Assembly: GCF_039535785.1 (NCBI RefSeq)
Contig: NZ_BAAAXV010000011.1
Coordinates: 310,001 to 374,000 of the forward strand
Origin: Nonomuraea helvata
GTDB lineage: Bacteria; Actinomycetota; Actinomycetes; Streptosporangiales; Streptosporangiaceae
Length of the DNA: 64,000 nucleotides
Reading direction: 5' to 3'
Positions 1 to 64,000 of the stretch are shown here, piece after piece. Below the pieces are notes generated by a model, which did not search any database, had not been told where the DNA came from, and was given only the letters and a program-made list of their open reading frames with translations. The position numbers and the translations under genes are program-made. Position 1 is the stretch's first letter; the number at the start of each line of letters is the position of its first letter.

Positions 1-570
1 CTGCTGATCGCGGGCTACGAAGGCGCTTTCGTGGCGGAGTGGCGGGCGGCGGCTTCGGCCGTCCTGGAGCGGGCGGGCGGCGAGCCGCTGGGCGCGGAGC
101 CGGGCGAGGCGTGGGAACACGGCCGCTTCTCCGCCCCGTACCTGCGTGACTCGCTGCTCGCCGCCGGGGCCACGGTCGAGACGCTGGAGACCGCCGGGTT
201 CTGGGCGAACCTGCCGCGGCTCTACGACGCGGTCCGGCTGGCCCTGGCGGGCGCGCTCGGCTCACCGCTGGTCATGTGTCACATCTCCCACGTGTACGAG
301 ACCGGCGCGTCGCTCTACTTCACCGTCGTCACCGCGCAGGAGGGCGACCCCGTGGCGCAGTGGGAGCGGGCCAAGGTGGCGGCGAACGCGGCCATCGTCG
401 AGGCGGGGGGCACGATCACGCACCACCACGGGGTCGGACGCGAGCACCGGGACGCCTACGCGGCCGAGCTGGGGCCCGTGGGGGTGAGCGTGCTGCAGGC
501 GGTCAAGCACCGGCTCGACCCGGCCGGGATACTCAACCCCGGCGTCCTCGTCCCGCCGGACGGCGCCTGA
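1..570 (+). CDS. FAD-linked oxidase, C-terminal part (alkyldihydroxyacetonephosphate synthase-like), cut by the window edge
   Basis: The reading frame is open from base 1, so the gene starts upstream. The visible 189 codons match the C-terminal half of FAD-dependent oxidases of the FAD_binding_4/FAD-oxidase_C type. The histidine-rich motif GTITHHHGVGREH (about bases 409-450) and the ending GILNPGVL are typical of alkylglycerone-phosphate synthase-like proteins, where the histidines lie at the active site. The upstream FAD-binding domain is outside the window, so the substrate cannot be judged. An ATG at base 31 exists but lies inside a conserved domain and is not a plausible start. Family call is solid; the exact reaction is inference. 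Confidence 0.8.
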   Translation: MLIAGYEGAFVAEWRAAASAVLERAGGEPLGAEPGEAWEHGRFSAPYLRDSLLAAGATVETLETAGFWANLPRLYDAVRLALAGALGSPLVMCHISHVYETGASLYFTVVTAQEGDPVAQWERAKVAANAAIVEAGGTITHHHGVGREHRDAYAAELGPVGVSVLQAVKHRLDPAGILNPGVLVPPDGA

Positions 571-671
571 CGGGCACCCGCGCTCCTGCGCACTTCGGCC
601 GTGCTCCTTTCAGGAGGTCGCGAGAGGGGCGAGGGCGCGGCAGGGCCACGGCCGCCCGCGACGGCGCGGGT

Positions 672-1085
672 TCAGGGAGCCTCGGGCGGGGAGATCCGGT
701 CGGCCTCCGCCATCGTGGCCGCGGCCTCGCTGTAGCGGTGCAGGGCCTCGTACACCTCGGCCAGGTGCATCAGGGAGGTCACCAGCGGCGCGCCGCCCAT
801 CGCGCGGGTGAGCGCGGCCGCCTCCTGCGCCATGGGCAGCGCCTCCACGGCCTTGCCCCGCTTCAGCAGCAGCCTCGCCGTCAAGCGCAGGCTGCGGGCC
901 AGCAGCGCCGTGTGCTCGGGGAACTCCGTGGCCAGCGCCCTGCTGCGCGCCACGGCCTGGCGGGCCCTGCGGAGCGCCGCGCCGCCCCACCGGGAGCCGG
1001 TTTGCGCATATGCCAGCAGACCTTCAATAGCCTCCGCGTCGGAGGTGCCTCTCCGGGTCGCGTCGTCCGGGCTGTTACGGGTCAT
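672..1085 (-). CDS. Small TPR-like helical protein
   Basis: A 137-residue protein made almost wholly of amphipathic helices. Repeated A-x(3)-A and LAEVYEAL-type segments (about residues 40-130) look like two or three tetratricopeptide repeats. The start is well supported: GGGGAGG lies 6 bases before the ATG on the minus strand. It is the only gene on this strand here, convergent with the oxidase and divergent from the metallophosphoesterase. Such short TPR proteins are often fragments or partners of larger AfsR/SARP-type regulators, but nothing here shows a partner. Function unknown. Confidence 0.6.
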   Translation of the reverse strand: MTRNSPDDATRRGTSDAEAIEGLLAYAQTGSRWGGAALRRARQAVARSRALATEFPEHTALLARSLRLTARLLLKRGKAVEALPMAQEAAALTRAMGGAPLVTSLMHLAEVYEALHRYSEAAATMAEADRISPPEAP

Positions 1086-1215
1086 GGGCGCCTCCCCTCG
1101 GCGGTCCCAACCGCTTGCTTGGGGGGTGAGGCTACACCATTGCGAACCTTCTGTGTTCCTTGCGGTACGGAGCGTTCATGGTGCGTCATCTGAAGATCGC
1201 GGTAAAGATGAGGAC

Positions 1216-2703
1216 ATGGTGGAAGTCGCGGCTGAACGTGGAAAGCACCTTTCGTCACGGGTGTCGGAGCGGGGCGCGGGGTGGGCCTGTACGCAGACGG
1301 GGACGTTCGCCCAGCTCAGACCCAATGGTCAGGGATTTACCTGGTTGAATGTGGCGACCTTGTGGCGCTCGCGCAACGACATCCTCGCCTCGTTGTTCGG
1401 GGATCCGTCGGGTGAGGTTCGGGCGCGCTGGGTGGCGGCCCAGGAAGCGCGCGGGATTGACCCGGAATTTCGCATCAAGCTATCCGTTGGGGGAAATTTC
1501 AGTTTTCTTCTGCTCGGTGATACAGGAGAGGGAGATGCGTCGCAGTATGCCGTTGTTCCGGGGATGCTGAAACTGGGGGAGGACACGGCATTCGCCGTCA
1601 TAGCCAGTGATGTGATCTATCCGACCGGATCGGGAAACGAGTACTGCGACAAGTTCTTCCGTCCGTACAAGGACTACGACGCCCCGATCTACGCCGTCCC
1701 CGGCAACCACGACTGGTACGACGGGCTCGGCGGGTTCATGCGGGTCTTCTGCGACGCGCCGCCGCTCAAGCCGAAGCCCGACCGCGGGCTGCGCGGGCTG
1801 CTGTGGCGCAAGCCGGAGACGGTCGACGAGGAGCGGCTGGCCAAGGCGCGCGAGCTCAGGGGCAAGCCCGCCCAGCAGGCCACGCAGCCGGCGCCGTACT
1901 GGGCGATCGAGACCGACAGCCTGGTGATCGTCGGCGTCGACACCGGCATCAAGAACGTCATCGACAAGGGGCAGACCGCGTGGCTGCGGCGCGTCTCGCT
2001 CGATCCGCGGCCGAAGATCCTCGTGACGGGCAAGCCCATCTACGTCGGCAACGCCTACAAGCCGTCGCCGCTGGAGGAAGGCGGCACGATCGACGACATC
2101 GTGCGCGACCCGGCGCACCGGTACGTCGCGGCCATCGGCGGAGACGTGCACAACTACCAGCGCTATCCGGTCAAGGTGGGCGACCGGGTGATCCAGTACA
2201 TCGTGTCCGGCGGCGGCGGCGCGTTCATGCACGCCACGCACACCATCGGCCGGGTCGACGTCGCGGGCGTGGACGAGGACGCGTTCAAGTGCTACCCGCT
2301 GCGCGGCGACTCGCTGTCCTTCTACAGCCAGCTGTACGCGCGCCGCCTGCGGATGAAGTGGATCTACCTGACGCCCTCCGAGGCCCTGTGCATCATGTCG
2401 GACCAGATCAAGAACCGGCCGGTCAGGGCCCCCGAGGGACCGGTGACGATCACCAGCAGGATGCGGTGGGCGGCGCGGCTGCTCGGGGCCTGGCCGTGGC
2501 CGTTCCGGCTGCCGGTGGACAAGGTGTTCCACCGCTACCTGTCGGAGCTCTCCGACTGGGACACACCGCCGTTCTTCAAGCAGCTCCTGCACATTTCGGT
2601 CACCCCTGAGGAGCTGACCCTGCGCTGCTTCGCCGCGACCGGGTGCCTGCCGCAGGAGCTCGATCCGCCGCTCGAGGACGAGGTGCGCATCACATTGTCG
2701 TAG
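1216..2703 (+). CDS. Calcineurin-like metallophosphoesterase
   Basis: A protein of about 495 residues with the signatures of the dinuclear-metal phosphoesterase fold: GDTGEGD near residue 102, VPGNHDW near residue 162 and GGDVHNYQRY near residue 311. These supply the Asp, Asn/His and His metal ligands. I see no signal peptide, so it is probably cytoplasmic. ATG 1216 was chosen because the frame farther upstream is antisense to the TPR gene. GTG 1261 is an alternative, and neither start has a strong ribosome site. The polymerase-like gene starts 21 bases after the stop, so the two may be co-transcribed. Substrate is unknown (phosphodiester, phosphoprotein or nucleotide). Confidence 0.8.
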   Translation: MVEVAAERGKHLSSRVSERGAGWACTQTGTFAQLRPNGQGFTWLNVATLWRSRNDILASLFGDPSGEVRARWVAAQEARGIDPEFRIKLSVGGNFSFLLLGDTGEGDASQYAVVPGMLKLGEDTAFAVIASDVIYPTGSGNEYCDKFFRPYKDYDAPIYAVPGNHDWYDGLGGFMRVFCDAPPLKPKPDRGLRGLLWRKPETVDEERLAKARELRGKPAQQATQPAPYWAIETDSLVIVGVDTGIKNVIDKGQTAWLRRVSLDPRPKILVTGKPIYVGNAYKPSPLEEGGTIDDIVRDPAHRYVAAIGGDVHNYQRYPVKVGDRVIQYIVSGGGGAFMHATHTIGRVDVAGVDEDAFKCYPLRGDSLSFYSQLYARRLRMKWIYLTPSEALCIMSDQIKNRPVRAPEGPVTITSRMRWAARLLGAWPWPFRLPVDKVFHRYLSELSDWDTPPFFKQLLHISVTPEELTLRCFAATGCLPQELDPPLEDEVRITLS

Positions 2704-2724
2704 GCGTTTGGCACCCTTGACCAC

Positions 2725-4293
2725 GTGTATGTCGTGGTCGCCGGAGAGACGGTGCTTCCGGTCGGCGGCTCGGCACGCCGTACCGCCGACCTGGCGGGGG
2801 CCGTGCGCGAGCTGGAGGCGGCCGAGCACCCGCGGTGGGTGTGGGCCGATGGCCGGGAGGTCTATCCCGGGCTGCTGAGCGCGGGCGTGCGGGTCTCCCG
2901 CTGCCATGATCTCGCGCTCACCGAAGGGCTGCTGCTCGCGTACGAGGGCCGCTACGGCGAGCCCCGCTCGGCCGCGGCAGCCCACGCCAGGCTGTACGGG
3001 CTGCCGGTGCCCGAGGACCAGCCGAGCGCGCCCGACACGCTGTTCGCGCCCGAGCCGCTCTCGGCCGAGGCGGTGGCCGAGGTGCTGGCCGACCAGCTGC
3101 GGCGGATCGAGGCCCTGCCGGAGCCCGGCAGGTTCAGGCTGCTGGTGGCGGCCGAGTCGGCCGGGGCGCTCATCGCGGCCGAGATGTCGTACGACGGCAT
3201 GCCCTGGCGGCGCGACGTGCACGACGCGCTGCTGACCGACCTCCTGGGCCCGCGGCCCGTGCACGGCATGCGGCCGGCCAAGCTGCAGGCACTGGCCGAC
3301 GAGGTGGCCGCGGCCTTCGGCCATCCGGTCAATCCGGACTCAGTGCAGCAGCTCGTCAAGGCGTTCAAGGGGGCCGGGGTGGCGCTGAAGACCACCCGGT
3401 CGTGGGAGCTCAAGCAGATCGACCACCCCGCCGTGGCGCCGCTGCTGGCGTACAAGGAGCTGGCCCGCCTGTTCAGCTTCCACGGGTGGGTGTGGGCCGA
3501 CCAGTGGGTGCGGGGCGGCCGGTTCCGCCCCGAGTACGTGGTGGGCGGCGTCGTGTCCGGGCGGTGGGCGACCAGCGGCGGCGGGGCGCTGCAGATCCCC
3601 AAGGTGATGCGGCGGGTGGTGGTGGCCGACGACGGGTGGGTGCTGATCGTCGCCGACGCCGCCCAGCTCGAGCCGCGGGTGCTGGCCGCGATGGCCGGCG
3701 ACGTGGGGCTGGCCAGGGCCGCGGGGGAGATCGACCTGTATGCGGCGCTGGCGCAGTCGTTCGGGGGCGAGCGGGCCAACGCCAAGATCGCCATGCTGTC
3801 CGCCATGTACGGCGGCACCAGCGGCGACGCGCCCAAGCTGCTGGCGGTGATGCGGCAGCGCTTCCCCAAGGCGTACCAGTTCGTGGAGGACGCGGCCAAG
3901 GCGGGGGAGGAGGGGCGGCTCGTGCGCTCGTGGCTCGGGCGCACCAGCCCGCCGCCCTCGTCCCGATGGAGGGAGCTGGTGTCGGGGCCCGAGGGCAGCC
4001 GGGCGGCCCGCGACCGAGGGCGGTTCACGCGCAACTTCGTGGTGCAGGGCACCGCGGCCGAGTGGGCCCTGGCGCTGATGGCGGTGCTGCGCGGGCTGCT
4101 GCCCGAGCCGGCCCGGATGGTGTTCTTCCAGCACGACGAGGTGATGGTGCACTGCCCGATCTCGCAGGCCGAGGAGGTGATCGCCGCCGTCGCCTCGGCC
4201 GCCTCGGAGGCCACCCGGCTGCTGTTCGGGGCGACACCGGTGCGCTTCCCGATGGAGGCCGTGGCGGTCTCGTCGTACGCCGACGCCAAGTGA
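2725..4293 (+). CDS. Family A DNA polymerase-like protein (bifunctional 3'-5' exonuclease/DNA polymerase type)
   Basis: A 522-residue protein starting at GTG. The C-terminal half has the three polymerase motifs of PolA: motif A DAAQLEPRVLA (about residue 311), an O-helix motif B NAKIAMLSAMYGG (about 352) and motif C FFQHDEVMV (about 471). Residues 1-190 take the place of the 3'-5' exonuclease domain, but I cannot find the DxE and YxxxD metal motifs there, so proofreading activity is doubtful. It is much shorter than full PolA (about 900 residues) and lacks the 5' nuclease. Actinobacteria often carry this short paralogue beside a complete polA; a role in repair synthesis is inference. Confidence 0.8.
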   Translation: MYVVVAGETVLPVGGSARRTADLAGAVRELEAAEHPRWVWADGREVYPGLLSAGVRVSRCHDLALTEGLLLAYEGRYGEPRSAAAAHARLYGLPVPEDQPSAPDTLFAPEPLSAEAVAEVLADQLRRIEALPEPGRFRLLVAAESAGALIAAEMSYDGMPWRRDVHDALLTDLLGPRPVHGMRPAKLQALADEVAAAFGHPVNPDSVQQLVKAFKGAGVALKTTRSWELKQIDHPAVAPLLAYKELARLFSFHGWVWADQWVRGGRFRPEYVVGGVVSGRWATSGGGALQIPKVMRRVVVADDGWVLIVADAAQLEPRVLAAMAGDVGLARAAGEIDLYAALAQSFGGERANAKIAMLSAMYGGTSGDAPKLLAVMRQRFPKAYQFVEDAAKAGEEGRLVRSWLGRTSPPPSSRWRELVSGPEGSRAARDRGRFTRNFVVQGTAAEWALALMAVLRGLLPEPARMVFFQHDEVMVHCPISQAEEVIAAVASAASEATRLLFGATPVRFPMEAVAVSSYADAK

Positions 4294-4379
4294 CGAGGGC
4301 TGCGGGCGGGGCGTGCGACCCTTCGCCACGGCCCGCGTCGCCCCACAGGGTGAGGCTCTTCTCGGGCTCTTGAACGGTG

Positions 4380-4892
4380 TCAGGACAAGATCTCGTGCAG
4401 CCAGGCGCGTTCGGCGCGGCTGGTGGCGCGCGCGATGACGAGCATGCCGCGACGGTACGGGTCGTCCACCTCCCGGGAGCGCAGAGGACGGTCACCGTCG
4501 TAGAAGAAGCCGGCGGGCTGTTCCAGGAACCGCAGTCGGCGGCGCAGCACGGCGTGCTGGTCGGCGACGTCGGGAAGCAGGGAGAGGAAGGCCAGGACGG
4601 TGAAGTATCGGGTGCCGTCGGTGATGTCGTTCTCGGCCGGTTCCTTCAGCCGGCGCAGCAGGTCATCCCGGCCGTGGTCGGTCAGGTTGAGCACGTGGCG
4701 CTGGGCGGCGGAGGCGCCCGGCTCGGTGCGGCGTTCCAGGAGGCCGGCTTTGACCAGGCGGTTGATCGCCGGATAGAGGCTGCCGTCGCTGACCGGGCGG
4801 GTGTGTCCGGACAACGCCGCGACCCGCCGCCGCAGTTCGTATCCGTGCAGCGGCCCGTCGGCCAGGAACCCCAGGATCGCCAGCTCGAGCAT
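4380..4892 (-). CDS. PadR family transcriptional regulator
   Basis: A 170-residue regulator. Residues 1-75 form the PadR winged helix (LAILGFLADGPLHGYELRR, then SDGSLYPAINRLVKAGLLERR), and the C-terminal half is helical as in PadR dimerisation domains. It diverges from the isochorismatase-like hydrolase, the usual PadR arrangement in which the repressor controls the neighbour and itself. ATG 4892 is preferred over the in-frame ATG at 4910, because the later start leaves the palindrome at 4909-4934 free as an operator. No ribosome site is obvious, so a leaderless message is possible. Confidence 0.85.
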   Translation of the reverse strand: MLELAILGFLADGPLHGYELRRRVAALSGHTRPVSDGSLYPAINRLVKAGLLERRTEPGASAAQRHVLNLTDHGRDDLLRRLKEPAENDITDGTRYFTVLAFLSLLPDVADQHAVLRRRLRFLEQPAGFFYDGDRPLRSREVDDPYRRGMLVIARATSRAERAWLHEILS

Positions 4893-4908
4893 GCTGCTAT
4901 CGTGGCAC

Positions 4909-4934
4909 ATCGAAACGAGGTATGTCGAATCGAT
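4909..4934. promoter_or_regulatory. Candidate PadR operator in the divergent intergenic region
   Basis: A 26-base dyad with perfectly matching arms: ATCGA-N2-CGA-N2-TA-N2-TCG-N2-TCGAT. It sits between the PadR gene and the hydrolase start at 4947, where it could control both genes. The symmetry is seen directly; binding by the adjacent PadR protein is inferred from position. Confidence 0.5.
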
Positions 4935-4946
4935 ATAGGGAGTGGG

Positions 4947-5627
4947 ATGTCCTACACCGAGGAATGGGTGACCGCGCGCGCCCAGGCTGCCTACGAACAA
5001 GGGCAGGCGTCGTTCACGATCCGCCCCGAACGCTCGGCACTGCTGGTCATCGACATGCAGGATGAGTTCGTCGAGCCCGGCTGGAGCCCGTATTGGGTGC
5101 CCGCCGCCACCCGCATGGCACCCCGGCTGCGCCGCCTCATCGACCACTGCCGCGACGTCGGCGTCCCGGTGATCTGGACGATCTTCGACGACACCCACCT
5201 CGGCCTGGACCGCCCGCACGCCCTGCGCTACCTGCCGAACGGCGACACCGACTGGCGCCGGCCCGGCCCCGCCACGGTCTGGAATCAGATGGGCTACCGC
5301 GACGAGGAGGTCCTGATCCGCAAACCCTCCTACGGCGCCTTCTACGACACCGCGCTCGACACCATTCTGCGCAACCTCGGCCGCGACACCGTGATCGTGT
5401 CCGGCACGCTGACCAACTACTGCTGCGGCACCACGGCGCGGCAGGCCTACGAGCGCGGGTACCGGGTCGTGTTCGGCGCCGACGTCACCGCCACCGACGA
5501 CGAGTCCCGGCAGGAACCCGAACTCGCGGTCCTGCGCAAGGGCTTTGCGCTGGTGCTGGACGCCGAGGAGATCACGGACCGCCTGACCGGAGCGGATCCC
5601 GCCACCAGTGGCCGGCAGCGGCGGTGA
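4947..5627 (+). CDS. Isochorismatase-like cysteine hydrolase
   Basis: A 226-residue protein of the isochorismatase/nicotinamidase superfamily. The catalytic triad is visible: Asp in LLVIDMQDEF (about residue 36), Lys in IRKPSYGAF (about 130) and the nucleophile Cys in LTNYCCGTTARQAYERGY (about 160). ATG 4947 follows a GGG-AGTGGG ribosome site. It is divergently paired with a PadR repressor, which suggests induction by a small aromatic or amide compound. The family covers isochorismate, nicotinamide, carbamoylsarcosine and biuret hydrolases, and the sequence alone does not pick one. Confidence 0.85.
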   Translation: MSYTEEWVTARAQAAYEQGQASFTIRPERSALLVIDMQDEFVEPGWSPYWVPAATRMAPRLRRLIDHCRDVGVPVIWTIFDDTHLGLDRPHALRYLPNGDTDWRRPGPATVWNQMGYRDEEVLIRKPSYGAFYDTALDTILRNLGRDTVIVSGTLTNYCCGTTARQAYERGYRVVFGADVTATDDESRQEPELAVLRKGFALVLDAEEITDRLTGADPATSGRQRR

Positions 5628-5683
5628 ACCCGCATCCATCCGCTGCGGCCGGCGGACAGTGAGGGCCCAGGGTGTTTGGCGGT

Positions 5684-6952
5684 TCAGGCGTCGGTGGTGC
5701 GCCAGATGACGGTGAGCCAGACGCCGGCGAGGGTGACCATGACCCCCACGACCAGGCCGAGCACGCCGTACCCGAGCACCCCCACGATGGCGCCCGCGAC
5801 GATCGTGCCCGTGGCGCCGCAGACGTTCATCAGCAGGTCGGAAAGCCCCTGGACGGCCGGGCGGCCGTCGAGCGGGACGGACTCGGTGACCAGGGCGGAG
5901 CCCGCCACCAGGCCGCACGACCAGCCGAGCCCCAGCAGCACCAGCGCGGTCGTCACCTGCCACACCCGGTGGCCGGCCGTGCCGGCGAGGGTGGCGGCGG
6001 CCAGCAGGAGGGCCATGCCGAGCACCAGGACGGGCACCTTGCCGGCCTTGTCGGCCAGCCAGCCCACCACCGGCGACAGCACGTACATGCCCGCGATGTG
6101 CAGGCTGATCACGAGGCCGATGACGTCCAGGTTCGAGCCGTCGTGATGGAGCTTGACCGGGGTCATGGACATGACCGACACCATCGCCGTGTGGCTGACC
6201 GCGATCATGACGAGGGCGCGGCGGGCGTTCGGGGTCGTGCGGAGGGTCTGCCAGGCGGTGCGGATCGTGCCCTTGGGGGCGCGGCCGGTGCGCTGGGCGC
6301 CGGTGAGTGAGCGGGCCAGCTTGAGCGGATCGGGGCGCAGGAAGACGAAGATGACGGTCAGGGCCAGCGCGAACGCCAGCGCCGCGAACGCGAAAGGCCC
6401 CGCCTGCTGCACCAGGCCCAGTCGCATGCCGATCTGGTCGGCGGGCTTGGCGAGGTTCGGGCCGGCGACGGAGCCGATCGTGGAGGCCCAGACGACCAGG
6501 GACAGGTGCCTGGCCGAGCGGCCCTGCGGCGACAGGTCCGTGGCCGAGTAGCGCGCCGCCAGGCTGCCCGCGCTCCCGCCGCCCACCAGCACGAGCCCCG
6601 CGAGGAGCAGCGGCCACGCATGCAGGCTGATCGCCAGGACCGAGATCGCGCAGCCCGCGAGCGCCGACAGGTACGCCACCGACAGTCCCGCGCGGCGGCC
6701 ACCCCGGCCCGCCGCCTTGGCGGTCGGCAGGGCCAGCAGCGCCGCGCCGAGCACGGTGGCCGTGCCCGCGAAGCCGCTGATCACCGTGGACCCCGACAGC
6801 TCGTCCACGACCACCGAGCTGAGCGCGAGCCCGACGGCGACCCCCACCCCACCCACGATCTGCGTCGCCGACAGGACAGCCAGGGTACGGCGCTGGACGC
6901 TCTGAATTCGGTCAGCGGACGAGACCGCTGGTGTTGTGGGGGCACTGGTCAC
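5684..6952 (-). CDS. MFS transporter
   Basis: A 422-residue membrane protein with about 12 hydrophobic segments and a central basic loop (about residues 210-240), the major facilitator layout. The GTG start has no ribosome site upstream, so translation may be leaderless. It is convergent with the isochorismatase and has the same strand as the MOSC gene but is separated from it by 47 bases. Substrate unknown; efflux is the usual role for such actinobacterial proteins. Confidence 0.8.
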   Translation of the reverse strand: MTSAPTTPAVSSADRIQSVQRRTLAVLSATQIVGGVGVAVGLALSSVVVDELSGSTVISGFAGTATVLGAALLALPTAKAAGRGGRRAGLSVAYLSALAGCAISVLAISLHAWPLLLAGLVLVGGGSAGSLAARYSATDLSPQGRSARHLSLVVWASTIGSVAGPNLAKPADQIGMRLGLVQQAGPFAFAALAFALALTVIFVFLRPDPLKLARSLTGAQRTGRAPKGTIRTAWQTLRTTPNARRALVMIAVSHTAMVSVMSMTPVKLHHDGSNLDVIGLVISLHIAGMYVLSPVVGWLADKAGKVPVLVLGMALLLAAATLAGTAGHRVWQVTTALVLLGLGWSCGLVAGSALVTESVPLDGRPAVQGLSDLLMNVCGATGTIVAGAIVGVLGYGVLGLVVGVMVTLAGVWLTVIWRTTDA

Positions 6953-6999
6953 GTGTGAAGTCTCGCATAACCCCCCACATCACCCAAAAGGCCGAAATG

Positions 7000-7815
7000 T
7001 CAGAGAATGGTGACCGAATCCCCCTGAGCAATGCGCCCCGGCGTGTCCGGGATCAGGTTGATGCCGAACCACACCTTCCCGTCCCACTTGCGATGCCGGG
7101 AGAGCGTTCGGATGGGCTCCTTCCCCTTCGTGTACGTGGCCGTGTCGATCGTCGTCAGCACGCACCGGTCGCACCCCTTGCTGACCCGGAAGTTGACCGC
7201 GCCGATGCGTACCCGCTCCCACTTGTCCTCGGCGAACGGCGTGTCCACCCCGTCGACCACCACGTTCGGCCGGAACCGGTGCATGGGCAGCGGCTCGGGC
7301 GCCTCCTCGCCGCGCTCCAGCGCGGTCTCCACGATCCAGTCGTTGAGCCGCGCGAGCGAGGCGCTGGACGTGAGCAGCAGCGGGTAGCCGTCGGCCAGGC
7401 TCACGCGGTCGCCGGGCCGTCCGTACTCGGGGTTGACCGGACGGCGGGTCGGGTCGTCGAGCCACTTGAGCCTGAGTGGCCGCCCCACCAGCCCGGACAG
7501 CCAGCGTGCCGCGTCGTCGCCGCAGTCGGTGACCTCCACGGGCGTGCGCGCCACCGTGACCGTGGACATCGACTCGGCCGGCGTGACCCGCAGCGGGTCC
7601 GCGTGCGGGCCGGTCAGCGTGAGCCCGTCGCCGTCGAGCCGGGCGACGACGGCCAGCAGGCGGGGCTCCTCACGGGCGGTGAGGACGTCGCCGCGCTCGT
7701 CGGTGACGAGGTAGCGGCGGTCGCCGGCCAGCCCCCACGGCTGGACCTCGGCCTCGCGGACCTCGTGCCCTGCGGTGGACTTGACGGGGTAAAAGTGGAT
7801 GCTCGCCAGCTTCAT
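7000..7815 (-). CDS. MOSC domain-containing protein (YcbX/mARC-like)
   Basis: A 271-residue protein with an N-terminal MOSC beta-barrel domain (starting KLASIHFYPVKSTAGHEV) and a C-terminal MOSC domain. The signature SKGCDRCVLTTID (about residues 212-224) carries the cysteine that ligands molybdenum in YcbX and mARC proteins. Family members reduce N-hydroxylated compounds using molybdenum cofactor. The start codon overlaps the stop of the upstream MFS gene by 4 bases (ATGA), so the two are translationally coupled and probably act on the same stress compound. The ferredoxin domain found in some YcbX proteins is absent here. Confidence 0.88.
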   Translation of the reverse strand: MKLASIHFYPVKSTAGHEVREAEVQPWGLAGDRRYLVTDERGDVLTAREEPRLLAVVARLDGDGLTLTGPHADPLRVTPAESMSTVTVARTPVEVTDCGDDAARWLSGLVGRPLRLKWLDDPTRRPVNPEYGRPGDRVSLADGYPLLLTSSASLARLNDWIVETALERGEEAPEPLPMHRFRPNVVVDGVDTPFAEDKWERVRIGAVNFRVSKGCDRCVLTTIDTATYTKGKEPIRTLSRHRKWDGKVWFGINLIPDTPGRIAQGDSVTIL

Positions 7816-8993
7816 ACGCGAGAAAGTACCTCACTGGTCTCCGCGGCCGTGGAGCGGTGCAGTGCTGCCGAGAGGGCCACGGTCGCGAGCGAGAGCACGC
7901 CGATGGCGGCGCCGATCCAGGCGACGGACGGGTAGCCGAGCCCCGCCTCGATGGCCAGCCCGCCGAGCCAGGGGCCGACGGTGATGCCGACGTTGAAGGA
8001 GGAGACGTTCACCGCGGCGGCCAGCGTCGGGGCGTCCTTGGCCAGCGAGAAGACGCGGGTGTTCAGCGCGGGGTTGGTGCCGAAGCCGAACGCGCCGAGC
8101 AGGAAGATCAGCGCGATGGCCGGCACGGTGGCCGACGCGCCCAGGGCCAGCGCCACCGAGGTGACGACGAGGCCGGTCACGCCGACGTACAGGGTGGGGA
8201 ACGGGCGGGCGTCGGCGATCCTGCCGCCGATGGTGATCCCGATCAGCGAGCCGACGCCGTAGAGCGCCAGGACCGCGGGCACCCAGGCCGGTGCCAGGCC
8301 CGTGGTGCCGACCAGCAGCACGCTGAGGTAGCTGAAGGAGGCCAGCAGGGCTCCCGTGGTCAGCGCGGTGGTCCCGTACGAGAGCCAGAGCCGGGGGCTC
8401 CCCATGGAGCGCAGCTCGTCGGAGACGCGCGGCGCGGCACCGGAGGGGCGGCCGCCTGGGATGGTGGCGAGCACGCCCAGACCGGCCAGGGCCGACAGCG
8501 CCGCGACGGCCCAGAAGGACGCGCGCCAGCCGAGGTGCTGGCCGATGACCGTGCCCAGGGACAGGCCGATGATGGTGGCGACCGTCAGCCCGCCGGCGAG
8601 CACGCTCATCGCCTTGCCGCGGGCGTTGGCGGGCACCAGGCCGACCGCGGTGCTCGCGGCCACGGCCCAGAACCCGGCGTACACGAAGGCGCCCACGACG
8701 CGGGTGGCGAAGACCACGCCGTAGCTGGACGTCAGGGCGCCCACGATGTGGGACAGCACGAAGACCACCATGAACGTCAGCAGCGCCGTCCGTCGGGGCC
8801 AGCGCAGCGTGGCGACGGCCAGCACCGGAGCCCCCACCAGCATCCCCAGGGCGAACGCCGAGATCAGCAGCCCGGCGCCGGGCACGGACACGTGCAGGTC
8901 CGCGGCCATCTCGGGCAGCAGCCCGGCCAGCATGAGCTCAGAGGTGCCCTGAGCGAAGATCGCCAGGCCCAGGATGTAGACGGCCAACGGCAT
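7812..8993 (-). CDS. MFS drug-efflux-type transporter
   Basis: A 393-residue, 12-segment transporter of the Cmx/CmlR/AraJ-like MFS group. The N-terminal LGLAIFAQGTSELMLAGLLPEMAADL matches this group's TSEfmiaGLLP motif. A good ribosome site (AAAAAGGAG) precedes ATG 8993. It is the first gene of a two-gene operon with the MOSC gene, and a TetR regulator is encoded 50 bases upstream on the same strand. TetR control is likely by position. Chloramphenicol or sugar efflux are typical roles in this group; the actual substrate is not shown. Confidence 0.85.
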   Translation of the reverse strand: MPLAVYILGLAIFAQGTSELMLAGLLPEMAADLHVSVPGAGLLISAFALGMLVGAPVLAVATLRWPRRTALLTFMVVFVLSHIVGALTSSYGVVFATRVVGAFVYAGFWAVAASTAVGLVPANARGKAMSVLAGGLTVATIIGLSLGTVIGQHLGWRASFWAVAALSALAGLGVLATIPGGRPSGAAPRVSDELRSMGSPRLWLSYGTTALTTGALLASFSYLSVLLVGTTGLAPAWVPAVLALYGVGSLIGITIGGRIADARPFPTLYVGVTGLVVTSVALALGASATVPAIALIFLLGAFGFGTNPALNTRVFSLAKDAPTLAAAVNVSSFNVGITVGPWLGGLAIEAGLGYPSVAWIGAAIGVLSLATVALSAALHRSTAAETSEVLSRV

Positions 8994-9043
8994 GGTCTCA
9001 CTCCTTTTTAGATTGATCAGTTCAAAACGAGGGCGCGAAAAAG

Positions 9044-9616
9044 TCAGAAGACGCTCAGCGCGGTTTTCGCGATCGACTCGAGCCCGTCCCGGTCCGTCCC
9101 GCCCCGGGCGGCCACGCGCAGGCCGCTGACGGTGGCGATGACGAACTGCGCCAGAGCGAGCGGGTCCTTGCCCGGGTCGATCTCGCCCCGGGCGCGGCCG
9201 GCCTCGAGCGCGGCCCGCAGCATCTCCCGCCGCCTGTCGCTGTCGCGCCGCAGCAGCTCGGCGATCTCCGGGTTGCGCGGGGCGAGCTCTGTCATCGAGT
9301 TGACCACCAGGCAGCCGGACGGCTCGCCGGGGTCTGGGTCGACGGCCCACCACAGGATGGTCCGGATCTTCTCCTTGACCGGCAGGCCGGACTCCAGCAG
9401 GTCGGCGAGCGCGGCGTTGTGCTCGTCCATGTAGTGGCGCAGCGCCTTCTCGAACAGGTCGTGCTTGCTCGCGAAGGTGTTGTAGATGCTGCTGCGGCCG
9501 AGGCCGGTGGCCGTGCACAGGTCCTGGGTCGAGGTGGCCTCGTAGCCCGCGGTCCAGAACGCGCGCATGGCCGCCTCGACGGCGCGCTTCTCCTCGAACT
9601 TCCTCGGTCGCCCCAT
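9044..9616 (-). CDS. TetR/AcrR family transcriptional regulator
   Basis: A 190-residue regulator. Residues 1-60 hold the TetR helix-turn-helix (GRPRKFEEKRAVEAAMRAFW, then TGLGRSSIYNTFASKHDLF). The remainder is the all-helical ligand domain, with a CLVVNSMTEL segment typical of the AcrR/YxaF-like group. ATG 9616 was chosen; a GTG three codons upstream is also possible. It lies directly upstream of the MFS-MOSC operon on the same strand and probably represses that operon and itself. A shared CGTTTTG-(G)AAC half site occurs near both promoters. Confidence 0.85.
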   Translation of the reverse strand: MGRPRKFEEKRAVEAAMRAFWTAGYEATSTQDLCTATGLGRSSIYNTFASKHDLFEKALRHYMDEHNAALADLLESGLPVKEKIRTILWWAVDPDPGEPSGCLVVNSMTELAPRNPEIAELLRRDSDRRREMLRAALEAGRARGEIDPGKDPLALAQFVIATVSGLRVAARGGTDRDGLESIAKTALSVF

Positions 9617-9658
9617 GCTCCGCACGTTAGCACGTTTTGGAACGAACGGTGCAATACG

Positions 9659-11683
9659 TCAGCTCGCCTGCCGGAACGTGTCCAGGAACACCTGGCGGGC
9701 CTCCGCCTGGTCGTCCCACTTGAGCTCGGGCATGTCGAACGTGATCGTGAACGCGTCCTTGTCGTCGATCGTGACGTACCTGGTCAGCGCGTGCATGGGG
9801 ACGCCGTTGGAGGTCGTGTAGGTGTACTCCCAGTCGGCGGCCCGCCGGCCGCGGTAGTCGACGGCCTGGAGCTGCACCTGGATGTAGCCGTCCACGCCGC
9901 CCTTGGCCTCCTGCTTGCCCAGCTCGGCCAGGCCGCCGTCGGGCTGCGCGGCGGCCTTCTGCACCATGATCCGGATGCCGGAGTCCTTCGGCCCGCTGAA
10001 CGTGGTCACGCCGCCCGACGTCCCCGCCTTCCAGCCCTCCGGCACGGCGGCGGCGAACCCGGCCATGCCGTGCTCGCTGTAGCCGCTGGGTATCACCGAG
10101 GGCTCGCCGTCCTGGGCCGCGTCGGGCGAGGAGCTCGCCGCCTGGGTCCCGGGCGCCACCGTGGGCGTCGAACCGCCCGACAGGATGACCACCACGGCGC
10201 CGACGACCACGGCGATGCCCACCAGCACGCTGATCATGAGCGTTTTCGGGCGGCCGCCACTGCTCCAGAAGCCGTCGTCCTCTTCCGGCCTGCGCCTGCT
10301 CTTGCCCGTGCGCGGCGCCGAGCCGGGCAGCGTGGCCGGGCGGTTGTGGCTGAGGTCGCGGGACAGGTCGCGCGAGTGCTCGCGCAGGTCGTCCGCCGAG
10401 GCCAGCGGCCACGGCGTGGCGCCGGAGGAGGACGCGCGGCTGTCCGTGGTCAGCGGCAGGATCGGCGCGGGCTGCGGGCCGGAGTCGTCCTCGAGGCCCC
10501 CGGCGATCCGGTGCGGCCCGGACGGCGTGCCGCCGAACGGCCGGCCCCCCGAGGGACTGGCGAACGCGTCGAACCCGCCGGACGGCGTCGACAGCTGATC
10601 GGTCCTGTGGCTGCCCGACGGGCTCTGCAGTGCGTCGTACGGCATCGAATGGCCGCCCGACGGGCTGGTCAGCGGGTCGTACGGCACGCGTACCGGACCC
10701 GAGGGGGTCTCCACGATCCGCGAGGGCATCGGCCCCGACGGGTGGTCCAGCGGCGGCAGGTTGTCCTGCGAGGGCAGCGTCTCGGCCGGGCGAGGCCGGA
10801 CCGAGCCGTGCGCGCGCAGCACCGCCTCCAGCATCTCGATGACCTGGCCGGAGGTGAGCCGCTCGGCCGGGTTCTTGCGCAGCAGCCCCTCGATCACCGG
10901 CTGCAGCGAGCCGGCCCGCTGCGGGCTGATCGGGTCCTGTGTGAGCACCGAGCCGAGCACTGCCACGGGGTCGGGCCCCTCGTACGGCGGCCGCCCCTCG
11001 ACGGCGGCGTACAGCGTCGCGCCGAACGACCACAGATCGGCCGCCTGCGTGATCGCCTGCCCCGACAGGCGCTCCGGCGGGATGTACGCGGGCGACCCCA
11101 TGAGCAGCCCGGTCTGCGTGATCGTCACGTCGCCCTCGATGGCCGCGATGCCGAAGTCGGTCAGCACCACCCGGTCCTGGGTCAGCAGCACGTTGCCGGG
11201 CTTGATGTCGCGGTGCAGGATCCCGGCGGCGTGCGCGTGCCTGAGCGCGTCGAGCACCCGGATGCCGATCTCGGCCGCCTGGATCACCGGCAGCGGCCCG
11301 CTCTGGCGTACGGCCTGCTCCAGCGACCACGCGCGGACCAGCTCCATCACGATCCAGGGGCGGCCGTCCTCCTCGACCACGTCGTGCACGGTCACGATGC
11401 CGGGATGGGTCAGGCGCGCGGCCGACCTGGCCTCGCGCAGCATGCGCCGGTGCGCCACCTGCATGCCCGCGCGGTCGAGCCCGTACGGGAGGATCAGCTC
11501 CTTGACCGCCACGTCCCGGTCGAGCAGGACGTCGTGGGCGTGCCACACCATGCCCATGCCGCCCCTGCCGACCGGCGACATGAGGCGGTACCGCCGGCCG
11601 ATCAAGCGTCCCTGGCTTTGCGGGGCGCCGCTGGGGGCACCTCCCTCCGGGCCGGGGCCGCTGAGCAAGCGGTCGGCTGCCAT
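9659..11683 (-). CDS. Receptor-type Ser/Thr protein kinase with PSG-repeat linker
   Basis: A 674-residue PknB-type kinase. The kinase domain covers about residues 32-290, with glycine loop GRGGMG, Lys61 in VAVKE, HRDIKPGN (Asp159), DFG (Asp177) and the P+1 segment GSPAYIPPE. A proline/serine-rich linker follows, with seven copies of a (T/S/H)PSG motif (residues 314-389). One membrane helix lies at about 481-501, then an extracellular domain of about 170 residues without PASTA repeats. The start is ATG 11683; the frame extends to a TTG at 11752. Kinase activity is well supported. The ligand of the outer domain is unknown. The PSG motifs could be phosphorylation or scaffold sites (inference). 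Confidence 0.9.
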   Translation of the reverse strand: MAADRLLSGPGPEGGAPSGAPQSQGRLIGRRYRLMSPVGRGGMGMVWHAHDVLLDRDVAVKELILPYGLDRAGMQVAHRRMLREARSAARLTHPGIVTVHDVVEEDGRPWIVMELVRAWSLEQAVRQSGPLPVIQAAEIGIRVLDALRHAHAAGILHRDIKPGNVLLTQDRVVLTDFGIAAIEGDVTITQTGLLMGSPAYIPPERLSGQAITQAADLWSFGATLYAAVEGRPPYEGPDPVAVLGSVLTQDPISPQRAGSLQPVIEGLLRKNPAERLTSGQVIEMLEAVLRAHGSVRPRPAETLPSQDNLPPLDHPSGPMPSRIVETPSGPVRVPYDPLTSPSGGHSMPYDALQSPSGSHRTDQLSTPSGGFDAFASPSGGRPFGGTPSGPHRIAGGLEDDSGPQPAPILPLTTDSRASSSGATPWPLASADDLREHSRDLSRDLSHNRPATLPGSAPRTGKSRRRPEEDDGFWSSGGRPKTLMISVLVGIAVVVGAVVVILSGGSTPTVAPGTQAASSSPDAAQDGEPSVIPSGYSEHGMAGFAAAVPEGWKAGTSGGVTTFSGPKDSGIRIMVQKAAAQPDGGLAELGKQEAKGGVDGYIQVQLQAVDYRGRRAADWEYTYTTSNGVPMHALTRYVTIDDKDAFTITFDMPELKWDDQAEARQVFLDTFRQAS

Positions 11684-11803
11684 CTTCCCGCCCCCATCCC
11701 GCACTGAACGTAAACAAAGTGGTTCGTTACGATATCTGCGGGCAATGCGCAAGGGAAGCTGATCAACCCTGACAAGGGTGATTACCTGCGGTTATGTCGT
11801 AAT

Positions 11804-13180
11804 TCAACTGGCCTGTTCGGCCAGCGACAGCAGGGCGGCGGTGAACGCCTCCACGGGCGGTTTGACCAGGCCCGCCCCCACCTGTCCGGTCCCAGGGACG
11901 CGGCCCGCTATGCCGGTGTTGACCACGGGCAGCAGGCCGGTCCTGGCGACGAGCGTCACGTCGATGCCGACGGGCGTGCCGCGGAAGCCGAGCCCCGGGA
12001 TCTGGTAGGCGGGGTGCTCGGCGAGCGTGATCTCGTACATGGAGCGCGTGGCCCGCACCGCGTCGGACACCTCGCCGCCCACGAACCGCACGATGGCCGG
12101 CGAGGCCGCCATCGCGAACCCGCCCAGCCCCGACGTCTCGGTGATCGTGGAGTCGCCGATGTCCGGGTTGGCGTCGTCCGGCCCGTACGTGCCCAGATAG
12201 AGCCCGTCGGGCACGCCCGCGGGACCGGTGAACCAGCGCCCGCCCAGCCCGGAGACCTGGACGCCGAAGTCGGTGCCGTTCCTGGCCATGGCCACGACCA
12301 GGGACGAGCCGGGCACGTCGCGGGCCGCGTCGGTGCCGACCTTGGCGGCCGCCATGGCGAGGTTGAGGAAGAAGTGGTCGTTGCCGTTGATGAAGCGCAG
12401 AACCTCCGCGGCGTGGCCGGGGACGGCCTCGACCACGGCGGGGGCCAGCTCGCGCAGCAGGAGCGAGGTGGCGGCGCGGTTGCGGTTGTGCAGCTCGTCG
12501 CCCATCTGCAGGGCCTGCGCGATCAGCGAGCGCAGGTCGAGGGGCCCGGTGCGCTCCAGCGTCGCCTTCAGCGCCGGGCCGAGCACCGCGTCCATCCAGC
12601 GCAGGCGCTCCAGCACCTCCGGTCCGTAGGCGCCGTACCTGAGGACCTTGCCCAGGCCCTCGTTCAGCGAGCAGTACGCGGTGCCGCCGTGCTCGTCGTC
12701 GCGTATCTCGAACAGCCACATGGACGGGCTCACCACGCCCGCCATCGGGCCCACGGCGGCGTGCTCGTGGCACGGCCGCAGCGCGATCTCGCCGGCCGCC
12801 AGCCTGCGCGCGGCGTCGTGCTCGTCGCCGGCCCGGCCCTCGAGCAGCATCGCGCCGATCAGCGCGCCGCGCATCGGGCCCGACGCGCGTTCCCAGGTGA
12901 TGGGCGGGCCCGCGTGCAGGAACGTCCCCGCCTCCAGCACCTCCGACGCGCGCCGCACCCCTACCAGGTAGGGGCGCGCGGAGGTCAGCCTGCTCACGGC
13001 CAGCTCGTTCGCGGCCTGCCTGCGCGGGTCGGCGAGCACCTTCGCCAGGGCCTCGGCGGTGCCGGGCAGTGGCGGGCGCCAGCTGACGGGTACGGTCTGG
13101 ACGGCCTGCGCCCTCAGTGCCTCGTCGAGCAGGCCCGCGCCGACCGTGATGACCCGGGGCGGGGTGGACAGCAGGCTCAT
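11804..13180 (-). CDS. allG: DUF1116 protein, AllG/YlbE-like oxamate carbamoyltransferase subunit
   Basis: A 458-residue protein of the YlbE (DUF1116) family, with the family's conserved stretches around RPCHEHAAVGPMAG, NRNRAATSLLLREL and FINGNDHFFLNLAMAAAK. In E. coli, YlbE (AllG) acts with FdrA (AllF) and YlbF (AllH) as the oxamate carbamoyltransferase of anaerobic allantoin use, making oxamate and carbamoyl phosphate from oxalurate. All three homologues are adjacent here. It is the last gene of the operon and overlaps the fdrA stop by 4 bases. Family assignment is strong; the exact substrate in this organism is inference. Confidence 0.85.
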   Translation of the reverse strand: MSLLSTPPRVITVGAGLLDEALRAQAVQTVPVSWRPPLPGTAEALAKVLADPRRQAANELAVSRLTSARPYLVGVRRASEVLEAGTFLHAGPPITWERASGPMRGALIGAMLLEGRAGDEHDAARRLAAGEIALRPCHEHAAVGPMAGVVSPSMWLFEIRDDEHGGTAYCSLNEGLGKVLRYGAYGPEVLERLRWMDAVLGPALKATLERTGPLDLRSLIAQALQMGDELHNRNRAATSLLLRELAPAVVEAVPGHAAEVLRFINGNDHFFLNLAMAAAKVGTDAARDVPGSSLVVAMARNGTDFGVQVSGLGGRWFTGPAGVPDGLYLGTYGPDDANPDIGDSTITETSGLGGFAMAASPAIVRFVGGEVSDAVRATRSMYEITLAEHPAYQIPGLGFRGTPVGIDVTLVARTGLLPVVNTGIAGRVPGTGQVGAGLVKPPVEAFTAALLSLAEQAS

Positions 13181-14544
13181 ACGAGACTCCTGGCGTGCCT
13201 GGCGGCCTGGGCGTTGGACGTGAACACGGCCGCGCCCGCCTCCCTGAAGGCGGCGGCCTGCCGGTGCAGGTCCTGCGGGTCGCCCTCGGTGCCGATGAGG
13301 GCGATCACGACGGTGGCGGGGGTGCGGGCGACGGCGTGCGCGAGCGAGGCGGCGGGGTCGGGGTCGGCGCCGTGACCGAGCACGACGTCCATGAGCACCA
13401 GATCGCTCTCGTGAGCCCGGGAGAGCGCCTCGACGCGGAGCGTCGGGTCGATCATGGGGTGCGCCCGGCCCCTGGTGTAGGCGTCGTCGCCGTAGTCGAC
13501 GAAGTCGCCCCCTCTCGAACCGGCACGGCCGGCGATCAGCGCGGCTTCGGCGCTGAGCGTCCCGCCGGAGTAAACGCCCTTGATCGTCTTGGCCCGGCTC
13601 TGCTTGCCCGACCACGCGGGCCAGGACGGCCACTCGGGCACGGGCCTGCCGAGCGCGCGCAGCGTTCGCTCGGCCGCCTCCGTGAGGTCGATCTCCGGGA
13701 GCAGCGCGAGCAGCACCGGCGTGCGCAGCCGCGCCACGGAGTCCTGTACGGTCCGCGCCACCTCGGGGGACGGCGGCTTGGAGATGAGCAGGATCAGCTC
13801 AGTGGCCGGATCCTCGTCCAGCATGCGCAGGGCGCGCAGCGTGGACAGGCCGCCCACCTCGGCCGACAGGTCCCTGCCGCCCACGCCGAGCACGTGGCTG
13901 ACGCCGGTGCCCGCCCAGTCGAGCAGGCACGTCACCTGCTGGGCGCCGGTGCCGGAGGCGGCCACCACGCCGACGGGGCCGGGGCCGAGCACGTTCGCGA
14001 AGCCCAGGCCGACGCCGCCGATCAGGGCGGTGCCGCAGTCGGGGCCCATCACGAGGACGTCCTGGGCCTCCGCGAGCTCCTTCAGGCGGCGCTCCTGGGC
14101 CGCGGGGACGCCGTCGCTGAAGATCATGACGGGGAGTCCGGCCTGGATGGCGTCCTGGGCCTCGGCGAAGGCGTACTCGCCGGGGGTCGAGACGAGGACC
14201 AGGTCGGCCCCGGTCCTGGCGGCCGAGCGGGTGGTGAGCGGGGGCTGGTCGGCGGGCTGGTCGGCTGGGGCGCCCTCCGGGTGACGGCCTGCGGTCAGCC
14301 GGCGGTCGGCCTCCTCGACGGCCGCCCGGGTGTCGTGCGCGCGTACGGCGATGAGGAGGTCGCCCGGGTCGGCGGCCGGGACGGTGAAGCCCAGGTCGCG
14401 GAGGATGCCGAGGTTCAGCTCGGTGGCCATGGCGACCATGGCCACCTCCACACCCGACATTTCGGTCAGCGCACGACTTATGCGCATGAGGGCAACTGAG
14501 TCGTGGTACGTGCCTTTCCGTACCAGCACCGCATCGCTGCTCAT
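13177..14544 (-). CDS. fdrA: FdrA/AllF-like protein (succinyl-CoA-synthetase-like carbamoyltransferase subunit)
   Basis: A 455-residue protein of the FdrA family, related to succinyl-CoA ligase alpha subunits. Landmarks are an N-terminal RKGTYHDSVALMRIS segment, GPDCGTALIGGVGLGFANV (about residue 170), and a GVVAASGTGAQQ nucleotide-binding-like loop. It is shorter than E. coli FdrA (about 555 residues). The start overlaps the DUF2877 stop (ATGA), and its own stop overlaps the DUF1116 start, so the three subunits are translationally coupled as expected for one complex. No carbamate kinase (AllK) gene is in the window, so the fate of carbamoyl phosphate is open. Confidence 0.87.
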   Translation of the reverse strand: MSSDAVLVRKGTYHDSVALMRISRALTEMSGVEVAMVAMATELNLGILRDLGFTVPAADPGDLLIAVRAHDTRAAVEEADRRLTAGRHPEGAPADQPADQPPLTTRSAARTGADLVLVSTPGEYAFAEAQDAIQAGLPVMIFSDGVPAAQERRLKELAEAQDVLVMGPDCGTALIGGVGLGFANVLGPGPVGVVAASGTGAQQVTCLLDWAGTGVSHVLGVGGRDLSAEVGGLSTLRALRMLDEDPATELILLISKPPSPEVARTVQDSVARLRTPVLLALLPEIDLTEAAERTLRALGRPVPEWPSWPAWSGKQSRAKTIKGVYSGGTLSAEAALIAGRAGSRGGDFVDYGDDAYTRGRAHPMIDPTLRVEALSRAHESDLVLMDVVLGHGADPDPAASLAHAVARTPATVVIALIGTEGDPQDLHRQAAAFREAGAAVFTSNAQAARHARSLV

Positions 14545-15404
14545 CGTGGCCCGCTCAGAGCGAGGACGGCGGACGTCCCGATGGCGATGCCCTGGGTGAG
14601 GTCCGCGCCCGAGGTGTGGCCGAGACGGTGGAGATCACGCAGGGCCGGCTCGAGCGGCTGCCCGCCGGCGATGCCGCGCAGCACGGCGGTCACCTCGGGG
14701 CTGGCCTCGCCCCTGGCGGCGCAGTGCAGGAGCGTGGCCGAGATGGGCGTGGTACGGGTGCGCGCGTCGAACGTCACGGTCGCCGCCAGCCAGTCGGCCA
14801 GCCAGACCGCCCGCTCCGCCCCGGCCGCCGCGCCCAGCCGGCGCAGCGTCACCAGCAGGCCCGCCAGCACGTCGTCGCCGCTCGGCGTGAGCCCGGGACC
14901 CAGGCCCACGAGCTGCTCGGCCGCCGTCACCGCTCCCAGGAGCCAGCCCTTCGCGCAGCTGTCCGCCAGTGACTCGACGGCCCCGTTACCCGCCAGGCCC
15001 GGTAGCGGAGGTTCCGGCGGTCGGCTCAGGCGGGTGGCGGCGTACTCGAGGCGCGCCCGATCGATCCGGCCCAGCGGCGGGGCGGGGTCCCACCAGCGGC
15101 GCACGCTCAGGCTCAGCGGGCCCAGCTCGATGACGCGCTCGCCCACCGAGGCGTCGTCACCCAGCGTGACGTGCGGCAACTGGGCGGCCAGCAGCACGGA
15201 ATTGGGCAGCCGCGTGGCCGCGCCCGTGATGACGGCGATCACCGAAGGCTCCAGGTCGGTTCTGACCTCGAGATAGATCCCCGCCGGGAACACGGCGAGC
15301 ACGCGGGCGGGGCGGCGCGGCGACTCCAGGAGAGGGCGCACCGCCGTGCTGGCCGCACCCGTCACATGGATGCGGGCGCGCCTCACATGAGTACTGACGG
15401 TCAC
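14541..15404 (-). CDS. allH: DUF2877 protein, AllH/YlbF-like subunit
   Basis: A protein of about 287 residues with the DUF2877 signature GLGPGLTPSGDDVLAG (about residues 160-175). It is the first gene of the AllH-AllF-AllG-like operon and lies divergent from the PucR gene. GTG 15404 is preferred because GGGAGG lies 4 bases upstream; ATG 15416 in the same frame overlaps that ribosome site. In E. coli the homologue is the third component of oxamate carbamoyltransferase. Probable control is by the divergent PucR regulator. Confidence 0.82.
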   Translation of the reverse strand: MTVSTHVRRARIHVTGAASTAVRPLLESPRRPARVLAVFPAGIYLEVRTDLEPSVIAVITGAATRLPNSVLLAAQLPHVTLGDDASVGERVIELGPLSLSVRRWWDPAPPLGRIDRARLEYAATRLSRPPEPPLPGLAGNGAVESLADSCAKGWLLGAVTAAEQLVGLGPGLTPSGDDVLAGLLVTLRRLGAAAGAERAVWLADWLAATVTFDARTRTTPISATLLHCAARGEASPEVTAVLRGIAGGQPLEPALRDLHRLGHTSGADLTQGIAIGTSAVLALSGPR

Positions 15405-15534
15405 CTGGCCTCCCATCCGACCCTGGACCTGACCGTAGAACGGGCGCGGAACCCTCCGTACGGAGAAATTTGCCAACAGTCAGCGGGAAGGTTGGCTCTT
15501 CCTGACAGACCGCTTCTGGAGTCACAATCTCCAC

Positions 15535-17136
15535 ATGGAACCCCCCGTCCGGCTCGCCAGCACCGGGACGATCATTCACGGTGTTTCCGTAGGAGAGGTG
15601 CTCGGTGTCTCGACTCTCGCCGACGCCAGGCTGATCGCGGGGGAGAGCGGCCTGGGCCGCATCGTGCAGCGGCTGAACGTCATGGAAGTGCCCGACATCC
15701 TGGCCTGGGTCAAGCCGCACGAGCTGCTGCTCACGACGGGCTACCCGCTGCGCAACACCCCGCAGTCACTTGGGCGGCTGGTGGCCGACCTGGACGAGCG
15801 CGGGCTGTCGGCGCTGGCGATCAAGCTCGGGCGGTACGTGGACGAGCTGCCCGACGAGATGGTCGAGCAGGCCGACCGGCTCGGCTTCCCGCTCATCCTG
15901 CTGCCGAACGACGTCGGGTTCGACGACATCCTCAACCAGGTGCTGACGGACATCCTGAACCGCCAGGCCGCCGTGCTCGCCCGCGCCGAGGAGGCGCACC
16001 GGGCGCTCGTGCAGGTCGTGCTGGCGGGCGGCGGACTCAACGAGGTGACCGCCGAGGTGGCGCAGCTGCTCGACGTGTCGGTGGCGGCCGTGGACGGCTC
16101 GGGCCGCGTCCTGGCCAGCTCGGGCGCCGCCGATCAGGTGGCGGTCCTGCGCGAGTCGATCTCCCTCGAGGGCCCGTCCCTTCCGGCCGCCGCCGGGAGG
16201 GCACGGTCTTTCGCCTCGGTGCCCGTGCTCGCCGGGGGCCACCACCACGGCAGGATCGTCGCCTACAGCCCGACGGGGGCGATCAGGGACAGCGACGTCG
16301 GCATCCTCGAACGCGCCGCCACCGTCGCCGCGCTCGTCGTGACGCGGCAGGAGGCGGTCAACGCCGTCGAGAGCAAGTACCGCGCCGACTTCCTGCGCGA
16401 CGTGCTCACCGGCCGGGCGGGCACGGCGGAGCGGGTCACGGCCAGGGCGCGGGCGTTCGGCTGGGACCTGGCGCGCCCCGTGACCGTGCTGGTGGCCGAG
16501 CTGGACCCGGACGGCGACGAGCGCAGCGCGCAGGACCGGCTGGTGGCCTGCTGGACGGCGGCGATGCGGCGGCACGACCCGCGCGGGGCGGTCGCGGGGT
16601 TCTCGCACGAGGTGGTGGCCGTGGTGGACGCCTCGATCGACGCCACCCGGGTGGCCAAGGACGCGGCCTCGGCCTTCGCCGACGTGCCGCCCGCGACGTT
16701 CTCGACGGGCACCTCCCGGCCGAGCCCGGGGGCGGAGACGCTGCCCGAGGCGTACTCGCAGGCGTTGAAGGCGGCCAGGGTGGGCCGCCAGCTGCACGGC
16801 CCCGGCGCGGTCGCCCACTTCGACCAGCTCGGCGTCTACCGCCTGCTGTCCCTGGTGAACGACACGGAGGAGCTGCACGCGTTCGTCCGCGAGACGCTAG
16901 GGCCGCTGGCCACCGACGTCGACGCCGAGAACGCCGACCTCCGGCGCACCCTGCAGGTGCTCCTGGAGACCAACCTCAACGTGGCGGAGACGGCCCGGCG
17001 GCTGCACTTCCACTACAACACGCTGCGCTACCGCATCGGCAAGCTGGAACGCCTGCTCGGCAACTTCACCGACGACCCACACCTGCGCCTCAACCTCACC
17101 CTGGCCCTGCACGTGCTGCGGATGCGGGGGATCTAG
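15535..17136 (+). CDS. pucR: PucR family transcriptional regulator of purine/ureide catabolism
   Basis: A 533-residue regulator. Residues 18-140 form the PucR N-terminal ligand domain (VSVGEVLGVSTLADARLIAGE, then LLLTTGYPL). The middle is a GAF/CdaR-like region, and the C-terminus is the PucR-type helix-turn-helix (TLQVLLETNLNVAETARRLHFHYNTLRYRIGKLE). B. subtilis PucR responds to allantoin-type ureides and controls purine use. Here the gene sits between the oxamate carbamoyltransferase operon and the permease/molybdenum hydroxylase operon and is the natural regulator of both. No strong ribosome site precedes ATG 15535. Confidence 0.88.
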   Translation: MEPPVRLASTGTIIHGVSVGEVLGVSTLADARLIAGESGLGRIVQRLNVMEVPDILAWVKPHELLLTTGYPLRNTPQSLGRLVADLDERGLSALAIKLGRYVDELPDEMVEQADRLGFPLILLPNDVGFDDILNQVLTDILNRQAAVLARAEEAHRALVQVVLAGGGLNEVTAEVAQLLDVSVAAVDGSGRVLASSGAADQVAVLRESISLEGPSLPAAAGRARSFASVPVLAGGHHHGRIVAYSPTGAIRDSDVGILERAATVAALVVTRQEAVNAVESKYRADFLRDVLTGRAGTAERVTARARAFGWDLARPVTVLVAELDPDGDERSAQDRLVACWTAAMRRHDPRGAVAGFSHEVVAVVDASIDATRVAKDAASAFADVPPATFSTGTSRPSPGAETLPEAYSQALKAARVGRQLHGPGAVAHFDQLGVYRLLSLVNDTEELHAFVRETLGPLATDVDAENADLRRTLQVLLETNLNVAETARRLHFHYNTLRYRIGKLERLLGNFTDDPHLRLNLTLALHVLRMRGI

Positions 17137-17146
17137 GGTTGGGGCT

Positions 17147-17350
17147 GTGGACTTCGAACTGCGCTCCGAGTACATCCCGCTGTGTGACCTGCTGAAATAC
17201 TGCGGGATCACGGAGACGGGCGGGATGGCCAAGCAGCTGATCGCCGAGGGGTTCGTGCTGGTGGACGGCGAGGTGGAGCTGCGCAAGCGCGCCAAGATCC
17301 GGTCGGGTCAGATCGTCAGTGGCGAAGGGTTCTCCATCCGGGTGGAGTAG
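17147..17350 (+). CDS. S4 domain RNA-binding protein (YbcJ-like)
   Basis: A 67-residue protein that is essentially one S4 RNA-binding domain: an IPLCDLLKYCGI start, the loop GGMAKQLIAEGFVLVDGEVE with RKRAKI, and a final RSGQIV strand. The GTG start is 10 bases after the pucR stop. The size matches stand-alone YbcJ/YaaA-type S4 proteins, which bind RNA or ribosomal subunits. Its place between pucR and the permease is probably incidental, since the 190 bases after it suggest that a separate promoter serves the permease. Confidence 0.8.
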   Translation: MDFELRSEYIPLCDLLKYCGITETGGMAKQLIAEGFVLVDGEVELRKRAKIRSGQIVSGEGFSIRVE

Positions 17351-17540
17351 GAGTTTGCACTGGCCCCCGGCGTAGATTTGGCAGATCATGCCCGTGTAGC
17401 ACCGTCCCGGCGGGCCTAATGTGCCCGCACCGGAACGTGGCGCCAGGCTGTGATGGATCCGCCGCGCAGCGAGGACATCCAACACAGCGCTCCGAGCGCA
17501 GCTCGGCAATTAGACGCTGCCCAGTACAAGAGGGGCTCTC

Positions 17541-18953
17541 ATGGTTTTGGGATGGACAAAGCACGGTGACGGAAAGCACCTGGCTCCCGGAGAGGTGGTC
17601 AGGCCGGACGAGCGGCTGAGCTGGCCCAGGATGGTGGGGTTCGGGGCGCAGCACGTGATCGCGATGTTCGGCGCGACCTTCGTCTTCCCCCTGGTGATGG
17701 GGCTGGATCCGAACGTCGCCGTGATGATGTCAGGCGTCGCGACGATCCTGTTCCTGCTGATCGTGAAGGGGAAAATACCTTCCTACCTCGGCACCAGCGC
17801 GTCCTTCGTGGGCGGGGTGCTCGCCATCAGGGCGGCGGCGGGCGGTGACACCGCGGGCGCGGACGCGATCGTGACCGGCGCCATCCTGGTCGCCGGGTTG
17901 GTGCTGGCGCTGGCCGGGCTGGCGATCCACTTCCTCGGCGTGCAGATCATCCACCGCATCTTCCCGCCCGTGGTCACCGGCGCGGTCGTGATGCTGATCG
18001 GGTTCGGGCTGGCGTACGTGGTGGCGGACGTCTACTGGCCGCAGGACCACTGGGTCGCGCTTGTCACGATGCTGGTCACGTTCGTGGTGATCGTGCTCTT
18101 CAAGGGGTTCGTCGGGCGGATCGGGGTGCTGGTCGGGCTGGTCTTCGGGTTCGTGCTCTCGTGGGTGCTGGACAAGACCGCCGGGCCCGTCACGTCCGTG
18201 CTGCCCGGGGCGAACCTACGGGACGCGGCCGGGGCCGCTTGCCCGGCCGAGGGGACCTACTGCGTGGCCACCGCCTTCCCGCACGACCGGGTGAACTTCA
18301 GCTCCCTGGAGAAGGCGCCGTGGTTCGGGGTGCCGGACTTCCACGCCCCCGACTTCAAGACCTCGGCCGTGCTGCTGGTGCTGCCCGCCGTCATCGCGCT
18401 CATCGCCGAGAACATCGGGCACGTCAAGGCCGTCGGCGAGATGACCGGGGCGGACGTCGACCCGTACGTGGGCCGGGCCGTGGTGGCCGACGGAGTCGGC
18501 ACCATGGTCGCCAGCGCGGTCGGCGGGTCGCCCACCACCACGTACGCCGAGAACATCGGCGTCATGGCCGCCACCAAGGTCTACTCGACCGCCGCCTACT
18601 ACATCGCCGCCGTCATCGCCATCTTCTTCGGCCTCTGTCCCAAGTTCGGCGCGCTCGTCGCGGCCACGCCGGGCGGCGTGCTGGGCGGCGTCACCGTCAT
18701 CCTGTACGGCATGATCGGCCTGCTCGGCGCGAAGATCTGGATCGAGAACCGGGTGGACTTCGCCGATCCCGTGAACATGGTTCCGATCGGCGCGGGCATC
18801 ATTCTGGCCATCGGACCCGTGAGCCACTACATCGGCGGAGACTTCACCCTGGAGGGGATCGCGCTCGGCACCATCGTGGTGCTGGGCGGCTATCACCTGC
18901 TCCGGGCCATCGCCGGCCGCCCCGCCGAGCCGGCCAGGAGCGAGGCCGGGTGA
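17541..18953 (+). CDS. NCS2 family uracil/xanthine permease
   Basis: A 470-residue nucleobase transporter with about 12-14 membrane segments. The NAT signature is of the uracil-permease form (TTTYAENIGVMAATKVYS, about residue 334), and an upstream AENIGHVKAVGEMTG helix supplies the conserved Glu. A good ribosome site (AGAGGGG) precedes ATG 17541. The stop overlaps the start of the FAD subunit gene by 4 bases (GTGA), so uptake and oxidation of the substrate are coupled in one operon. UraA-like motifs favour uracil or xanthine over uric acid, but the motif alone is not decisive. Confidence 0.88.
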   Translation: MVLGWTKHGDGKHLAPGEVVRPDERLSWPRMVGFGAQHVIAMFGATFVFPLVMGLDPNVAVMMSGVATILFLLIVKGKIPSYLGTSASFVGGVLAIRAAAGGDTAGADAIVTGAILVAGLVLALAGLAIHFLGVQIIHRIFPPVVTGAVVMLIGFGLAYVVADVYWPQDHWVALVTMLVTFVVIVLFKGFVGRIGVLVGLVFGFVLSWVLDKTAGPVTSVLPGANLRDAAGAACPAEGTYCVATAFPHDRVNFSSLEKAPWFGVPDFHAPDFKTSAVLLVLPAVIALIAENIGHVKAVGEMTGADVDPYVGRAVVADGVGTMVASAVGGSPTTTYAENIGVMAATKVYSTAAYYIAAVIAIFFGLCPKFGALVAATPGGVLGGVTVILYGMIGLLGAKIWIENRVDFADPVNMVPIGAGIILAIGPVSHYIGGDFTLEGIALGTIVVLGGYHLLRAIAGRPAEPARSEAG

Positions 18954-19769
18954 AGCCGCCGCCGTTCGAGTACCACGCCCCCCGCGACGTCGGCGAGGCG
19001 CTCAGGACGCTCGCCGAGGTGGGCGGGAAGGTGCTGGCCGGAGGGCAGAGCCTCATCCCCATGCTCAACATGCGGCTGGCGGCCCCGGCCCATCTCGTCG
19101 ACATCAGCCGCCTGCGGGAGCTGCAGGTCATGGAGGCGACGGAGGACGGTGTCCGGGTGGGGGCGGCGGTCACGCACGCGCAGGCGGAGCGGTCCGAGGC
19201 GCATCCGCTGCTCAGCCGGGCGCTCAAGCTGGTCGCGCATCCCGTGATCAGGAACCGGGGGACCGTGGTGGGCAGCCTCGTGCACGCCGATCCGGCCGCC
19301 GAGCTGCCCGCGGTGCTGGCCGTGCTGGGCGGCTCCGTACGGGTGGCCCGCTGGGACGGGCCGGTACGCGACGTGGGAGCGGAGGAGTTCTTCGTCGGGC
19401 CCATGGAGTCGGCGGTCCAGCCGGGCGAGCTGGCCGTGTCGGCATTTTTCCCGGCATTGGGTCCGCGTACCGGGGCAGCATTCGAAGAGGTGGCCAGGCG
19501 GCACGGCGACTACGCGCTGGCCGGGGTCTGCGCCGTCGTGACACTCGGCGAGGACGGCCACGCCGAAGCCGCCACGCTCGCCTGCATCGGCGTCGGCCAC
19601 GTGCCGGTCGTCGTGGACGTGGCCGGGAACCCCGCGGAGGCGGCGCGGGTCGTACGGGAACGGGTCGAACCGGAAGGCGACATCCACGCGTCCGCCGACT
19701 ACCGCCGTCACCTCGTGGGCGTACTGGCCGAGCGGGCGCTGCGGAACGCGACCAGGGAGGCAGGGGTTC

Positions 19770-19780
<11 letters not shown>
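18950..19780 (+). CDS. Molybdenum hydroxylase FAD-binding subunit (CoxM/XdhB-like)
   Basis: A 276-residue medium subunit of the xanthine dehydrogenase family. The FAD-binding motifs are KVLAGGQSLIPMLNMRL (about residues 24-40) and NRGTVVGSLVHADPAAELPAV (about 100-120), followed by the CO-dehydrogenase flavoprotein C-terminal domain. The GTG start overlaps the permease stop. It passes electrons between the iron-sulphur subunit and the acceptor. The gene order permease-FAD-FeS-Mo with overlaps makes one operon. Confidence 0.88.
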
Positions 19781-20275
<495 letters not shown>

Positions 20276-20279
<4 letters not shown>

Positions 20280-22633
20280 CGACGAGGCTGTTCGGGGAGC
20301 CCGTGCAGCGGCGGGAGGACCCGAGGCTGCTCACCGGCCGGGGCCGCTTCCTCGACGACCTCGGCGGGGACGCGCTGGCCGCCGCGTTCGTGCGCTCGCC
20401 GCACGCGCACGCCCGCATCCGCGACATCGACGTGGCCGCCGCGCTCGACGTGGAGGGGCTCGTCGCCGTCTACACCTGGGAGGACCTGCCCGAGCGGGTC
20501 GGCAGGCCGCTGCCGCTGCTGATCCCGCACCCGGCCCTCACGCACGGACGCACCGCGTACCCGCTGGCCAGGGACGTCGTCCGGCACGTCGGCGAGCCGG
20601 TGGTCATGGTCGTGGCCACCGACAGGTACGCGGCCGAGGACGCCTGCGCGCTCATCGAGGTCGACTACGAGCCGCTCAAACCGGTCGTCGGCCTGGAGGA
20701 GGCGGTGCAGGGCGCCCAGCTCGTGCACGAGGACGTGCCGGGCAACGTCGGCGCGCACCTCGTCCAGGAGGTCGCGGCGGCCGACGGGCGCGGCGCGCGG
20801 GAGGCGATCGAGACCGCGCCGCACACGCTGGCCTTCCGGCTCGACATCGAGCGCAGCGCCAGCATGCCCCTGGAGGGACGCGGCGTGTACGCCCGCTGGG
20901 ACGGCCGGGACCTGCGCGTCTACTCCAGCACCCAGACCTCGACCAGCGTCCGCATGGCCGTGGCCGCCGCGCTCGAGCTGCCGCTGCCGCAGGTCGAGGT
21001 GATCGCGCCCGACGTGGGCGGCGGCTTCGGGGTGAAGATCGTGCACCCGTGGCCCGAGGAGGTGCTGGTGCCCTGGGCGGCCATGACGCTCGGGCGCGAG
21101 ATCAAGTGGACGGAGGACCGCAGGGAGCACTTCATCTCGTCGGCCCACGAGCGCGGCCAGGTGCAGTACGTACGGGTCGGCTTCGACGACGACGGCCGCG
21201 TCCTCGGCCTGGACGTGACGATCCTGCACGACCACGGCGCCTACACGCCCTACGGCATCATCGTGCCGATCGTCACCTCGACGCAGCTGCTGGGCCCGTA
21301 CCGGATCGGGGCCTACCGGGTCGAGTTCACCGCCGTCTACACCAACACCGTGCAGGTCACGCCCTACCGGGGAGCCGGCAGGCCGCAGGGCGTGTTCTGC
21401 ATGGAGCGGACCATGGACAAGATCGCCCGCTATCTCGGCAAGGACCGGACCGAGGTGCGCGAGGCCAACTTCATCGAGCCCGACGAGTTCCCGTACGACC
21501 AGGGGATGACGTTCCAGGACGGGCGGCCGCTGATCTACGACAGCGGCGACTACCCGGAGATGCTCCGCATGCTCAAGGAGCTGATCGGCTGGGACTCCTT
21601 CGAGAGGCGCCCCGGCCGGGGCATCGGCATCGGCTGCTACGTCGAGGGCACCGGCGTGGGGCCGTACGAGGGCGGCCACGTGCAGGTGACCTCCGACGGG
21701 CGGGTGCACGTGTCCACCGGGCTCACCTCGCAGGGCCAGGGGCACGAGACGGTGTTCGCGCAGATCGCCGCCACCGAGCTGGGGGTGCCGATCGAGCGGG
21801 TGAGCGTGGTGACCGGCGACACCCGCAGGTTCGGGTACGCGGTCGGCACGTTCGCCTCGCGCGCGGCCGTCGTCAGCGGCAACGCCATCGCGCTGGCCTG
21901 CAGGAAGGTACGCGACAAGGCGCTGCGGATCGCCGCCGACGCGCTGGAGGCCGACCCGGCCGACCTGGAGATCACCGACGGGATGGTGCACGTCGCCGGC
22001 ACGCCGACCGCGTCCATCCCGCTCTCCACGGTGGCGGTGCTGGCCAACCCGCTCCGGTACGCCTTCGACGACGAGACCGCGAAGGCGACCCAGTTCTCCG
22101 GCACCACCTCCCCGGACCGGCCGCCGGTCGCCGAGGGCGACGAACCGGGGCTGGAGGGGCGCGACTACTACTCGCCGATCAGGTCCACGTTCGCGTCCGG
22201 CATGCACGCGGCGATCGTCGAGACCGACCCGGAGACCGCCGAGATCAAGGTGGCGCGATACGCGGTCGTGCACGACTGCGGCCGGCTGATCAACCCCATG
22301 ATCGTGGAGGGCCAGATCCACGGCGGAGTGGCGCAGGGCATCGGCGGCGCACTCTACGAGCGCATGGTGTACGACCCGCACGGCCAGCTCGTGAACGCCT
22401 CCTTCATGGACTTCCTCATGCCGTACGCCACCGAGATCCCGCACATCGAGACCGCCCACCTGGAGACGCCCTCACCGCTCAACCCGCTCGGCATCAAGGG
22501 CGCGGGCGAGGCCGGCGTGATCCCCGTCTCCGCGGTCATCGCCTCGGCCATTGAGGACGCCGAGGGCATCCCCATCGACCGCATGCCCATCTCCCCGTCC
22601 GAGCTCTTCGACCTGCGCTCCCGTATGCGATGA
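20276..22633 (+). CDS. Xanthine dehydrogenase family molybdopterin-binding subunit
   Basis: A 785-residue large subunit. Key points are RREDPRLLTGRGRFLDD at the N-terminus, VGGGFGVKI in the cofactor region, active-site loop TPYRGAGRPQG, SQGQGHET, and the catalytic Glu in IKGAGEAGVIP near the C-terminus. The active-site loop has the xanthine/aldehyde dehydrogenase form and lacks the AYRCSFR Cys loop of true CO dehydrogenase, so it is not a CO oxidiser. Context (PucR, nucleobase permease, ureide operon) points to a purine or pyrimidine hydroxylase. Xanthine is the simplest substrate, and oxidation of uracil to barbiturate is an alternative. Confidence 0.88.
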
Positions 22634-22642
22634 TCTAGCGCT

Positions 22643-23650
22643 ATGCGCGCTCCCGATGCCGGTCTGACGGCCTTTCCCGTCGTCCCCGACGATGTCCGGC
22701 TGATCGACCTGGCCTGGAACGACCTCTCCGAGGTCCCCGACCGGGTGGCCGGGCTCGGGGCGCTCGAGGAGCTCAGGCTCGACGGCAACCGCCTGCGCTC
22801 GCTGCCCGACCTCTCGGGGCTGACCGCGCTGCGCGCGCTGCACCTCGACGGCAACGAGCTGACGTCGTTCCCGCGCTGCCCGCCGTACCTGGAGGTCCTC
22901 TTCCTGTACGGCAACCGCGTCGGCGCGATCCCCGACCGGCTGAGCCCCCGCCTGCGGCACCTCGCGGTCGGCGGTAACGGGCTGACCGGCGTGCCGGCCT
23001 CCCTGTGGAAGCTGACCGGGCTGGAGTCGCTCAACCTGGCCGAGAACGCGCTCACCGAGGTCCCGGCCGCGATCGGCGGGCTGGCCCGGCTGCGCATGCT
23101 CGACCTGGGGCACAACCGGCTCGCCTCCGTCCCGCCCGAGATCGGGGACCTGGACCTCACCGACTACCTGTACCTCAGCGACAACCTGCTCACCGAGGTG
23201 CCGGAGGCGATCGGGCGGCTGGGGCGGCTCGCGTACCTCAACCTCACCGACAACCAGTTGACCCGGCTGCCCGAGTCCGTCGGGCGGATGGCCTCACTGG
23301 TGGAGCTGCGGCTGTACGGCAACCGGCTGGAGGCGCTGCCGGAGTCCGTCGGCGGGCTGCGGCGGCTGCGGGAGCTGCACGTGCAGGGCAACCGGCTGGC
23401 CCGGCTGCCCGCGTCGATCGCCGAGCTGGATGAGCTGCGCGTGCTGGACCTGCGGAACAACCGGCTGCGCGAGCTGCCGGACGCGCTGCCGCCCGGTCTG
23501 CGGCACCTCGACCTCCGTAACAACCGGCTGCGGGAGCTGCCTGCGACGCTGCCCCCGCTGGAGAAGCTCGACCTGCGCTGGAACAAGCTCGACGGCGAGC
23601 CCGAGGTGCTGCGCCGGCTGCGCGATCAGGGTTGCGTCATTCTCCGCTGA
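22643..23650 (+). CDS. Leucine-rich repeat protein
   Basis: A 335-residue protein built of about 13-14 leucine-rich repeats of 20-23 residues with consensus LxxLxLxxNxLxxLPexig (for example DNQLTRLPESVG and GNRLEALPESVG). This is the bacterial/Ras-group form. It has no signal peptide or membrane segment and lacks the kinase or COR domains seen in larger relatives. It starts 10 bases after the molybdenum subunit gene but is functionally unrelated. A protein-protein binding role is inferred; the partner is unknown. Confidence 0.85.
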   Translation: MRAPDAGLTAFPVVPDDVRLIDLAWNDLSEVPDRVAGLGALEELRLDGNRLRSLPDLSGLTALRALHLDGNELTSFPRCPPYLEVLFLYGNRVGAIPDRLSPRLRHLAVGGNGLTGVPASLWKLTGLESLNLAENALTEVPAAIGGLARLRMLDLGHNRLASVPPEIGDLDLTDYLYLSDNLLTEVPEAIGRLGRLAYLNLTDNQLTRLPESVGRMASLVELRLYGNRLEALPESVGGLRRLRELHVQGNRLARLPASIAELDELRVLDLRNNRLRELPDALPPGLRHLDLRNNRLRELPATLPPLEKLDLRWNKLDGEPEVLRRLRDQGCVILR

Positions 23651-23667
23651 ACCGGGGCGATTTTCGG

Positions 23668-24225
23668 TGCGTACCTCCGCACATGACGACATTTCCACGT
23701 CTGGCCGCTTTCGCGCTGCTGGCCGGGCTGGTCGCCGGCTGCTCCTCAGGGGGCTGGGGCGACTACGCCGCGGCAGGCGACACCCAGAAGGCCGCCGCCC
23801 CCCTGACCGTGGAGCAGCTGTCCGCCAAGGTCGGCTGCAAGCCGAAGATGCAGGTCAACGCCGCCGACCTGCGTACCGGCTACTGCAAGACCAAGGTCGG
23901 GCAGTTCTTCGTCAACACGTTCGCGAGCGAGAAGCTCAAGGACGAGTGGATGGACCGCGCGCCCGAGTACAACCCGCACCTGGTCGGCCCCCGGTGGACG
24001 GTGCTGGGGCCGCTCGAGGTGCTGGAGCAGCTGAAGGAGCCGCTCAGCGGCGACCTGCACCTGATGGACCACAGGGTCTCCCAGACGCCGGCGCCACCGA
24101 AGTAACCGAGCCGGTATGGGATGAACCGGGGTCGGGGGGCCTGCGTACCTCCGCACATGACGACACTTCCACGTCTGGCCGCTTTCGCGCTGCTGGCCGG
24201 ACTGGTCGCCGGCTGCTCCTCAGGG
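23668..24225 (+). repeat. Direct repeat from tandem gene duplication (unit about 474 bases)
   Basis: Bases 23668-23751 recur at 24142-24225 with only two differences that I can see. The repeat covers the upstream sequence, the start codon and the signal-peptide coding region of two adjacent lipoprotein genes. Both start codons are offset by exactly 474 bases. This is a recent tandem duplication, with divergence greater toward the 3' ends. Confidence 0.85.
23683..24105 (+). CDS. Small lipoprotein, first tandem copy
   Basis: A 140-residue secreted protein with a lipobox LVAGCSS at about residues 15-21, so it is probably lipid-anchored to the membrane. The mature part has a conserved KVGCKPKMQVNAADLRTGYCK segment with two cysteines that could form a disulphide. 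The rest resembles short actinobacterial lipoproteins without known function. ATG 23683 places the signal peptide correctly. The next gene is a close paralogue. Confidence 0.75.
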   Translation: MTTFPRLAAFALLAGLVAGCSSGGWGDYAAAGDTQKAAAPLTVEQLSAKVGCKPKMQVNAADLRTGYCKTKVGQFFVNTFASEKLKDEWMDRAPEYNPHLVGPRWTVLGPLEVLEQLKEPLSGDLHLMDHRVSQTPAPPK

Positions 24226-24576
24226 AGCGGAGGCGGCTACGTCGCAGCAGGCGGACAGCTGGGCGACGCCGCCCCCCTCACCGTCGAGCAGCTCGCCGCC
24301 AAGGTCGGCTGCAAGCCGAAGATGCAGGTCAACGCCGCGGAGATCCGTACCGGCTACTGCAAGACCCCTGACGGAGAGTTCTTCGTCACGACGTTCAAGA
24401 CCCAGGCGGGCAAGGACGCCTGGATGGACGCCGCCCCCGAGTACAACCCGCACCTGGTCGGCAGGCTCTGGACGGTGCTGTCCAGTCGCAAGGTGCTCGA
24501 CCTGCTCAAGGAGCGGCTCGGCGGCGACCTCCACCTGACCGATCACCGGACGAAGCAGATGCGGACGATCGGCTGA
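24157..24576 (+). CDS. Small lipoprotein, second tandem copy
   Basis: A 139-residue paralogue of the previous gene. It keeps the lipobox (LVAGCSS) and the two-cysteine KVGCKPKMQVNAAEIRTGYCK motif, and most of the sequence aligns without gaps up to EYNPHLVG. The two copies differ mainly after the lipobox and at the C-terminus, consistent with duplication followed by drift. Function unknown. Confidence 0.75.
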   Translation: MTTLPRLAAFALLAGLVAGCSSGSGGGYVAAGGQLGDAAPLTVEQLAAKVGCKPKMQVNAAEIRTGYCKTPDGEFFVTTFKTQAGKDAWMDAAPEYNPHLVGRLWTVLSSRKVLDLLKERLGGDLHLTDHRTKQMRTIG

Positions 24577-24591
24577 TCCCTGTACTCGGGC

Positions 24592-24613
24592 CTCGCGGCC
24601 ACGGCTCCGCGAG
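24592..24613. terminator. Hairpin between convergent genes
   Basis: CTCGCGG (24592-24598) can pair perfectly with CCGCGAG (24607-24613), loop of 8. A second stem, ACAGGTG (24623-24629) with CACCTGT (24652-24658), follows. They lie just after the second lipoprotein gene and before the convergent TetR gene (ends 24822). There is no U tract, so this is a stem-type terminator candidate only. Otherwise I see nothing in 24577-24821. Confidence 0.4.
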
Positions 24614-24821
24614 CGATGCGTGACAGGTGACACGGCCGCCCGGCCCGGTGACACCTGTACGGGAGGTCGGAGGGCCGGACCGCGACGCTGGATCCCATGT
24701 GGGCAACGAGGGCTCGGCCGGTGGCAGTGGCCGCCGTCCGGCTCTGTCCAGTCCACAACCGTGGGCAGCTGCAGACGGTGGACGGTGGCCGCTCTGGGCT
24801 GAGCTTGAATGACCTGCTGGG

Positions 24822-25481
24822 TCAGGTATTCAGGAGGCGCGGCTCGAAGCCGTGCAATATCGCGGTGAGGCCGGCCTCGAAGTGGTCGCCGGGGATGGTG
24901 GCGTCGGCGGCTTCGGCGAGCAGGTTGTAGTCGGGGCTGCCGGGCTCCGGTTTGCGGCTGCGCTGGTCGGCGCCGAGTGTGGTCATGGCGATGGCGAGCG
25001 CGTGTCCGATGGTGAACTCGCGCAGGCAGCGGAAGAGGCGCAGGGCTTGTGCCGGGGGGATGCCGGCGTCGCGGAGCTTGGTGAGCATCTTCACGCCGGT
25101 GTCGATGGAGGCGGGCGAGCGTACCGGCCGGGTGGCGAATATCTGTACGGCCCGGGGGTGGCGCAGGAGGGTGTCGCGTAGCCGTAGGCAGTAGTCGCGT
25201 GCCAGCTGCTGCCAGGGGCCGCCCCAGGGCAGGGTGTCGACGTCGATCTCGGTGAACAGCGCCTCGGCGACGCCGTCGAAGAGCGCTTCCTGGTCGGTGT
25301 AGTAGCGGTAGGCGGCCATCGGGTCGAAGCCGACCGCGGTGCCGAGCTTGCGCATGGAGAACTTGCGCAGGCCGTGGGTGTCGATGAGGGCGAGTGCGGC
25401 GGCGGCGAGGTATTCGCGGGTGAGGGTAGGCCGGGTGGGCGGTTCCGGCAGCCTGCCCGGCGCGCTGTGGTCGGCTGTCAT
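24822..25481 (-). CDS. TetR family transcriptional regulator
   Basis: A 219-residue regulator. The N-terminal helix-turn-helix (TREYLAAAALALIDTHG, then FDPMAAYRYYTDQEALFDGV) is of the TetR group with the TetR_C_1-type helical domain typical of antibiotic-responsive repressors. It is the second gene after an alpha/beta hydrolase and overlaps it by 4 bases. Two CTAC-N3-GTAG dyads upstream of that operon (26385-26419) are the likely operators. Confidence 0.85.
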   Translation of the reverse strand: MTADHSAPGRLPEPPTRPTLTREYLAAAALALIDTHGLRKFSMRKLGTAVGFDPMAAYRYYTDQEALFDGVAEALFTEIDVDTLPWGGPWQQLARDYCLRLRDTLLRHPRAVQIFATRPVRSPASIDTGVKMLTKLRDAGIPPAQALRLFRCLREFTIGHALAIAMTTLGADQRSRKPEPGSPDYNLLAEAADATIPGDHFEAGLTAILHGFEPRLLNT

Positions 25482-26371
25482 CGCCCGAAGCCCTCCAGGA
25501 TCTTTGTGAGCGTCGCGGTGAATTCCTCGGGCTGCTGCAGGTACGGGACATGGCCGCCGGGGAACTCTAGGCAGGGTACGCCAAGCCGCTCGGACAGCAG
25601 GTGCGCGGTCGCGTGGTAGGGCTTGCCCGCGCTGTCACGGCCGGTGGCCAGGCACCAGAGCGCCGTGGTGGCGGCCAGCGCGGCCAGGTCGGGCTGGTAG
25701 TCGAAACAGAACGAGGGCAGTTCGCGGCGCGTTGTCAGGTCGGCGTTGCGAAGCTGGCGGATCATCACGTCCGGCTCGCGCCGGATGATCTTCTGCGCCA
25801 GGCTCCCGAACGCGAGCATGAGACGGGTGGCGGCGGCGATCACGACCTGGCCGGTCGGGGACAGGAACAGCCGTGGCGGGTCGGGCAGCGTCATCGCGCC
25901 GAACGCGGCGTAGGCCCGCATCACGTGCTTGTCCCGGGCGATTTGGCCGATGTGCTCGATCTCCCGCCGTTCCCGACTGTCCGGCGCAAGGAGCTGGACC
26001 AGTGGCGGCTCGTGCGCGACCGCGCCCAGCAGACGGCGGGGGTAGCGGGTCACCATCTCCAGGGCGATGATCGCACCGCTGCTGTTGCCGAAGACGTACG
26101 CGCGCTCGAAACCGTAGTGGTCGAGGACGGCGACCGCGTCGTCGGCCTGCCGGGGGACCGTGATCGAGGCGTCCGGCTCGGTGAACGGGCTGCGGGAGTT
26201 GCCGCGCCGATCGTAGGCGATCACCGTGAAGGTCCTGGCCAGCAGCGGGATCACGTCGGCGTACATGCCGGCGTCGCCTCCCCCGCCGGAGACCAGCAGC
26301 AGTGCAGGCCCCTCGCCGGTGCGTTCGACGTGCAGCCGCGCGCCGGGCACCACGACCATGTCACCTTCCAT
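25478..26371 (-). CDS. Alpha/beta hydrolase
   Basis: A 297-residue alpha/beta-fold hydrolase. The nucleophile elbow is VFGNSSGAII (Ser at about residue 98). The oxyanion region is LLLVSGGGGDAGMY, and the catalytic His is probably in FPGGHVPYL near the C-terminus. It lacks a signal peptide. It is the first gene of an operon with the TetR regulator and diverges from the DUF998 gene. Such enzymes hydrolyse esters, lactones or epoxides; the inducing ligand of the TetR protein may be its substrate (inference). Confidence 0.82.
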   Translation of the reverse strand: MEGDMVVVPGARLHVERTGEGPALLLVSGGGGDAGMYADVIPLLARTFTVIAYDRRGNSRSPFTEPDASITVPRQADDAVAVLDHYGFERAYVFGNSSGAIIALEMVTRYPRRLLGAVAHEPPLVQLLAPDSRERREIEHIGQIARDKHVMRAYAAFGAMTLPDPPRLFLSPTGQVVIAAATRLMLAFGSLAQKIIRREPDVMIRQLRNADLTTRRELPSFCFDYQPDLAALAATTALWCLATGRDSAGKPYHATAHLLSERLGVPCLEFPGGHVPYLQQPEEFTATLTKILEGFGR

Positions 26372-26384
26372 GACTTCCTCACTC

Positions 26385-26419
26385 TGTCTACGATGTAGTA
26401 TCTGTCTACATTGTAGACA
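26385..26419. promoter_or_regulatory. Two tandem TetR-type operators
   Basis: TGTCTACA-T-TGTAGACA at 26403-26419 is a perfect 8+1+8 palindrome. An imperfect copy, TGTCTAC-GA-TGTAGTA, lies at 26385-26400, 18 bases away. Both share CTAC-N3-GTAG. They lie between the divergent alpha/beta hydrolase and DUF998 genes. The symmetry is directly seen; assignment to the TetR protein of the operon is by position. Confidence 0.6.
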
Positions 26420-26452
26420 TAGATCATGGATGCTCTACGCCGAGGAGAGGCG

Positions 26453-27205
26453 ATGGCTAACCTGAGAAGGTCGGCGCGAGGGCGGGTCCGGGTGCTTCTG
26501 ACATGCGGGTTCGCGCCACTGATGTTCTTTGTGGTGATCCTCCTGGATGGGGCACTGCAGCCTGGGTACGACGCGGTGAACCGCTGGGGCAGCGAGCTCA
26601 GCAATGGCGACTGGGGCTGGGTTCAGATCGCCAACTTCGTCGTCACCGGCCTGCTGACCATGGTGTTCGCCACCGGTGTACGCCGCGCGCTGGGCAGCGG
26701 GCCCGGTTCGACGGCGATACCGTTCCTCACCGGCGTCCTGGGGTTCAACCTGATCGTCGGCGGAGTGTTCGTCACCGATCCGAACCCTGGCTTCCCGCTC
26801 GGCGTGCAACCGCCCGCCGAACCCACCTTGCACGGCTGGATTCACAATCTGAACCTCTTCCCGGCCTGGGCGGTCCTGACGATGGCCATCCTCATGGCCG
26901 CCTACCGCGCGATCGCCCGAAAGGAGGGGGTGGCCTGGATTCTGATCACCATTGCCGCCGGGATCCTGACCCCGCTGACGCTGTACATCGCAGCTCAGAG
27001 CTTCAGCATGGACACCCTCTCAGGAGAAGGCCACGGCCTGTGGCAGCGCATCAGCCAGGCAATCGGCTTCGGCTGGTACGCCCTGTATTCGGTACGCCTG
27101 CTGCGCGACAGCTGGCACAGCTCACCTCCCGAGAGGCCGATCGGCACGGTAGGCGAAGCCGTTGGGCAGAAGCCGGAAGGCCCACGGGGGACTAACCGGC
27201 TGTAG
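26453..27205 (+). CDS. DUF998 family membrane protein
   Basis: A 250-residue integral membrane protein with about six hydrophobic segments and the DUF998 features of an N-terminal membrane helix, a GYDAVNRWGSELSNG loop and a late HNLN loop. ATG 26453 follows GAGGAGAGG and is preferred over ATG 26426. It diverges from the hydrolase-TetR operon, with the operators between them, so it is probably co-regulated. Function of the family is not established. Confidence 0.75.
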   Translation: MANLRRSARGRVRVLLTCGFAPLMFFVVILLDGALQPGYDAVNRWGSELSNGDWGWVQIANFVVTGLLTMVFATGVRRALGSGPGSTAIPFLTGVLGFNLIVGGVFVTDPNPGFPLGVQPPAEPTLHGWIHNLNLFPAWAVLTMAILMAAYRAIARKEGVAWILITIAAGILTPLTLYIAAQSFSMDTLSGEGHGLWQRISQAIGFGWYALYSVRLLRDSWHSSPPERPIGTVGEAVGQKPEGPRGTNRL

Positions 27206-27545
27206 GCGCGTGAATCGGTGAGGCATATTTGCGTGGGATGTGGGTGCGGTCCTCGATGGGATGATCAGACAGCCGCATGCATGGCGAGATCGTCGATGGC
27301 GGTCGGCGTGATAGTGGCGCAGGATGGTCGGTGTGGTGGGCAAGGTTCGGACGTGCGCAGTATGCAAGGGGAGCGGTTGCCGGCCGGATCGGCGGCGCCG
27401 CGGCGGTATTGCTTGGCGGCGTGTGGGATGCGTGCCTGTTGGGCGCGCAGGCGGACTCGTCAGCGGGAGATGCTCGCGGCGACGTTGATCTCGGCGACTT
27501 CATCGCCCCGGTGCCGAAGTCGAACGTCGCGGCGAGGAAGACCCA
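27206..27545. other. Gene-free stretch with no recognisable intact feature
   Basis: This interval of 340 bases has open frames on both strands, but none has family-like sequence, a ribosome site and a plausible start together. Composition is less GC-biased than the neighbours. It ends at a LivF remnant, so it probably contains decayed DNA left by the same deletion or insertion event. Confidence 0.5.
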
Positions 27546-27731
27546 CTGGTCGCGCGGCAGGACGGGGTCGCGGTGCTGCTGGTGGAGCAGAATGCGCTGC
27601 GGGCCCTGGAGATGGCGGACGCCGGCGGTGGCCTGGACCTCGGCCGCGTCCACATCACCGGCCCCGCCCCGGCCCTCGCCGCCGACCCCCGCCTCGGCCG
27701 CCTCTACCTCGGCGGCGCCCCGGCCACGTAG
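27546..27731 (+). pseudogene. C-terminal remnant of a LivF-type ABC transporter ATPase
   Basis: About 61 codons in one frame encode LVARQDGVAVLLVEQNALRA followed by LEMADAGGGLDLGRVHITGP and a final LAADPRLGRLYLGGAPAT before a TAG stop. This is the ending of branched-chain amino acid ABC ATPases (LivF): the H-loop region VLLVEQN, the 'LxxGRVxxxGP' strand and the terminal YLGG. Walker A, the signature motif and Walker B are absent, so it is a broken gene. Its end overlaps the convergent cydB stop by 28 bases. Confidence 0.75.
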
Positions 27732-28615
27732 CCGATCGGGATTGCCGTGCGGACCCGCTTCCTGAAGACCCAGTACGTCCACCCCTGGTACACCAGCACG
27801 AACGGCAGCGTGATCAGTCCGATCCAGCTCAGCATCGTCAGCGTGTACGGGCCCGAGGCCGCCTCGGCCAGGGTGAGGCCGGGGAGCGGCTGCAGGCGGA
27901 GCTCCATGAAGACCGCCAGGGTGGTCAGGACGACGGCGCCCGCCGTGGCCGCGAAGGCCCAGCCCTCGCGGCGGCGCCAGATGAGCGCCGTTGCCGCGGC
28001 CAGGGACGCCATGGAGGCCAGCGCCGGGAGCGAGCCCAGGCCCGACAGCGCCGCCACGGCCACCGGGATGGCGACCCCGCTCGCGGCCAGGGCGGTGACG
28101 CGGGCGCGGCGGCGTACCGGGCCCGTGGTCTTGAGCGCCAGGAAGACGGCGCCGTGCAGGGCGCACACCGCCAGCGTGAACGCGCCCCCGAGCAGGGCGG
28201 CGGGCAGGCTGTCGTAGAGCAGGTCGGCGAAGACCGCGCCCCACAGGAACGCCGGGAGCGCGCTGCCGACCACGATGCCCAGATCGCACCAGCGCGGGTC
28301 GGCCACCTTGCCGCGCCACTCCAGGCCGACGCCGCGCACGATCAACCCCACGAGGACGAGCGTCACCGGCAGGTAGAACGTGCTGAACACGCCCGCGTAC
28401 CAGGCGGGGAAGGCGGCGAACATGGCGCCGACGGCGGTGATCAGCCACACCTCGTTGCCGTCCCACACCGGGCCGATGGTCTCCAGGCTCTGCCGCCGCT
28501 CCTCGGCGTTCCTGCTCACGATCGGCGCCAGCATGCCGACGCCGAAGTCGAAGCCCTCCAGCACGAAGTAGCCCGTCCAGAGGAAGGCGATGATGACGAA
28601 CCACAACTCGATCAT
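27704..28615 (-). CDS. cydB: Cytochrome bd ubiquinol oxidase subunit II
   Basis: A 303-residue membrane protein with about eight helices. The N-terminal LWFVIIAFLWTGYFVLEGFDFGVGML and GPVWDGNEVWL motifs are the CydB signatures, and the C-terminal FVLVYQGWTYWVFRKRV is also typical. It follows cydA by 23 bases and forms the terminal quinol oxidase with it, a high-affinity oxygen-reducing enzyme used at low oxygen or under respiratory stress. It is slightly shorter than the E. coli protein (379 residues) but similar to actinobacterial forms. No cydCD assembly genes are in the window. Confidence 0.93.
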   Translation of the reverse strand: MIELWFVIIAFLWTGYFVLEGFDFGVGMLAPIVSRNAEERRQSLETIGPVWDGNEVWLITAVGAMFAAFPAWYAGVFSTFYLPVTLVLVGLIVRGVGLEWRGKVADPRWCDLGIVVGSALPAFLWGAVFADLLYDSLPAALLGGAFTLAVCALHGAVFLALKTTGPVRRRARVTALAASGVAIPVAVAALSGLGSLPALASMASLAAATALIWRRREGWAFAATAGAVVLTTLAVFMELRLQPLPGLTLAEAASGPYTLTMLSWIGLITLPFVLVYQGWTYWVFRKRVRTAIPIGYVAGAPPR

Positions 28616-28638
28616 TGTCGTATCCCCAGTAGGTCAGC

Positions 28639-29985
28639 TCAGTACATCAGCGACGGCTCGAGCCGCTCGGCCGCCGTCGCGGGCTCCCGCTCCTCGACGC
28701 CCTTGCGGACATGCCTGGTCAGCAGCACGCCTTCGGCCACCGCGAGCGCGCCGTACAGGAGCGTGAAGATCGTCAGCGAGGTGGCCACCTCGGCCAGGCT
28801 CACGCCGGGCGACACGCTGGAGGCGGTGAGCAGCTCGCCCGCGACCGTCCACGGCTGGCGGCCGATCTCGCTCAGCAGCCAGCCCGAGATCACCGCGACC
28901 AGCGGCAGCGGCAGGGCGAGCAGCAGCGCCCGCGACAGCCAGCTCGGGAACTCGCGCCTGCGCCGGGTCAGCCAGAGGCCGAGCACCGACAGGCCCACCG
29001 TGGCCATCCCGAACACGATCATCACCCGGAACGACCAGAACACGACCGGCTGGTCCGGCCGGTAGTCGGCCGGGCCGAACTGCTGCTCGAAGCGGCGCTG
29101 CAGGTCCTCGGTGCCCTGGACGGCGGCGTCGGGGTCGTGGTCGGACAGGAGGCTCAGCAGGCGGGGGATCTCGATGCCGGGCACCACGGAGAACGCCGCG
29201 CCCGTCGTGTCGCGCTCCAGGCCCTCGGCGGAGGCCAGCTTCATGGGCTGCTGCTCGTACATCAGCCTGGCGGACGTGTCGCCGGTGCCCGCGACGACGG
29301 CCCCCGCGATCGCCGTCATCACCAGCGCGGCCCTGGCGGCGCTGCGCCACATCGGGGCCCGCGTCTTGAGCAGCCAGTAGCCGCTCACGGCCAGCACGAA
29401 CCCGCCCGCCACGACGAACGCGGCCCCGATCACATGGGGCACCTGCGCCAGTGCCGTGGAGTTGGTGAGCACGGCCCACAGGTCGGTCATCCTGGCCTTG
29501 CCGTCCACGACCTCGTAGCCGACGGGATGCTTCATCCAGGCGTTGGCCGCGAGGATGAAATAGGCCGACAAGTTGGACCCGATGGCGGCCGCCCAGATGC
29601 ACGCCAGATGCGCCTTCTTCGGCAACCGCTCCCACCCGAAGATCCACAGCCCCAGGAACGTGGACTCCATGAAGAAGGCCAGCAACGCCTCCATGGCCAG
29701 CGGCGCCCCGAAGACGTCGCCGACGAACGTGGAGTATTCGCTCCAGTTCATCCCGAACTGGAACTCCTGCACGATGCCGGTGACCACGCCCATGGCGAAG
29801 TTGATCAGGAACAGCTTCCCGAAGAACTTCGTGAGCTTCAGGTACTGGTCCTTGCCCGTGCGGTGCCAGGCCGTCTGCAGGCCCGCCACGAAGATCCCCA
29901 GACCGATGGTGAGGGGCACGAACAGAAAGTGGTACACGGTGGTCACCCCGAACTGCCACCGCGCCAGGTCAAGTGCGTCCATCAT
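28639..29985 (-). CDS. cydA: Cytochrome bd ubiquinol oxidase subunit I
   Basis: A 448-residue, nine-helix subunit carrying haems b558, b595 and d. The axial His is in TTVYHFLFVPLTIGL (about residue 20), the second in LAQVPHVIGAAF, and the quinol-site GRQPW motif is present near the C-terminus. The Q-loop is short, as in actinobacteria. Two consecutive ATG codons start the gene (29985 and 29982). Three dyads of CTAC-N5-GTAG lie 20-66 bases upstream and are probable regulator sites. Confidence 0.93.
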   Translation of the reverse strand: MMDALDLARWQFGVTTVYHFLFVPLTIGLGIFVAGLQTAWHRTGKDQYLKLTKFFGKLFLINFAMGVVTGIVQEFQFGMNWSEYSTFVGDVFGAPLAMEALLAFFMESTFLGLWIFGWERLPKKAHLACIWAAAIGSNLSAYFILAANAWMKHPVGYEVVDGKARMTDLWAVLTNSTALAQVPHVIGAAFVVAGGFVLAVSGYWLLKTRAPMWRSAARAALVMTAIAGAVVAGTGDTSARLMYEQQPMKLASAEGLERDTTGAAFSVVPGIEIPRLLSLLSDHDPDAAVQGTEDLQRRFEQQFGPADYRPDQPVVFWSFRVMIVFGMATVGLSVLGLWLTRRRREFPSWLSRALLLALPLPLVAVISGWLLSEIGRQPWTVAGELLTASSVSPGVSLAEVATSLTIFTLLYGALAVAEGVLLTRHVRKGVEEREPATAAERLEPSLMY

Positions 29986-30005
29986 CCCCGTCCACTCCGT
30001 GAGCT

Positions 30006-30051
30006 CTACAAGCCGTAGTACATCTACTTGAAGTAGTACTACAAGTCGTAG
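30006..30051. promoter_or_regulatory. Triple CTAC-N5-GTAG operator array upstream of cydAB
   Basis: Three dyads of identical form, CTAC-N5-GTAG, lie at 30006-30018, 30024-30036 and 30039-30051. The outer two are also inverted relative to each other over longer arms (CTCTAC...GTAGTAC and GTACTAC...GTAGAG). They are 20-66 bases from the cydA start. The half site resembles operators of BlaI/CopY-type repressors (TACTAC/GTAGTA). No regulator gene of that kind is in the window. Confidence 0.55.
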
Positions 30052-30374
30052 AGCAATGCGATGCGATGTGCTGCGAGCTTGGTCACATCGCTGTCGCCTG
30101 GTTGTCGCTGCGTACCGAGGATCCCCTGCGCGGCCGGTCCGGCGCGTCAGCCGACGGGTTGATTCATCCGTACGTCCGCAGGCGGACCCTCGGTCCTTCC
30201 AGGTCGGCGGTGCCCCTACTTCGTTCGAAAACAGTATGGAAAACATCGGTAGCAGCCAGTAAGGTTGCACTCCGTAAGAATCCTGTTACAGAAGGTGCGT
30301 AATGGTCATCCGCCGATCCACCACCAACCGTTGCGCGCCGCTCTTATGGCAGCTGTTGCCCTTATCCGCCCGAT
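30052..30374. other. Intergenic stretch with a possible folded element
   Basis: No gene is supported here. Bases 30114-30194 can fold: ACCGAGG (30114-30120) pairs with CCTCGGT (30188-30194), and inside it CCTGCG (30125-30130) pairs with CGCAGG (30177-30182). The element matches no RNA class that I recognise. It may be a terminator or leader of the flanking genes. Confidence 0.35.
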
Positions 30375-30491
30375 CCTGACTGCTTAAAGTTGCCGCGTAA
30401 CGGGATCCCGGCCTTGGAGGGCCGGGCTTTCAGCCCCATGGGCTGAGGGCCGCCGTTACCAGACCCAGCCAACACCGACAAGGAGGTGACC
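30375..30491 (+). ncRNA. Candidate omega RNA (HEARO-like) of the IscB nuclease
   Basis: A clear three-way junction lies directly upstream of iscB. The closing stem GTAACGG (30397-30403) with CCGTTAC (30453-30459) encloses two perfect hairpins: CCCGGCC/GGCCGGG (30407-30413 with 30420-30426) and TCAGCCC/GGGCTGA (30430-30436 with 30440-30446). IscB nucleases use an omega RNA (earlier named HEARO) encoded just 5' of the ORF, with the guide at its 5' end. The core fold is seen. The 5' limit, the guide (expected just upstream of 30397) and the 3' limit are inferred, and the RNA may continue into the first 240 bases of the coding frame. Confidence 0.6.
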
Positions 30492-32042
30492 ATGTTGGCT
30501 ACCTTTCGCGCAGGACAGAAGACCCACCAAGCTGTGCTTCCTCAGCAGCTTGCTCTGGAACTGTGGGCAGCAGACACTCCCCGGGTCGGGAACGAAACGG
30601 GCCCGCAGCGCCGTATGGCACCGTGCGTGGAAGATGGTCGAGAGGAGATCGCCAGGCGTTCACCTGCGACTGGTGGCGTCACCCCCGAGCCTTTCGGAGC
30701 CGGGGAGGAGCCGCGTGAGCGGCACCCGTTCGTGTTCGTACTCGACAAGCACGGGAGACCGTTGCAGCCGTGTACGCCCGCCAGGGCGCGCAGGCTGCTG
30801 AAGTCCGGGCGGGCGGTGGTCGCCAGGCACACCCCTTTCGTCATCCGGTTGAAAGATCGCATCGCCGCTGACAGTCAGGTCGACGGGGTGGAGCTGGGCA
30901 TCGACCCCGGCTCCCGCCACACCGGCATCGCGGTATTCACCGCCGTGGCGGGGGAGCGTCGCGCCCGGTTCGCTCTCCAGCTCGACCACCGTGGCGCACA
31001 GATTCAGAAGAAACTGGCGAAGCGGGCTACCTATCGCAGGCGACGCCGTTCGGCGAACCTTCGCTACCGCGCACCGCGGTTCTTGAACCGTGCCCGCCCA
31101 GGCGGCTGGCTCGCCCCGTCGCTGCGGCACCGCGTCGGCAGCACGGCTTCGTGGGTAGACCGGCTCGTCAGGTGGGCGCCGGTCCGCGCGGTGCATGTGG
31201 AGCAGGTCGCGTTCGACACCCACGCCATCAGTGCGGGGCGTCCGCTGGAGGGAGCCGAGTATCAGCACGGCACCATGTACGGGTACGAGGTGCGCGAGTA
31301 TCTACTGTTCAAGTTTGGCCGGGCCTGCGTCTACTGCGGCGCAACCGGTGTGCCGTTGAACATCGACCATGTCCGCCCTCGGTCGCGGGGTGGCTCGGAC
31401 CGGGTGTCGAATTTGGTCTTGGCTTGTATCCGGTGTAATCAGGCCAAGAGCAACCGCCCGGTTGAGGAATTCGTCACCGACCGGCGGGCGCTGGCCCGGA
31501 TCCTGGCCCAAGTGAAAGCACCGTTGCGGGACGCAGCAGCGGTGCAGTCGGTTCGCTGGGCTTTGTGGCGTGCCCTCGACCAGCTGCTGCCTACCCACAG
31601 CGCGTCGGGTGGGCGGACCAAGTGGAACCGCACCCGATGCGGCCTGCCCAAATCTCACACGCTCGACGCTCTGGCGGTAGGCAAGCTCACCATCATCACC
31701 GAGGCTGTCAGCCGCGTGCTGATCGCGGGATGTGCGGGCCGTGGCAGCCACGCCCGAACCCGCACCGACAAGTACGGCTTTGCCCGCCTGCGGCTACCGC
31801 GTCGCAAGCAGTTCTACGGCTTCGCCACCGGCGACCTTGTTCGTGCTGTCGTCCCCAGCGGCAAAAAGGCCGGAACCTACACCGGTCGAGTCGCCGTACG
31901 TGCCACCGGAAGCTTCAACATCGCCACCGCCCACGGCACTGTCCAGGGCGTCCATCACAGGCATGTCCGTCTGCTGCAGCGGGCGGATGGTTACACCTAC
32001 ACCCTCACGAAGGAGGAAGAGGTATGTGGGCTTCGCGCTTGA
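30492..32042 (+). CDS. iscB: IscB RNA-guided endonuclease (OMEGA family, RuvC-HNH)
   Basis: A 516-residue protein in the ancestor family of Cas9. Domains in order: an unusual 78-residue N-terminal extension; the PLMP domain (FVLDKHGRPLQPC, residues 82-94); RuvC-I LGIDPGSRHTG (Asp138); the arginine-rich bridge helix (172-200); RuvC-II VHVEQVAF (Glu237); HNH (CVYCGAT, IDHVRPRSRGGSD with His293, CIRCNQAKSN); RuvC-III SHTLDALAV (His389, Asp392); and a C-terminal target-interaction region. All nuclease residues are kept, so it is probably active. AAGGAGG lies 5 bases before ATG 30492. No TnpA transposase is nearby, so it is a stand-alone copy. Codon use in the N-terminal extension is less GC-biased than in the rest. 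Confidence 0.9.
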   Translation: MLATFRAGQKTHQAVLPQQLALELWAADTPRVGNETGPQRRMAPCVEDGREEIARRSPATGGVTPEPFGAGEEPRERHPFVFVLDKHGRPLQPCTPARARRLLKSGRAVVARHTPFVIRLKDRIAADSQVDGVELGIDPGSRHTGIAVFTAVAGERRARFALQLDHRGAQIQKKLAKRATYRRRRRSANLRYRAPRFLNRARPGGWLAPSLRHRVGSTASWVDRLVRWAPVRAVHVEQVAFDTHAISAGRPLEGAEYQHGTMYGYEVREYLLFKFGRACVYCGATGVPLNIDHVRPRSRGGSDRVSNLVLACIRCNQAKSNRPVEEFVTDRRALARILAQVKAPLRDAAAVQSVRWALWRALDQLLPTHSASGGRTKWNRTRCGLPKSHTLDALAVGKLTIITEAVSRVLIAGCAGRGSHARTRTDKYGFARLRLPRRKQFYGFATGDLVRAVVPSGKKAGTYTGRVAVRATGSFNIATAHGTVQGVHHRHVRLLQRADGYTYTLTKEEEVCGLRA

Positions 32043-32076
32043 GGCTGTCCCGGTGGGGTTTGCTCGGGGGACTCCG

Positions 32077-32760
32077 ATGAAAGTGGAGGGTAGTGCCGTG
32101 ATCGGCGTTCAGAGGGATCGGGTGTGGGCGGCGCTCCAGGATCCCGCGGTGCTGGTGCGCACCATTCCGGGGTGCGAGCGCCTGGAGGAGACCGGGCCTG
32201 ACACGTACCGGATGACGGTCAACGCGGGCGTCGCGTCCATCAAGGGCGTCTACCAGGGGGAGGTGGCGCTGTCCGATCCGCTGGCTCCTGAGTGCTTCAC
32301 GCTCAAGGCGCGGGGGCAGGGGGCGCCCGGGACGGTGGACGCCACCGTGCTGGTACGGCTGAGCGAGGTGGAAGACGGGACCCGGGTGGACTACGACGCC
32401 GACGCGATGATCGGCGGGATGATCGGCGGGGTCGGGCAGCGCATGCTCGGCTCGGTGGCCAAGCGGACGGCGGAAGAGTTCTTCTCGGCGGTCGAGGATC
32501 ACCTGCGTGCGGCGCCCGCGGGCGTCCCGGCGGTCGTTGGGGCCGGTGCGCATGTGCCGGCCCAGGCGGCGGGTGTGGCGGACCAAGAGGGCGCGGTGGG
32601 TCCTGTGGGGGGTGCTGTTTACGAGCGGCCCGCCGAGCGGCGCACGCAGACGCGGCCGTGGGTGATGCTGGCGTCGTTCGGGATGGGGGCGGGCATCGCG
32701 CTCACCGGGGTCGCGGTGGGCTGGCTGCTCGGACGGGCCTCCCGGCGCGGGCGCACATGA
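32077..32760 (+). CDS. CoxG-like SRPBCC protein with C-terminal membrane anchor
   Basis: A 227-residue protein. Residues 1-145 are the CO-dehydrogenase subunit G (CoxG) type SRPBCC fold (MKVEGSAVIGVQRDRVWAAL, then TIPGCERLEETGPDTYRMTV). A low-complexity linker and one hydrophobic helix close to the C-terminus (about 200-220) follow. GGGGGA precedes ATG 32077. CoxG proteins recruit molybdenum hydroxylases to the membrane. The nearest such enzyme in this window is 10 kb away, so a functional link is only a possibility. Confidence 0.8.
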   Translation: MKVEGSAVIGVQRDRVWAALQDPAVLVRTIPGCERLEETGPDTYRMTVNAGVASIKGVYQGEVALSDPLAPECFTLKARGQGAPGTVDATVLVRLSEVEDGTRVDYDADAMIGGMIGGVGQRMLGSVAKRTAEEFFSAVEDHLRAAPAGVPAVVGAGAHVPAQAAGVADQEGAVGPVGGAVYERPAERRTQTRPWVMLASFGMGAGIALTGVAVGWLLGRASRRGRT

Positions 32761-32807
32761 GACCGGGGCCTCTCGCGGAAAAGGATCTCCAGGCGTAGCG
32801 TGGCTGT

Positions 32808-33704
32808 ATGCGGCAGGCACACGCGGAAGACGCACGGACCGAAGCCAGGCGAATCGTACGCAACCTGCTGGGCGACGAGCGCCCCACAGCCGAGACCCTG
32901 ATGGCGGACGTGCGCCCGGCGCTCGGGGAGGAGCGGACCGCCCGCGCCCTCGAGCTGGCGCTGGGCGCCTCGCTCACCCGGCGGTCGGCCGAGCTGGCGG
33001 CCATCGCCGCGCTGCTCGTCGGCACCCGCGAGCTGGGTGCGGAGTGGTGGAGCCGGCCGAGAGGCGGCAAGCTGCCGGCTCCCGACGAGGTGGTGCGTAC
33101 GGCGGTCGCGATCGAGCCGTGGACCGATCTGACCGCGCTCGAGATGCTGGCCGCCTGGATCGCCGACGACGCCGCCGACCAGATGTGGGGCCGGTCGGTC
33201 GCCGAGGTCGACCTCAACTCGTGGCAGGCCGAGGACCGGTTCGAGCTGCCGCCGGGCGTGAAGCCGGGGCAGCGGCTGGTCGTCCACTTCGACGCCGGCG
33301 GGCGGCTCGACGCGGTCGTCACCCGGCGGCCCGACGACGAGCTGGGGTCCAACCTCGACTTCCACTCCCTGCGCTACTCCCGGCCCGCCGAGGCCCAGTG
33401 GAGCTGGGGCGTGGCGGCCGGGCTGGGGCCGCACCGGCTGCCCGGCGAGGACCCCGACCCGTACACCCGGGAGGTGCCCGCCGCGGCCGTGGGCGTCCTG
33501 CGTGCCTGGGCGTTGCGGCACGGCGCCACCCGCGAGCAGCTCGGCGAGCGGTGGGAGACGGTCGGCGACGTGGTGGCGGCCATCGAGCGCGTGGACTGGA
33601 TGTGGCGCAGCGGCGAGTGGTTCGGGTGGTGGCGCGGCGCGTCGGCGCTGGTGGACGACTCGGCCTACCTTCCGTACCGGCTGGAGGAGCTGGCCGCGGG
33701 ATAG
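32808..33704 (+). CDS. Hypothetical protein
   Basis: A 298-residue soluble protein, acidic and helix-rich in the first 120 residues, then a region rich in tryptophan (about ten Trp after residue 120, including EWFGWWRG near the end). I recognise no domain. It lacks signal or membrane segments. Codon use is typical of the genome, with strong GC third positions, so the gene is real. It lies between the CoxG-like gene and the DsbA-like gene on the same strand with small gaps. Confidence 0.7.
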   Translation: MRQAHAEDARTEARRIVRNLLGDERPTAETLMADVRPALGEERTARALELALGASLTRRSAELAAIAALLVGTRELGAEWWSRPRGGKLPAPDEVVRTAVAIEPWTDLTALEMLAAWIADDAADQMWGRSVAEVDLNSWQAEDRFELPPGVKPGQRLVVHFDAGGRLDAVVTRRPDDELGSNLDFHSLRYSRPAEAQWSWGVAAGLGPHRLPGEDPDPYTREVPAAAVGVLRAWALRHGATREQLGERWETVGDVVAAIERVDWMWRSGEWFGWWRGASALVDDSAYLPYRLEELAAG

Positions 33705-33739
33705 GAATCATCGGCGGCGCCCGGCGGTTGCCCATAGGC

Positions 33740-34411
33740 GTGAAGGTTGAGATTTTCTCCGACGTCGTGTGCCCCTGGTGCTACATCGGGCACGTGAGGT
33801 TCGCCAAGGCCGCCGAACGGTTCCGCGCCAAGGGCGGCACGATCGACGTGACGATGCGCCCCTACCAGCTCAATCCCGACGCCCCCGTGGCGGGCGAGCC
33901 GCTGATCCCCGCGCTGGAGCGGAAGTTCGGGCCGAACGCGCGCCAGATGGTCGAGCGGGTCACCGGCGCCGCCGCCGGCGAGGGGCTCGAGATGGACTAC
34001 GACCACGCCGTCAGCGCCAACACGTTCGAGGCGCACCGGCTGATCGAGGTCGCCCACCGGCAGGGGCGCGGCAAGGAGATGACCGAGCGGCTGTTCCGCG
34101 CGTACTTCAGCGAAGGGCTGAACGTGGGCGACGCGGACGTCCTGGCCAAGCTGGCCGCCGAGGTCGGGGTCGAGGACGGCGGCGAGGGCGCCGATCAGGT
34201 GCGCGAGCAGCTCGGCAGGGCGCGGGCGCTCGGGATCAGCGGGGTGCCGCTCTTCCTGTTCGAGGGCATCTACGCGGTGTCGGGCGCCCAGCCGGAGGAG
34301 GCTTTCGCGGCGGCGATCGACGAGGTGGCGGAGCGCACCGGCCAGACGCCGATCACCCAGCTGGCGGCCCCGGCCGACGGGTGCGACGACGACGGGTACT
34401 GCGCCGTGTGA
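33740..34411 (+). CDS. DsbA/FrnE family thiol-disulphide oxidoreductase
   Basis: A 223-residue thioredoxin-fold protein starting VKVEIFSDVVCPWCYIG, where CPWC (about residues 11-14) is the redox active site. The long helical insertion and the C-terminal GISGVPLFLFEG (cis-Pro loop) are those of the FrnE/HCCA-isomerase-like DsbA group. There is no signal peptide, so it works in the cytoplasm. The C-terminal tail DGCDDDGYC adds a second cysteine pair. GTG 33740 was chosen; TTG 33728 is possible. A MarR gene follows closely. Confidence 0.85.
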   Translation: MKVEIFSDVVCPWCYIGHVRFAKAAERFRAKGGTIDVTMRPYQLNPDAPVAGEPLIPALERKFGPNARQMVERVTGAAAGEGLEMDYDHAVSANTFEAHRLIEVAHRQGRGKEMTERLFRAYFSEGLNVGDADVLAKLAAEVGVEDGGEGADQVREQLGRARALGISGVPLFLFEGIYAVSGAQPEEAFAAAIDEVAERTGQTPITQLAAPADGCDDDGYCAV

Positions 34412-34421
34412 GAATCGTGAC

Positions 34422-34829
34422 GTGTCGCGACCTCGCCGCCTCGGTTATCTGCTCAAGCATGCCAACCTGCGCCTGGGGGAGCTGACCGGCCCGGCGCTGG
34501 AGCCGTACGAGATCGACGGTCGCGAGTTCGGGGTGCTGTCGGTGCTCCGCACGCCGGAGCCGCTCTCCCAGCTGGACGCCGCCCAGCGGCTGGGCATCGA
34601 CAGGACGACGATGGTCGCCCTGCTGGACGGGCTGGAGCGGAAGAAACTCGTCGGGCGCCGGCCGCATCCCGGCGACCGGCGCAAGAACATGGTCGAGCTG
34701 ACCGAGCACGGCCGCGAGGTCCTCGAGGGGGCCACGCGCGCCGTGGAGGCGGCCGAGGAGCGGTTCCTCGCCGCCCTGCCGGGCGACGACGCGCGGCTAC
34801 TCAGACAGCTGCTGGACCGTCTCATCTGA
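34422..34829 (+). CDS. MarR family transcriptional regulator
   Basis: A 135-residue winged-helix regulator. The recognition segment is LSQLDAAQRLGIDRTTMVALLDGLERKKL (about residues 48-76), followed by the beta-wing GRRPHPGDRRKNMVELTEHG. It starts 10 bases after the FrnE-like gene and is probably co-transcribed with it, so it may sense oxidants or phenolic compounds (inference). Its last 33 bases overlap the 3' end of the convergent thymidine kinase gene. Confidence 0.85.
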   Translation: MSRPRRLGYLLKHANLRLGELTGPALEPYEIDGREFGVLSVLRTPEPLSQLDAAQRLGIDRTTMVALLDGLERKKLVGRRPHPGDRRKNMVELTEHGREVLEGATRAVEAAEERFLAALPGDDARLLRQLLDRLI

Positions 34830-35540
34830 GCCCGCTTCCGGGCCATCTTGTGGGCCCTCTTCTGTGCCTTCGCCGAGCAGGCCGGAGCGGTGGTGGCGAC
34901 GGCAGAGCACCTGGTAGCGCACGTGCGAGGCGTCGGTGTCGCCGATCACGACCTGTTCGCCCGTGCGTGCCATCACCCCGCCCACCACCCTGGCGTTGAG
35001 CTGCCCGGGACGCCCGCACCAGCACAGCACCTCGACCTGCAGCCGGCACACCTCGTCGGCCAGCTCGAACAGCCGCTGCGCCGCCGGGAACATCACCGAC
35101 CTGAAGTCCGAGGCCAGCCCGAACGCGTAGACGTCCACGCCGTGCTCGTCCACCAGGTCGGCGAGCTGCTCGATCTGCTCGACGGTGTAGAAGCAGGCCT
35201 CGTCGCAGATGAGATAATCGATGCGGTGGCGGGAGGTGACCAGCCGCACGAGGTCGAGCGAGTCCTCCACCTCGATGGCCTCGAGCCCGAGCCCGATCCG
35301 GCTGGTGACCTTCGGGCCGCCGGAGCGGTCGTGCTTGGTCAGCACCAGGCCGCGCCTGCCCTGACGTCCGTGGTTGTAGTTCATCTGGAGCGCCAGCGTG
35401 GACTTTCCGCAGTCCATGGGGCCGAAATAAAACTTGAGCACGGCATCCCTGGCGCCAGAGGGCACGGCAGACAACGCAGACAGTTCGGTCACGGGGGGCC
35501 AGCTTAGTGGCTTGGCTTGTTCCATGACCTCGTGGGACAT
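34797..35540 (-). CDS. tdk: Thymidine kinase
   Basis: A 247-residue type II thymidine kinase. The P-loop is FYFGPMDCGKST, the DEA motif is ICDEACFYTVEQIEQL, and the lasso/zinc region has CWCGRPGQLNARVV and VLCRRHH. It phosphorylates thymidine for salvage. ATG 35540 is preceded by AGAGGAG; the in-frame ATG 35525 is possible. The C-terminal 25 residues are an acidic tail absent from most homologues, encoded partly in the overlap with the MarR gene. It diverges from hyuA. Confidence 0.88.
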   Translation of the reverse strand: MSHEVMEQAKPLSWPPVTELSALSAVPSGARDAVLKFYFGPMDCGKSTLALQMNYNHGRQGRRGLVLTKHDRSGGPKVTSRIGLGLEAIEVEDSLDLVRLVTSRHRIDYLICDEACFYTVEQIEQLADLVDEHGVDVYAFGLASDFRSVMFPAAQRLFELADEVCRLQVEVLCWCGRPGQLNARVVGGVMARTGEQVVIGDTDASHVRYQVLCRRHHRSGLLGEGTEEGPQDGPEAGSDETVQQLSE

Positions 35541-35593
35541 TTCTCCTCTGGAGTTCGCAGGAGGAACAGTGGTCACCGGCCAACCGAGGAGCC

Positions 35594-37594
35594 ATGCGTA
35601 ACGTCCGTATCGGAGTTGACACCGGGGGAACGTTCACCGACGTGGTGGCGGTGGACGAGGAGACCGGCGAGCTCCTCAGCACCAAGACCCCTTCGACGCC
35701 CGCCAACCCGGCGGACGGGTTCGTCGCGGGCATCGCCAAGCTCGGCGCGCTCGACATCGGCTCGATCGTCCACGGCACCACCGTGGCCACGAACCAGCTC
35801 CTCGAAGACCGGATCTCCAACCTCGGGTTCATCACGACCGAGGGGTTCGAGTTCGTCCTGGAGATCGCCAGGCAGAGCGTGCCCGACGGCTACGGCAACT
35901 CCTACTTCTGGGTCAAACCGCCCCGCATCGTTCCCGCGCACCTGGTCAAGACCGTCGGCGGGCGGCTCGACCACCGGGGCGAGGAGGTGTGGCCGTTCGC
36001 GGAGGAGCAGGCCGCCGAGGTGGCCCGCTGGTTCAAGGCCAAGGGCGTCACCGCGATCGGGGTCTGCTTCCTGCACTCCTACGCCAACCCCGAGCACGAG
36101 CGCCGCATGCGCGAGGTGCTCTGGCGCGAGCACCCGGAGGCGGTGATCTCGCTGTCGAGCGACGTGCTGCGCGAATACCGTGAGTACGAGCGCTCGGTCA
36201 CCACCCTCGTGGACGCCGCCGTCAAGCCCGCCATGCGCGGCTACATCGCCAACCTGTCCAACCGTCTCGGCAAGCCGTTCTCGGTCATGAAGTCCAACGG
36301 CGGCATCCTGTCCGCCCGCGAGGTCGTCAACCAGCCGATCGCCACGGTCCTGTCGGGCCCGGCGGCGGGCGCGCTCGGCGCGGCGCTCATCGCCTCCACA
36401 GCGGGGCACGATTCGGTGATCACGCTGGACGGCGGCGGCACCTCGACCGACGTGGCCGTGGTGATCGACGGCGAGCCCTCCGTCACGACCGAGGGGTCCG
36501 TCGGCCGCTACCCGTGCAAGATCCCGATGATCGACATCATCACCGTCGGCGCGGGCGGCGGCTCCATCGCGTGGATCTCGCCCGAGGGCACGCTCAAGGT
36601 CGGCCCCAGATCCGCCGGCGCCGACCCGGGGCCCATCTGCTACGGCAGGGGCGGCACGGAGGTGACGGTCACGGACGCGCACGTGTTCCTCGGCCGGATC
36701 CCGCCCCACCTGCTCGGCGGCGAGATCCCGCTGGACGCCGACGCCGCGCGCGGCGCGATCGAGGCGCTGGCGGACAAGCTCGGCCTCACCCCCGAGCGCA
36801 CGGCGACCGGCATCCTGGAGATCAGCGCGTTCAACCAGAGCAACGCGATCAGGCAGCTCACCGTCAAGCGCGGGCTCGACGTGCGGGACTTCCCCCTGGT
36901 GACCTTCGGCGGCTCCGGGCCGCTGCTGGCGTGCCGGCTGATCGACATCCTCGGCCTGCCGGCCGTCGTCGTCCCGCGCGACCCCGGTAACGTCTCGGCG
37001 TTCGGGCTGCTCACGGTGGACGTCAAGAACGACTACGTCCGTACGTACGTCACCCGCGAGCTCTCGCTCGGCAAGGCGGTCGAGATCTTCCACGACCTGG
37101 AGCATCAGGCGGGCGAGGCCCTCGACCGGGAGGGCTTCGACGACCCGGTCTACCTGCGCAGCGCCGACCTGCGGTATTACGGCCAGGCCTACGAGGTCAG
37201 CGTGCCCGCCCCGGCGGGCGAGATCGACGACGACTGGCAGGCCGAGGTGGTCAACCGCTTCCACGAGGCCCACGAGAAGCTGTACGGGTACGCGTACCGG
37301 GAGGATCCCCGCCACGGCGTCGAATGGGTGAACCTGCGCGTCTCCGGCATCGGCCCCATCACCCGCCCGGCCATCCGGCGCCTGGAGCAGGCCGGCGCGG
37401 GCGCCACCTCGGTACGTCCGGTGCATTTCGACGACACCCGCGACACCCCGATCCATCAGCGCTCCGCGCTCGGCCCCGGCGCCGTGCTCAAGGGCCCGGC
37501 CGTGATCGAGGAGTACGGCTCGACGATCCCCATCCACCCCGGTTTCACCGCGAAGGTGGACCAGTATGGAAATGTGGAGATAAGGCGTGACTGA
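35594..37594 (+). CDS. hyuA: Hydantoinase/oxoprolinase A-type subunit
   Basis: A 666-residue ATPase-like subunit of the HyuA family. The actin-like phosphate loops are VDTGGTFTDVV (residues 8-18), HGTTVATNQLLE (about 61) and TLDGGGTSTDVAVV (about 278). The family includes N-methylhydantoinase A, 5-oxoprolinase, acetone/acetophenone carboxylases and caprolactamase, which all use ATP on an amide or ketone. The ribosome site GAGGAG precedes ATG 35594. It overlaps hyuB by 8 bases. The exact substrate is unknown; a cyclic amide or hydantoin is reasonable. Confidence 0.88.
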   Translation: MRNVRIGVDTGGTFTDVVAVDEETGELLSTKTPSTPANPADGFVAGIAKLGALDIGSIVHGTTVATNQLLEDRISNLGFITTEGFEFVLEIARQSVPDGYGNSYFWVKPPRIVPAHLVKTVGGRLDHRGEEVWPFAEEQAAEVARWFKAKGVTAIGVCFLHSYANPEHERRMREVLWREHPEAVISLSSDVLREYREYERSVTTLVDAAVKPAMRGYIANLSNRLGKPFSVMKSNGGILSAREVVNQPIATVLSGPAAGALGAALIASTAGHDSVITLDGGGTSTDVAVVIDGEPSVTTEGSVGRYPCKIPMIDIITVGAGGGSIAWISPEGTLKVGPRSAGADPGPICYGRGGTEVTVTDAHVFLGRIPPHLLGGEIPLDADAARGAIEALADKLGLTPERTATGILEISAFNQSNAIRQLTVKRGLDVRDFPLVTFGGSGPLLACRLIDILGLPAVVVPRDPGNVSAFGLLTVDVKNDYVRTYVTRELSLGKAVEIFHDLEHQAGEALDREGFDDPVYLRSADLRYYGQAYEVSVPAPAGEIDDDWQAEVVNRFHEAHEKLYGYAYREDPRHGVEWVNLRVSGIGPITRPAIRRLEQAGAGATSVRPVHFDDTRDTPIHQRSALGPGAVLKGPAVIEEYGSTIPIHPGFTAKVDQYGNVEIRRD

Positions 37595-39395
37595 TCCGAT
37601 TCTGGTGGAGATCGTCGAGGGCACGCTGGCGTCCGTCGAGAAAGAGGTCGAGACGGCCATCGCGCGTACGGCCCGCTCGCCGATGATCCGCGACGCGCAC
37701 GACTTCCGCGCGGGCATCCACGACGTACGCCTGCGCAAGCTCACCGGACGCTCCTACAGCGCGCTCGTCCAGCCGGTCGTGCGCGACTTCCCGATCGAGA
37801 CGATGCGGCCCGGCGACGTCTACTTCCACAACGACGTCTACCTCTCCGAGGGCGGCATCGGCCACCTGCCCGACCTGTGCGTGACCGTGCCCGTCTTCCA
37901 CGAGGGCTCCGTGGTCGCGTTCGTGCAGGCGTTCGGCCACCACGACGACATCGGCGGGTCCGTGCCCGGCTCCATGCCCTCGCACGCCAGGTCGGTGTTC
38001 GAGGAGGGCCTGATGGTGCCGCCGATCAAGCTGTGGGACCAGGGCGTGCCGAACGAGGCGGCGCTGCGCATCATGACGCGCAACTCCCGCATGCCCGACT
38101 CGCTCGCGGGCGACCTCGACGCCGAGTGCTCCGCCTGCCTGATGGGGGCGCGCCGGCTGGGCGAGCTGTTCGACCGGTACGGCAGGCAGGCCGTCGAGGA
38201 GTGCTTCGACGCGATCATCGGCGGCACCACCGAGACGTTCCGCAGGGAGCTGCTTGCCAAGATCCCCGAAGGCACGTACGTGTGGGAGGACTACGCCGAG
38301 CACGACGGCGTGGACGAGCCCCGTCTGCACGCCCAGCGCATCACGCTCACCGTCGACCACGCCGCCGACACACCTCTGACCATCGACTTCACCGGCACGT
38401 CGCCGCAGGCCAAGGGGCCGATCAACCACGCGGGCGACTACGCCGACGGCGTCTTCCTGAAGAAGTGGCTGGCTCCGGTCCTGCGCAACCTGGCCGACAC
38501 GCCGGAGCGCATGGCCGAGCTGGACGTCAACGAGGGCGTCGTCCCCCTCATCAAGATGATCTTCCCGGAGAAGGGCACCCTGCTCACCCCGGTCTTCCCG
38601 GCTCCCACGAACGCCCGCACGTTCGTCATCCTGCGCCTGCTCGGCGTGCTCGCCGGCGTGCTGGCCAAGGCCACGGGCGGGCGCATGCCGGCCGACCAGG
38701 AGACCATCCGCTACACCGGCGTGTACGGCACGGACGCCGACGACCAGCCGTACCTGATGCGTGAGGTCCTGGGCGGCGGCTCCGGCGGGCGCTGGTACGC
38801 CGACGGCGAGGACACGATCCACGTCGTGCCCGACTCGCGCAACATCCCGGTGGAGTTCGCCGAGGCGCGCTGGCCGTTCCGGGTGGAGCGGCTGGCACTG
38901 GCCTGCGACTCCGGCGGGCCGGGGATGTTCAGGGGCGGACTGGGCTACGACAAGCACATCAGGATGCTCAGGGACGCCTCGTACATGTCCATCGCCGACC
39001 GCTCGATCCTGTCCTGCTGGGGCGTCAACGGCGGCCTCGCCGGGCGGCCGTTCCGGGTGGAGATCGCGGGCAAGGAGATGGAGGGTCTGGTCGACGACCA
39101 TCCGGTGCAGGCCGGTGAGCTGATCCGCATCCGTACGACCGGGGGCGGAGGCTGGGGCTCCCCGTACGACCGGGACCCCCGGGCGGTGGCGGCCGACGTG
39201 CGGGACGGCAAGGTGTCGATCGCGGGCGCGCTGGGCGACTACGGCGTGGTCCTCGACGGCGACCGCATCGACGAGCAGGCCACCGCCGAGCTCCGCGCCC
39301 GCCTGCGCCCGCCGGCCGACCGCTTCTTCGACCGGGGGCCGGGGTACGCGAAGCTCTCGGGCGGGCGGGCGTTCGCCGAGGTGGACGAGCTGTAG
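37587..39395 (+). CDS. hyuB: Hydantoinase/oxoprolinase B-type subunit
   Basis: A 602-residue HyuB-family subunit, partner of the upstream HyuA. Typical segments are ARSPMIRDAHDFRAGIHD near the N-terminus, PGDVYFHNDVYLSEGGIGHLPD, and the C-terminal GGGGWGSPYDRDP. The GTG start lies inside the end of hyuA, so the two are translationally coupled. HyuB proteins form the second half of ATP-dependent hydantoinase and ketone carboxylase complexes. An oxidoreductase gene follows after 14 bases. Confidence 0.88.
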   Translation: MTDPILVEIVEGTLASVEKEVETAIARTARSPMIRDAHDFRAGIHDVRLRKLTGRSYSALVQPVVRDFPIETMRPGDVYFHNDVYLSEGGIGHLPDLCVTVPVFHEGSVVAFVQAFGHHDDIGGSVPGSMPSHARSVFEEGLMVPPIKLWDQGVPNEAALRIMTRNSRMPDSLAGDLDAECSACLMGARRLGELFDRYGRQAVEECFDAIIGGTTETFRRELLAKIPEGTYVWEDYAEHDGVDEPRLHAQRITLTVDHAADTPLTIDFTGTSPQAKGPINHAGDYADGVFLKKWLAPVLRNLADTPERMAELDVNEGVVPLIKMIFPEKGTLLTPVFPAPTNARTFVILRLLGVLAGVLAKATGGRMPADQETIRYTGVYGTDADDQPYLMREVLGGGSGGRWYADGEDTIHVVPDSRNIPVEFAEARWPFRVERLALACDSGGPGMFRGGLGYDKHIRMLRDASYMSIADRSILSCWGVNGGLAGRPFRVEIAGKEMEGLVDDHPVQAGELIRIRTTGGGGWGSPYDRDPRAVAADVRDGKVSIAGALGDYGVVLDGDRIDEQATAELRARLRPPADRFFDRGPGYAKLSGGRAFAEVDEL

Positions 39396-39409
39396 AAGGA
39401 GTCCGGACC

Positions 39410-40294
39410 GTGCGTATCGTCCTCGCTGGGCTGGCCACCAGCCATCCGTACACCGATGCCCGCACCCTGACCCGCCACGGCGAGCTGGTGGTGTGGGAGC
39501 CGGATCCCGAGCGGCTGCGGCGCTTCACCGACGAGCACCCGGCGGCGAAGGTGGCCGGCAGCCTCGCCGAGGCGCTGGCCACCGGGCCCGACGGCGTGGT
39601 GCTGACCGTGCCCAACCCGCAGGTGCCCGAGGCCCTGGCGCGGGTGCTGGAGACCGGCGTGGCCTGCTTCGTGAACAAACCGGCCGCCGCCAGCAGGGCC
39701 CAGCTCGACGCGCTCGACCGGCTGGCGATCCACGAGCGGGTGCTGTCGGGGTCGGTGCTGAGGTTCGCTCCCGCGTTCGCCGGGACCCGGATCGATCCCG
39801 GCGAGGTGCTGGCGGTGCGGGCCACCGTACGGCACGACGTGGGGCTGTGGGCGGACGGCTACAACGCCTGGCAGGACACCCCGGGCGAGGGCGGCGGGAC
39901 CATGGTGACCATGGGCGTCCACGGCGTGGAGCTGCTGGTCGCCCTGCTCGGGCCGGACGTGCGGCTGGTGGGCGCCGCCGGGGCCAAGCGGCACTACCAG
40001 GGCCTGCGCTCCGAGGACACCGGCGTGATGGCGCTGCGGTGGGGGAGCGGCGTCACCGGGACGGTCGAGATCCTCGGCGTCTCCGAGGGCGAGTCCTACG
40101 CCGTCACCGTGCACCGACGCGACGGCTCCGACACGATCGTGATCGAGAGCGGCGACGACCCGCTCAAGGGGCTCGGGTACGAGGGGACCATCGACGCGTT
40201 CCTCTCCATGGTGCGCGGCGCGCCCAGCCCGGTGCCCTGGGAGCAGACGAGGGCCATCCTCGAGGTGCTGGTGGCCGCCCGCGAGGTCGCCTGA
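39410..40294 (+). CDS. Gfo/Idh/MocA family oxidoreductase
   Basis: A 294-residue NAD(P)-dependent oxidoreductase. The N-terminal Rossmann part starts RIVLAGLATSHPYTDARTL. The catalytic-type lysine is in CFVNKPAAASRAQL (about residue 90; EKP in typical members). The C-terminal half is the substrate domain, with MGVHGVELLVALLG. GGAG precedes GTG 39410. It lies 14 bases after hyuB, so it may share that transcript, but function connects it equally to the sugar-type genes that follow. The first Rossmann glycines are unusual (LAGLATSH), so cofactor use should be treated with care. Confidence 0.8.
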   Translation: MRIVLAGLATSHPYTDARTLTRHGELVVWEPDPERLRRFTDEHPAAKVAGSLAEALATGPDGVVLTVPNPQVPEALARVLETGVACFVNKPAAASRAQLDALDRLAIHERVLSGSVLRFAPAFAGTRIDPGEVLAVRATVRHDVGLWADGYNAWQDTPGEGGGTMVTMGVHGVELLVALLGPDVRLVGAAGAKRHYQGLRSEDTGVMALRWGSGVTGTVEILGVSEGESYAVTVHRRDGSDTIVIESGDDPLKGLGYEGTIDAFLSMVRGAPSPVPWEQTRAILEVLVAAREVA

Positions 40295-40312
40295 CGCACT
40301 TGCGCGTACCCG

Positions 40313-40353
40313 TTGACAGCCGAAGTCTGCGCCAGTTACGGTCTGGACCGTAA
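40313..40353 (+). promoter_or_regulatory. Promoter with regulon palindrome (site A)
   Basis: TTGACA (40313-40318), an 18-base spacer and TACGGT (40337-40342) form a promoter. The perfect palindrome TTACGGTC-TG-GACCGTAA at 40336-40353 covers the -10 box. The same promoter/operator layout recurs at 45.2, 59.3 and 61.3 kb. A protein bound here would block RNA polymerase. Confidence 0.75.
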
Positions 40354-40377
40354 ATGACAGACGGAGGAGATACGCGC

Positions 40378-41385
40378 GTGCGCACGACAGCGGAACTCGA
40401 GGAGCGCCTTGCGCGGCCCAGCCCCGGGCTCGTGGACGATCTGGGCAGGCTCGACGGCGACATCCTGATCCTGGGCGCCGGCGGCAAGCTGGGGCCGAGC
40501 CTGGTGCGGCTGGCGCTCAACGCCACCGGCGGCAACCGGCGGATCATCGCCGTCTCGCGCTTCTCCGAGCCGGGGCTCGCCGAGTCGCTGGCCGAGGACG
40601 GCGCGACGGTGGTCCCCGCCGACGTGGCCGACGAGCGGGCGCTGCGGGACCTGCCGGACGCGCCGAACGTCGTCTTCCTGGTCGGCGCCAAGTTCGGCAC
40701 GCAGGGGCGCGAGCACGCCACCTGGTTCACCAACGCGTACCTGCCCGGACGGGTCGCCGACCGGTTCAGGGGCAGCAGGATCGCCGCCCTGTCCACCGGG
40801 AACGTCTACCCTCTCGTCCCCGTCGCCGGCGCCGGCAGCACGGAGGACTCTCCGGTCGGGCCCGTGGGCGACTACGCCATGAGCTGCCTGGGCCGCGAGC
40901 GCGTGCTGACCCACTTCTCCGAGACGCACGGCACGCCGATGTCGCTGATCCGCCTCAACTACGCGGTCGAGCTGCGCTACGGCGTGCTCGTCGACCTGGC
41001 GCAGAAGGTGCTCGCGGGAGAGCCCGTCGACCTCGCGACAGGGCACGTGAACGTGGTCTGGCAGGGCTACGCCAACGAGGTGACGCTCCGGTCGCTGGCG
41101 CTGGCCGCCACGCCCCCGTACGTCCTCAACGTGACCGGCCCCGAGCTGCTCTCCGTGCGCCAGATCGCCGAGGCCCTCGGCGCGGCGCTGGGCAAGGAGC
41201 CGGTGTTCACCGGCGAGGAGGCGCCGACCGCGCTGCTGTCGAACGCGGGGCGCTGCCACCGCCTGTTCGGCTACCCGGAGCTCACGCCCGCCGAGCTCGT
41301 CGAGCACACGGCGCGCTGGGTGGCGGACGGCGGGCCGCTGCTCGGCAGACCCACCAAGTTCGAACGGCGCGACGGCCGCTTCTGA
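40378..41385 (+). CDS. NAD-dependent epimerase/dehydratase-like protein
   Basis: A 335-residue extended short-chain dehydrogenase-like protein with the nucleotide loop ILGAGGKLGPSLVRLAL (about residue 30). The usual catalytic YxxxK is not conserved: the expected position reads DYAMSCLGRE (Tyr then Cys in place of Lys), so it may bind NAD without classic epimerase chemistry. GTG 40378 has GGAGGAG 8 bases upstream; ATG 40354 abuts the operator and is less likely. It is first in an operon with a DapA-like gene under site A. Confidence 0.78.
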   Translation: MRTTAELEERLARPSPGLVDDLGRLDGDILILGAGGKLGPSLVRLALNATGGNRRIIAVSRFSEPGLAESLAEDGATVVPADVADERALRDLPDAPNVVFLVGAKFGTQGREHATWFTNAYLPGRVADRFRGSRIAALSTGNVYPLVPVAGAGSTEDSPVGPVGDYAMSCLGRERVLTHFSETHGTPMSLIRLNYAVELRYGVLVDLAQKVLAGEPVDLATGHVNVVWQGYANEVTLRSLALAATPPYVLNVTGPELLSVRQIAEALGAALGKEPVFTGEEAPTALLSNAGRCHRLFGYPELTPAELVEHTARWVADGGPLLGRPTKFERRDGRF

Positions 41386-41417
41386 CCCGCTCACCCACGA
41401 CCGAAGGGGGACCTCAC

Positions 41418-42473
41418 GTGCTCAGCACGGCTCCAGAGGCGCAGACGTCCGTGCGCGATCTGTTCAGGCGCGGCCTGGTGATCCCGGCGCACCCGCTCGC
41501 GCTCACCGAGGACAGGAAGCTGGACGAGCGCCGCCAGCGGGCGCTGACCCGTTACTACGTCGAGGCGGGCGCGGGCGGGCTGGCGGTGGGCGTCCACACG
41601 ACGCAGTTCGCCATCCACGGCACCGGCCTGCTGCCGCCCGTGCTCGAGCTGGCCGCGAGCACCGCCGGGGAGTTCGACCGCGAGGTGGTGCTGGTGGCCG
41701 GGGCGACCGGGCCCACGTCCCAGGCGGTGGCGGAGGCGGAGCTCGCCAGGTCGCTCGGCTATCACATGGTGCTGCTCAGCCCGTACCGGGAGCTCGACGA
41801 GAACGGGCTGATCGAGCGGGCCAGGGCGGTGGGGGAAGTGCTGCCGGTGATCGGCTTCTACCTGCAGCCGGCGGTGGGCGGCCGCCCCTTGTCCCGAAAT
41901 TTCTGGACACGTCTGGCCGCCGTGGAGTCCGTGGTGGGCATCAAGGTCGCCCCCTTCGACCGGTACCGCACGCTGGACGTCCTGCACGGCGTCGTACGCG
42001 CGGGGCGGGCCGGGGAGGTGGCCCTCTACACCGGCAACGACGACCACATCCTGGCCGACCTCATCACCACCCACCGGGTGGTGGTGGACGGGCGCGAGGT
42101 GGACGTCGAGTTCGTCGGCGGGCTGCTCGGACAGTGGGCGGTGTGGGTGAGGCGGGCCGTGGAGCTGCTGGAGCAGGCCAAGCTCGCCCGGGGCGGGGAG
42201 GACTCGGCGGTACGGCGGCTGCTCACGCTGGACGGCCACCTGACCGACGCCAACGCGGCCATCTTCGACTCGGCCAACGGGTTCCACGGGTGCATCCCGG
42301 GGATCCACGAGGTGCTGCGCCGCCAGGGGTTGCTGGCGGGGCGCTGGTGCCTCGACCCCGGCGAGGAGTTGTCCCCGGGGCAGCTCGACGAGATCGACCG
42401 GATCTGGGGCGCCTACCCGTGGCTCCGGGACGACGACTTCGTCGCCGCCGGGCTCGACCGCTGGCTCTCCTGA
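41418..42473 (+). CDS. Dihydrodipicolinate synthase family protein (DapA-like aldolase/dehydratase)
   Basis: A 351-residue TIM-barrel protein. The Schiff-base lysine is in VVGIKVAPFDRYRT (about residue 176), and the N-terminal part has VIPAHPLALTEDRKLDERRQRAL and AGAGGLAVGVHTTQF as in DapA relatives. It is longer than DapA (about 295 residues) by C-terminal helices. GTG 41418 follows GAAGGGGG. A true lysine-biosynthesis role is unlikely in this catabolic context; cleavage or dehydration of a 2-keto-3-deoxy acid is inferred. A second DapA-like gene lies at 48.2 kb. Confidence 0.8.
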   Translation: MLSTAPEAQTSVRDLFRRGLVIPAHPLALTEDRKLDERRQRALTRYYVEAGAGGLAVGVHTTQFAIHGTGLLPPVLELAASTAGEFDREVVLVAGATGPTSQAVAEAELARSLGYHMVLLSPYRELDENGLIERARAVGEVLPVIGFYLQPAVGGRPLSRNFWTRLAAVESVVGIKVAPFDRYRTLDVLHGVVRAGRAGEVALYTGNDDHILADLITTHRVVVDGREVDVEFVGGLLGQWAVWVRRAVELLEQAKLARGGEDSAVRRLLTLDGHLTDANAAIFDSANGFHGCIPGIHEVLRRQGLLAGRWCLDPGEELSPGQLDEIDRIWGAYPWLRDDDFVAAGLDRWLS

Positions 42474-42700
42474 CCTCATGCCTGCCCGCCCCGTGCCCGC
42501 GATCCTCGTTTCTGGGACGCCACCGGCCGCGTGGCGCGCGCCCGTCCCTGCACGTGGGGGCGCGTTGCGCCGCTCGCCGTACCGGCGCCGGGTGCGACGG
42601 GCGCAACCTCGGCGAGTGGCGGTGGCGTGGTGAAGACGTCGGACGGGCGGGCGATGCCGTGGTGAGGCGTGCGGTTCCGGCCGGCCCGTTGGATGGTGTG

Positions 42701-42719
42701 CTCCGGAAAAGGGCCGGAG
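42701..42719. terminator. Hairpin between convergent genes
   Basis: CTCCGG (42701-42706) pairs with CCGGAG (42714-42719), loop of 7. It lies 8 bases past the end of the convergent regulator gene. No U tract follows. The rest of 42474-42727 shows nothing I can support. Confidence 0.4.
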
Positions 42720-42727
42720 AGCCCCGG

Positions 42728-43933
42728 TCAGAGGGCGAGGCGGTAGAGGGTCAGGGGGCGGCCGCTGGAGCCGCTGGTGAGGTTGCCCGTGCGTTCGGCC
42801 AGCCCCGCCAGCTCCAGCCGGTGGAGCATGCGCCGGGCCGTGCGTTGCTGGACGCCCAGCCGGTCGGCGATCTCGCGGGTCGTCAGCGGCTCCTCCCCGG
42901 CCGCCGCCCGCGCCTCCAGGAGCTTCTCCAGGGTGGACACCGACAGGCCGACGCGCCGGGCGATGACCGACAGGTTCTGCGCGCCCGCCGGGGCCGAGGT
43001 GACCGACTCCAGGACGATGTCCGTGTCCGCCCGCAGCGACAGGACCGCGGCCACCTCGCCGATCCTGCGGGCCCTGGCCAGGGCGCGGCGGGCCAGGCTC
43101 TCGGCCTCCGCCGCGCTGCGCCCCAGGCCGAAACCGACCCGGACCGCGTCGTTCTGGGCGGCCAGCCGCCCCAGCATGGGCAGCCCCGTGAAGCCGCCCG
43201 TGGCGTCGTGCAGCGGGCCGCGGGTCGTCACCAGCAGGTGCGTGCCGCCGCGGAAGGCGGCCAGGGTGCCGCCGAGCGCCGTGGCCTCGCGCAGCAGGCC
43301 CTCCTCGTTGGCCACCTCGATCAGACCGAGCGCGATCTGGGCGTCCTCCTGCGCCTGCCCCTCGGCGGTCAGCATGAGCTGGCGCAGCGCCACCCGTACC
43401 GAATGGACCGACGGGACCAGGCGCAGCACGTGCAGCTCGTCGCGGAGGGCCTCGTGCACGGAGCTCAGGCAGGTGATCACCGCGTGCGCGGGGCCCTTGC
43501 GGTGGAAGGCGATGGCTTTCTTGGAGGTCATCTCCGGCCGGTACGGGAGCGTGCGCAGCTCGGCGGTCGGCAGCCCGGCCTCGGCGAACGTGGTGTTGAC
43601 GTCGGCGGCCGACAGCGTGTCGATCGACAGCCGGGTGACGTCCTGGCCCTCGTGCTGCAGGCGTACCAGGGCGCTGAGCAGCGTCGCGCCGGAGTAGTCG
43701 ACGAACGCGGCCGGGCGGGTGAGCGCCTCGGCGTCGCGGGAGAGCATGTAGGGCACTATGCCGGTGAACAGCCACCCCTCGACGGCGGAGGCGTGCGCCT
43801 CGACGATCGCGGGCGCCTGCGACTCGTGGTCGTAGTCGAGGCGCAGCGTGCTGACGCCGGGCTGCTCCTCGCAGACGGCCGCGACGTCGTCGACCAGGTC
43901 ATGCGGTCCGACGACCCCGATGACGATTCCCAC
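42728..43933 (-). CDS. Winged-helix regulator with GGDEF-like domain; probable regulator of the palindrome regulon
   Basis: A 401-residue protein in three parts. Residues 1-200 are a sensor-like alpha/beta region. Residues 205-305 look like a degenerate GGDEF-type fold (VRVGFGLGRSAAEAESLARRAL). The C-terminal 95 residues hold helix-turn-helix segments (LSVIARRVGLSVSTLEKLLE and LTTREIADRLGVQQRTARRMLHRLE). GTG 43933 is preferred because AGGGAGG sits 5 bases upstream; ATG 43954 would run into the operator. Palindrome site B lies directly upstream, which suggests autoregulation. Repressor or activator role is not shown, although -10 overlap at other sites favours repression. Confidence 0.75.
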   Translation of the reverse strand: MGIVIGVVGPHDLVDDVAAVCEEQPGVSTLRLDYDHESQAPAIVEAHASAVEGWLFTGIVPYMLSRDAEALTRPAAFVDYSGATLLSALVRLQHEGQDVTRLSIDTLSAADVNTTFAEAGLPTAELRTLPYRPEMTSKKAIAFHRKGPAHAVITCLSSVHEALRDELHVLRLVPSVHSVRVALRQLMLTAEGQAQEDAQIALGLIEVANEEGLLREATALGGTLAAFRGGTHLLVTTRGPLHDATGGFTGLPMLGRLAAQNDAVRVGFGLGRSAAEAESLARRALARARRIGEVAAVLSLRADTDIVLESVTSAPAGAQNLSVIARRVGLSVSTLEKLLEARAAAGEEPLTTREIADRLGVQQRTARRMLHRLELAGLAERTGNLTSGSSGRPLTLYRLAL

Positions 43934-43953
43934 CCACGCCTCCCTCTCGCTCA

Positions 43954-43971
43954 TTTCGGTCAAGACCGCAA
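43954..43971. promoter_or_regulatory. Regulon palindrome (site B) in the divergent region
   Basis: TTTCGGTC-AA-GACCGCAA, 14 of 16 arm positions symmetric. It lies between the regulator gene (start 43933, minus) and the aminotransferase gene (start 43994, plus), and so can serve both. Confidence 0.7.
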
Positions 43972-43993
43972 CTATAACTTGTGAGGTGCCCCC

Positions 43994-45145
43994 GTGAAGT
44001 TCCCGTCCATGGCAGAGGCGGACGGCCGCACACTCGGCGACGAGGAGGTGGCCGCCGCCGAACGGGTGATCCGCTCCGGCATGCTCAACTCCGTCTGGGG
44101 GACCGAGGCGCGGGCGCTGGAGCGCGAGATCGCCCGCGTGTACGGCACCCGCCACGCGGTCGCCTGCAGCTCCGGCACCGCGGCCCTCCATCTGTCGGTC
44201 GTCGCGGCCGCGCCGGACCCCGGGGACGAGATCATCACGACACCGATCACGGACTTCGGGACCGTGGCCCCCATCTTGGCGCAGAACGCGGTTCCTGTCT
44301 TCGCGGACGTGGATCCATCGGACGGCAATCTCGATCCGGACTCGGTGGCCGGGCTCATCGGCCCCCGTACGAAGGCGATCATGGCGGTCCACCTGTTCGG
44401 CGCGCCCGCCAGGGTCGCCGAGCTGCGCGCGCTCGCCGACGAGCACGGCCTGACGCTGATCGAGGACTGCGCCCAGGCCTGGCTGACCGGGCTCCCGGAC
44501 GGCCGGCTCGCGGGGACGGCGGGTCAGGTGGGCTGCCTCAGCCTGCAGCAGTGGAAGCACATCACCTGCGGCGACGGCGGCGTGGCGATCACCGGCGACG
44601 ACGAGCTGGCCAGGCGGATGCGGCTGTTCTCGGACAAGGGCTGGGACCGCGCGGCCGGGCGGTCGCACGCCGCCTTCGGGCTCAACTACCGCATGACCGA
44701 GCTCCAGGCGGCCGTGGCGCGGGCCCAGCTCGCCAAGCTGCCCGGCGTGGTCGCCGCCCGCCGCCGCACCGCTGTACAGCTGCTGGACGCACTGAAGGGC
44801 CTCCCCGGGGTACGGCTGCCGCGCCCCGAGGGCCACGCCTGGTGGCTCTTCCCGGTCGTGTGCCCGGACGGGGACGCGCCCGAGCTGGCCGCGCACCTGG
44901 CGGCGGCCGGGATCCCCGCGCGGGCCGGATACCTCGCCGAGCCGCTGAACAGGGCGCCCGTGTGGGGCGCGGCCATCTACGGTGCCTCCCGCTACCCGCT
45001 CGACGGCTACCGGCCGAACCCCTGCCCGCGGGCCGAGCGCATGGTGGACCGTACGCTGCTGGTGATCGACTGGAACGAGAACTACACGTCCGAGCACGTC
45101 GAGCTGATCGCCGCCGAAATGACGAAATTTCGGGCTCGACCGTAG
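43994..45145 (+). CDS. DegT/DnrJ/EryC1/StrS family aminotransferase (first copy)
   Basis: A 383-residue PLP-dependent enzyme of fold type I. The PLP lysine is in SLQQWKHITCGDGG (about residue 189), phosphate contacts are in CSSGTAALHLSV, and Asp in IEDCAQAW. The C-terminal part has FGLNYRMTELQAAVARAQL. The family transfers amino groups to keto sugars or cyclitols. GTG 43994 follows GTGAGG. It is controlled from site B, with a second weaker palindrome at its 3' end (45128-45145). It shares little beyond family motifs with the second DegT gene at 62.8 kb. Confidence 0.87.
   Translation: MKFPSMAEADGRTLGDEEVAAAERVIRSGMLNSVWGTEARALEREIARVYGTRHAVACSSGTAALHLSVVAAAPDPGDEIITTPITDFGTVAPILAQNAVPVFADVDPSDGNLDPDSVAGLIGPRTKAIMAVHLFGAPARVAELRALADEHGLTLIEDCAQAWLTGLPDGRLAGTAGQVGCLSLQQWKHITCGDGGVAITGDDELARRMRLFSDKGWDRAAGRSHAAFGLNYRMTELQAAVARAQLAKLPGVVAARRRTAVQLLDALKGLPGVRLPRPEGHAWWLFPVVCPDGDAPELAAHLAAAGIPARAGYLAEPLNRAPVWGAAIYGASRYPLDGYRPNPCPRAERMVDRTLLVIDWNENYTSEHVELIAAEMTKFRARP
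45128..45145. promoter_or_regulatory. Weak regulon palindrome (site G) at the end of the aminotransferase gene
   Basis: TTTCGGGC-TC-GACCGTAG ends exactly with the TAG stop. It is less symmetric than the other sites and lies 66 bases before site C, close to six helical turns. It may be an auxiliary site for looping, or chance. Confidence 0.35.
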
Positions 45146-45165
45146 TTACGTTCATGTATCAAGCA

Positions 45166-45211
45166 TTGACCCGGCCAAGATGCGCTCATTAGGTTTCGGT
45201 CAGGACCGGTA
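45166..45211 (+). promoter_or_regulatory. Promoter with regulon palindrome (site C) for the ABC importer
   Basis: TTGACC (45166-45171), an 18-base spacer and TAGGTT (45190-45195) form the promoter. The palindrome TTTCGGTC-AG-GACCGGTA lies at 45194-45211 and overlaps the -10 end and the likely start site. AAGGAAG then precedes the gene start at 45233. Confidence 0.75.
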
Positions 45212-45232
45212 TTAGTCGAAAGGAAGCCGCAG

Positions 45233-46477
45233 ATGAAGAAGGCAGCGGCAGTCGGCGTCGTGGCCGCCCTGAGCCTCGCGGCCGCCGGGTGCGGATCCAG
45301 CAGCGGCTCGGACAAGAGCGCCGTGACCCTGTGGATGTATCCCGTCATCGGTGACCAGGCCAAGAGCCAGGCGTTCTGGGGCAAGGTGGAGAAGGACTTC
45401 GAGGCCGCGAACCCCACGATCGACGTCAAGATCGACCAGCAGCCCTGGGAGGGCCGCCAGGAGAAGGTCACCACCGCGCTCGTCTCCAAGAAGGGCTTCG
45501 ACCTGGTGGTGCTCGGTCCCGACCAGATCCCGCAGTACGCCCAGCAGGGCACGATCGAGGCGGTGGACGACGTCGTCGCCCCGGCCAAGGCCTCCTACCT
45601 GCCGAACTCCCTGACCGCCCTCACGGTCAACGGCAAGCTGTACGGCGTCCCCATCTACCAGACGATCACCGCGCCCATCTACAACAAGAAGCTGTTCGCC
45701 GACGCGGGCGTCGAGAAGGCGCCGGAGACGCTGGCGGAGCTGAAGGAGGCCGCGCCCAAGCTGGCCGCCAAGAAGGTCGCCGTGCTCGACTACCCCGGCA
45801 AGCCCGACGTCAGCCTGAACCAGAGCTTCTACCCGATCCTGTGGGCCAACGGCGGCTCGGTCTTCGCCCCCGACGGCAAGACCGTCGCGTTCAACGGCCA
45901 GGAGGGTGTGGACAGCCTGCAGCTCCTGCTCGACCTCAAGGCGGTGGGCGGCCTGCCGGAGAACACCGCCAGCAAGACCAACGACATCGAGGGCGGCCCG
46001 CTGGCCGCCGGCAAGACCGCCATGTACCACGCGGCCACCGCGGGCATGGCCGACCAGCTCGCCGCCGCCATCGGCGCCGAGAACGTCGGCATCGGCCTGC
46101 CCCTCGAAGGCAAGAAGCGGGTCGCGTTCGGCATCCCCGGAGCCCTGGTGCTGGCCAAGCACTCCGACAGCAAGGACGCCGCCAAGAAGCTCGCCACCTA
46201 CGTGGCCTCGCCCGAGGTGACCGCCGCGCTGGCCAAGGAGTCGGGCTTCTTCCCCGCCCGCACGGACGTGACGGTGCCCGACCAGTCGGCTGCCTCCAAG
46301 GAGTTCGCGAAGTCCCTGCAGTACGCCTTCCCCGGCGACACCCACCCCAAGGCCCGCCAGGTCATGGGCGTGCTCGGCCCGCACATCCAGGCCGCGCTGC
46401 TCGGCAAGGAGGACGCGAAGACCGCGCTCGACGCGGCCGCCAAGGAGGCCGACCAGCTGCTCGGCAGCGGCGGCTGA
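45233..46477 (+). CDS. ABC sugar-type importer, substrate-binding lipoprotein
   Basis: A 414-residue extracellular solute-binding protein of family 1 (the maltose/multiple-sugar group). The lipobox is LAAAGCG (Cys at about residue 21). The mature protein begins VTLWMYPVIGDQAKSQAFW, typical of this family, with later NQSFYPILWANGGSVFAPDG and FPARTDVTVPDQ. It binds substrate outside the membrane for the two permeases that follow. No ATPase gene is present in the operon, so a shared MsiK-type ATPase encoded elsewhere probably powers it, as in other actinomycetes. Confidence 0.9.
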   Translation: MKKAAAVGVVAALSLAAAGCGSSSGSDKSAVTLWMYPVIGDQAKSQAFWGKVEKDFEAANPTIDVKIDQQPWEGRQEKVTTALVSKKGFDLVVLGPDQIPQYAQQGTIEAVDDVVAPAKASYLPNSLTALTVNGKLYGVPIYQTITAPIYNKKLFADAGVEKAPETLAELKEAAPKLAAKKVAVLDYPGKPDVSLNQSFYPILWANGGSVFAPDGKTVAFNGQEGVDSLQLLLDLKAVGGLPENTASKTNDIEGGPLAAGKTAMYHAATAGMADQLAAAIGAENVGIGLPLEGKKRVAFGIPGALVLAKHSDSKDAAKKLATYVASPEVTAALAKESGFFPARTDVTVPDQSAASKEFAKSLQYAFPGDTHPKARQVMGVLGPHIQAALLGKEDAKTALDAAAKEADQLLGSGG

Positions 46478-46510
46478 GCGCCCGCACCCCCACCGGAAAG
46501 GAAACACCTG

Positions 46511-47377
46511 GTGCGTCAACGCCTGCGTGACCCCGTCACCGGCCTGCTGTTCGTGCTGCCCGTGCTCGTGCTCTTCCTGATCTTCCGGATCTTCCCGTCG
46601 CTGGGCGCGGCGGGTATGAGCCTGACGAACTGGAACATCGGCGGCGAGTGGGACTTCATCGGCGCCGACAACTACACCCGGCTGTTCGACGACGTGAACT
46701 TCTGGCTGAGCTTACGGGTCACGCTCGTGTACGTGGCGATCTACGTGCCGCTCACGCTGCTCGTGGCGCTCGGCACGGCGTTGCTGCTCAACCAGGTGGT
46801 CTTCCTGCGCGGGCTGTTCCGCGGCATGCTCTTCCTGCCGTACGTGACCAGCTTCGTGCTGGCGGGCATCATCTGGCGCTGGATCTACGAGTTCGACGGG
46901 CTGATCAACGGCCTGCTGGCCAAGGCGGATCTCGGACCGGTGGCGTTCCTGGAGCAGACGGCCCTCGTCCTGCCCGCGCTGGCCGTGGTGTCGGTGTGGA
47001 AGGGGTTCGGCTACTCGATGCTGATCCTGCTGGCCGGGCTGAAGTCGATCCCGTCGTCGTACCTGGAGGCGGCCAGGGTGGACGGGGCGAGCGCGTGGCA
47101 GCGCTTCCGCCGCATCACGCTGCCGCTGCTCAAGCCCACGATCTTCTTCGTCGTGGTGATCGAGACGATCAGCGCGTTCCAGACCTTCGACACCGTGTAC
47201 GTGATGACCGGCGGCGGCCCGGTCCGGGCCACCTACACCCTCATCTACGGCATCTACGACCACGGCTTCAGGTCGTTCGACTTCGGCTACGCCGCCACGT
47301 GGGGCATGGTGCTGTTCGCCATCGTGCTGGTCGTGTCGCTGGTCCAGCGCCGCTTCCTCGATCGGGGGACCACATGA
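46511..47377 (+). CDS. ABC sugar-type importer permease (MalF-like)
   Basis: A 288-residue inner-membrane permease with six helices. The EAA loop is YLEAARVDGASAWQRFRRITLPLLKP (about residues 184-209 in short pieces: EAARVDGAS, then ITLPLLKP). GTG 46511 follows AAAGGAAA. It overlaps the next permease by 4 bases (ATGA). It forms the first half of the membrane channel of the importer. Confidence 0.9.
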   Translation: MRQRLRDPVTGLLFVLPVLVLFLIFRIFPSLGAAGMSLTNWNIGGEWDFIGADNYTRLFDDVNFWLSLRVTLVYVAIYVPLTLLVALGTALLLNQVVFLRGLFRGMLFLPYVTSFVLAGIIWRWIYEFDGLINGLLAKADLGPVAFLEQTALVLPALAVVSVWKGFGYSMLILLAGLKSIPSSYLEAARVDGASAWQRFRRITLPLLKPTIFFVVVIETISAFQTFDTVYVMTGGGPVRATYTLIYGIYDHGFRSFDFGYAATWGMVLFAIVLVVSLVQRRFLDRGTT

Positions 47378-48240
47378 CGATCACCGCCTCCCGGCCGGTC
47401 GCCCAGGTGGGGGCGGCCCGCGTGGCCCGCCGCCGGTGGCGGCGGAGCAGGTGGCCGCTCGCGGCCCTGCTCGCGCTGCTGTCGGTGCTGACCGTCAGCC
47501 CGTTCCTGGCGATGTTCGTGGTGGCGCTGTCGCCGGCGGGCCGGCCGACCGTGCCGGCGCAGTGGCCGGACTCGCTCACGTTCGACAACATCGCGCGGGT
47601 GCTGTCGGCGTCGGGGTTCGCCACGTGGACGGTCAACTCGCTGGTGTACGCCGTCGTCTCCGTGGTGATCATCCTGCTCACCTCGTCCATGGCCGGGTAC
47701 GCGTTCGCCAAGAAGCGCTTCCCCGGCCGCGAGGCCATGTTCTGGACGTTCCTCGCCACCATGATGGTGCCGTTCCAGGCCACGCTCATCCCGACGTTCG
47801 TGCTGGTCAACAGCCTGGACGGGGTGGACACGTTCTGGGGCCTCATCGTGCCGACGCTGGCGAACTCGCAGGCCGTCTTCCTGATGCGGCAGTTCATCCT
47901 GGGGCTGCCCGACGAGCTGTTCGACGCGGCCAAGGTGGACGGGGCCTCCGAGTGGCGGGTCTACTGGACGATCGTGGTGCCGCTGACCAGGCCGATCCTG
48001 GCCACGCTCGGCGTGTTCGTGTTCCTGTGGCACTGGAACGACTTCCTGTGGCCGCTGGTCGTCGGGCAGAGCGACGCCACGCGTACGCTGACCGTGGGGC
48101 TGACCACGCTGCGGACCGAGGAGCTGCAGCTGTCGGTGCTCATGGCCTCGGCGGCCGTGTCGGTGGTGCCGTGCCTGCTCGTGTTCTTCCTGCTGCAGCG
48201 GTACCTGGTCAACAGCATCGCGATGACCGGTCTGAAATAA
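47374..48240 (+). CDS. ABC sugar-type importer permease (MalG-like)
   Basis: A 288-residue permease with six helices and the EAA loop FDAAKVDGASEWRVYWTIVVP. The N-terminus is basic and cytoplasmic. It is the partner of the MalF-like protein and is translationally coupled to it. A DapA-family gene begins 10 bases after the stop, so the imported compound is likely its substrate or a precursor of it. Confidence 0.9.
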   Translation: MTITASRPVAQVGAARVARRRWRRSRWPLAALLALLSVLTVSPFLAMFVVALSPAGRPTVPAQWPDSLTFDNIARVLSASGFATWTVNSLVYAVVSVVIILLTSSMAGYAFAKKRFPGREAMFWTFLATMMVPFQATLIPTFVLVNSLDGVDTFWGLIVPTLANSQAVFLMRQFILGLPDELFDAAKVDGASEWRVYWTIVVPLTRPILATLGVFVFLWHWNDFLWPLVVGQSDATRTLTVGLTTLRTEELQLSVLMASAAVSVVPCLLVFFLLQRYLVNSIAMTGLK

Positions 48241-48250
48241 GGTCTTTCGG

Positions 48251-49126
48251 GTGGATGTTGCTGCACGAAACCTTAGGGACCGGCTCCGGGGCGCGCTGAT
48301 CGCCGCCGCGGCCACCCCCATGACGGCGTCCGGCGAGGTGGACCTCGACGTGGTCTCGCGTTACCTCGCCGGCCTGGTGGCCGATGGCGTCACCGGCCTG
48401 GCGGTGCTCGCCCACACGGGCCGCGGCCCGTACCTCGCCCCGGACGTCCGCGCCGGGGTCGTCGAGCGCGCCGTGGCGATGGGCGTGCCGGTGCTGGTCG
48501 GCGTGGGCGGCGGACCGTCCGATCCGGCGGAGCAGGCGGGCGTCGCGGCCGAGCTGGGGGCCGACGGCGTGCTCGTGTTCCCGTCGAACGGCGACCGGGT
48601 GGCGCTGCACGAGGAGGTCTGGCAGGCGGCCCGCCTGCCGATGATCGCCTTCGACCTCTACACCCGCCCGTGCCCGGCCGGCACACTGCGCGAGCTGCTG
48701 CGGCACCCCGGCGTGGCGGGGCTCAAGACCGCCCTGCTGTCGGACGCGATGGGCTGTCAGCGGGCCATCGCGCTCACCAGGGAGGCGGACAGGCTGGCGA
48801 TCACGGGGGAGGACCGCATGTTCGGCCCGTCCCTGCTGTGGGGCGCCGAGGCGGCCCTGGTCGGCATCGCGGCGGCGAGCGTCGGCGTGACCGCGGCCGT
48901 CCTGGAGGCGTTCGACGGCAAGGACCTGGGCGCTTTCGTCGCGGCGTCCGGGCGGCTGGACCGGCTGGCGCAGGCCACGTTCACCGAGCCCATGGAGGGC
49001 TACGTGCAGCGCATGCTCTGGCTGGCCGCCGCCGAGGGCCGCGTGCCCGAGTCGCACGCCTATGACCCGTACGGCCCGCCCCTGCCGGAGGAGGAGCGGG
49101 CCGGGGTCATCACGGCTTCTCGGTGA
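48251..49126 (+). CDS. Dihydrodipicolinate synthase family protein (second DapA-like)
   Basis: A 291-residue TIM-barrel enzyme of the DapA/NanA/KdgD group. The Schiff-base lysine is in GVAGLKTALLSD (about residue 158). The segment GALIAAAATPMTASGEVDLDVVSRYL is the family N-terminus. It ends the importer operon. Its last 17 bases overlap the convergent dehydrogenase gene. A keto-acid lyase or dehydratase role in catabolism of the imported compound is inferred. Confidence 0.85.
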   Translation: MDVAARNLRDRLRGALIAAAATPMTASGEVDLDVVSRYLAGLVADGVTGLAVLAHTGRGPYLAPDVRAGVVERAVAMGVPVLVGVGGGPSDPAEQAGVAAELGADGVLVFPSNGDRVALHEEVWQAARLPMIAFDLYTRPCPAGTLRELLRHPGVAGLKTALLSDAMGCQRAIALTREADRLAITGEDRMFGPSLLWGAEAALVGIAAASVGVTAAVLEAFDGKDLGAFVAASGRLDRLAQATFTEPMEGYVQRMLWLAAAEGRVPESHAYDPYGPPLPEEERAGVITASR

Positions 49127-49982
49127 AACTGGCGTAGTAGTTGGCGGCCATGTCCTCGTCGCCGTGGCCCTGCGCCTCGGCGCGGCGCATCCGCTCGCCC
49201 GCCGCCTGGATCACGTCGAGCCGGACACCGGCCGACTCGCCCGCCTGGGCGATCAGGCGGGTGTCCTTCTTCGCGTTGCTGACGGTGAAGCTGGGCTCGA
49301 ACTCGCCCTCCAGGATGGCCTTGGACTTGGTCTGGAAGTAGACGTTGTCCATCGGCCCGCCGGTCACGACCTGACGCACCAGGTCGGGGTCCAGGCCGAG
49401 CCCCTTGGCCAGCGACAGCGCCTCGGCCACGGCGGCCGTCATCGAGATGCCGTAGCTGACAGCGGCCATCTTGAGCTTGGTCGCGGCGCCGCCCGCGCCG
49501 TCGTCGCCGAGCCAGAGCGTGCGCTGGCCGAGCACCTCGAAGAGGGGCGCGAGCGCCTGCCTGGCGTCCTGCGGCCCGGCGGCCAGGATGACCAGCTTGC
49601 CCTGCTCGGCCGGCTGCCTGGTGCCCTGGACGGGAGCGTCCACGAACGTCAGCCCGTGCTCCGCGGCCAGCGCGGCCAGCGGCTCGATCGCCTCCAGGCC
49701 GACCGTGCTCATCTGCGCCCACACCTGGCCCTCCCGCAGGCCGGGAGCTGCGGCGGTCATCGCAGCGCGTACGGCGTCGCCGTCGAGCAGCATCGTGATC
49801 ACCACGTCGGCGCCCTCGACCGCCTCGGCGGGCGAGCCCGCGACGGTCGCGCCGTCGGCCGCCAAGGGCTCGGCCTTCTCCTTCGAGCGGTTCCATACCC
49901 TGACGTTGCTACCTGATCTGGCGAGGTTGCGGGCCATGGGCGCACCCATGAGCCCGGTCCCCAGCACTGCGACTACAGCCAT
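49110..49982 (-). CDS. NAD(P)-dependent beta-hydroxyacid dehydrogenase
   Basis: A 290-residue enzyme of the 6-phosphogluconate/3-hydroxyisobutyrate dehydrogenase family. The cofactor motif is VLGTGLMGAPMARNL at the N-terminus, the substrate segment is DAPVQGTRQPAEQGKL (DAPVSGG in most members), and the catalytic Lys is in GGAATKLKMAA (about residue 170). Relatives act as tartronate semialdehyde reductases or succinic semialdehyde reductases in sugar-acid pathways, which fits the DapA-type neighbour. It is transcribed convergently to the importer operon. Confidence 0.87.
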   Translation of the reverse strand: MAVVAVLGTGLMGAPMARNLARSGSNVRVWNRSKEKAEPLAADGATVAGSPAEAVEGADVVITMLLDGDAVRAAMTAAAPGLREGQVWAQMSTVGLEAIEPLAALAAEHGLTFVDAPVQGTRQPAEQGKLVILAAGPQDARQALAPLFEVLGQRTLWLGDDGAGGAATKLKMAAVSYGISMTAAVAEALSLAKGLGLDPDLVRQVVTGGPMDNVYFQTKSKAILEGEFEPSFTVSNAKKDTRLIAQAGESAGVRLDVIQAAGERMRRAEAQGHGDEDMAANYYASFTEKP

Positions 49983-49992
49983 ACGATCAACC

Positions 49993-50208
49993 CTACGAGC
50001 TCCGGTCGCGCGGCTCGCGGGCGGGTGTTTCCTGCCAGGACGTGGAGCCCGGAGGCTCAGTGGCTGCGGGCCGTTCCTGCGTGGGTGGCGTTCCGTCGGG
50101 ACTTCCCTGCCACCGGCGTACATCCTTCCGCCTCCAGCGGTGACGGGCCATCAGCATCGTGACGAGCCGGTCCCTGGCGAACCAGGCGGGTACTCCGAAG
50201 CCGAACAC
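49993..50208 (-). CDS. Possible small basic protein
   Basis: A 71-residue frame with genome-like codon use in its first half: an N-terminal VFGFGVPAWFARDRLVTMLM and a basic HRWRRKDVRRWQG stretch, then a low-complexity tail. It starts at GTG with only a weak ribosome site. It would diverge from the ribbon-helix-helix gene, with the operator array between. It may not be a gene. Confidence 0.35.
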   Translation of the reverse strand: MFGFGVPAWFARDRLVTMLMARHRWRRKDVRRWQGSPDGTPPTQERPAATEPPGSTSWQETPAREPRDRSS

Positions 50209-50210
50209 GC

Positions 50211-50285
50211 ATGACGCCCTGATGGCGCCATAATGATGTCATTCTGCCTTGAAATGACGCCATGGCGATGGCATCATGACGTTAT
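50211..50285. promoter_or_regulatory. Array of six ATGRCGYCAT-like palindromes (ribbon-helix-helix operators)
   Basis: Ten-base palindromic units lie at 50211 (ATGACGCCCT, partial), 50222 (ATGGCGCCAT), 50233 (ATGATGTCAT), 50254 (ATGACGCCAT), 50268 (ATGGCATCAT) and 50276 (ATGACGTTAT). The last one includes the start codon of the ribbon-helix-helix gene. Such short repeated sites are typical of Arc/MetJ-type repressors bound cooperatively. Autoregulation of the downstream gene is inferred. Confidence 0.6.
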
Positions 50286-50814
50286 GGACCTTGCGCCGTA
50301 TGTCGCCTACCTCCGCCGCGAACTCGCGATCGCCGCCGGAGCGGGCGGCGAGGAAGCCCGCGCGCTGGCGGAACGTCTCGCCGCGACGCTCGAGTCGGCC
50401 ACCCGGCTCGCGCTGCTGGAGGCCCTGTCCACCGCCGCGGACGAGATCACCCAGGACCTCGCGCCGGGCTCGGTCGAGGTGCGCCTGCGCGGACGCGACC
50501 CCGACTTCGTCGTGACGCCACCGCCGAGCGCCCGGTCGTTCGAGGATGAAGGCGAGGTCGAGCGGATCAAGAGGCCGCCTGCCCCGCCGCCACCCCCGGA
50601 CGCCGACGAGGGAGGTACGTCCCGGATCTCGCTCCGGGTCCCCGAGCACCTCAAGCCTCGCATCGAGGAGGCGGCCACCCGGGACGGGCTGTCTGTCAAC
50701 GCCTGGCTGGTCCGGGCCGTCTCAGCCGCGCTCGACCAGGGCGAGCCAGGCCGCGGCTCCGGCCGCCGCCCGACCGCGCAGAGCGGCAACCGCTACAGCG
50801 GCTGGGTGCGCTGA
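50284..50814 (+). CDS. Ribbon-helix-helix (HicB-like) DNA-binding protein
   Basis: A 176-residue protein. The C-terminal part is a ribbon-helix-helix motif, SRISLRVPEHLKPRIEEAA followed by DGLSVNAWLVRAVSAAL (about residues 118-155), as in HicB antitoxins and Arc-type repressors. The N-terminal 100 residues are helical and unassigned, with a proline-rich linker. There is no HicA toxin gene next to it, so a regulatory role for the downstream DUF4097-ABC operon is more likely than toxin-antitoxin. It overlaps the next frame's upstream start (TGATG). Confidence 0.75.
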   Translation: MDLAPYVAYLRRELAIAAGAGGEEARALAERLAATLESATRLALLEALSTAADEITQDLAPGSVEVRLRGRDPDFVVTPPPSARSFEDEGEVERIKRPPAPPPPPDADEGGTSRISLRVPEHLKPRIEEAATRDGLSVNAWLVRAVSAALDQGEPGRGSGRRPTAQSGNRYSGWVR

Positions 50815-50846
50815 TGGCCACGCCAACGCAGGAGGAGGGGAACGCC

Positions 50847-51770
50847 ATGCCGACCTTCGACACCCCAGAACCCATCCTCGCCATCATCGACATGGCGACC
50901 GCCAACGTCAGGATCGACGCGAGCGACCGCACGGACACCGTCGTGGAGGTCCGCCCGAGCGATGAGTTCAACGACGCCGACGTGCAGGCCGCCCGGCACA
51001 CCCAGATCGAGTACGCCGACGGCCGGCTCCTGGTGCGGGCGGACAAGGAGCAGACCGGCTCGGCGTCCGGCTGGGGCCTGTCGCTCGACAGGCTCATCGA
51101 GTCGCCCAAGGACTGGGCGCGCTCGTTGCTGCTCGGCTCGGGCTCGGTCGACGTGACGGTCAGCCTGCCGGCGGGCTCCCGCGTCGATGCCAAGACGGAG
51201 GCGAGCCTGCGCTGCCAGGGTCCGCTCGGCGAGGTGAGCTTCACCACCTCCTACGGCGGCATCCGGATCGAGCAGGCCGGGCGGCTGCGGCTGAAGAGCA
51301 CCTACGGCGACATCTCGGTCAACCGCTCGTCCGGACACGCCGAAATCACCGGGACCCACGGCGGCATCAGCATCGGAGAGATCGACGGCACGGCCGCGGT
51401 CAAGACCGCCCACGGCGACGTCCGCCTCGGCGAGGTGACCGGTGAGCTGCGGCTGCACTCCTCCCACGGCGACATCGCCGTCGATCGCGCCCTGGCCGGC
51501 GCCGTAGCCAAGACGGCGTACGGCAGCGTGCGGATCGGTGAGGTGGTGTCCGGCTCGGTCTTCATGGAGACCACTGGCGGCGGACTGGAGCTCGGGATCC
51601 CCGAGGGCACCGCCGCCTGGCTGGACGTGAGCTCGAAGTACGGCACCGTGGACGTCTCCCTCGACTCCAGCGACGGCCCCGGCCAGTTGGATCAGGTCAT
51701 CGAGGTGCGGGCCCACACCACCCACGGCGACATCGTCATCCATCGTTCCGACGCCCCAAGGAGACTGTGA
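50847..51770 (+). CDS. DUF4097 beta-helix-like protein
   Basis: A 307-residue protein of the DUF4097 (adhesin-like) family. The second half consists of repeated short strands with the pattern TxxGDIxVxxxxG (TYGDISVNRSSG, THGGISIGEIDG, AHGDVRLGEVTG, SHGDIAVDRALAG), predicted to form a beta-solenoid. There is no signal peptide. ATG 50847 is chosen because GGAGGAGGGG precedes it; ATG 50814 is also in frame. Function unknown. It is often found between HicB-like regulators and ABC exporters in actinomycetes. Confidence 0.78.
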   Translation: MPTFDTPEPILAIIDMATANVRIDASDRTDTVVEVRPSDEFNDADVQAARHTQIEYADGRLLVRADKEQTGSASGWGLSLDRLIESPKDWARSLLLGSGSVDVTVSLPAGSRVDAKTEASLRCQGPLGEVSFTTSYGGIRIEQAGRLRLKSTYGDISVNRSSGHAEITGTHGGISIGEIDGTAAVKTAHGDVRLGEVTGELRLHSSHGDIAVDRALAGAVAKTAYGSVRIGEVVSGSVFMETTGGGLELGIPEGTAAWLDVSSKYGTVDVSLDSSDGPGQLDQVIEVRAHTTHGDIVIHRSDAPRRL

Positions 51771-52735
51771 TGCCAGACGCGATCATGGCCGAGGGCCTGG
51801 TCAAGAAGTACGGCAATGTGACCGCCCTCGACGGGATGGAGCTGAACGTCCCGGAGGGGACGGTGTTCGGGCTGCTCGGCCCGAACGGTGCCGGCAAGAC
51901 CACGACCGTGCGGATCCTGACCACGTTGCTGAAGCCGGACGTCGGGCACGCCCGGGTGGCCGGGTTCGACGTCGTCCGTGACGCCTCCAGGTTGCGTGCC
52001 CGCATCGGCGCCTCCGGCCAGTACGCCGCCGTCGACGACCACCTCACCGGCGCCGAGAACCTGGAAATGGTGGGCCGCCTCTACCACCTGGGCGTCAGGC
52101 GGGCCAAGCAGCGCGCCCGCGAGCTGCTGGAGCGCTTCGACCTGACGGAGGCGGCCGACCGGTCGGTCCAGGGTTACTCCGGCGGCATGCGGCGCCGGCT
52201 CGACCTGGCCGGCGCGCTGGTCGCCAACCCGCCGGTGCTGTTCCTCGACGAACCCACTACCGGCCTGGATCCGCGGGCCCGCGCGGGTCTGTGGGACGTC
52301 ATCGGCGAGCTCGTCGCGGACGGCACGACCGTGCTGCTGACCACGCAGTACATGGACGAGGCGGACCGGCTTGCCGACCGCATCGCGGTGGTCGACCACG
52401 GGCACGTGATCGCAATGGGTACCGCCGACGAGCTGAAGGATCAGGTCGGCGGCGATCGCATCGAGCTGTCGGTCACGAGCACGGCCGACTTGCAGGCCGC
52501 CTCGCGGACGCTGGCGCCGCTGGCCGTCGGCGACATGCGGCTCGACGTCACCACCTTCCGGATGACGATCCCGGTCACCGGCGGCGCAGCCGCGCTGACC
52601 AGCGCCCTCGGCCACCTGGCCGCCGAGCGCATCACCGTGCGCGATGCCGGCCTGCGCCGGCCGACCCTGGACGACGTGTTCCTGATCCTCACGGGACGCC
52701 AGGCCGACGAGAAGATCAAGGAGGGCGCCCGATGA
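51770..52735 (+). CDS. DrrA-type ABC transporter ATPase
   Basis: A 321-residue ATPase. Walker A is GPNGAGKTTT (about residue 42), the signature is YSGGMRRRLDL, Walker B is VLFLDEPTTGLD, and the switch is TTQYMDEAD with Gln in place of the usual His, as in DrrA. The C-terminal domain ends LDDVFLILTGR, also DrrA-like. AAGGAG precedes ATG 51770. It powers export together with the permease that follows (ATGA overlap). Substrate unknown. Confidence 0.9.
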   Translation: MPDAIMAEGLVKKYGNVTALDGMELNVPEGTVFGLLGPNGAGKTTTVRILTTLLKPDVGHARVAGFDVVRDASRLRARIGASGQYAAVDDHLTGAENLEMVGRLYHLGVRRAKQRARELLERFDLTEAADRSVQGYSGGMRRRLDLAGALVANPPVLFLDEPTTGLDPRARAGLWDVIGELVADGTTVLLTTQYMDEADRLADRIAVVDHGHVIAMGTADELKDQVGGDRIELSVTSTADLQAASRTLAPLAVGDMRLDVTTFRMTIPVTGGAAALTSALGHLAAERITVRDAGLRRPTLDDVFLILTGRQADEKIKEGAR

Positions 52736-53535
52736 ACGCTCTGCAGATCGCCGTCGCCGACGGCGTGACGATCGCCAAGCGTAACGCCCTGAAGATCCGG
52801 CGAGCCCCCGATCTGCTGGGCGGCGTGGTCATGCTCCCGATCGTGTTCGTGCTGCTGTTCACCTATGTCTTCGGCAGCATGATCAGCCTGCCGGGCATGT
52901 CGTATGGGGAATACCTGCTTCCCGGGATCTTCGTCATGACGATCGTCTCCAGCGCGCAGATCACCGGCTACACCCTGACGCAGGACCTGCAGAAGGGCAT
53001 CTTCGACAGGTTCCGCACGCTGCCCATGTCCCCCTCCGCGGTGCTCACCGGCCAGACCGTCAGCGACGTGATCATGAACCTGACCAGCATCGTCACGATG
53101 GCCCTCGTCGGGCTGCTCGTCGGGTGGCGCATTCACAGCTCGCCGTGGGAGGCCGCTCTGGGGTTCCTGATGCTGGTGCTGTTCGCGTACGCCTTCTCCT
53201 GGGTGACGGCGACGGTCGCGCTGGCTCTGCGCACCCCGGAGGTCTTCAACAACGTGGCCACGATCATGTCGTTCCCGCTGGTCTTCCTGTCCAACGCCTT
53301 TGTCGACAGCACGCGTCTGCCCGGTCCGCTCAAGCTGATCGCCGAATGGAACCCCGTCTCCACACTCGTACAGGCCGCCCGCGAACTGTTCGGCAACACC
53401 AGCCCGGCCATCCCCCCACCCAGTGCCTGGCCGCTGCAGCACGCGGTGCCGGTGTCGTTCCTGTGGTCGGTCGCACTCCTGGCCCTGTTCGTGCCGCTGG
53501 CCACGCGGCTGTACAAGAGAGCCGTCAGTCAATGA
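52732..53535 (+). CDS. DrrB-type ABC transporter permease
   Basis: A 267-residue ABC-2 membrane protein with six helices, the RTLPMSPSAVLTGQT motif and the final AEWNPVSTLVQAARELFGN loop typical of DrrB-like permeases. It is coupled by 4-base overlaps to the ATPase before it and the DUF1707 gene after it. Together with the ATPase it makes a drug- or lipid-exporting transporter. Confidence 0.9.
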   Translation: MNALQIAVADGVTIAKRNALKIRRAPDLLGGVVMLPIVFVLLFTYVFGSMISLPGMSYGEYLLPGIFVMTIVSSAQITGYTLTQDLQKGIFDRFRTLPMSPSAVLTGQTVSDVIMNLTSIVTMALVGLLVGWRIHSSPWEAALGFLMLVLFAYAFSWVTATVALALRTPEVFNNVATIMSFPLVFLSNAFVDSTRLPGPLKLIAEWNPVSTLVQAARELFGNTSPAIPPPSAWPLQHAVPVSFLWSVALLALFVPLATRLYKRAVSQ

Positions 53536-54038
53536 ACTCGGTCTCCGTCCCGGATCGTGAGAGGGCGGTGGAGCTGGTCCAGCAGGCGTATGCGGATGGC
53601 CGGCTCAACCCCGCCGAGCTGGAGCGGCGGCTCGAACTGGCGCTCACCGCCGCCTCCTCCCAGGAGCTGGCGTCGGTCGTCGCCGACCTGCCGGACGACG
53701 TGGTCCGGCTCGGCTCCACCGGCGGGCGCGTCATGCGAACAGGCGACTGGCAGGTGCCCCGCCGCCTGCGCATTGACTCCGAGTACGGCAGGGTGCGGCT
53801 CGATCTGTCCAAAGCCCGCATCCCGTACGCGCGGATCGACATCGAGCTCCGGCTCGCGTACGGCGGCGCCGTGATCATTCTGCCCGCCGGCGCGAGCGCG
53901 AACGTCGACGGAGTACGTACCGAGTGGGGCGGCGTGACCTGCAAGGCAGCAGGCCGCCCACGTCCAGGCGGGCTGCACGTGCACATCACCGGAGAATTTC
54001 CCTACGGCCGCCTGAGGATCCGCAACTCGCGCACGTGA
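53532..54038 (+). CDS. DUF1707 protein
   Basis: A 168-residue protein. The N-terminal 55 residues are the SHOCT-like DUF1707 domain (VPDRERAVELVQQAYADGRL, then ELERRLELALTA). The rest is a beta-rich region with YGRVRLDLSKARIPYA-type strands, similar in style to the DUF4097 repeats upstream. It is cytoplasmic, with no membrane segment. It ends the ABC operon. Confidence 0.82.
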   Translation: MNSVSVPDRERAVELVQQAYADGRLNPAELERRLELALTAASSQELASVVADLPDDVVRLGSTGGRVMRTGDWQVPRRLRIDSEYGRVRLDLSKARIPYARIDIELRLAYGGAVIILPAGASANVDGVRTEWGGVTCKAAGRPRPGGLHVHITGEFPYGRLRIRNSRT

Positions 54039-54145
54039 TCCGGCGCTCGCCACTCGCAGGGCCATGCGCGTGAGATCGCGAGACACGCGCCAGGTTCACC
54101 GAATTCTGAATGCAACGCAAGCTTCGACCGACTTAAAACACGTAA

Positions 54146-54157
54146 TATCTCGAGATA
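54146..54157. promoter_or_regulatory. Perfect 12-base palindrome before the P450 gene
   Basis: TATCTCGAGATA, ending 10 bases before the P450 start and just before its ribosome site (AGGGGAAC). It is a candidate operator; no cognate regulator is evident. Confidence 0.35.
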
Positions 54158-54167
54158 GGGGAACATC

Positions 54168-55373
54168 ATGGGTGACTCCCTCCACACCGTCACGGCGATG
54201 CCGACGACCCGTCAGCCCAGCTGTCCCTTCGACCCGCCGGCAGAGCTGATCCAGGCCCGCGAGCACGGCCCGATCAACCGCTACATCTTCCCCGGCGGGC
54301 AAGAAGGCTGGCTGATCACCGGATACGACCTGGTCCGGTCGGTCTTGGCCGACTCGCGGTTCAGCTCGCGCAAGGAGCTCATGCTCTACCCGTTCATCGA
54401 CGTCACCGGCATGGAGATCCCCCCGGCGCCGCCGGGCGAGTTCCTGCTCATGGACGAGCCACGGCATGGCCGCTACCGCAAACCGCTGGTGGGCAAGTTC
54501 ACCGTACGGCGGATGCGGCTGCTCGCCGAGCGCGTCGACCAGGTCACCGCCGAGCACCTGGACGCCATGGAGCAGGCCGGCCCGCCCACCGACGTGGTGA
54601 CCGCGTTCGCCAAGCCCATCCCCGCCATCATGATCTGCGAGCTGCTGGGCGTGCCGTACGAGGACCGGGGCTCCTTCCAGGAGCACGTCGACAAGTTCAT
54701 GAACGGGGAGACCAGCGACGAGGACCTGATGGCGGCCTACACCGCGGTCCAGCAGTACCTCGCCGAGCTGGTGGTCGCCAAGCGCGCCGACCCCACCGAC
54801 GATGTGCTCAGCGAGCTCACCGACAGCGACCTGACCGACGAGGAGCTGAAGGGTATCGCCCTCATCCTGCTGGCGGCCGGGCTCGACACCACCGCGAACA
54901 TGCTGGCGCTGGGCACGTTCGCGCTGCTGCAGAACCCGGAGCAGTTGGCCGCGCTGCGCGCCGATCCCACACTCGCCGACCAAGCCGTCGAGGAGCTGCT
55001 GCGGTATCTGAGCGTGGCCAAGACGTTCCAGAGGGCGGCGCTGGAGGACGTCGAGCTGGGCGGCCAGACCATCAAGGCCGGTGCGACCGTCATCCTGTCG
55101 ATCAACACCGCCAACCGCGACCCCGAGCGCTTCGCCGATCCCCACGTGCTCGACGTTCGCAGGCAGGACGGCGGGCACCTGGCCTTCAGCCACGGCATCC
55201 ACCAGTGCCTGGGTCAGCAACTGGCCCGCGTCGAGATGCGGGTCGCGTTCTCCGCGCTGGTCGACCGCTTCCCCACGCTGCGCCTGGCCGTACCGGCTGA
55301 AGAGGTCGCCTTGCGCCCGGAGATCGCAGACATCTACGGGCTCAAGAGCCTCCCGGTCACCTGGGATGCGTGA
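54168..55373 (+). CDS. Cytochrome P450 (soluble, actinomycete class I)
   Basis: A 401-residue P450. The oxygen-binding I helix is LLAAGLDTTANML (about residue 239), ExxR is EELLRYL (about 277), and the haem loop is FSHGIHQCLGQQLARVE (Cys at about residue 347). The FSHGIHQCLG loop and the short N-terminus fit the CYP105/CYP107 groups used for secondary metabolites or xenobiotic oxidation. No ferredoxin gene is adjacent, so redox partners are encoded elsewhere. It is separate from the ABC operon by 129 bases. Confidence 0.9.
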   Translation: MGDSLHTVTAMPTTRQPSCPFDPPAELIQAREHGPINRYIFPGGQEGWLITGYDLVRSVLADSRFSSRKELMLYPFIDVTGMEIPPAPPGEFLLMDEPRHGRYRKPLVGKFTVRRMRLLAERVDQVTAEHLDAMEQAGPPTDVVTAFAKPIPAIMICELLGVPYEDRGSFQEHVDKFMNGETSDEDLMAAYTAVQQYLAELVVAKRADPTDDVLSELTDSDLTDEELKGIALILLAAGLDTTANMLALGTFALLQNPEQLAALRADPTLADQAVEELLRYLSVAKTFQRAALEDVELGGQTIKAGATVILSINTANRDPERFADPHVLDVRRQDGGHLAFSHGIHQCLGQQLARVEMRVAFSALVDRFPTLRLAVPAEEVALRPEIADIYGLKSLPVTWDA

Positions 55374-55394
55374 CCGCGAGCTGAGGCCGGATCG

Positions 55395-55727
55395 GTGCTC
55401 TCGTTGTGGTGTTCGGCGACATCGGGACCAGTCCCATCTACACCTTCCAGACGGTGTTCAACCCGAGCGACCCGCATCCCGTCCCGGTCAGCACGGAGAA
55501 CGTGTTCGGGGTGGTGTCGCTGGTGTTCTGGTCAGTGATGATCATCGTCACGGTCACCTACGTGCTGCTGGCGATGCTCGACTCGGCAACGACCGGGGGC
55601 GGCTGCAGCTCGACCAGGCGTCCTACTTCCTGTCGAAGATCGAGCTTCAGCGCGGGCATGATCCGACGATGTCTTCGGCCTACCCTGCGACCGCACGGCC
55701 ATCATGGGCTCGCAGATCGAGGTGTAG
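55395..55727 (+). pseudogene. KUP potassium uptake protein remnant
   Basis: The first part (to about 55580) encodes VVFGDIGTSPIYTFQTVF and VSLVFWSVMIIVTVTYVLLAM, the start of KUP transporters (GDIGTSPLY motif). The second part encodes LDQASYFLSKIELQRGHDPT, then after a frameshift DRTAIMGSQIEV and a stop, which are the last residues of KUP proteins. Some 500 residues between are missing. It is a deletion remnant with further frame damage, and no function remains. Confidence 0.85.
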
Positions 55728-55805
55728 AGGGTGGACCATGGCGCGGCGGCGCGTCGGCGAACGCCACCGGCCCGAACGCTGAACGACTGGTCGATCAGGG
55801 GCATG

Positions 55806-57749
55806 TCAACGCCCGGCGATGGCCACCCTGACCAGGTTGCGGCCGCGTACCGCGTACAGGGCCCGGTGGGAAGGGTCGAGCGCCAGCTTGGGCTCGCCGC
55901 CGAACCACTGCCCGGCCAGCCCCTCCACGATGGGCTTCGCGGTGAACGCGACCAGGTCGATCTTGTAGATCGCGTCGCCGTCCGTGCAGTACGCCACCCG
56001 GCCGGTCACGAACAGCTCGCCGCCCTTCGCCCCCACCTTGATCGTCCTGGTGACCTTCCTGCTCCGCAGGTCGAACTCGAACACCTCGCCCGTGCTCGCC
56101 ATGCCGTACAAGGTGCCCGTCCTGCCGAGGGAGAGTGAGGAGATCTGGCGGGCGCCGGGCACCGGCTCCAGCTGCCAGAGCAGCTTCCGCCTGACGAGGT
56201 CGAAGGCGGCCAGGCGGGCGGTCGTCGTGACCGGCGGCAGGCCGAGGCCCTCCTGGATCAGGGTGCCCAGGTAGGCGACGCCGTGCCGGGCGGCGACCGA
56301 GTAGACCGTCTGGCGCTCCACCACCGGCCGGTACGTCTCGAACGTGCCGGTGCCGGGCGAGTAGAGCGAGAGCGCGCCGTTCATGTGGCCGGGCTCCGGC
56401 TGGGTGGGCATCACGATCAGACCCGTCGCGGGGTCGTGGGCGAGGTCGCGCGGGCGGTCCTGCTGGTTGCCCGTGCGGGCGATCAGCCTGGCCTCGGTCT
56501 GGCCGGGGCGGTGCGCGTACAGGGCCGCCTGGGTGTAGACGCCCAGGTACGTGGTGTCGCCGACGGTGATGAGCGTCTTCGGCTCGCCCGCGATGCCCAG
56601 CCTGGTCACCTTGCCGGTCGCGACGTCGTGGATGTCGGCGCCGCCCTTGCCGCCGACGTAGACCCGCCGGCCGTCGGAGTGCACGGACATCGGCTCCTCG
56701 GGCGCCGATCTGAAGCCGCGCTGCACGAGGTTGACGTAGTCGATCGAGCCGGTCGCCGGGTCGTAGACGAAGACCGCGCTGTCCTGGATGCCGTAGATCC
56801 GGCCCTCGTGGGCCAGCAGGCGGTGGGTGGCCGCCTCGAAGTACGGGACGCCGAGCACCTCCAGCCGCTCCGTGGCCAGGTGGTAGCGGTAGAACGTGCC
56901 GGAGGGGCGGCCCGCGAAGTAGACGTACCCGTCGTGGATCAGGACCGAGACGATGTACTTCTCGCCCGCGGCGGTGGCCTTGACGACCTTGTGGTTCTGC
57001 GGCGCGGCCTTCTCCAGCACGAGCAGCTCGGCCAGCGAGTTCATGCCGCCGGCCAGATGGGTGTCCGACATGGCCAGGCTGGCGACCCAGTCGCGGTCGG
57101 CCACGGCGGGCGGCAGGAGCTCGCGCTTCTCGCCGGTCGCGCGGTCGATGGCGATCAGGTGGGCGTGGGTGCCGATCCCGGCGTAGACGTACCTGTCGTC
57201 GGCCTGGATGCTGCGGACGTACGCCTCCCCGGGGGCGGGCTGGCCCAGGTCGCGGCTCGTGCTCGTGGCCGGGTCGTACTCCCAGACGCGGCCCGGCTCG
57301 GACGTGCCCAGGTAGACCTTGCCGTCAGGGGAGGAAGCCATGGTCCAGATGTAGTGGTCGGGGTATTCGGCGACCTTGGTGACCTGGTTCGCGACGGTGT
57401 CGATCCGGTACAGGTCGGATCTCGCGTGGGTGCCGACGTAGACGTCGGTGCCGACCCGGCACATCGCCCAGATGCCCACGCCGGTCGGGATGTCGAAATG
57501 GGTCGTGACCGAATCTTTGGCGAGGTCGTACGCGCCGACCACGTTGGGCGACAGGCCGCGCGAGCCCGCGTAGAGCACGCCGCCGACGAACTCGCCGTTG
57601 CCGAGCGGGCTGGCGACGCTGGCCGGGCCCAGGTCCGTGAGGGTGCCCTCGGACTGCGTGCGGTTGGCGGCGCGGGCGGGCGTGGCCGTGAGAGTGGCGG
57701 CCGCCGTGGTCGCGGCGGCCGCCTGGAGGAAACGACGGCGGGGGATCAT
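55806..57749 (-). CDS. Tat-exported beta-propeller protein (first paralogue)
   Basis: A 647-residue secreted protein. The twin-arginine signal is MIPRRRFLQAAAATTAAATL with cleavage near TPARA. The mature part is built of repeated four-strand blades (VYVGTHARSDLYRIDT, VYLGTSEPGRVWEYDP, VYAGIGTHAHLIAID), as in PQQ/WD-like propellers. AAGGGAG precedes ATG 57749. It is paralogous to the protein at 59.4 kb over its full length. It follows the amidohydrolase pair on the same strand and has palindrome site D in its leader. A carbohydrate- or ester-handling role outside the cell is a guess; no catalytic motif is visible. Confidence 0.82.
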   Translation of the reverse strand: MIPRRRFLQAAAATTAAATLTATPARAANRTQSEGTLTDLGPASVASPLGNGEFVGGVLYAGSRGLSPNVVGAYDLAKDSVTTHFDIPTGVGIWAMCRVGTDVYVGTHARSDLYRIDTVANQVTKVAEYPDHYIWTMASSPDGKVYLGTSEPGRVWEYDPATSTSRDLGQPAPGEAYVRSIQADDRYVYAGIGTHAHLIAIDRATGEKRELLPPAVADRDWVASLAMSDTHLAGGMNSLAELLVLEKAAPQNHKVVKATAAGEKYIVSVLIHDGYVYFAGRPSGTFYRYHLATERLEVLGVPYFEAATHRLLAHEGRIYGIQDSAVFVYDPATGSIDYVNLVQRGFRSAPEEPMSVHSDGRRVYVGGKGGADIHDVATGKVTRLGIAGEPKTLITVGDTTYLGVYTQAALYAHRPGQTEARLIARTGNQQDRPRDLAHDPATGLIVMPTQPEPGHMNGALSLYSPGTGTFETYRPVVERQTVYSVAARHGVAYLGTLIQEGLGLPPVTTTARLAAFDLVRRKLLWQLEPVPGARQISSLSLGRTGTLYGMASTGEVFEFDLRSRKVTRTIKVGAKGGELFVTGRVAYCTDGDAIYKIDLVAFTAKPIVEGLAGQWFGGEPKLALDPSHRALYAVRGRNLVRVAIAGR

Positions 57750-57786
57750 GCGCGGGGCTCCCTTGGTGAAGTTGGGCCGCACGCTA

Positions 57787-57804
57787 TAACGGACTAGGCC
57801 GTAA
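57787..57804. promoter_or_regulatory. Regulon palindrome (site D) upstream of the Tat beta-propeller gene
   Basis: Plus-strand TAACGGAC-TA-GGCCGTAA; read on the minus strand it is TTACGGCC-TA-GTCCGTTA. Most consensus positions are kept. It lies 38 bases before the start codon at 57749. The promoter boxes are less clear than at sites A, C, E and F. Confidence 0.55.
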
Positions 57805-57807
57805 TGT

Positions 57808-58524
57808 CTAGATCCGGAACAGGGCCGCGGCATTGCGCCAGGCGACCCGCTCGGCGGTCTCGCCGGTGAGCCCCGCCGCCGCGACCGCTCCGAACGCCGA
57901 CGACGGGTCGATCAGCGTCGCGTCGGTGCCGAACAGCAGCCGTGCCGGGTCCACACCCGCCACCACCTCCGCGATGCGGCCCGCGGGGGCGTGCGACCAG
58001 CAGGGCTCCAGGTAGAGGCGGTCGCAGGCGTTCGCGGCCTCGATGGCGTACCGGAAGCCGTCGGCGCCCATGTGCCCGGCGATCACCCGCAGGTCCGGGA
58101 TGTCCTGGCAGAGCTCCGCCAGGGCGAGCACCGACGTGCCCCAGGTGTGCACGAGCGCGGGCCGGCCGGTCGCGGCGACCAGCGTGAGCGCGTCGCGGAG
58201 CTGCGGAGAGGCGACCGGCGAGCCCGTGTAGTCGGTGTGGATCTTGACGCCGACGAACCGCCCGCCCGGCAGGTACGCCGCCAGGTCCGCCTCCGCCTCG
58301 CGCAACCGGCGCGGGTTGACCGTGACGTAGCCGAGCAGGCGGTCCTGCGTCTCCAGGTACGCGGCGAGTGCGCGGTTGCCCGCCTGCGCGTCGTAGATGA
58401 CGGCCTCGGTGGCGGAGACGATCGCCCGGTCGATGCCGTAGCGGTCCATGGTGGCGAGGTTGGCCTCGGCCACGTCCATGGTGAAGAACCACGGGCCCCA
58501 GTGGGCGTGCACATCGATGATCAC
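57808..58524 (-). CDS. Amidohydrolase family protein with intact metal site (pair 1)
   Basis: A 238-residue TIM-barrel amidohydrolase of the COG2159 type. Metal ligands are visible: DVHAH (His6, His8), the Lys/His of VGVKIH, LVHTWGT, AGHMGADG, and Asp in LFGTDATLID. GTG 58524 overlaps the stop of the degenerate partner by 4 bases, so the two are made together. The family includes decarboxylases and hydrolases of small carboxylic compounds. Substrate unknown. Confidence 0.85.
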   Translation of the reverse strand: MIIDVHAHWGPWFFTMDVAEANLATMDRYGIDRAIVSATEAVIYDAQAGNRALAAYLETQDRLLGYVTVNPRRLREAEADLAAYLPGGRFVGVKIHTDYTGSPVASPQLRDALTLVAATGRPALVHTWGTSVLALAELCQDIPDLRVIAGHMGADGFRYAIEAANACDRLYLEPCWSHAPAGRIAEVVAGVDPARLLFGTDATLIDPSSAFGAVAAAGLTGETAERVAWRNAAALFRI

Positions 58525-59294
58525 GGCTGGGACCTCCCCAGGAGTCCTGTCGCGTTGCCGCCTGCCACGGCGGCGATCTCCTCCGGCTTCAGCCCGCTGG
58601 TCGCCAGCCGCAGGAGGGGCACGAGAGGCTCGTAGTGCGGGGTGCGCGAGCCGTACAGGAGGCGGTCGGCGCCGAGTTCGGCGGCGGCGAGCTCCAGCGC
58701 GTCAGGGGAGTTGAGCAGGCGGGTGGAGGTATGGAAGCCGGGCTCGTCCGCGGCGGCCACCAGGAAGTCGCCCAGGTGGTAGAAGTGCGTGTCAAGGAAG
58801 ACCACCCTGGCCCCGAGCCCGGCGAAGGGCTGCCAGAACCTGCGCACGTCGCCTCCGGTGAGCACCACCAGGCCGAGCCGCGCCGCCCGCCGGGCGACGT
58901 GCCGCACGGACGGGAACCCCGCCTCGACGCCCTGCTCGTCGGGGAACAGCCGCACGGCCCGGACGCCTTCCGAGGCCAGCCGGTCCAGCTCGCGTGCCGC
59001 GCCGATCGGGTCGCGCAGGTCCACAGCCCCGACCGGAACGACCTCCGGGGCCTCCCGCGCGAGCAGCTCGTCGTTGCCCGAGCGCACGTCGAACAGCGCC
59101 GCCCGCAGGCTCGCCACCGCCCCCGCCCGGATCCGGTGCCCGTCCAGCAGCCCGAGCACCGAGTCGGGCGTGCCGGGTGGTCCGTCGCGGTCCGGGTAAG
59201 CCCCGAACAGCACGTCCACGTCGAGCGCCACCTCCAGCTCGCCGACCAGCCGCCACGCGTCGAACGGCATACCGGTCCGATCCTCAATCGCCAT
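58521..59294 (-). CDS. Amidohydrolase-like protein with degenerate metal site (pair 1)
   Basis: A 257-residue protein of the same fold as its neighbour, but key ligands are gone: the N-terminal HxH is replaced by DVDVLFGAY, the strand-5 His region reads VVLTGGDVRRF, and the last Asp motif (FGSD) reads LLYGSRTPH. It is therefore probably not a metal hydrolase. It is first in the operon and coupled to the intact paralogue, suggesting a regulatory or structural partner. ATG 59294 is used; ATG 59306 and 59270 are alternatives. Site E in the divergent region may control it too. Confidence 0.75.
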   Translation of the reverse strand: MAIEDRTGMPFDAWRLVGELEVALDVDVLFGAYPDRDGPPGTPDSVLGLLDGHRIRAGAVASLRAALFDVRSGNDELLAREAPEVVPVGAVDLRDPIGAARELDRLASEGVRAVRLFPDEQGVEAGFPSVRHVARRAARLGLVVLTGGDVRRFWQPFAGLGARVVFLDTHFYHLGDFLVAAADEPGFHTSTRLLNSPDALELAAAELGADRLLYGSRTPHYEPLVPLLRLATSGLKPEEIAAVAGGNATGLLGRSQP

Positions 59295-59310
59295 GGCGCA
59301 CATCATGCCA

Positions 59311-59350
59311 TTGACGAACCGTGCTTATAAAGTTACGGTCTGGCCCATAA
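59311..59350 (+). promoter_or_regulatory. Promoter with regulon palindrome (site E)
   Basis: TTGACG (59311-59316), a 17-base spacer and TACGGT (59334-59339) with the palindrome TTACGGTC-TG-GCCCATAA at 59333-59350. It lies between the divergent amidohydrolase pair 1 and the second beta-propeller gene. Confidence 0.7.
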
Positions 59351-59379
59351 TTGCTCAGCAATGAACGTGAGGTGCGACT

Positions 59380-61344
59380 GTGCTCCGCTCCGTCCTGGTC
59401 ATCCTGTCGGCGCTCTTACCCGCGCTCCTTACCGGCCCGGTCGCCCGGGCGGCCTCCTGCGACGCCCCGGCGGTGGAGCGGTTCGGCCCGGCGTCGGTCA
59501 CCGGCGCCATCGTGGGCGCCGCCGTGCACGACGGGCACGCCTACGTGGTGACCCGCGGCCTGAAGCCGCCCGTGCTCGCCGACGTCGACCTCGCCACCCG
59601 GAAGGTCGTCAGGAGCGTCACCCTGCCCGACGGCCCGGCCGCCGGTGAGCCGGAGGGCGCGTGGGCCACGGCCGTGTCCGGCGGCAAGATCTACGTCGGC
59701 ACCTATCCGGTGCCCGACCTCTACCGCTTCGACCCGGCCACGGGCGCCGTGGAGCGTCTGGCGTCGTTCGGGAAGAACGGCGGCTTCGTCTGGAGCCTCG
59801 CCGCCGCGCCCGACGGCACGATCTACGCGGGCACCTACCCGGACGGCAAGGTCCGTGAGTACGTCCCGGCCACCGGCGCGGTGCGCGACTTCGGCGTGCT
59901 GGTCCAGGGCGAGCGGTACGTGCGGGCGGTCGCCGCCGACGACACCTACGTGTACGCGGGGCTGCTCGACAAGGGCAAGCTCGTCCGGATCACCCGGGCG
60001 GACGGCACGGTCAAGGAACTGGCGAACGCCCCGACCGGCGTCGGCGCCGTCACCGTCCACGGCGACCGGGTGCTGGCCGCCGCCGGCGACGTGCTGATCG
60101 ACGTGCGCTCGGACGGCACGGACGAGCGGCGCGTTACCCTCGAGGGCGGCACGATCGACATGCTGACCGTGGCAGCCGATGAAACCGTCTACGCCACCTC
60201 CCGGCCCGACGGCGCCGTCCACCGCTACCGGACGGGCGACACCGCCTTCACCAAGGTCGCCGACCCGCCGTCGCCGGGCGACGAGACCAGGCGGCTGCAG
60301 CAGCTCGACGAGAACACCCTGCTCGGCTTCGCGGGCAGCGGCGGCATGTGGTGGCTGGACCTCCGTACCGGGAAGTCCGATTTCGTCGACCTGATCGACG
60401 CCGGCCTGCCCAGCGGCCCGGAGCGGCCGCAGAGCATGCTCCTTGTGCCGAACCGCGCCGTCTACATCGGCGGCCACTTCTCCATGGAGGTACGCGACCT
60501 GCGTACGGGCGAGCGGCGCAGGTTCCGGATGCCCGGCGAGCCGAAGGACCTCGTACGGCGGGGCGACAAGATCTACGCCGCGATCTACCCGAGCGGTCAG
60601 ATCGTCTCCGTCGACCTGCGCACGGACAAGGTGCGCAGCGTCGGCTACCTGGGACACGGCCAGCAGCGCCCCTGGGACATCGAGTACGACCCCACGACCG
60701 ACAAGCTCGTTGTCGCCAGCGCCCCGCTCGGCGCCAGGCTGAACGGCGCCCTGTCCGTGGTCGACCCGCGCACTGGCCGCATCGACGTCTACGAGGGCGT
60801 CATCCCCGACGAGAGCCTCATGAGCCTCTCGCTCGACCCCCGGGGTGGTGTCGTCTACCTGGGCGGCGACGTGCTCGGCGGCGGCGGGACCCCGCCGGTC
60901 AGGACGTCCGCGTCCGTGGCCGCCTTCGACCTGCGCGCGCGCAAGGTGCTCTGGCAGGTGGACCCGGTCCCGGGACACCGCACGTTCCAGGACATCAAGG
61001 TGCACGACGGGCTGCTGTACGGCGTCTACAAGCGCGACACCGGCACCTGGATCGCCATGGACCTGGCCACCAGGCAGGTGGTCCGGCAGGGCAAGCTCTC
61101 CGGGTACGGCGAGCTGACCGTGCACCGGGGCAGGGTGTTCGCGTCCACGTTCTTCGGCGGCGGGAACGCGTACGAGCTGGGCGCCGAGGCGAAGCTCCTG
61201 GCGACCGGGCTCGGCGACGAGTGGTACACCAACCCGCAGCTGCACTTCGAGCCCGGCTCCTGGCGGGCGTGGGCGCTCGTGGGCAGGGACCTGGCCAGGA
61301 TCAGGCTCGATCCGGGCTGCCCGGCCTTGACCGTCAATCAGTGA
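59380..61344 (+). CDS. Sec-exported beta-propeller protein (second paralogue)
   Basis: A 654-residue secreted protein with a Sec signal (LRSVLVILSALLPALLTGPV, cleavage near ARAAS). The mature part has the same blade repeats as the Tat paralogue at 55.8 kb (IYVGTYPVPDLYRFDPATG, IYAGTYPDGKVREYVPATG, VYAGLLDKGKLVRITR). GTG 59380 follows GAGG. It uses a different export route from its paralogue, which suggests different folding or cofactor needs. It is followed by the second amidohydrolase pair under a separate promoter (site F). Confidence 0.82.
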   Translation: MLRSVLVILSALLPALLTGPVARAASCDAPAVERFGPASVTGAIVGAAVHDGHAYVVTRGLKPPVLADVDLATRKVVRSVTLPDGPAAGEPEGAWATAVSGGKIYVGTYPVPDLYRFDPATGAVERLASFGKNGGFVWSLAAAPDGTIYAGTYPDGKVREYVPATGAVRDFGVLVQGERYVRAVAADDTYVYAGLLDKGKLVRITRADGTVKELANAPTGVGAVTVHGDRVLAAAGDVLIDVRSDGTDERRVTLEGGTIDMLTVAADETVYATSRPDGAVHRYRTGDTAFTKVADPPSPGDETRRLQQLDENTLLGFAGSGGMWWLDLRTGKSDFVDLIDAGLPSGPERPQSMLLVPNRAVYIGGHFSMEVRDLRTGERRRFRMPGEPKDLVRRGDKIYAAIYPSGQIVSVDLRTDKVRSVGYLGHGQQRPWDIEYDPTTDKLVVASAPLGARLNGALSVVDPRTGRIDVYEGVIPDESLMSLSLDPRGGVVYLGGDVLGGGGTPPVRTSASVAAFDLRARKVLWQVDPVPGHRTFQDIKVHDGLLYGVYKRDTGTWIAMDLATRQVVRQGKLSGYGELTVHRGRVFASTFFGGGNAYELGAEAKLLATGLGDEWYTNPQLHFEPGSWRAWALVGRDLARIRLDPGCPALTVNQ

Positions 61345-61372
61345 CTCTATTAGGTTTCGGTCTGTGCCGAAA
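61327..61372 (+). promoter_or_regulatory. Promoter with regulon palindrome (site F), probably leaderless
   Basis: TTGACC (61327-61332), an 18-base spacer and TAGGTT (61351-61356). The palindrome TTTCGGTC-TG-TGCCGAAA at 61355-61372 includes the GTG start at 61364. Transcription starting 7-8 bases after the -10 box would begin at the start codon, so the message would be leaderless. Confidence 0.7.
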
Positions 61373-62056
61373 TACGTGATCGACGCCCACCGGCTCATCG
61401 GTCCCGTGCCGTTCGACGACCTGCCGAACGACCCCCGGGACGAGATGGGCCGGCTGGGCATCGACCGGGCCTGCGTCACCCACACGCTCAGCCTCTACTC
61501 CGACCCGCGGGCGGGCAACGAGGCGCTGCTCGCGCTCGGCGACCCCCGGCTGATCCCCGTACCCGTGGTGGTGCCGGGGGCCGGGGGCGAGCCGGAGGGC
61601 CCTGAAGCGGTGGCGGCGTGGGGCGTACGGATGATCAGGCTCTGCCCCGAACGCCACCGCTTCGACCTCACGGGACCGACCGCCGTGCGGTGGCTGGCCG
61701 AGATCGGCCTGCCCGTGGCGGTCGACCTGGACGAGACCTCGCCCGCCCAGCTCCGCCACCTCGCCGAGCGCCTGCCCGGCCTGCCCCTCCTCGTGCTCAA
61801 CCCCGGCTACCGCAGGCTTCGCGCGCTGGCCGAGCTGATGACCGAGGCGCCGGACGTCCTGGCCGAGATCGGCACCGTCAACACCCAGGGCGGCGTCGAG
61901 TGGCTGGCGGCGCGGTTCGGGGCGGAGCGGCTGGTGTTCGGCACGGGCGCGCCGGTGTCCGACGACTGCGGGCCGCGCTTCCTGCTCGACCACCTCGACC
62001 TGCCCCCGGAGGACGTCGAACGGATCGCCGCCGGGACGCTGGAGGCGCTGCTGTGA
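61364..62056 (+). CDS. Amidohydrolase-like protein with degenerate metal site (pair 2)
   Basis: A 230-residue amidohydrolase-fold protein with a damaged metal centre: the first motif reads VIDAHRLIG (one His kept, second lost), the strand-5 and -6 His residues are absent (VAVDLDETS, LLVLNPGYR), and the Asp motif reads LVFGTGAP with Gly in place of Asp. It overlaps the intact partner by 4 bases (GTGA), the same order as in pair 1. It probably serves as a non-catalytic partner. Translation is likely leaderless from GTG 61364. Confidence 0.75.
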   Translation: MPKYVIDAHRLIGPVPFDDLPNDPRDEMGRLGIDRACVTHTLSLYSDPRAGNEALLALGDPRLIPVPVVVPGAGGEPEGPEAVAAWGVRMIRLCPERHRFDLTGPTAVRWLAEIGLPVAVDLDETSPAQLRHLAERLPGLPLLVLNPGYRRLRALAELMTEAPDVLAEIGTVNTQGGVEWLAARFGAERLVFGTGAPVSDDCGPRFLLDHLDLPPEDVERIAAGTLEALL

Positions 62057-62763
62057 TCCTCGACGCCCACGGCCACGTCGGGACCTGGCCCGACTTCATC
62101 GTCCCGCATCCCACCGCCGAGCACCTCGTGGCCGCGATGGACCGGATCGGCGTCACCGCGATGGGCATCAGCCACCTGCTCGCCGTCGGCCCGGACGCCG
62201 TGCGCGGCAACGAACTGGCCATGGAGATCGCCGAGCGCTTCCCCGGCCGGTTCGGCGTGTGGCAGGTCTACAACCCGCACCACCGCACCCCGCTCGCCCG
62301 CGACGGCGTGTGGGGGGTCAAGCTCCACCCCGACGTGCACCGGTGCCGCCTCGACGACTCCCTGTACGAGCCGGTCTGGCGGCTCGGCCTGCCGGTGCTC
62401 GCGCACGGCCAGACGGACTCGCCGTGGAGCGACCCCGCCCAGTTCGCCGCCGTCGCCGCCCGGCATCCGCACGTGCGGCTGATCATGGGGCACACGGGGC
62501 TCTGGGCGTACGGTTTCGGCCGGGCGGCCCGCCTCGTGGCCGAGCACCCGAACGTGTTCCTGGAGACGTGCGGCTCGAGGATGACCGGCCGGTGGATCGC
62601 CCGGCTGGCCGCGCTGGCGGGCGCCGAGCGGGTGCTGTTCGGCTCGGACGCGTGCTTCCTCGACCTGCGCACGGGCTACGGCCGCGTCGCCCTGGCCCCG
62701 CTCAGCGACGCCGATCGCGCCCTCGTCCAGGGCGCCAACCTGGCCCGCCTCCTCGGTTCATGA
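62053..62763 (+). CDS. Amidohydrolase family protein with intact metal site (pair 2)
   Basis: A 236-residue TIM-barrel amidohydrolase with all expected ligands: ILDAHGHVG (HxH), VKLHPDVH, LAHGQTD, MGHTGLW and LFGSDACFLD. It is coupled to the degenerate partner upstream and followed after 13 bases by an aminotransferase gene. Its fold and size match pair 1 but it is not a close copy. Substrate unknown; a lactone, amide or carboxylate of the aminated compound is plausible. Confidence 0.85.
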   Translation: MILDAHGHVGTWPDFIVPHPTAEHLVAAMDRIGVTAMGISHLLAVGPDAVRGNELAMEIAERFPGRFGVWQVYNPHHRTPLARDGVWGVKLHPDVHRCRLDDSLYEPVWRLGLPVLAHGQTDSPWSDPAQFAAVAARHPHVRLIMGHTGLWAYGFGRAARLVAEHPNVFLETCGSRMTGRWIARLAALAGAERVLFGSDACFLDLRTGYGRVALAPLSDADRALVQGANLARLLGS

Positions 62764-62776
62764 AGGGAAAGCTCTC

Positions 62777-63937
62777 GTGACGCTCGCCCTCCACGGCGGC
62801 ACCCCCGTCCGGTCGGCCCCCTGGCCCGCCTGGCCGCCGCCCCTCGATCCCGCGCAGCGCGAGCTCGTCACCAAGGTGCTCGAGAGCGGCCTCTGGGGGG
62901 CCACGCAGGGCGGCTCCGTGGTCGCGGACCTGACCGCCGCGTTCGCCGGGCTCTCCGGCGTCCCGTACGGCGTCGCGGTCGGCAACGCCACGCTCGGCCT
63001 GTTCGCCGCGCTGCGCGGTCTGGGCGTGGGCAGAGGGGACGAGGTGGTCGTCCCGGCGTACACGTTCGTGGCGTCGGCCACCGCCGTGCTGCTGACCGGT
63101 GCCACGCCCGTCATCGCCGACGTGGACCCGGCCGACCTGCACCTGTCCGCGCAGACCGTACAGGACGCCCTGACCGGCAGGACAGCCGCGATCATGCCCG
63201 TGCACCTGGCGGGCAGCCCGGCCGCCATGGACCCCCTCAACGCCCTGGCCGCCCGCCACGGCCTCGCGGTCGTCGAGGACGCCGCCCAGGCGCACGGCGC
63301 CACGTACCATGAGCGGCCCGTCGGCGGCCTGGGCGACGCGGGCGTCTACAGCTTCCAGTCCAGCAAGGCGATGACCGCGGGCGAGGGCGGCCTGATTGTC
63401 TGCCGCGACGAGGCCGTGCACGGTCGTTGCTGGTCGGCCTGCAACGTCGGCCGCGAGCTCGGCGGGCGCTGGTACGGCCACCCGTCCGTGGGCTGGAACC
63501 TGCGCCTCACCGAGATCCAGGCGGCACTCCTGCTGCCCTGGCTGGACCGCCTCGACGCGGAGATCGACCGCAGGAACGCCTTCTGCGCCGCCCTGGAACG
63601 CGAGCTGGCCGCCGTCCCCGGCGTGAGCGTGGTGCCCCGGCCCGAAGGCACGACCCGCGACTCGCGCCATCTCCTGATGCTCCGCCTCGACCCCGGCGTG
63701 GACCGCGTGTTCGTGCTCGCCGCCATGGCCGCGGAGGGGGTGCCGCTCGACGCCGGGTATCCGCCGCTCGGGACCATGGCCGCCCTCAGCGCCGAGGGCG
63801 CCCGCGCCGAACCCTGCCCGGCCGCCGAGGAGGCCGCCAGGACCGTCGTGTGGGTCCGCCAGGCGATGCTCATGGCCGCCCCGGAGGCGGCCGCCGACGT
63901 CGCCGAGGCGCTCGCAAAGGTGCTGTCCGCTCGCTGA
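62777..63937 (+). CDS. DegT/DnrJ/EryC1/StrS family aminotransferase (second copy)
   Basis: A 386-residue PLP enzyme of the sugar/cyclitol aminotransferase group. It begins with the family's ALHGGTPVRSAPWPAWPP, has VGNATLGLFAAL for phosphate binding, VEDAAQAHGA with Asp, and the PLP Lys in SFQSSKAMTAGEGG (about residue 200). It resembles the AHBA synthase/StsC branch more than the first DegT gene does. GAAGGGAAAG precedes GTG 62777. It is last in the site F operon. Confidence 0.88.
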   Translation: MTLALHGGTPVRSAPWPAWPPPLDPAQRELVTKVLESGLWGATQGGSVVADLTAAFAGLSGVPYGVAVGNATLGLFAALRGLGVGRGDEVVVPAYTFVASATAVLLTGATPVIADVDPADLHLSAQTVQDALTGRTAAIMPVHLAGSPAAMDPLNALAARHGLAVVEDAAQAHGATYHERPVGGLGDAGVYSFQSSKAMTAGEGGLIVCRDEAVHGRCWSACNVGRELGGRWYGHPSVGWNLRLTEIQAALLLPWLDRLDAEIDRRNAFCAALERELAAVPGVSVVPRPEGTTRDSRHLLMLRLDPGVDRVFVLAAMAAEGVPLDAGYPPLGTMAALSAEGARAEPCPAAEEAARTVVWVRQAMLMAAPEAAADVAEALAKVLSAR

Positions 63938-63972
63938 TCAGCCGGTGGGCAGGTCCGTGACAAGATGGCGGA

Positions 63973-64000
63973 ATGGCCCCGGAGCGGATCATCGCTGTGC
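63973..64000 (+). CDS. Possible start of a gene cut by the window end
   Basis: An ATG at 63973 opens a frame (MAPERIIAV) that runs off the window. Another ATG at 63965 is in a different frame. Nothing more can be said. Confidence 0.3.

What the first reader, a model, noticed from the sequence alone, without database searches (positions are those of the whole stretch)
30375..32042. Stand-alone OMEGA system: intact IscB nuclease with a candidate omega RNA
The gene encodes a complete IscB (PLMP, split RuvC with Asp138, Glu237, His389/Asp392, bridge helix, HNH with His293). Directly upstream a three-way junction with three perfect stems can form. IscB proteins use an omega RNA encoded at this position. 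No IscA/TnpA transposase, IS200/IS605 ends or remnant is next to it, so it is either a non-autonomous element or a retained host gene.
Basis: partly seen in the sequence, partly recalled or inferred. Interest (0 to 1): 0.85.

Follow-up and report, generated by a model that had tools for sequence, protein, structure and literature searches.

The report
Cas9-ancestor mobile element at start codons
This is a 1,680-base mobile element carrying IscB, an RNA-guided DNA cutter related to the ancestor of Cas9, and its guide RNA; it sits exactly in front of a host gene's start codon, and most of its relatives across actinobacteria turn out to sit at start codons too.

Summary
The finding is real. An intact 436-aa IscB (NCBIfam guided_IscB, 418 bits) follows a full-length HEARO/omega RNA (RF02033, 57.6 bits, whole-genome E=2e-10, but under Rfam's gathering score; 37 of 73 pairs show compensatory changes). 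Empty sites in Nonomuraea relatives fix the element to the base: 30397-32076, no target duplication, inserted between a 16-nt host sequence (30381-30396, the predicted guide) and ATGA, the start codon of coxG. It is a mobile element with its own ends. Resident IS605-type TnpA/TnpB elements have similar end hairpins, so movement in trans is likely. The guide often holds the native ribosome-binding site. Mechanism (inferred): TnpA inserts 5' of RTGA; the omega RNA then targets the empty allele. Oddity of this copy: coxG looks leaderless, so its promoter would leave the guide untranscribed; the right-end inner hairpin is also lost. A new member of a known kind; the start-codon niche is the interesting part.

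The parts
28639..29985 (-). cydA (cytochrome bd oxidase subunit I), divergent left neighbour, not part of the element
   Evidence: Pfam PF01654 1.7e-155; orthologous flank in 55/55 genus genomes
30362..30390 (+). Predicted native promoter of coxG: TTATCC (30362-30367), 17-nt spacer, TAAAGT (30385-30390). In empty sites the TANNNT lies about 6 nt before the ATG in 16 of 17, i.e. a probably leaderless gene
   Evidence: 17 empty sites aligned; sequence inspection; no transcript data
30381..30396 (+). Predicted 16-nt guide (TGCTTAAAGTTGCCGC): host sequence, not element; occurs once in the genome without mismatch
   Evidence: Immediately 5' of HEARO start; contiguous with ATGA in empty sites; own-genome pattern search
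30397..32076 (+). The mobile element, 1,680 bp, no target-site duplication
   Evidence: Base-exact from empty sites
30397..30653 (+). Omega RNA (HEARO) scaffold; its 5' part is the left end of the element (GTAACGGGATCCCGGCC...)
   Evidence: RF02033 positions 1-211; 37/73 pairs with compensatory changes in 16 homologues
30702..30723 (+). Probable ribosome-binding site of iscB (GGGGAGGA) followed by a GCCGC-GTGA-GCGGC hairpin that would shorten the distance to GTG 30732
   Evidence: Sequence inspection; inference
30732..32042 (+). iscB, 436 aa: PLMP-like (PLQP), RuvC-I D58, bridge helix, RuvC-II E157, HNH H213, RuvC-III H309/D312, C-terminal domain
32043..32076 (+). Right end: outer stem GTCCC (32047-32051)/GGGAC (32068-32072) kept, inner hairpin of relatives lost; GGGGGA (32066-32071) can serve as ribosome-binding site for coxG
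32077..32080 (+). Target-adjacent motif ATGA = start codon of coxG plus A
   Evidence: the same RTGA at all relatives scored but one
32077..32760 (+). coxG-like gene, the host gene whose start codon abuts the element
   Evidence: Pfam PF06240 1.2e-22

Best explanation
The locus is a non-autonomous IS200/IS605-superfamily (ISC-type) element of Nonomuraea that encodes an OMEGA system: IscB and its omega RNA. Shown by sequence: the element is exactly 30397-32076; it lies in sense orientation between the promoter and the ATG of coxG; the positions of the 16 nt left of it and of the ATGA right of it are contiguous in relatives without the element. Inferred: a Y1 transposase acting in trans (the genome holds TnpA/TnpB elements with similar end hairpins) inserts the element 5' of RTGA. 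Transcription from outside then adds the flanking 16 nt as guide to the omega RNA. The IscB-omega RNA complex recognises guide + RTGA, a target that exists only in the empty allele, and cuts it, so that repair from an element-bearing copy restores or spreads the element; the occupied site is spared because the motif has been displaced. In this clade RTGA is mostly a start codon, so elements settle between the native leader and the start codon, and many right ends carry a substitute ribosome-binding site, limiting the damage to the host gene.
For: IscB and omega RNA intact. Empty sites: for coxG 21 loci align across the joined flanks, 17 of them shown with TANNNT about 6 nt before ATGA in 16; joined flanks of four other own-genome copies also match contiguous sites in relatives, one gapless at 92% over 400 bp. 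Right ends: 71 ATGA + 4 GTGA of 76; 64/76 start-like against 13.6% of 3,244 background RTGA (binomial p about 2e-43). A simple gene caller gives 37 of 66 exactly at a called start plus 12 in frame and near, against 2.4% of 3,713; among sites outside genes 79% against 10.5%. In 18 of 20 tested downstream proteins an NCBIfam family was found, mostly matching from about the first residues. Strict native ribosome-binding site before the junction in 46% against 13.7%. Recurrent independent insertions at one start codon: nrdB elements 69% alike while flanks are 87-90%; hisA 78 vs 92%. Similar ends in TnpA/TnpB elements. IsrB, a close relative, uses an NTGA motif experimentally (PMC9581776). dN/dS 0.15-0.32.
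Against: No experiment on this protein or RNA. No pair of copies is more than about 94% identical, so recent movement is not seen. This copy's right end has lost its inner hairpin and may be immobile. coxG looks leaderless, so the guide of this copy overlaps the -10 box and might not be transcribed from that promoter. The TnpA elements end near TGAA rather than in a verified RTGA, so they need not be the cognate transposase. About 12 of 76 insertions are not start-like by my test; L096 lies inside an aldehyde dehydrogenase gene.
Confidence: 0.8

Rival explanations
1. Homing without transposase: elements spread mainly because IscB cuts the cognate empty allele in a newly entered genome and recombination copies the element in, as homing endonucleases do; TnpA plays little part today.
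For: No transposase in cis; several vertically kept sites where element and flanks diverge equally (L069/L166, L144/L147); purifying selection on IscB; no near-identical copies at new sites.
Against: Cannot explain arrival at new, unrelated start codons; element ends resemble TnpA element ends. The two routes are compatible.
Confidence: 0.3
2. Host-retained IscB with a host function (defence or regulation), no longer a mobile element.
For: Intact ORF under purifying selection; degenerate right-end hairpin in this copy.
Against: Empty in the relatives examined at this site; genus-wide presence is sporadic, with decaying copies in several species; six copies at unrelated sites.
Confidence: 0.1
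3. The start-codon rule is only survivorship: insertions inside genes are lost, and start codons are what remains.
For: Insertions into genes are surely selected against; 77% of background RTGA lies inside called genes.
Against: Among non-coding RTGA only 10.5% are starts in the background but 79% among insertions. Selection for elements placed in transcribed leaders (needed for the guide) remains a possible form of survivorship.
Confidence: 0.3
4. Chance ORF and chance RNA fold.
For: High G+C makes long ORFs and stems cheap.
Against: 418-bit family match, whole-genome E=2e-10 for the RNA, covariation, exact empty sites.
Confidence: 0.01

Closest known systems
IscB OMEGA systems (OgeuIscB, KraIscB, OrufIscB, TbaIscB, HfmIscB; HEARO)
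   Same: Domain order, catalytic residues, HEARO omega RNA directly upstream with the guide 5' of it, mostly no transposase next to it (PMC9755519)
   Different: Inferred motif RTGA instead of NWRRNA/NTAAA (PMC13180657); insertion at start codons; IscB only distantly similar to solved ones (best E=3e-46 to TbaIscB)
IsrB
   Same: 3' motif NTGA (TTGA/ATGA) shown experimentally (PMC9581776); same omega RNA layout with the ORF's ribosome-binding site near the RNA's 3' end
   Different: IsrB lacks the HNH domain; this protein has it
IS605-type TnpA/TnpB elements of the same genome (C5:1123464, C2:252925)
   Same: Similar left- and right-end hairpin sequences
   Different: Carry Y1 transposase and TnpB; no IscB; junction motif not verified
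HEARO elements of Weinberg et al. 2009
   Same: From memory only: they were described as mobile and as joining ATGA or GTGA; the paper is not in the library
   Different: The link to translation start codons was not found in any paper searched here, which is weak evidence of absence

Membership tests
IscB (RNA-guided endonuclease) | Family-level sequence match over the IscB core | tested here: met
   NF040563 418.6 bits, cut-off 175
IscB (RNA-guided endonuclease) | RuvC I-III catalytic residues, bridge helix, HNH | tested here: met
   All invariant in 14 homologues; Pfam RRXRR and HNH
IscB (RNA-guided endonuclease) | N-terminal PLMP domain | tested here: met
   Aligns with solved IscBs from residue 1-2; the motif itself reads PLQP
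IscB (RNA-guided endonuclease) | RNA-guided DNA cleavage | not testable with these tools
   Needs biochemistry
HEARO / omega RNA (RF02033) | Score at or above Rfam gathering threshold (83 bits) | tested here: not met
   57.6 bits; other copies 50-73 bits, one 91.7
HEARO / omega RNA (RF02033) | Full-length structural match upstream of IscB with covariation | tested here: met
   Model 1-211, genome E=2e-10; 37/73 pairs with compensatory changes
OMEGA guide logic | Guide region corresponds to the sequence next to the motif in the empty site | tested here: met
   (relatives' empty sites align to the guide without gaps, with several substitutions)
IS200/IS605-superfamily element | Subterminal hairpin ends, insertion without target duplication | tested here: met
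   Ends of the IscB elements align with TnpA elements; no duplication; the right-end inner hairpin is lost in this copy
IS200/IS605-superfamily element | Y1 transposase in the element | tested here: not met
   None within the element; no homologue of the resident Y1 proteins found in the IscB loci examined; copies elsewhere in the genome
Type II CRISPR-Cas9 | Large Cas9 with REC lobe and CRISPR array | tested here: not met
   436 aa, far below Cas9 model cut-offs; CRISPR arrays were not searched for

The most novel reading that the evidence does not exclude
A whole actinobacterial clade of IscB elements is specialised to translation start codons: the target and motif are 'leader + RTGA', so each insertion turns the leader of a (often housekeeping) gene into the guide, the host promoter into the omega RNA promoter, and in many copies the element's right end into a substitute ribosome-binding site. 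This would be a 5'-leader niche for RNA-guided mobile elements that limits harm to the host gene and ties element expression to conserved genes.
Probability: 0.5. Interest if true: 0.78.

Novelty: new member of a known kind. Interest (0 to 1): 0.6.

Why it matters
IscB is the ancestor-type of Cas9, yet its natural life is poorly documented because most copies lack a transposase and visible ends. Here ends, target, guide and empty allele are resolved to the base, and the copies follow a simple rule (RTGA, mostly a start codon). That gives a testable account of how transposase-less IscB elements persist, where their guides come from, why guides hold ribosome-binding sites, and a set of compact IscBs with a predicted RTGA motif.

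Tried and rejected
Rfam at gathering threshold: no hit, only found with the lax threshold. AlphaFold model from 14 sequences was poor (pLDDT 41), so no fold search and no test of the motif-reading residues. Minus-strand HDV-ribozyme-like hit at 30430-30502 (26 bits, E=0.15) taken as chance. Universal supply of a ribosome-binding site by the right end was rejected: present in about half, absent in the Nocardiopsis group. 'All elements use the host promoter to make the guide' is not universal: 3 of 76, this copy included, look leaderless. The key papers of 2009 and 2021 are not in the library. My junctions outside Nonomuraea were called by eye from the conserved right end, and verified by empty sites only for own-genome copies.

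Full report
Identity. The ORF ending at 32042 encodes an intact IscB: NCBIfam guided_IscB at 418.6 bits, Pfam RRXRR and HNH, best solved relatives TbaIscB, HfmIscB and OgeuIscB. The reading frame is open upstream to 30486, but that stretch overlaps the omega RNA; homology begins at GTG 30732, which follows a GGGGAGGA and a small hairpin. I take GTG 30732 as the start (inference).

Omega RNA. At Rfam's gathering threshold nothing is found; with the lax threshold RF02033 HEARO matches from its first to its last position at 30397-30653 (57.6 bits, E=5.7e-11 on 761 bases; 2.0e-10 over 11.3 Mb). The six HEARO matches of the genome coincide with its six IscB loci.

Element boundaries. In Nonomuraea relatives cydA and coxG are neighbours without the insert. 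Joining window 30396 to 32077 gives a sequence that aligns through the junction in 21 loci; 17 are printed side by side and keep the register of the guide region to the ATG. The element is therefore 30397-32076, without target duplication. Right of it is ATGA, the first four bases of coxG (Pfam CoxG). Left of it are the 16 bases that would be the guide. Joined flanks of four other copies of this genome also match contiguous sites in relatives, one at 92% over 400 bp without a gap.

The start-codon rule. I collected 80 related loci from about 12 actinobacterial genera and the Nonomuraea copies. Their right ends are followed by ATGA (71 of 76) or GTGA (4 of 76), and this is mostly the start of a gene: 64 of 76 start-like against 13.6% of 3,244 RTGA sites in the same flanks (p about 2e-43; some loci are related by descent, so the p-value is too small, though the effect is not in doubt). 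With a crude gene caller, 37 of 66 junctions are exactly at a called start and 12 more are in frame and near it, against 2.4% of background RTGA; among sites outside genes the fractions are 79% and 10.5%. Twenty downstream proteins were checked: 18 hit an NCBIfam family, mostly from the first residues on: ispE, dnaN, ruvA, ybeY, uppS, hisB, guaB, nrdB, proA, menD, era, pth, hisA-trpF, hom, xseB, tsnR, sdaA, hutH. A strict ribosome-binding site precedes the junction in the reconstructed empty site in 46% against 13.7%. Thus the guide often contains the native ribosome-binding site. The element's own right end has one in about half of the copies; the Nocardiopsis group lacks it. Exceptions exist, such as L096 inside an aldehyde dehydrogenase gene.

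Recurrence. Divergent elements occupy the same start codon: nrdB (elements 69% alike, flanks 87-90%, guides differing by one base), hisA (78 vs 92%), ispE in three species, and others; while L069/L166 and L144/L147 are old shared insertions with element and flanks equally diverged. IscB is under purifying selection in all pairs (dN/dS 0.15-0.32). No pair exceeds about 94% identity, so movement is not recent.

Mobilisation. No homologue of the resident Y1 transposases lies in the IscB loci examined, but the genome has Y1 transposase genes over Pfam's cut-off. Two near-identical TnpA/TnpB elements share left- and right-end hairpin sequences with the IscB elements. I infer mobilisation in trans; their own junction motif was not verified.

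What is special about this copy. In the empty sites a TANNNT lies about 6 nt before the coxG ATG in 16 of 17, so coxG is probably leaderless. In the window the predicted start of transcription falls at about 30397, the first base of the scaffold, and the guide overlaps the -10 box. Unless another promoter reads through, this copy would make an unguided scaffold. Its right end has kept an outer stem but lost the inner hairpin, so it may be immobile. Both are predictions from sequence.

Relation to what is known. Stand-alone IscB/HEARO loci with few transposases are known (PMC9755519). IsrB recognises NTGA (PMC9581776), and IscBs tested elsewhere recognise NWRRNA or NTAAA (PMC13180657). I recall, but could not check, that the 2009 HEARO paper noted ATGA/GTGA at integration sites. 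No searched paper links the motif to start codons, but the library is partial. I therefore file the locus as a new member of a known kind and rate the start-codon niche as the part worth following.

Noticed in passing
30010-30056: Nested palindromic sequence upstream of cydA (CTACAAGCCGTAGTACATCTACTTGAAGTAGTACTACAAGTCGTAG), strongly conserved in all relatives printed; probably a regulator's operator for the cyd genes.
   Followed up: no
L102 and L109, right of the element: The element abuts the ATGA of a 12-codon ORF whose stop overlaps the start of an epimerase-like gene (GATGAGG); the short leader ORF is kept in both species.
   Followed up: no
L068 (G000:C1:2475421, reverse complement): Insertion at an overlapping stop/start (TGATGA); this copy's left end starts with A instead of G, which keeps the TGA stop of the upstream gene.
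   Followed up: no
L078, left flank: About 30 bp directly left of the element, including the guide, is tandemly duplicated (GTCAGAGCCGCGTGCCCCGATAACATC twice).
   Followed up: no
L087, L088, L089: IS605-type elements with TnpA and divergent TnpB; L087 and L088 are near-identical copies on two contigs, i.e. possibly active.
   Followed up: partly
30430-30502, minus strand: Sub-threshold HDV-ribozyme-like match (26.1 bits, gathering 50, E=0.15), probably chance.
   Followed up: no

Follow-up and report, generated by a model that had tools for sequence, protein, structure and literature searches.

The question raised by two gene pairs

The window, a stretch of 64,000 nucleotides of DNA from Nonomuraea helvata, contains two pairs of adjacent amidohydrolase genes in which an upstream member with a degenerate metal site is followed by a downstream member with an intact one. 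This raises the question of why a chain with such a site should be encoded, twice, next to a paralogue that has kept its ligands. Comparison of the sequences and structure models of related fusions suggest that A-B and C-D are probably obligate enzyme/pseudoenzyme heteromers of one old family. The genes and their overlaps are as follows.

57808..58524, minus strand: gene B, intact amidohydrolase (PF04909), ligand columns H-H-H-H-D
58521..59306, minus strand: gene A, degenerate amidohydrolase (PF04909), ligand columns D-L-G-D-R; start uncertain, 59306 to 59270
58521..58524, minus strand: GTGA overlap of the A stop and the B start
61364..62056, plus strand: gene C, degenerate amidohydrolase (PF04909), ligand columns H-L-D-N-G
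62053..62763, plus strand: gene D, intact amidohydrolase (PF04909), ligand columns H-H-H-H-D
62053..62056, plus strand: GTGA overlap of the C stop and the D start

Scores against the PF04909 (Amidohydro_2) profile are 41.9 bits for A, 89.6 for B, 51.4 for C and 74.2 for D, all above the Pfam gathering cut-off of 26.4 bits. Judged by sequence, A and C are members of the PF04909 fold and not catalytic members, as their HHHHD set is incomplete. Each pair has the four-base GTGA overlap that the original prediction had described.

Loss of the metal ligands

The five ligand columns compared in the alignment comprise the HxH motif of beta1, the histidines of beta5 and beta6 and the aspartate of beta8. 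All five are kept in B and D, in agreement with the claim that the downstream genes retain every ligand, while at least four of the five metal/catalytic residues are lost in A and in C. The upstream genes had been described as lacking HxH and Asp, which holds for both except that C retains the first histidine of HxH. The beta1 position of A falls on DVDVLFG (residues 29-35), the motif originally named; DAWRL (residues 16-20) was rejected as a candidate because the multiple alignment puts DVDVL there.

58644..58646, minus strand: A Arg221 (YGSRTP), replaces the beta8 Asp; coordinates computed from the frame
59208..59222, minus strand: A residues 29-33, DVDVL, replaces the beta1 DxHxH motif; coordinates computed from the frame
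61382..61396, plus strand: C residues 7-11, DAHRL, degenerate beta1 motif
61724..61726, plus strand: C Asp121, replaces the beta5 His
61799..61801, plus strand: C Asn146, replaces the beta6 His
61811..61822, plus strand: C residues 150-153, R-R-L-R, the RxxR motif of the C/E/G degenerate subfamily, not in intact partners
61946..61948, plus strand: C Gly195 (FGTGAP), replaces the beta8 Asp
62062..62076, plus strand: D residues 4-8, DAHGH, intact beta1 ligands
62404..62406, plus strand: D His118, beta5 ligand
62491..62493, plus strand: D His147, beta6 ligand
62647..62649, plus strand: D Asp199, beta8 ligand

Conservation of the degenerate residues within the genus and more widely puts the loss of ligands far above chance. 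The mid-barrel histidines of beta5 and beta6 are also gone in A and C, a feature absent from the original prediction.

Pairing across genomes

C and D are present in the same 45 of 197 genomes and are adjacent in all of them. A scan of 84,980 species with a degenerate profile, blind to neighbouring genes, bears on the question that had been posed for a genome survey, namely whether the degenerate member always sits directly upstream of an intact one. The intact partner lies directly downstream of 93 of the 102 testable degenerate genes and upstream of one. Degenerate genes on their own, which would speak against the pairing if they prevailed in most genomes, number two in 70 loci (L180 and L183); further exceptions are a reversed order (L182) and loci that pair two degenerate members (L179, L181 and L185). 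Degenerate-intact pairs occur in at least five phyla (Actinomycetota, Bacillota, Planctomycetota, Latescibacterota and Zixiibacteriota), and a four-base stop/start overlap is possible in 115 of 136 non-redundant pairs. A profile search of 396 phylum genomes returned mostly ordinary intact amidohydrolases with low scores and was used solely for paired matches of one distant family. No report of the pair family was found in the open-access literature searched.

Natural fusions and structure models

Single-chain fusions of the two members exist in two lineages, on separate branches of the tree, and have the same order as the unfused pairs.

L082, 6974-8596: Jiangella fusion, degenerate-intact order
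L088, 7239-8999: Jiangella fusion, degenerate-intact order
L158, 7971-9533: Allorhizocola fusion, degenerate-intact order

AlphaFold models of two natural fusions reached a pTM of 0.90 and, despite a disordered 40-residue linker, 0.85, with the barrels docked confidently, although such docking may reflect homodimers of related barrels that AlphaFold has learned. The alignment used for folding (A4) comprised the fusions and C-type single chains only, with four rows for the D half; when fusions were aligned together with separate C and D chains, all single chains fell on one half. Structure searches returned single-chain matches, each covering one barrel, and so speak to the barrel and not to the dimer. 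The fusions and the confident docking in the models together argue for a physical heteromer, and the unfused chains would be expected to form the same complex as the fused barrels.

A model for the probable two-part enzyme

An ancestral PF04909 enzyme, probably a homo-oligomer, would have been duplicated, with one copy retaining the metal site (B, D) and the other (A, C) losing it and being kept as a non-catalytic subunit. The degenerate-intact order and the stop/start overlap would couple translation so that the chains are made together, and the two (beta/alpha)8 barrels would then dock as they do in the models of the fusions. Metal chemistry would be performed by the intact chain only. On the best reading, the dead barrel serves to complete or stabilise its live partner, most likely by stabilising the assembly and shaping that partner's pocket. 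The statement of the original prediction that the inactive chain controls or completes the active one is likewise an inference. Each pair is very probably one two-part enzyme, a combination of dead and live chains of which few examples have so far been characterised.

Within the large amidohydrolase superfamily, profile scores mark the two genes of a pair simply as amidohydrolases. Should the two chains make up one enzyme, the intact gene expressed alone may give a dead or wrong activity, and expression of single genes could hinder the assignment of function. The natural fusions would in that case offer a system for the question of how a homodimer becomes an enzyme/pseudoenzyme heteromer, and mutation of a few conserved residues would give direct access to the role of the dead subunit.

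Comparison with known systems

The closest precedent is AibH1H2, a 2-aminoisobutyrate hydroxylase from Rhodococcus wratislaviensis. The enzyme is a heterotetramer of a catalytic chain and a second chain whose role, though essential, is unclear (PMC7782822, PMC10401708). The metal site is mononuclear with five ligands in AibH1 and dinuclear (Mn/Fe) in AibH2, and ferredoxin/reductase genes lie next to the pair (PMC7782822, PMC10401708). As in the window, two amidohydrolase barrel genes are adjacent and the non-catalytic one (aibH1) is listed before the catalytic one (aibH2) (PMC7782822). The non-catalytic AibH1, however, keeps its five-ligand site and its metal, whereas A and C are without the beta6 and beta8 ligands; the live chain is dinuclear there, whereas B and D carry a mononuclear set; and no redox partner genes, ferredoxin/reductase genes included, adjoin the pairs here, which are flanked by genes for beta-propellers, a DegT aminotransferase and a histidine phosphatase. 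If the heteromer reading is true, AibH1H2 would belong to a broader phenomenon. Profile searches of PDB sequences yielded no AibH chain (A1, up to E 0.1; A2, up to E 10, among the best 60 of 74 matches). The best matches by sequence profile and fold were 3cjp (C. acetobutylicum CAC3332) and 3irs (BB4693), both uncharacterised PF04909 structures. Neither is known to have a degenerate partner.

A metal-less chain of the same superfamily beside an active partner is also found in the Pseudomonas ATCase, in which a pseudo-dihydroorotase is required for the activity of the other chain (PMC7053772); there the partner is the unrelated ATCase, whereas here it is a PF04909 paralogue. ACMSD, a PF04909 decarboxylase, shares family and fold with the pairs (Z ~22.8 against the intact half) and is a homodimer in which substrate binding depends on an arginine contributed by the adjacent chain (PMC9021598). 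Both of its chains are identical and active, whereas here one chain is dead and an arginine acting in trans is proposed. Two arginines (R..R) past the beta6 position occur in 80 of 98 C/E/G-type degenerate chains, in none of 138 intact chains and in none of 43 A-type chains, and this motif may act in trans like Arg239* of ACMSD. As a tentative extension, an ancestral ACMSD-like homodimer with reciprocal trans residues could have been duplicated into an asymmetric split active site, with the metal confined to one barrel and the substrate-binding arginines donated in trans (R150/R153, perhaps R92) confined to the other; the module would have been reused in sugar catabolism across phyla and fused at least twice, with both metal sites lost in some lineages.

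Other possible roles for the degenerate chain

A special form of the heteromer reading, which we consider rather unlikely, would make the degenerate chain a ligand-binding regulatory subunit whose pocket senses a pathway metabolite and switches the partner on or off. Residues on the pocket side are conserved without catalysis: R92 is found in 100% of A types and in 93% of C/E/G types, P95 in 99% and H98 in 93%. The location of the pairs in putative catabolic operons with transporters would also fit. A role in folding or at the interface would explain these residues just as well, however, and A has neither H98 nor the RxxR motif.

It is improbable that the proteins of a pair have separate functions in one pathway, with the degenerate protein serving as an independent binding protein or having another activity. 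Operon logic alone would then explain the adjacency, in line with the two lone degenerate genes, and stop/start overlaps are common in operons generally. Against this stand the co-occurrence in 45 of 45 genomes, an order that is fixed across phyla, the two fusion lineages and the docked barrels of the models.

Retained enzymatic activity of the degenerate chain is equally doubtful. It would call for an altered metal site, such as a cluster of acidic residues (Asp7, Asp/His/Asn9 and Asp121) that binds a different metal. C/E/G types keep Asp7 in 90% of cases and Asp121 in 77%, and the metal site of AibH1 is also a non-standard one (PMC7782822). Standard hydrolysis, however, requires the beta8 Asp, which has become Gly in 87% of C/E/G types and Arg in every A type; the beta6 His is lost in every degenerate member, and the ligand substitutions vary from subfamily to subfamily. 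Since Gly or Arg has in most cases taken the place of the beta8 Asp, the standard metal site is not restored, and its rebuilding by other residues, raised at the outset as an objection, was not seen; an unusual metal site without histidines is conceivable in the degenerate chain, though improbable.

Decaying pseudogenes, to which the ligand loss might have pointed, can be dismissed, since the frames are open, the degenerate chains have invariant residues of their own and their dN/dS (C 0.33, A 0.24) is as low as in the intact partners (D 0.27, B 0.27).

Descent and selection

The degenerate members are under purifying selection, and the main ones form one clade (SH-aLRT 99). Residues R92, E179 and P197, specific to degenerate chains, recur in both the A and the C types. 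Distance matrices of degenerate and intact partners correlate with r=0.88, against a highest value of 0.13 in 1000 permutations, a mirror-tree signal of which shared species history accounts for part. The degenerate-intact pairing is ancient. Origin of A and C from the same loss event is favoured, not decisively; A as a recent duplicate of B is disfavoured, though the AU test of an A+B clade (p=0.079) gives no outright rejection. On this sequence evidence, the repetition in the window is shared descent and not convergence. The original prediction had taken this repetition to suggest an obligate heteromer; because the main degenerate members form one clade, the two operons are not independent evidence, and the heteromer is instead backed by the pairing, the fusions and the docked models.

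Operon context in the window

The A-B and C-D operons are divergent and lie back to back, ~75-110 bp apart; a scan of that gap found no promoter or terminator consensus. They are separate operons, as predicted, and their assignment to one regulon is backed by gene context only.

39410..49126, plus strand: probable sister operon of the same pathway, with an oxidoreductase-like gene, an epimerase, DHDPS-like aldolases, a second DegT-like gene, a sugar solute-binding protein and two permeases
55806..57833, minus strand: beta-propeller (DUF6923) with a Tat signal, same operon as A-B; order conserved in the genus
59380..61344, plus strand: second beta-propeller (DUF6923), apparently secreted, first gene of the C-D operon
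62777..63937, plus strand: DegT/DnrJ/EryC1 aminotransferase, 3' of D in most relatives

By their gene content, the operons look as if they served to take up and break down a sugar that is oxidised or aminated. In Virgisporangium and Jiangella, some of the genes in the 39410..49126 set lie beside C-D or A.

Degenerate and intact amidohydrolases in two divergent operons

At 55.8-63.9 kb the window carries a back-to-back pair of divergent operons, each with two amidohydrolase genes (A and B, C and D) whose products all exceed the gathering cut-off of PF04909 (Amidohydro_2) in a profile scan.

Features of the two operons (amidohydrolases assigned by PF04909 profile and ligand columns)
55806-57833, minus: Tat-type beta-propeller (DUF6923), A-B operon
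57808-58524, minus: B, intact amidohydrolase
58521-58524, minus: GTGA stop/start junction A/B
58521-59306, minus: A, degenerate amidohydrolase
59380-61344, plus: second beta-propeller (DUF6923), C-D operon
61364-62056, plus: C, degenerate amidohydrolase
62053-62056, plus: GTGA stop/start junction C/D
62053-62763, plus: D, intact amidohydrolase
62777-63937, plus: DegT-type aminotransferase, C-D operon

At the five metal/catalytic positions (beta1 HxH, beta5 His, beta6 His, beta8 Asp), the alignment gives HHHHD for B and D versus DLGDR for A and HLDNG for C, so that, as originally predicted, the upstream gene of each pair lacks at least four of these residues and the downstream gene has all of them; the predicted 4-base GTGA overlap is present at both junctions. 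The loss is broader than the HxH and Asp ligands named in that prediction because both mid-barrel histidines are gone too, but C retains the first His of HxH. Residues specific to degenerate chains and common to A and the C-like subfamily (C/E/G types) are Arg92 (Lys in intact chains), Glu179 and Pro197. Both beta-propellers are long and apparently secreted; within the genus they are conserved as neighbours of the pairs, and DUF6923 propellers recur beside amidohydrolase pairs in other families too.

Pairing across genomes

Among 197 relatives, C and D orthologues occur in an identical set of 45 genomes, always side by side. A profile built from degenerate chains only, and so blind to neighbours, was run against 84,980 bacterial and archaeal species; it detects only those degenerate chains that carry the VFG[TS]G motif, and it returned 70 loci. 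These loci include Actinomycetota (Nonomuraea, Streptosporangium, Pseudonocardia, Jiangella, Microbacterium, Isoptericola) and MAGs labelled Latescibacterota, Zixiibacteriota, Planctomycetales, Ruminiclostridium and Clostridia. The expected position of the degenerate gene directly upstream of an intact one was borne out: of the 102 degenerate genes with enough flanking sequence, 93 are followed directly, on the same strand, by an HHHHD partner; for one the partner lies upstream (L182), six sit in three loci with both members degenerate, and two stand by themselves (L180, L183). Among 136 non-redundant pairs, 115 allow a 4-base overlap.

In the three double-degenerate loci (L179 4272-5743, L181 7062-8529, L185 6652-8147) most ligand residues are gone from both tandem members, which may form all-pseudoenzyme heteromers. 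One short C-like fragment lacks a D gene (L225 15308-15433, G042 C653); the same genome has a complete C-D pair elsewhere.

Evolution and natural fusions

A maximum-likelihood tree sets all the main degenerate chains apart from the intact ones as a single clade (SH-aLRT 99) that reaches from Nonomuraea to Latescibacterota and Bacillota. Subclades of the two sides match by eye, and across 125 pairs the distance matrices of the partners show a correlation of r=0.88 (1000 permutations reached at most 0.13), to which shared species history contributes. The single clade argues that A-B and C-D were probably inherited from one old duplication rather than invented twice, although the AU test does not firmly reject an A+B clade (p=0.079). 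Purifying selection is about as strong on degenerate as on intact chains (median dN/dS 0.24 for A, 0.27 for B, 0.33 for C, 0.27 for D).

Jiangella, among others, has a second degenerate class (HAVRD or HRRRD), with some members downstream of intact genes. Such chains lie beside intact amidohydrolases at L115, L218, L220-L223, L083 and L089, in gene orders other than that of the main class, the HRRRD form mostly downstream.

In three loci the degenerate and then the intact barrel are fused in one open frame.

Natural fusions
L082 6974-8596: Jiangella, 540 aa
L088 7239-8999: Jiangella, 586 aa
L158 7971-9533: Allorhizocola rhizosphaerae, 520 aa

The Jiangella loci are related, and the linker of L088 is expanded by a GDP-rich repeat. 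The Jiangella and Allorhizocola fusions occupy separate branches in both halves of the tree, which points to probably two fusion events, both in degenerate-intact order. An aminotransferase of the kind found after D also follows the Allorhizocola fusion, an orthologue of C-D.

Predicted structure and proposed mechanism

The alignment used to predict the structure of the Allorhizocola fusion comprised the three fusions, single C-type chains and one in-frame pair translated across its stop codon purely as a modelling device. AlphaFold2 gave a mean pLDDT of 90.9 and pTM of 0.90 for the Allorhizocola fusion, and 85.3 and 0.85 for a Jiangella fusion despite about 40 disordered linker residues; with such two-domain pTM values, the relative placement of the fused barrels is predicted with confidence. 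In structure searches the intact barrel matched PF04909 enzymes, 3cjp best (Z 26.6), followed by decarboxylases, lactonase-like proteins and ACMSD (Z 22-25). These matches settle the fold and not the reaction; a sugar lactonase or (de)carboxylase is a guess for B and D.

Co-inheritance, order, overlap, selection and fusion are shown, as are docked models of the fusions. In the mechanism considered most likely, the two chains would form a heteromer in cells, in which the intact chain would carry out the metal chemistry and the dead chain would stabilise the assembly and shape its partner's pocket. In ACMSD, a PF04909 homodimer, substrate binding needs an Arg of the neighbouring chain 11 residues past the beta6 His (Arg235 and His224 in the human enzyme; PMC9021598). 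An R..R motif a few residues past the beta6 position is found in 80 of 98 C/E/G-type degenerate chains and in none of 138 intact chains; this fits an asymmetric split active site, in which these arginines could serve the partner as the ACMSD trans Arg does. The spacing differs from that of ACMSD by about four residues, and A is left uncovered, the motif occurring in 0 of 43 A-type chains. This proposal is tentative and rather unlikely.

The closest system found is AibH1H2, a heterotetramer of two amidohydrolase-superfamily subunits of which the non-catalytic one is listed first (PMC7782822, PMC10401708). By analogy the pairs may work likewise, but they are not members of that type because A and C have lost the metal site that its non-catalytic chain has, and the redox partner genes adjoining the AibH1H2 genes are absent beside the window pairs. 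A second superfamily precedent, pseudo-dihydroorotase (PMC7053772), differs in having an unrelated partner enzyme. Literature searches of open-access papers found no description of the present family.

Pathway context

Genes near the pairs encode sugar-type solute-binding proteins, permeases, Gfo/Idh-like proteins (these and the permeases labelled partly from sequences, not all by scan), epimerases, DHDPS-like aldolases, DegT aminotransferases, FAH, heparinase II/III and mandelate-racemase family members. Most of the set from solute-binding proteins to DegT lies at 39.4-49.1 kb in the window, and parts of it are joined to C-D or A in Virgisporangium and Jiangella. At the level of gene context only, this shared neighbourhood supports one pathway for A-B, C-D and the 39.4-49.1 kb genes, and hence the same regulon, as originally predicted.

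Each pair seems to have its own aminotransferase: one DegT gene lies directly downstream of D, and a second directly upstream of A in Jiangella (L076 11919-13861; window counterpart 43994-45145). Another recurrent neighbour of the pairs is a protein of about 400-450 aa that has a G-V-V-G-P-H-D-L motif and fits no clear Pfam family (L079 9242-10588, L086 9126-10469, L076 10612-11838, L124 3175-4380); its Jiangella copy has a weak C-terminal winged-helix match, and it is perhaps a regulator. Hydantoinase A/B (oxoprolinase-type) genes lie at 35642-39395 in the window, directly upstream of the 39.4-49.1 kb genes, a probable sister operon.
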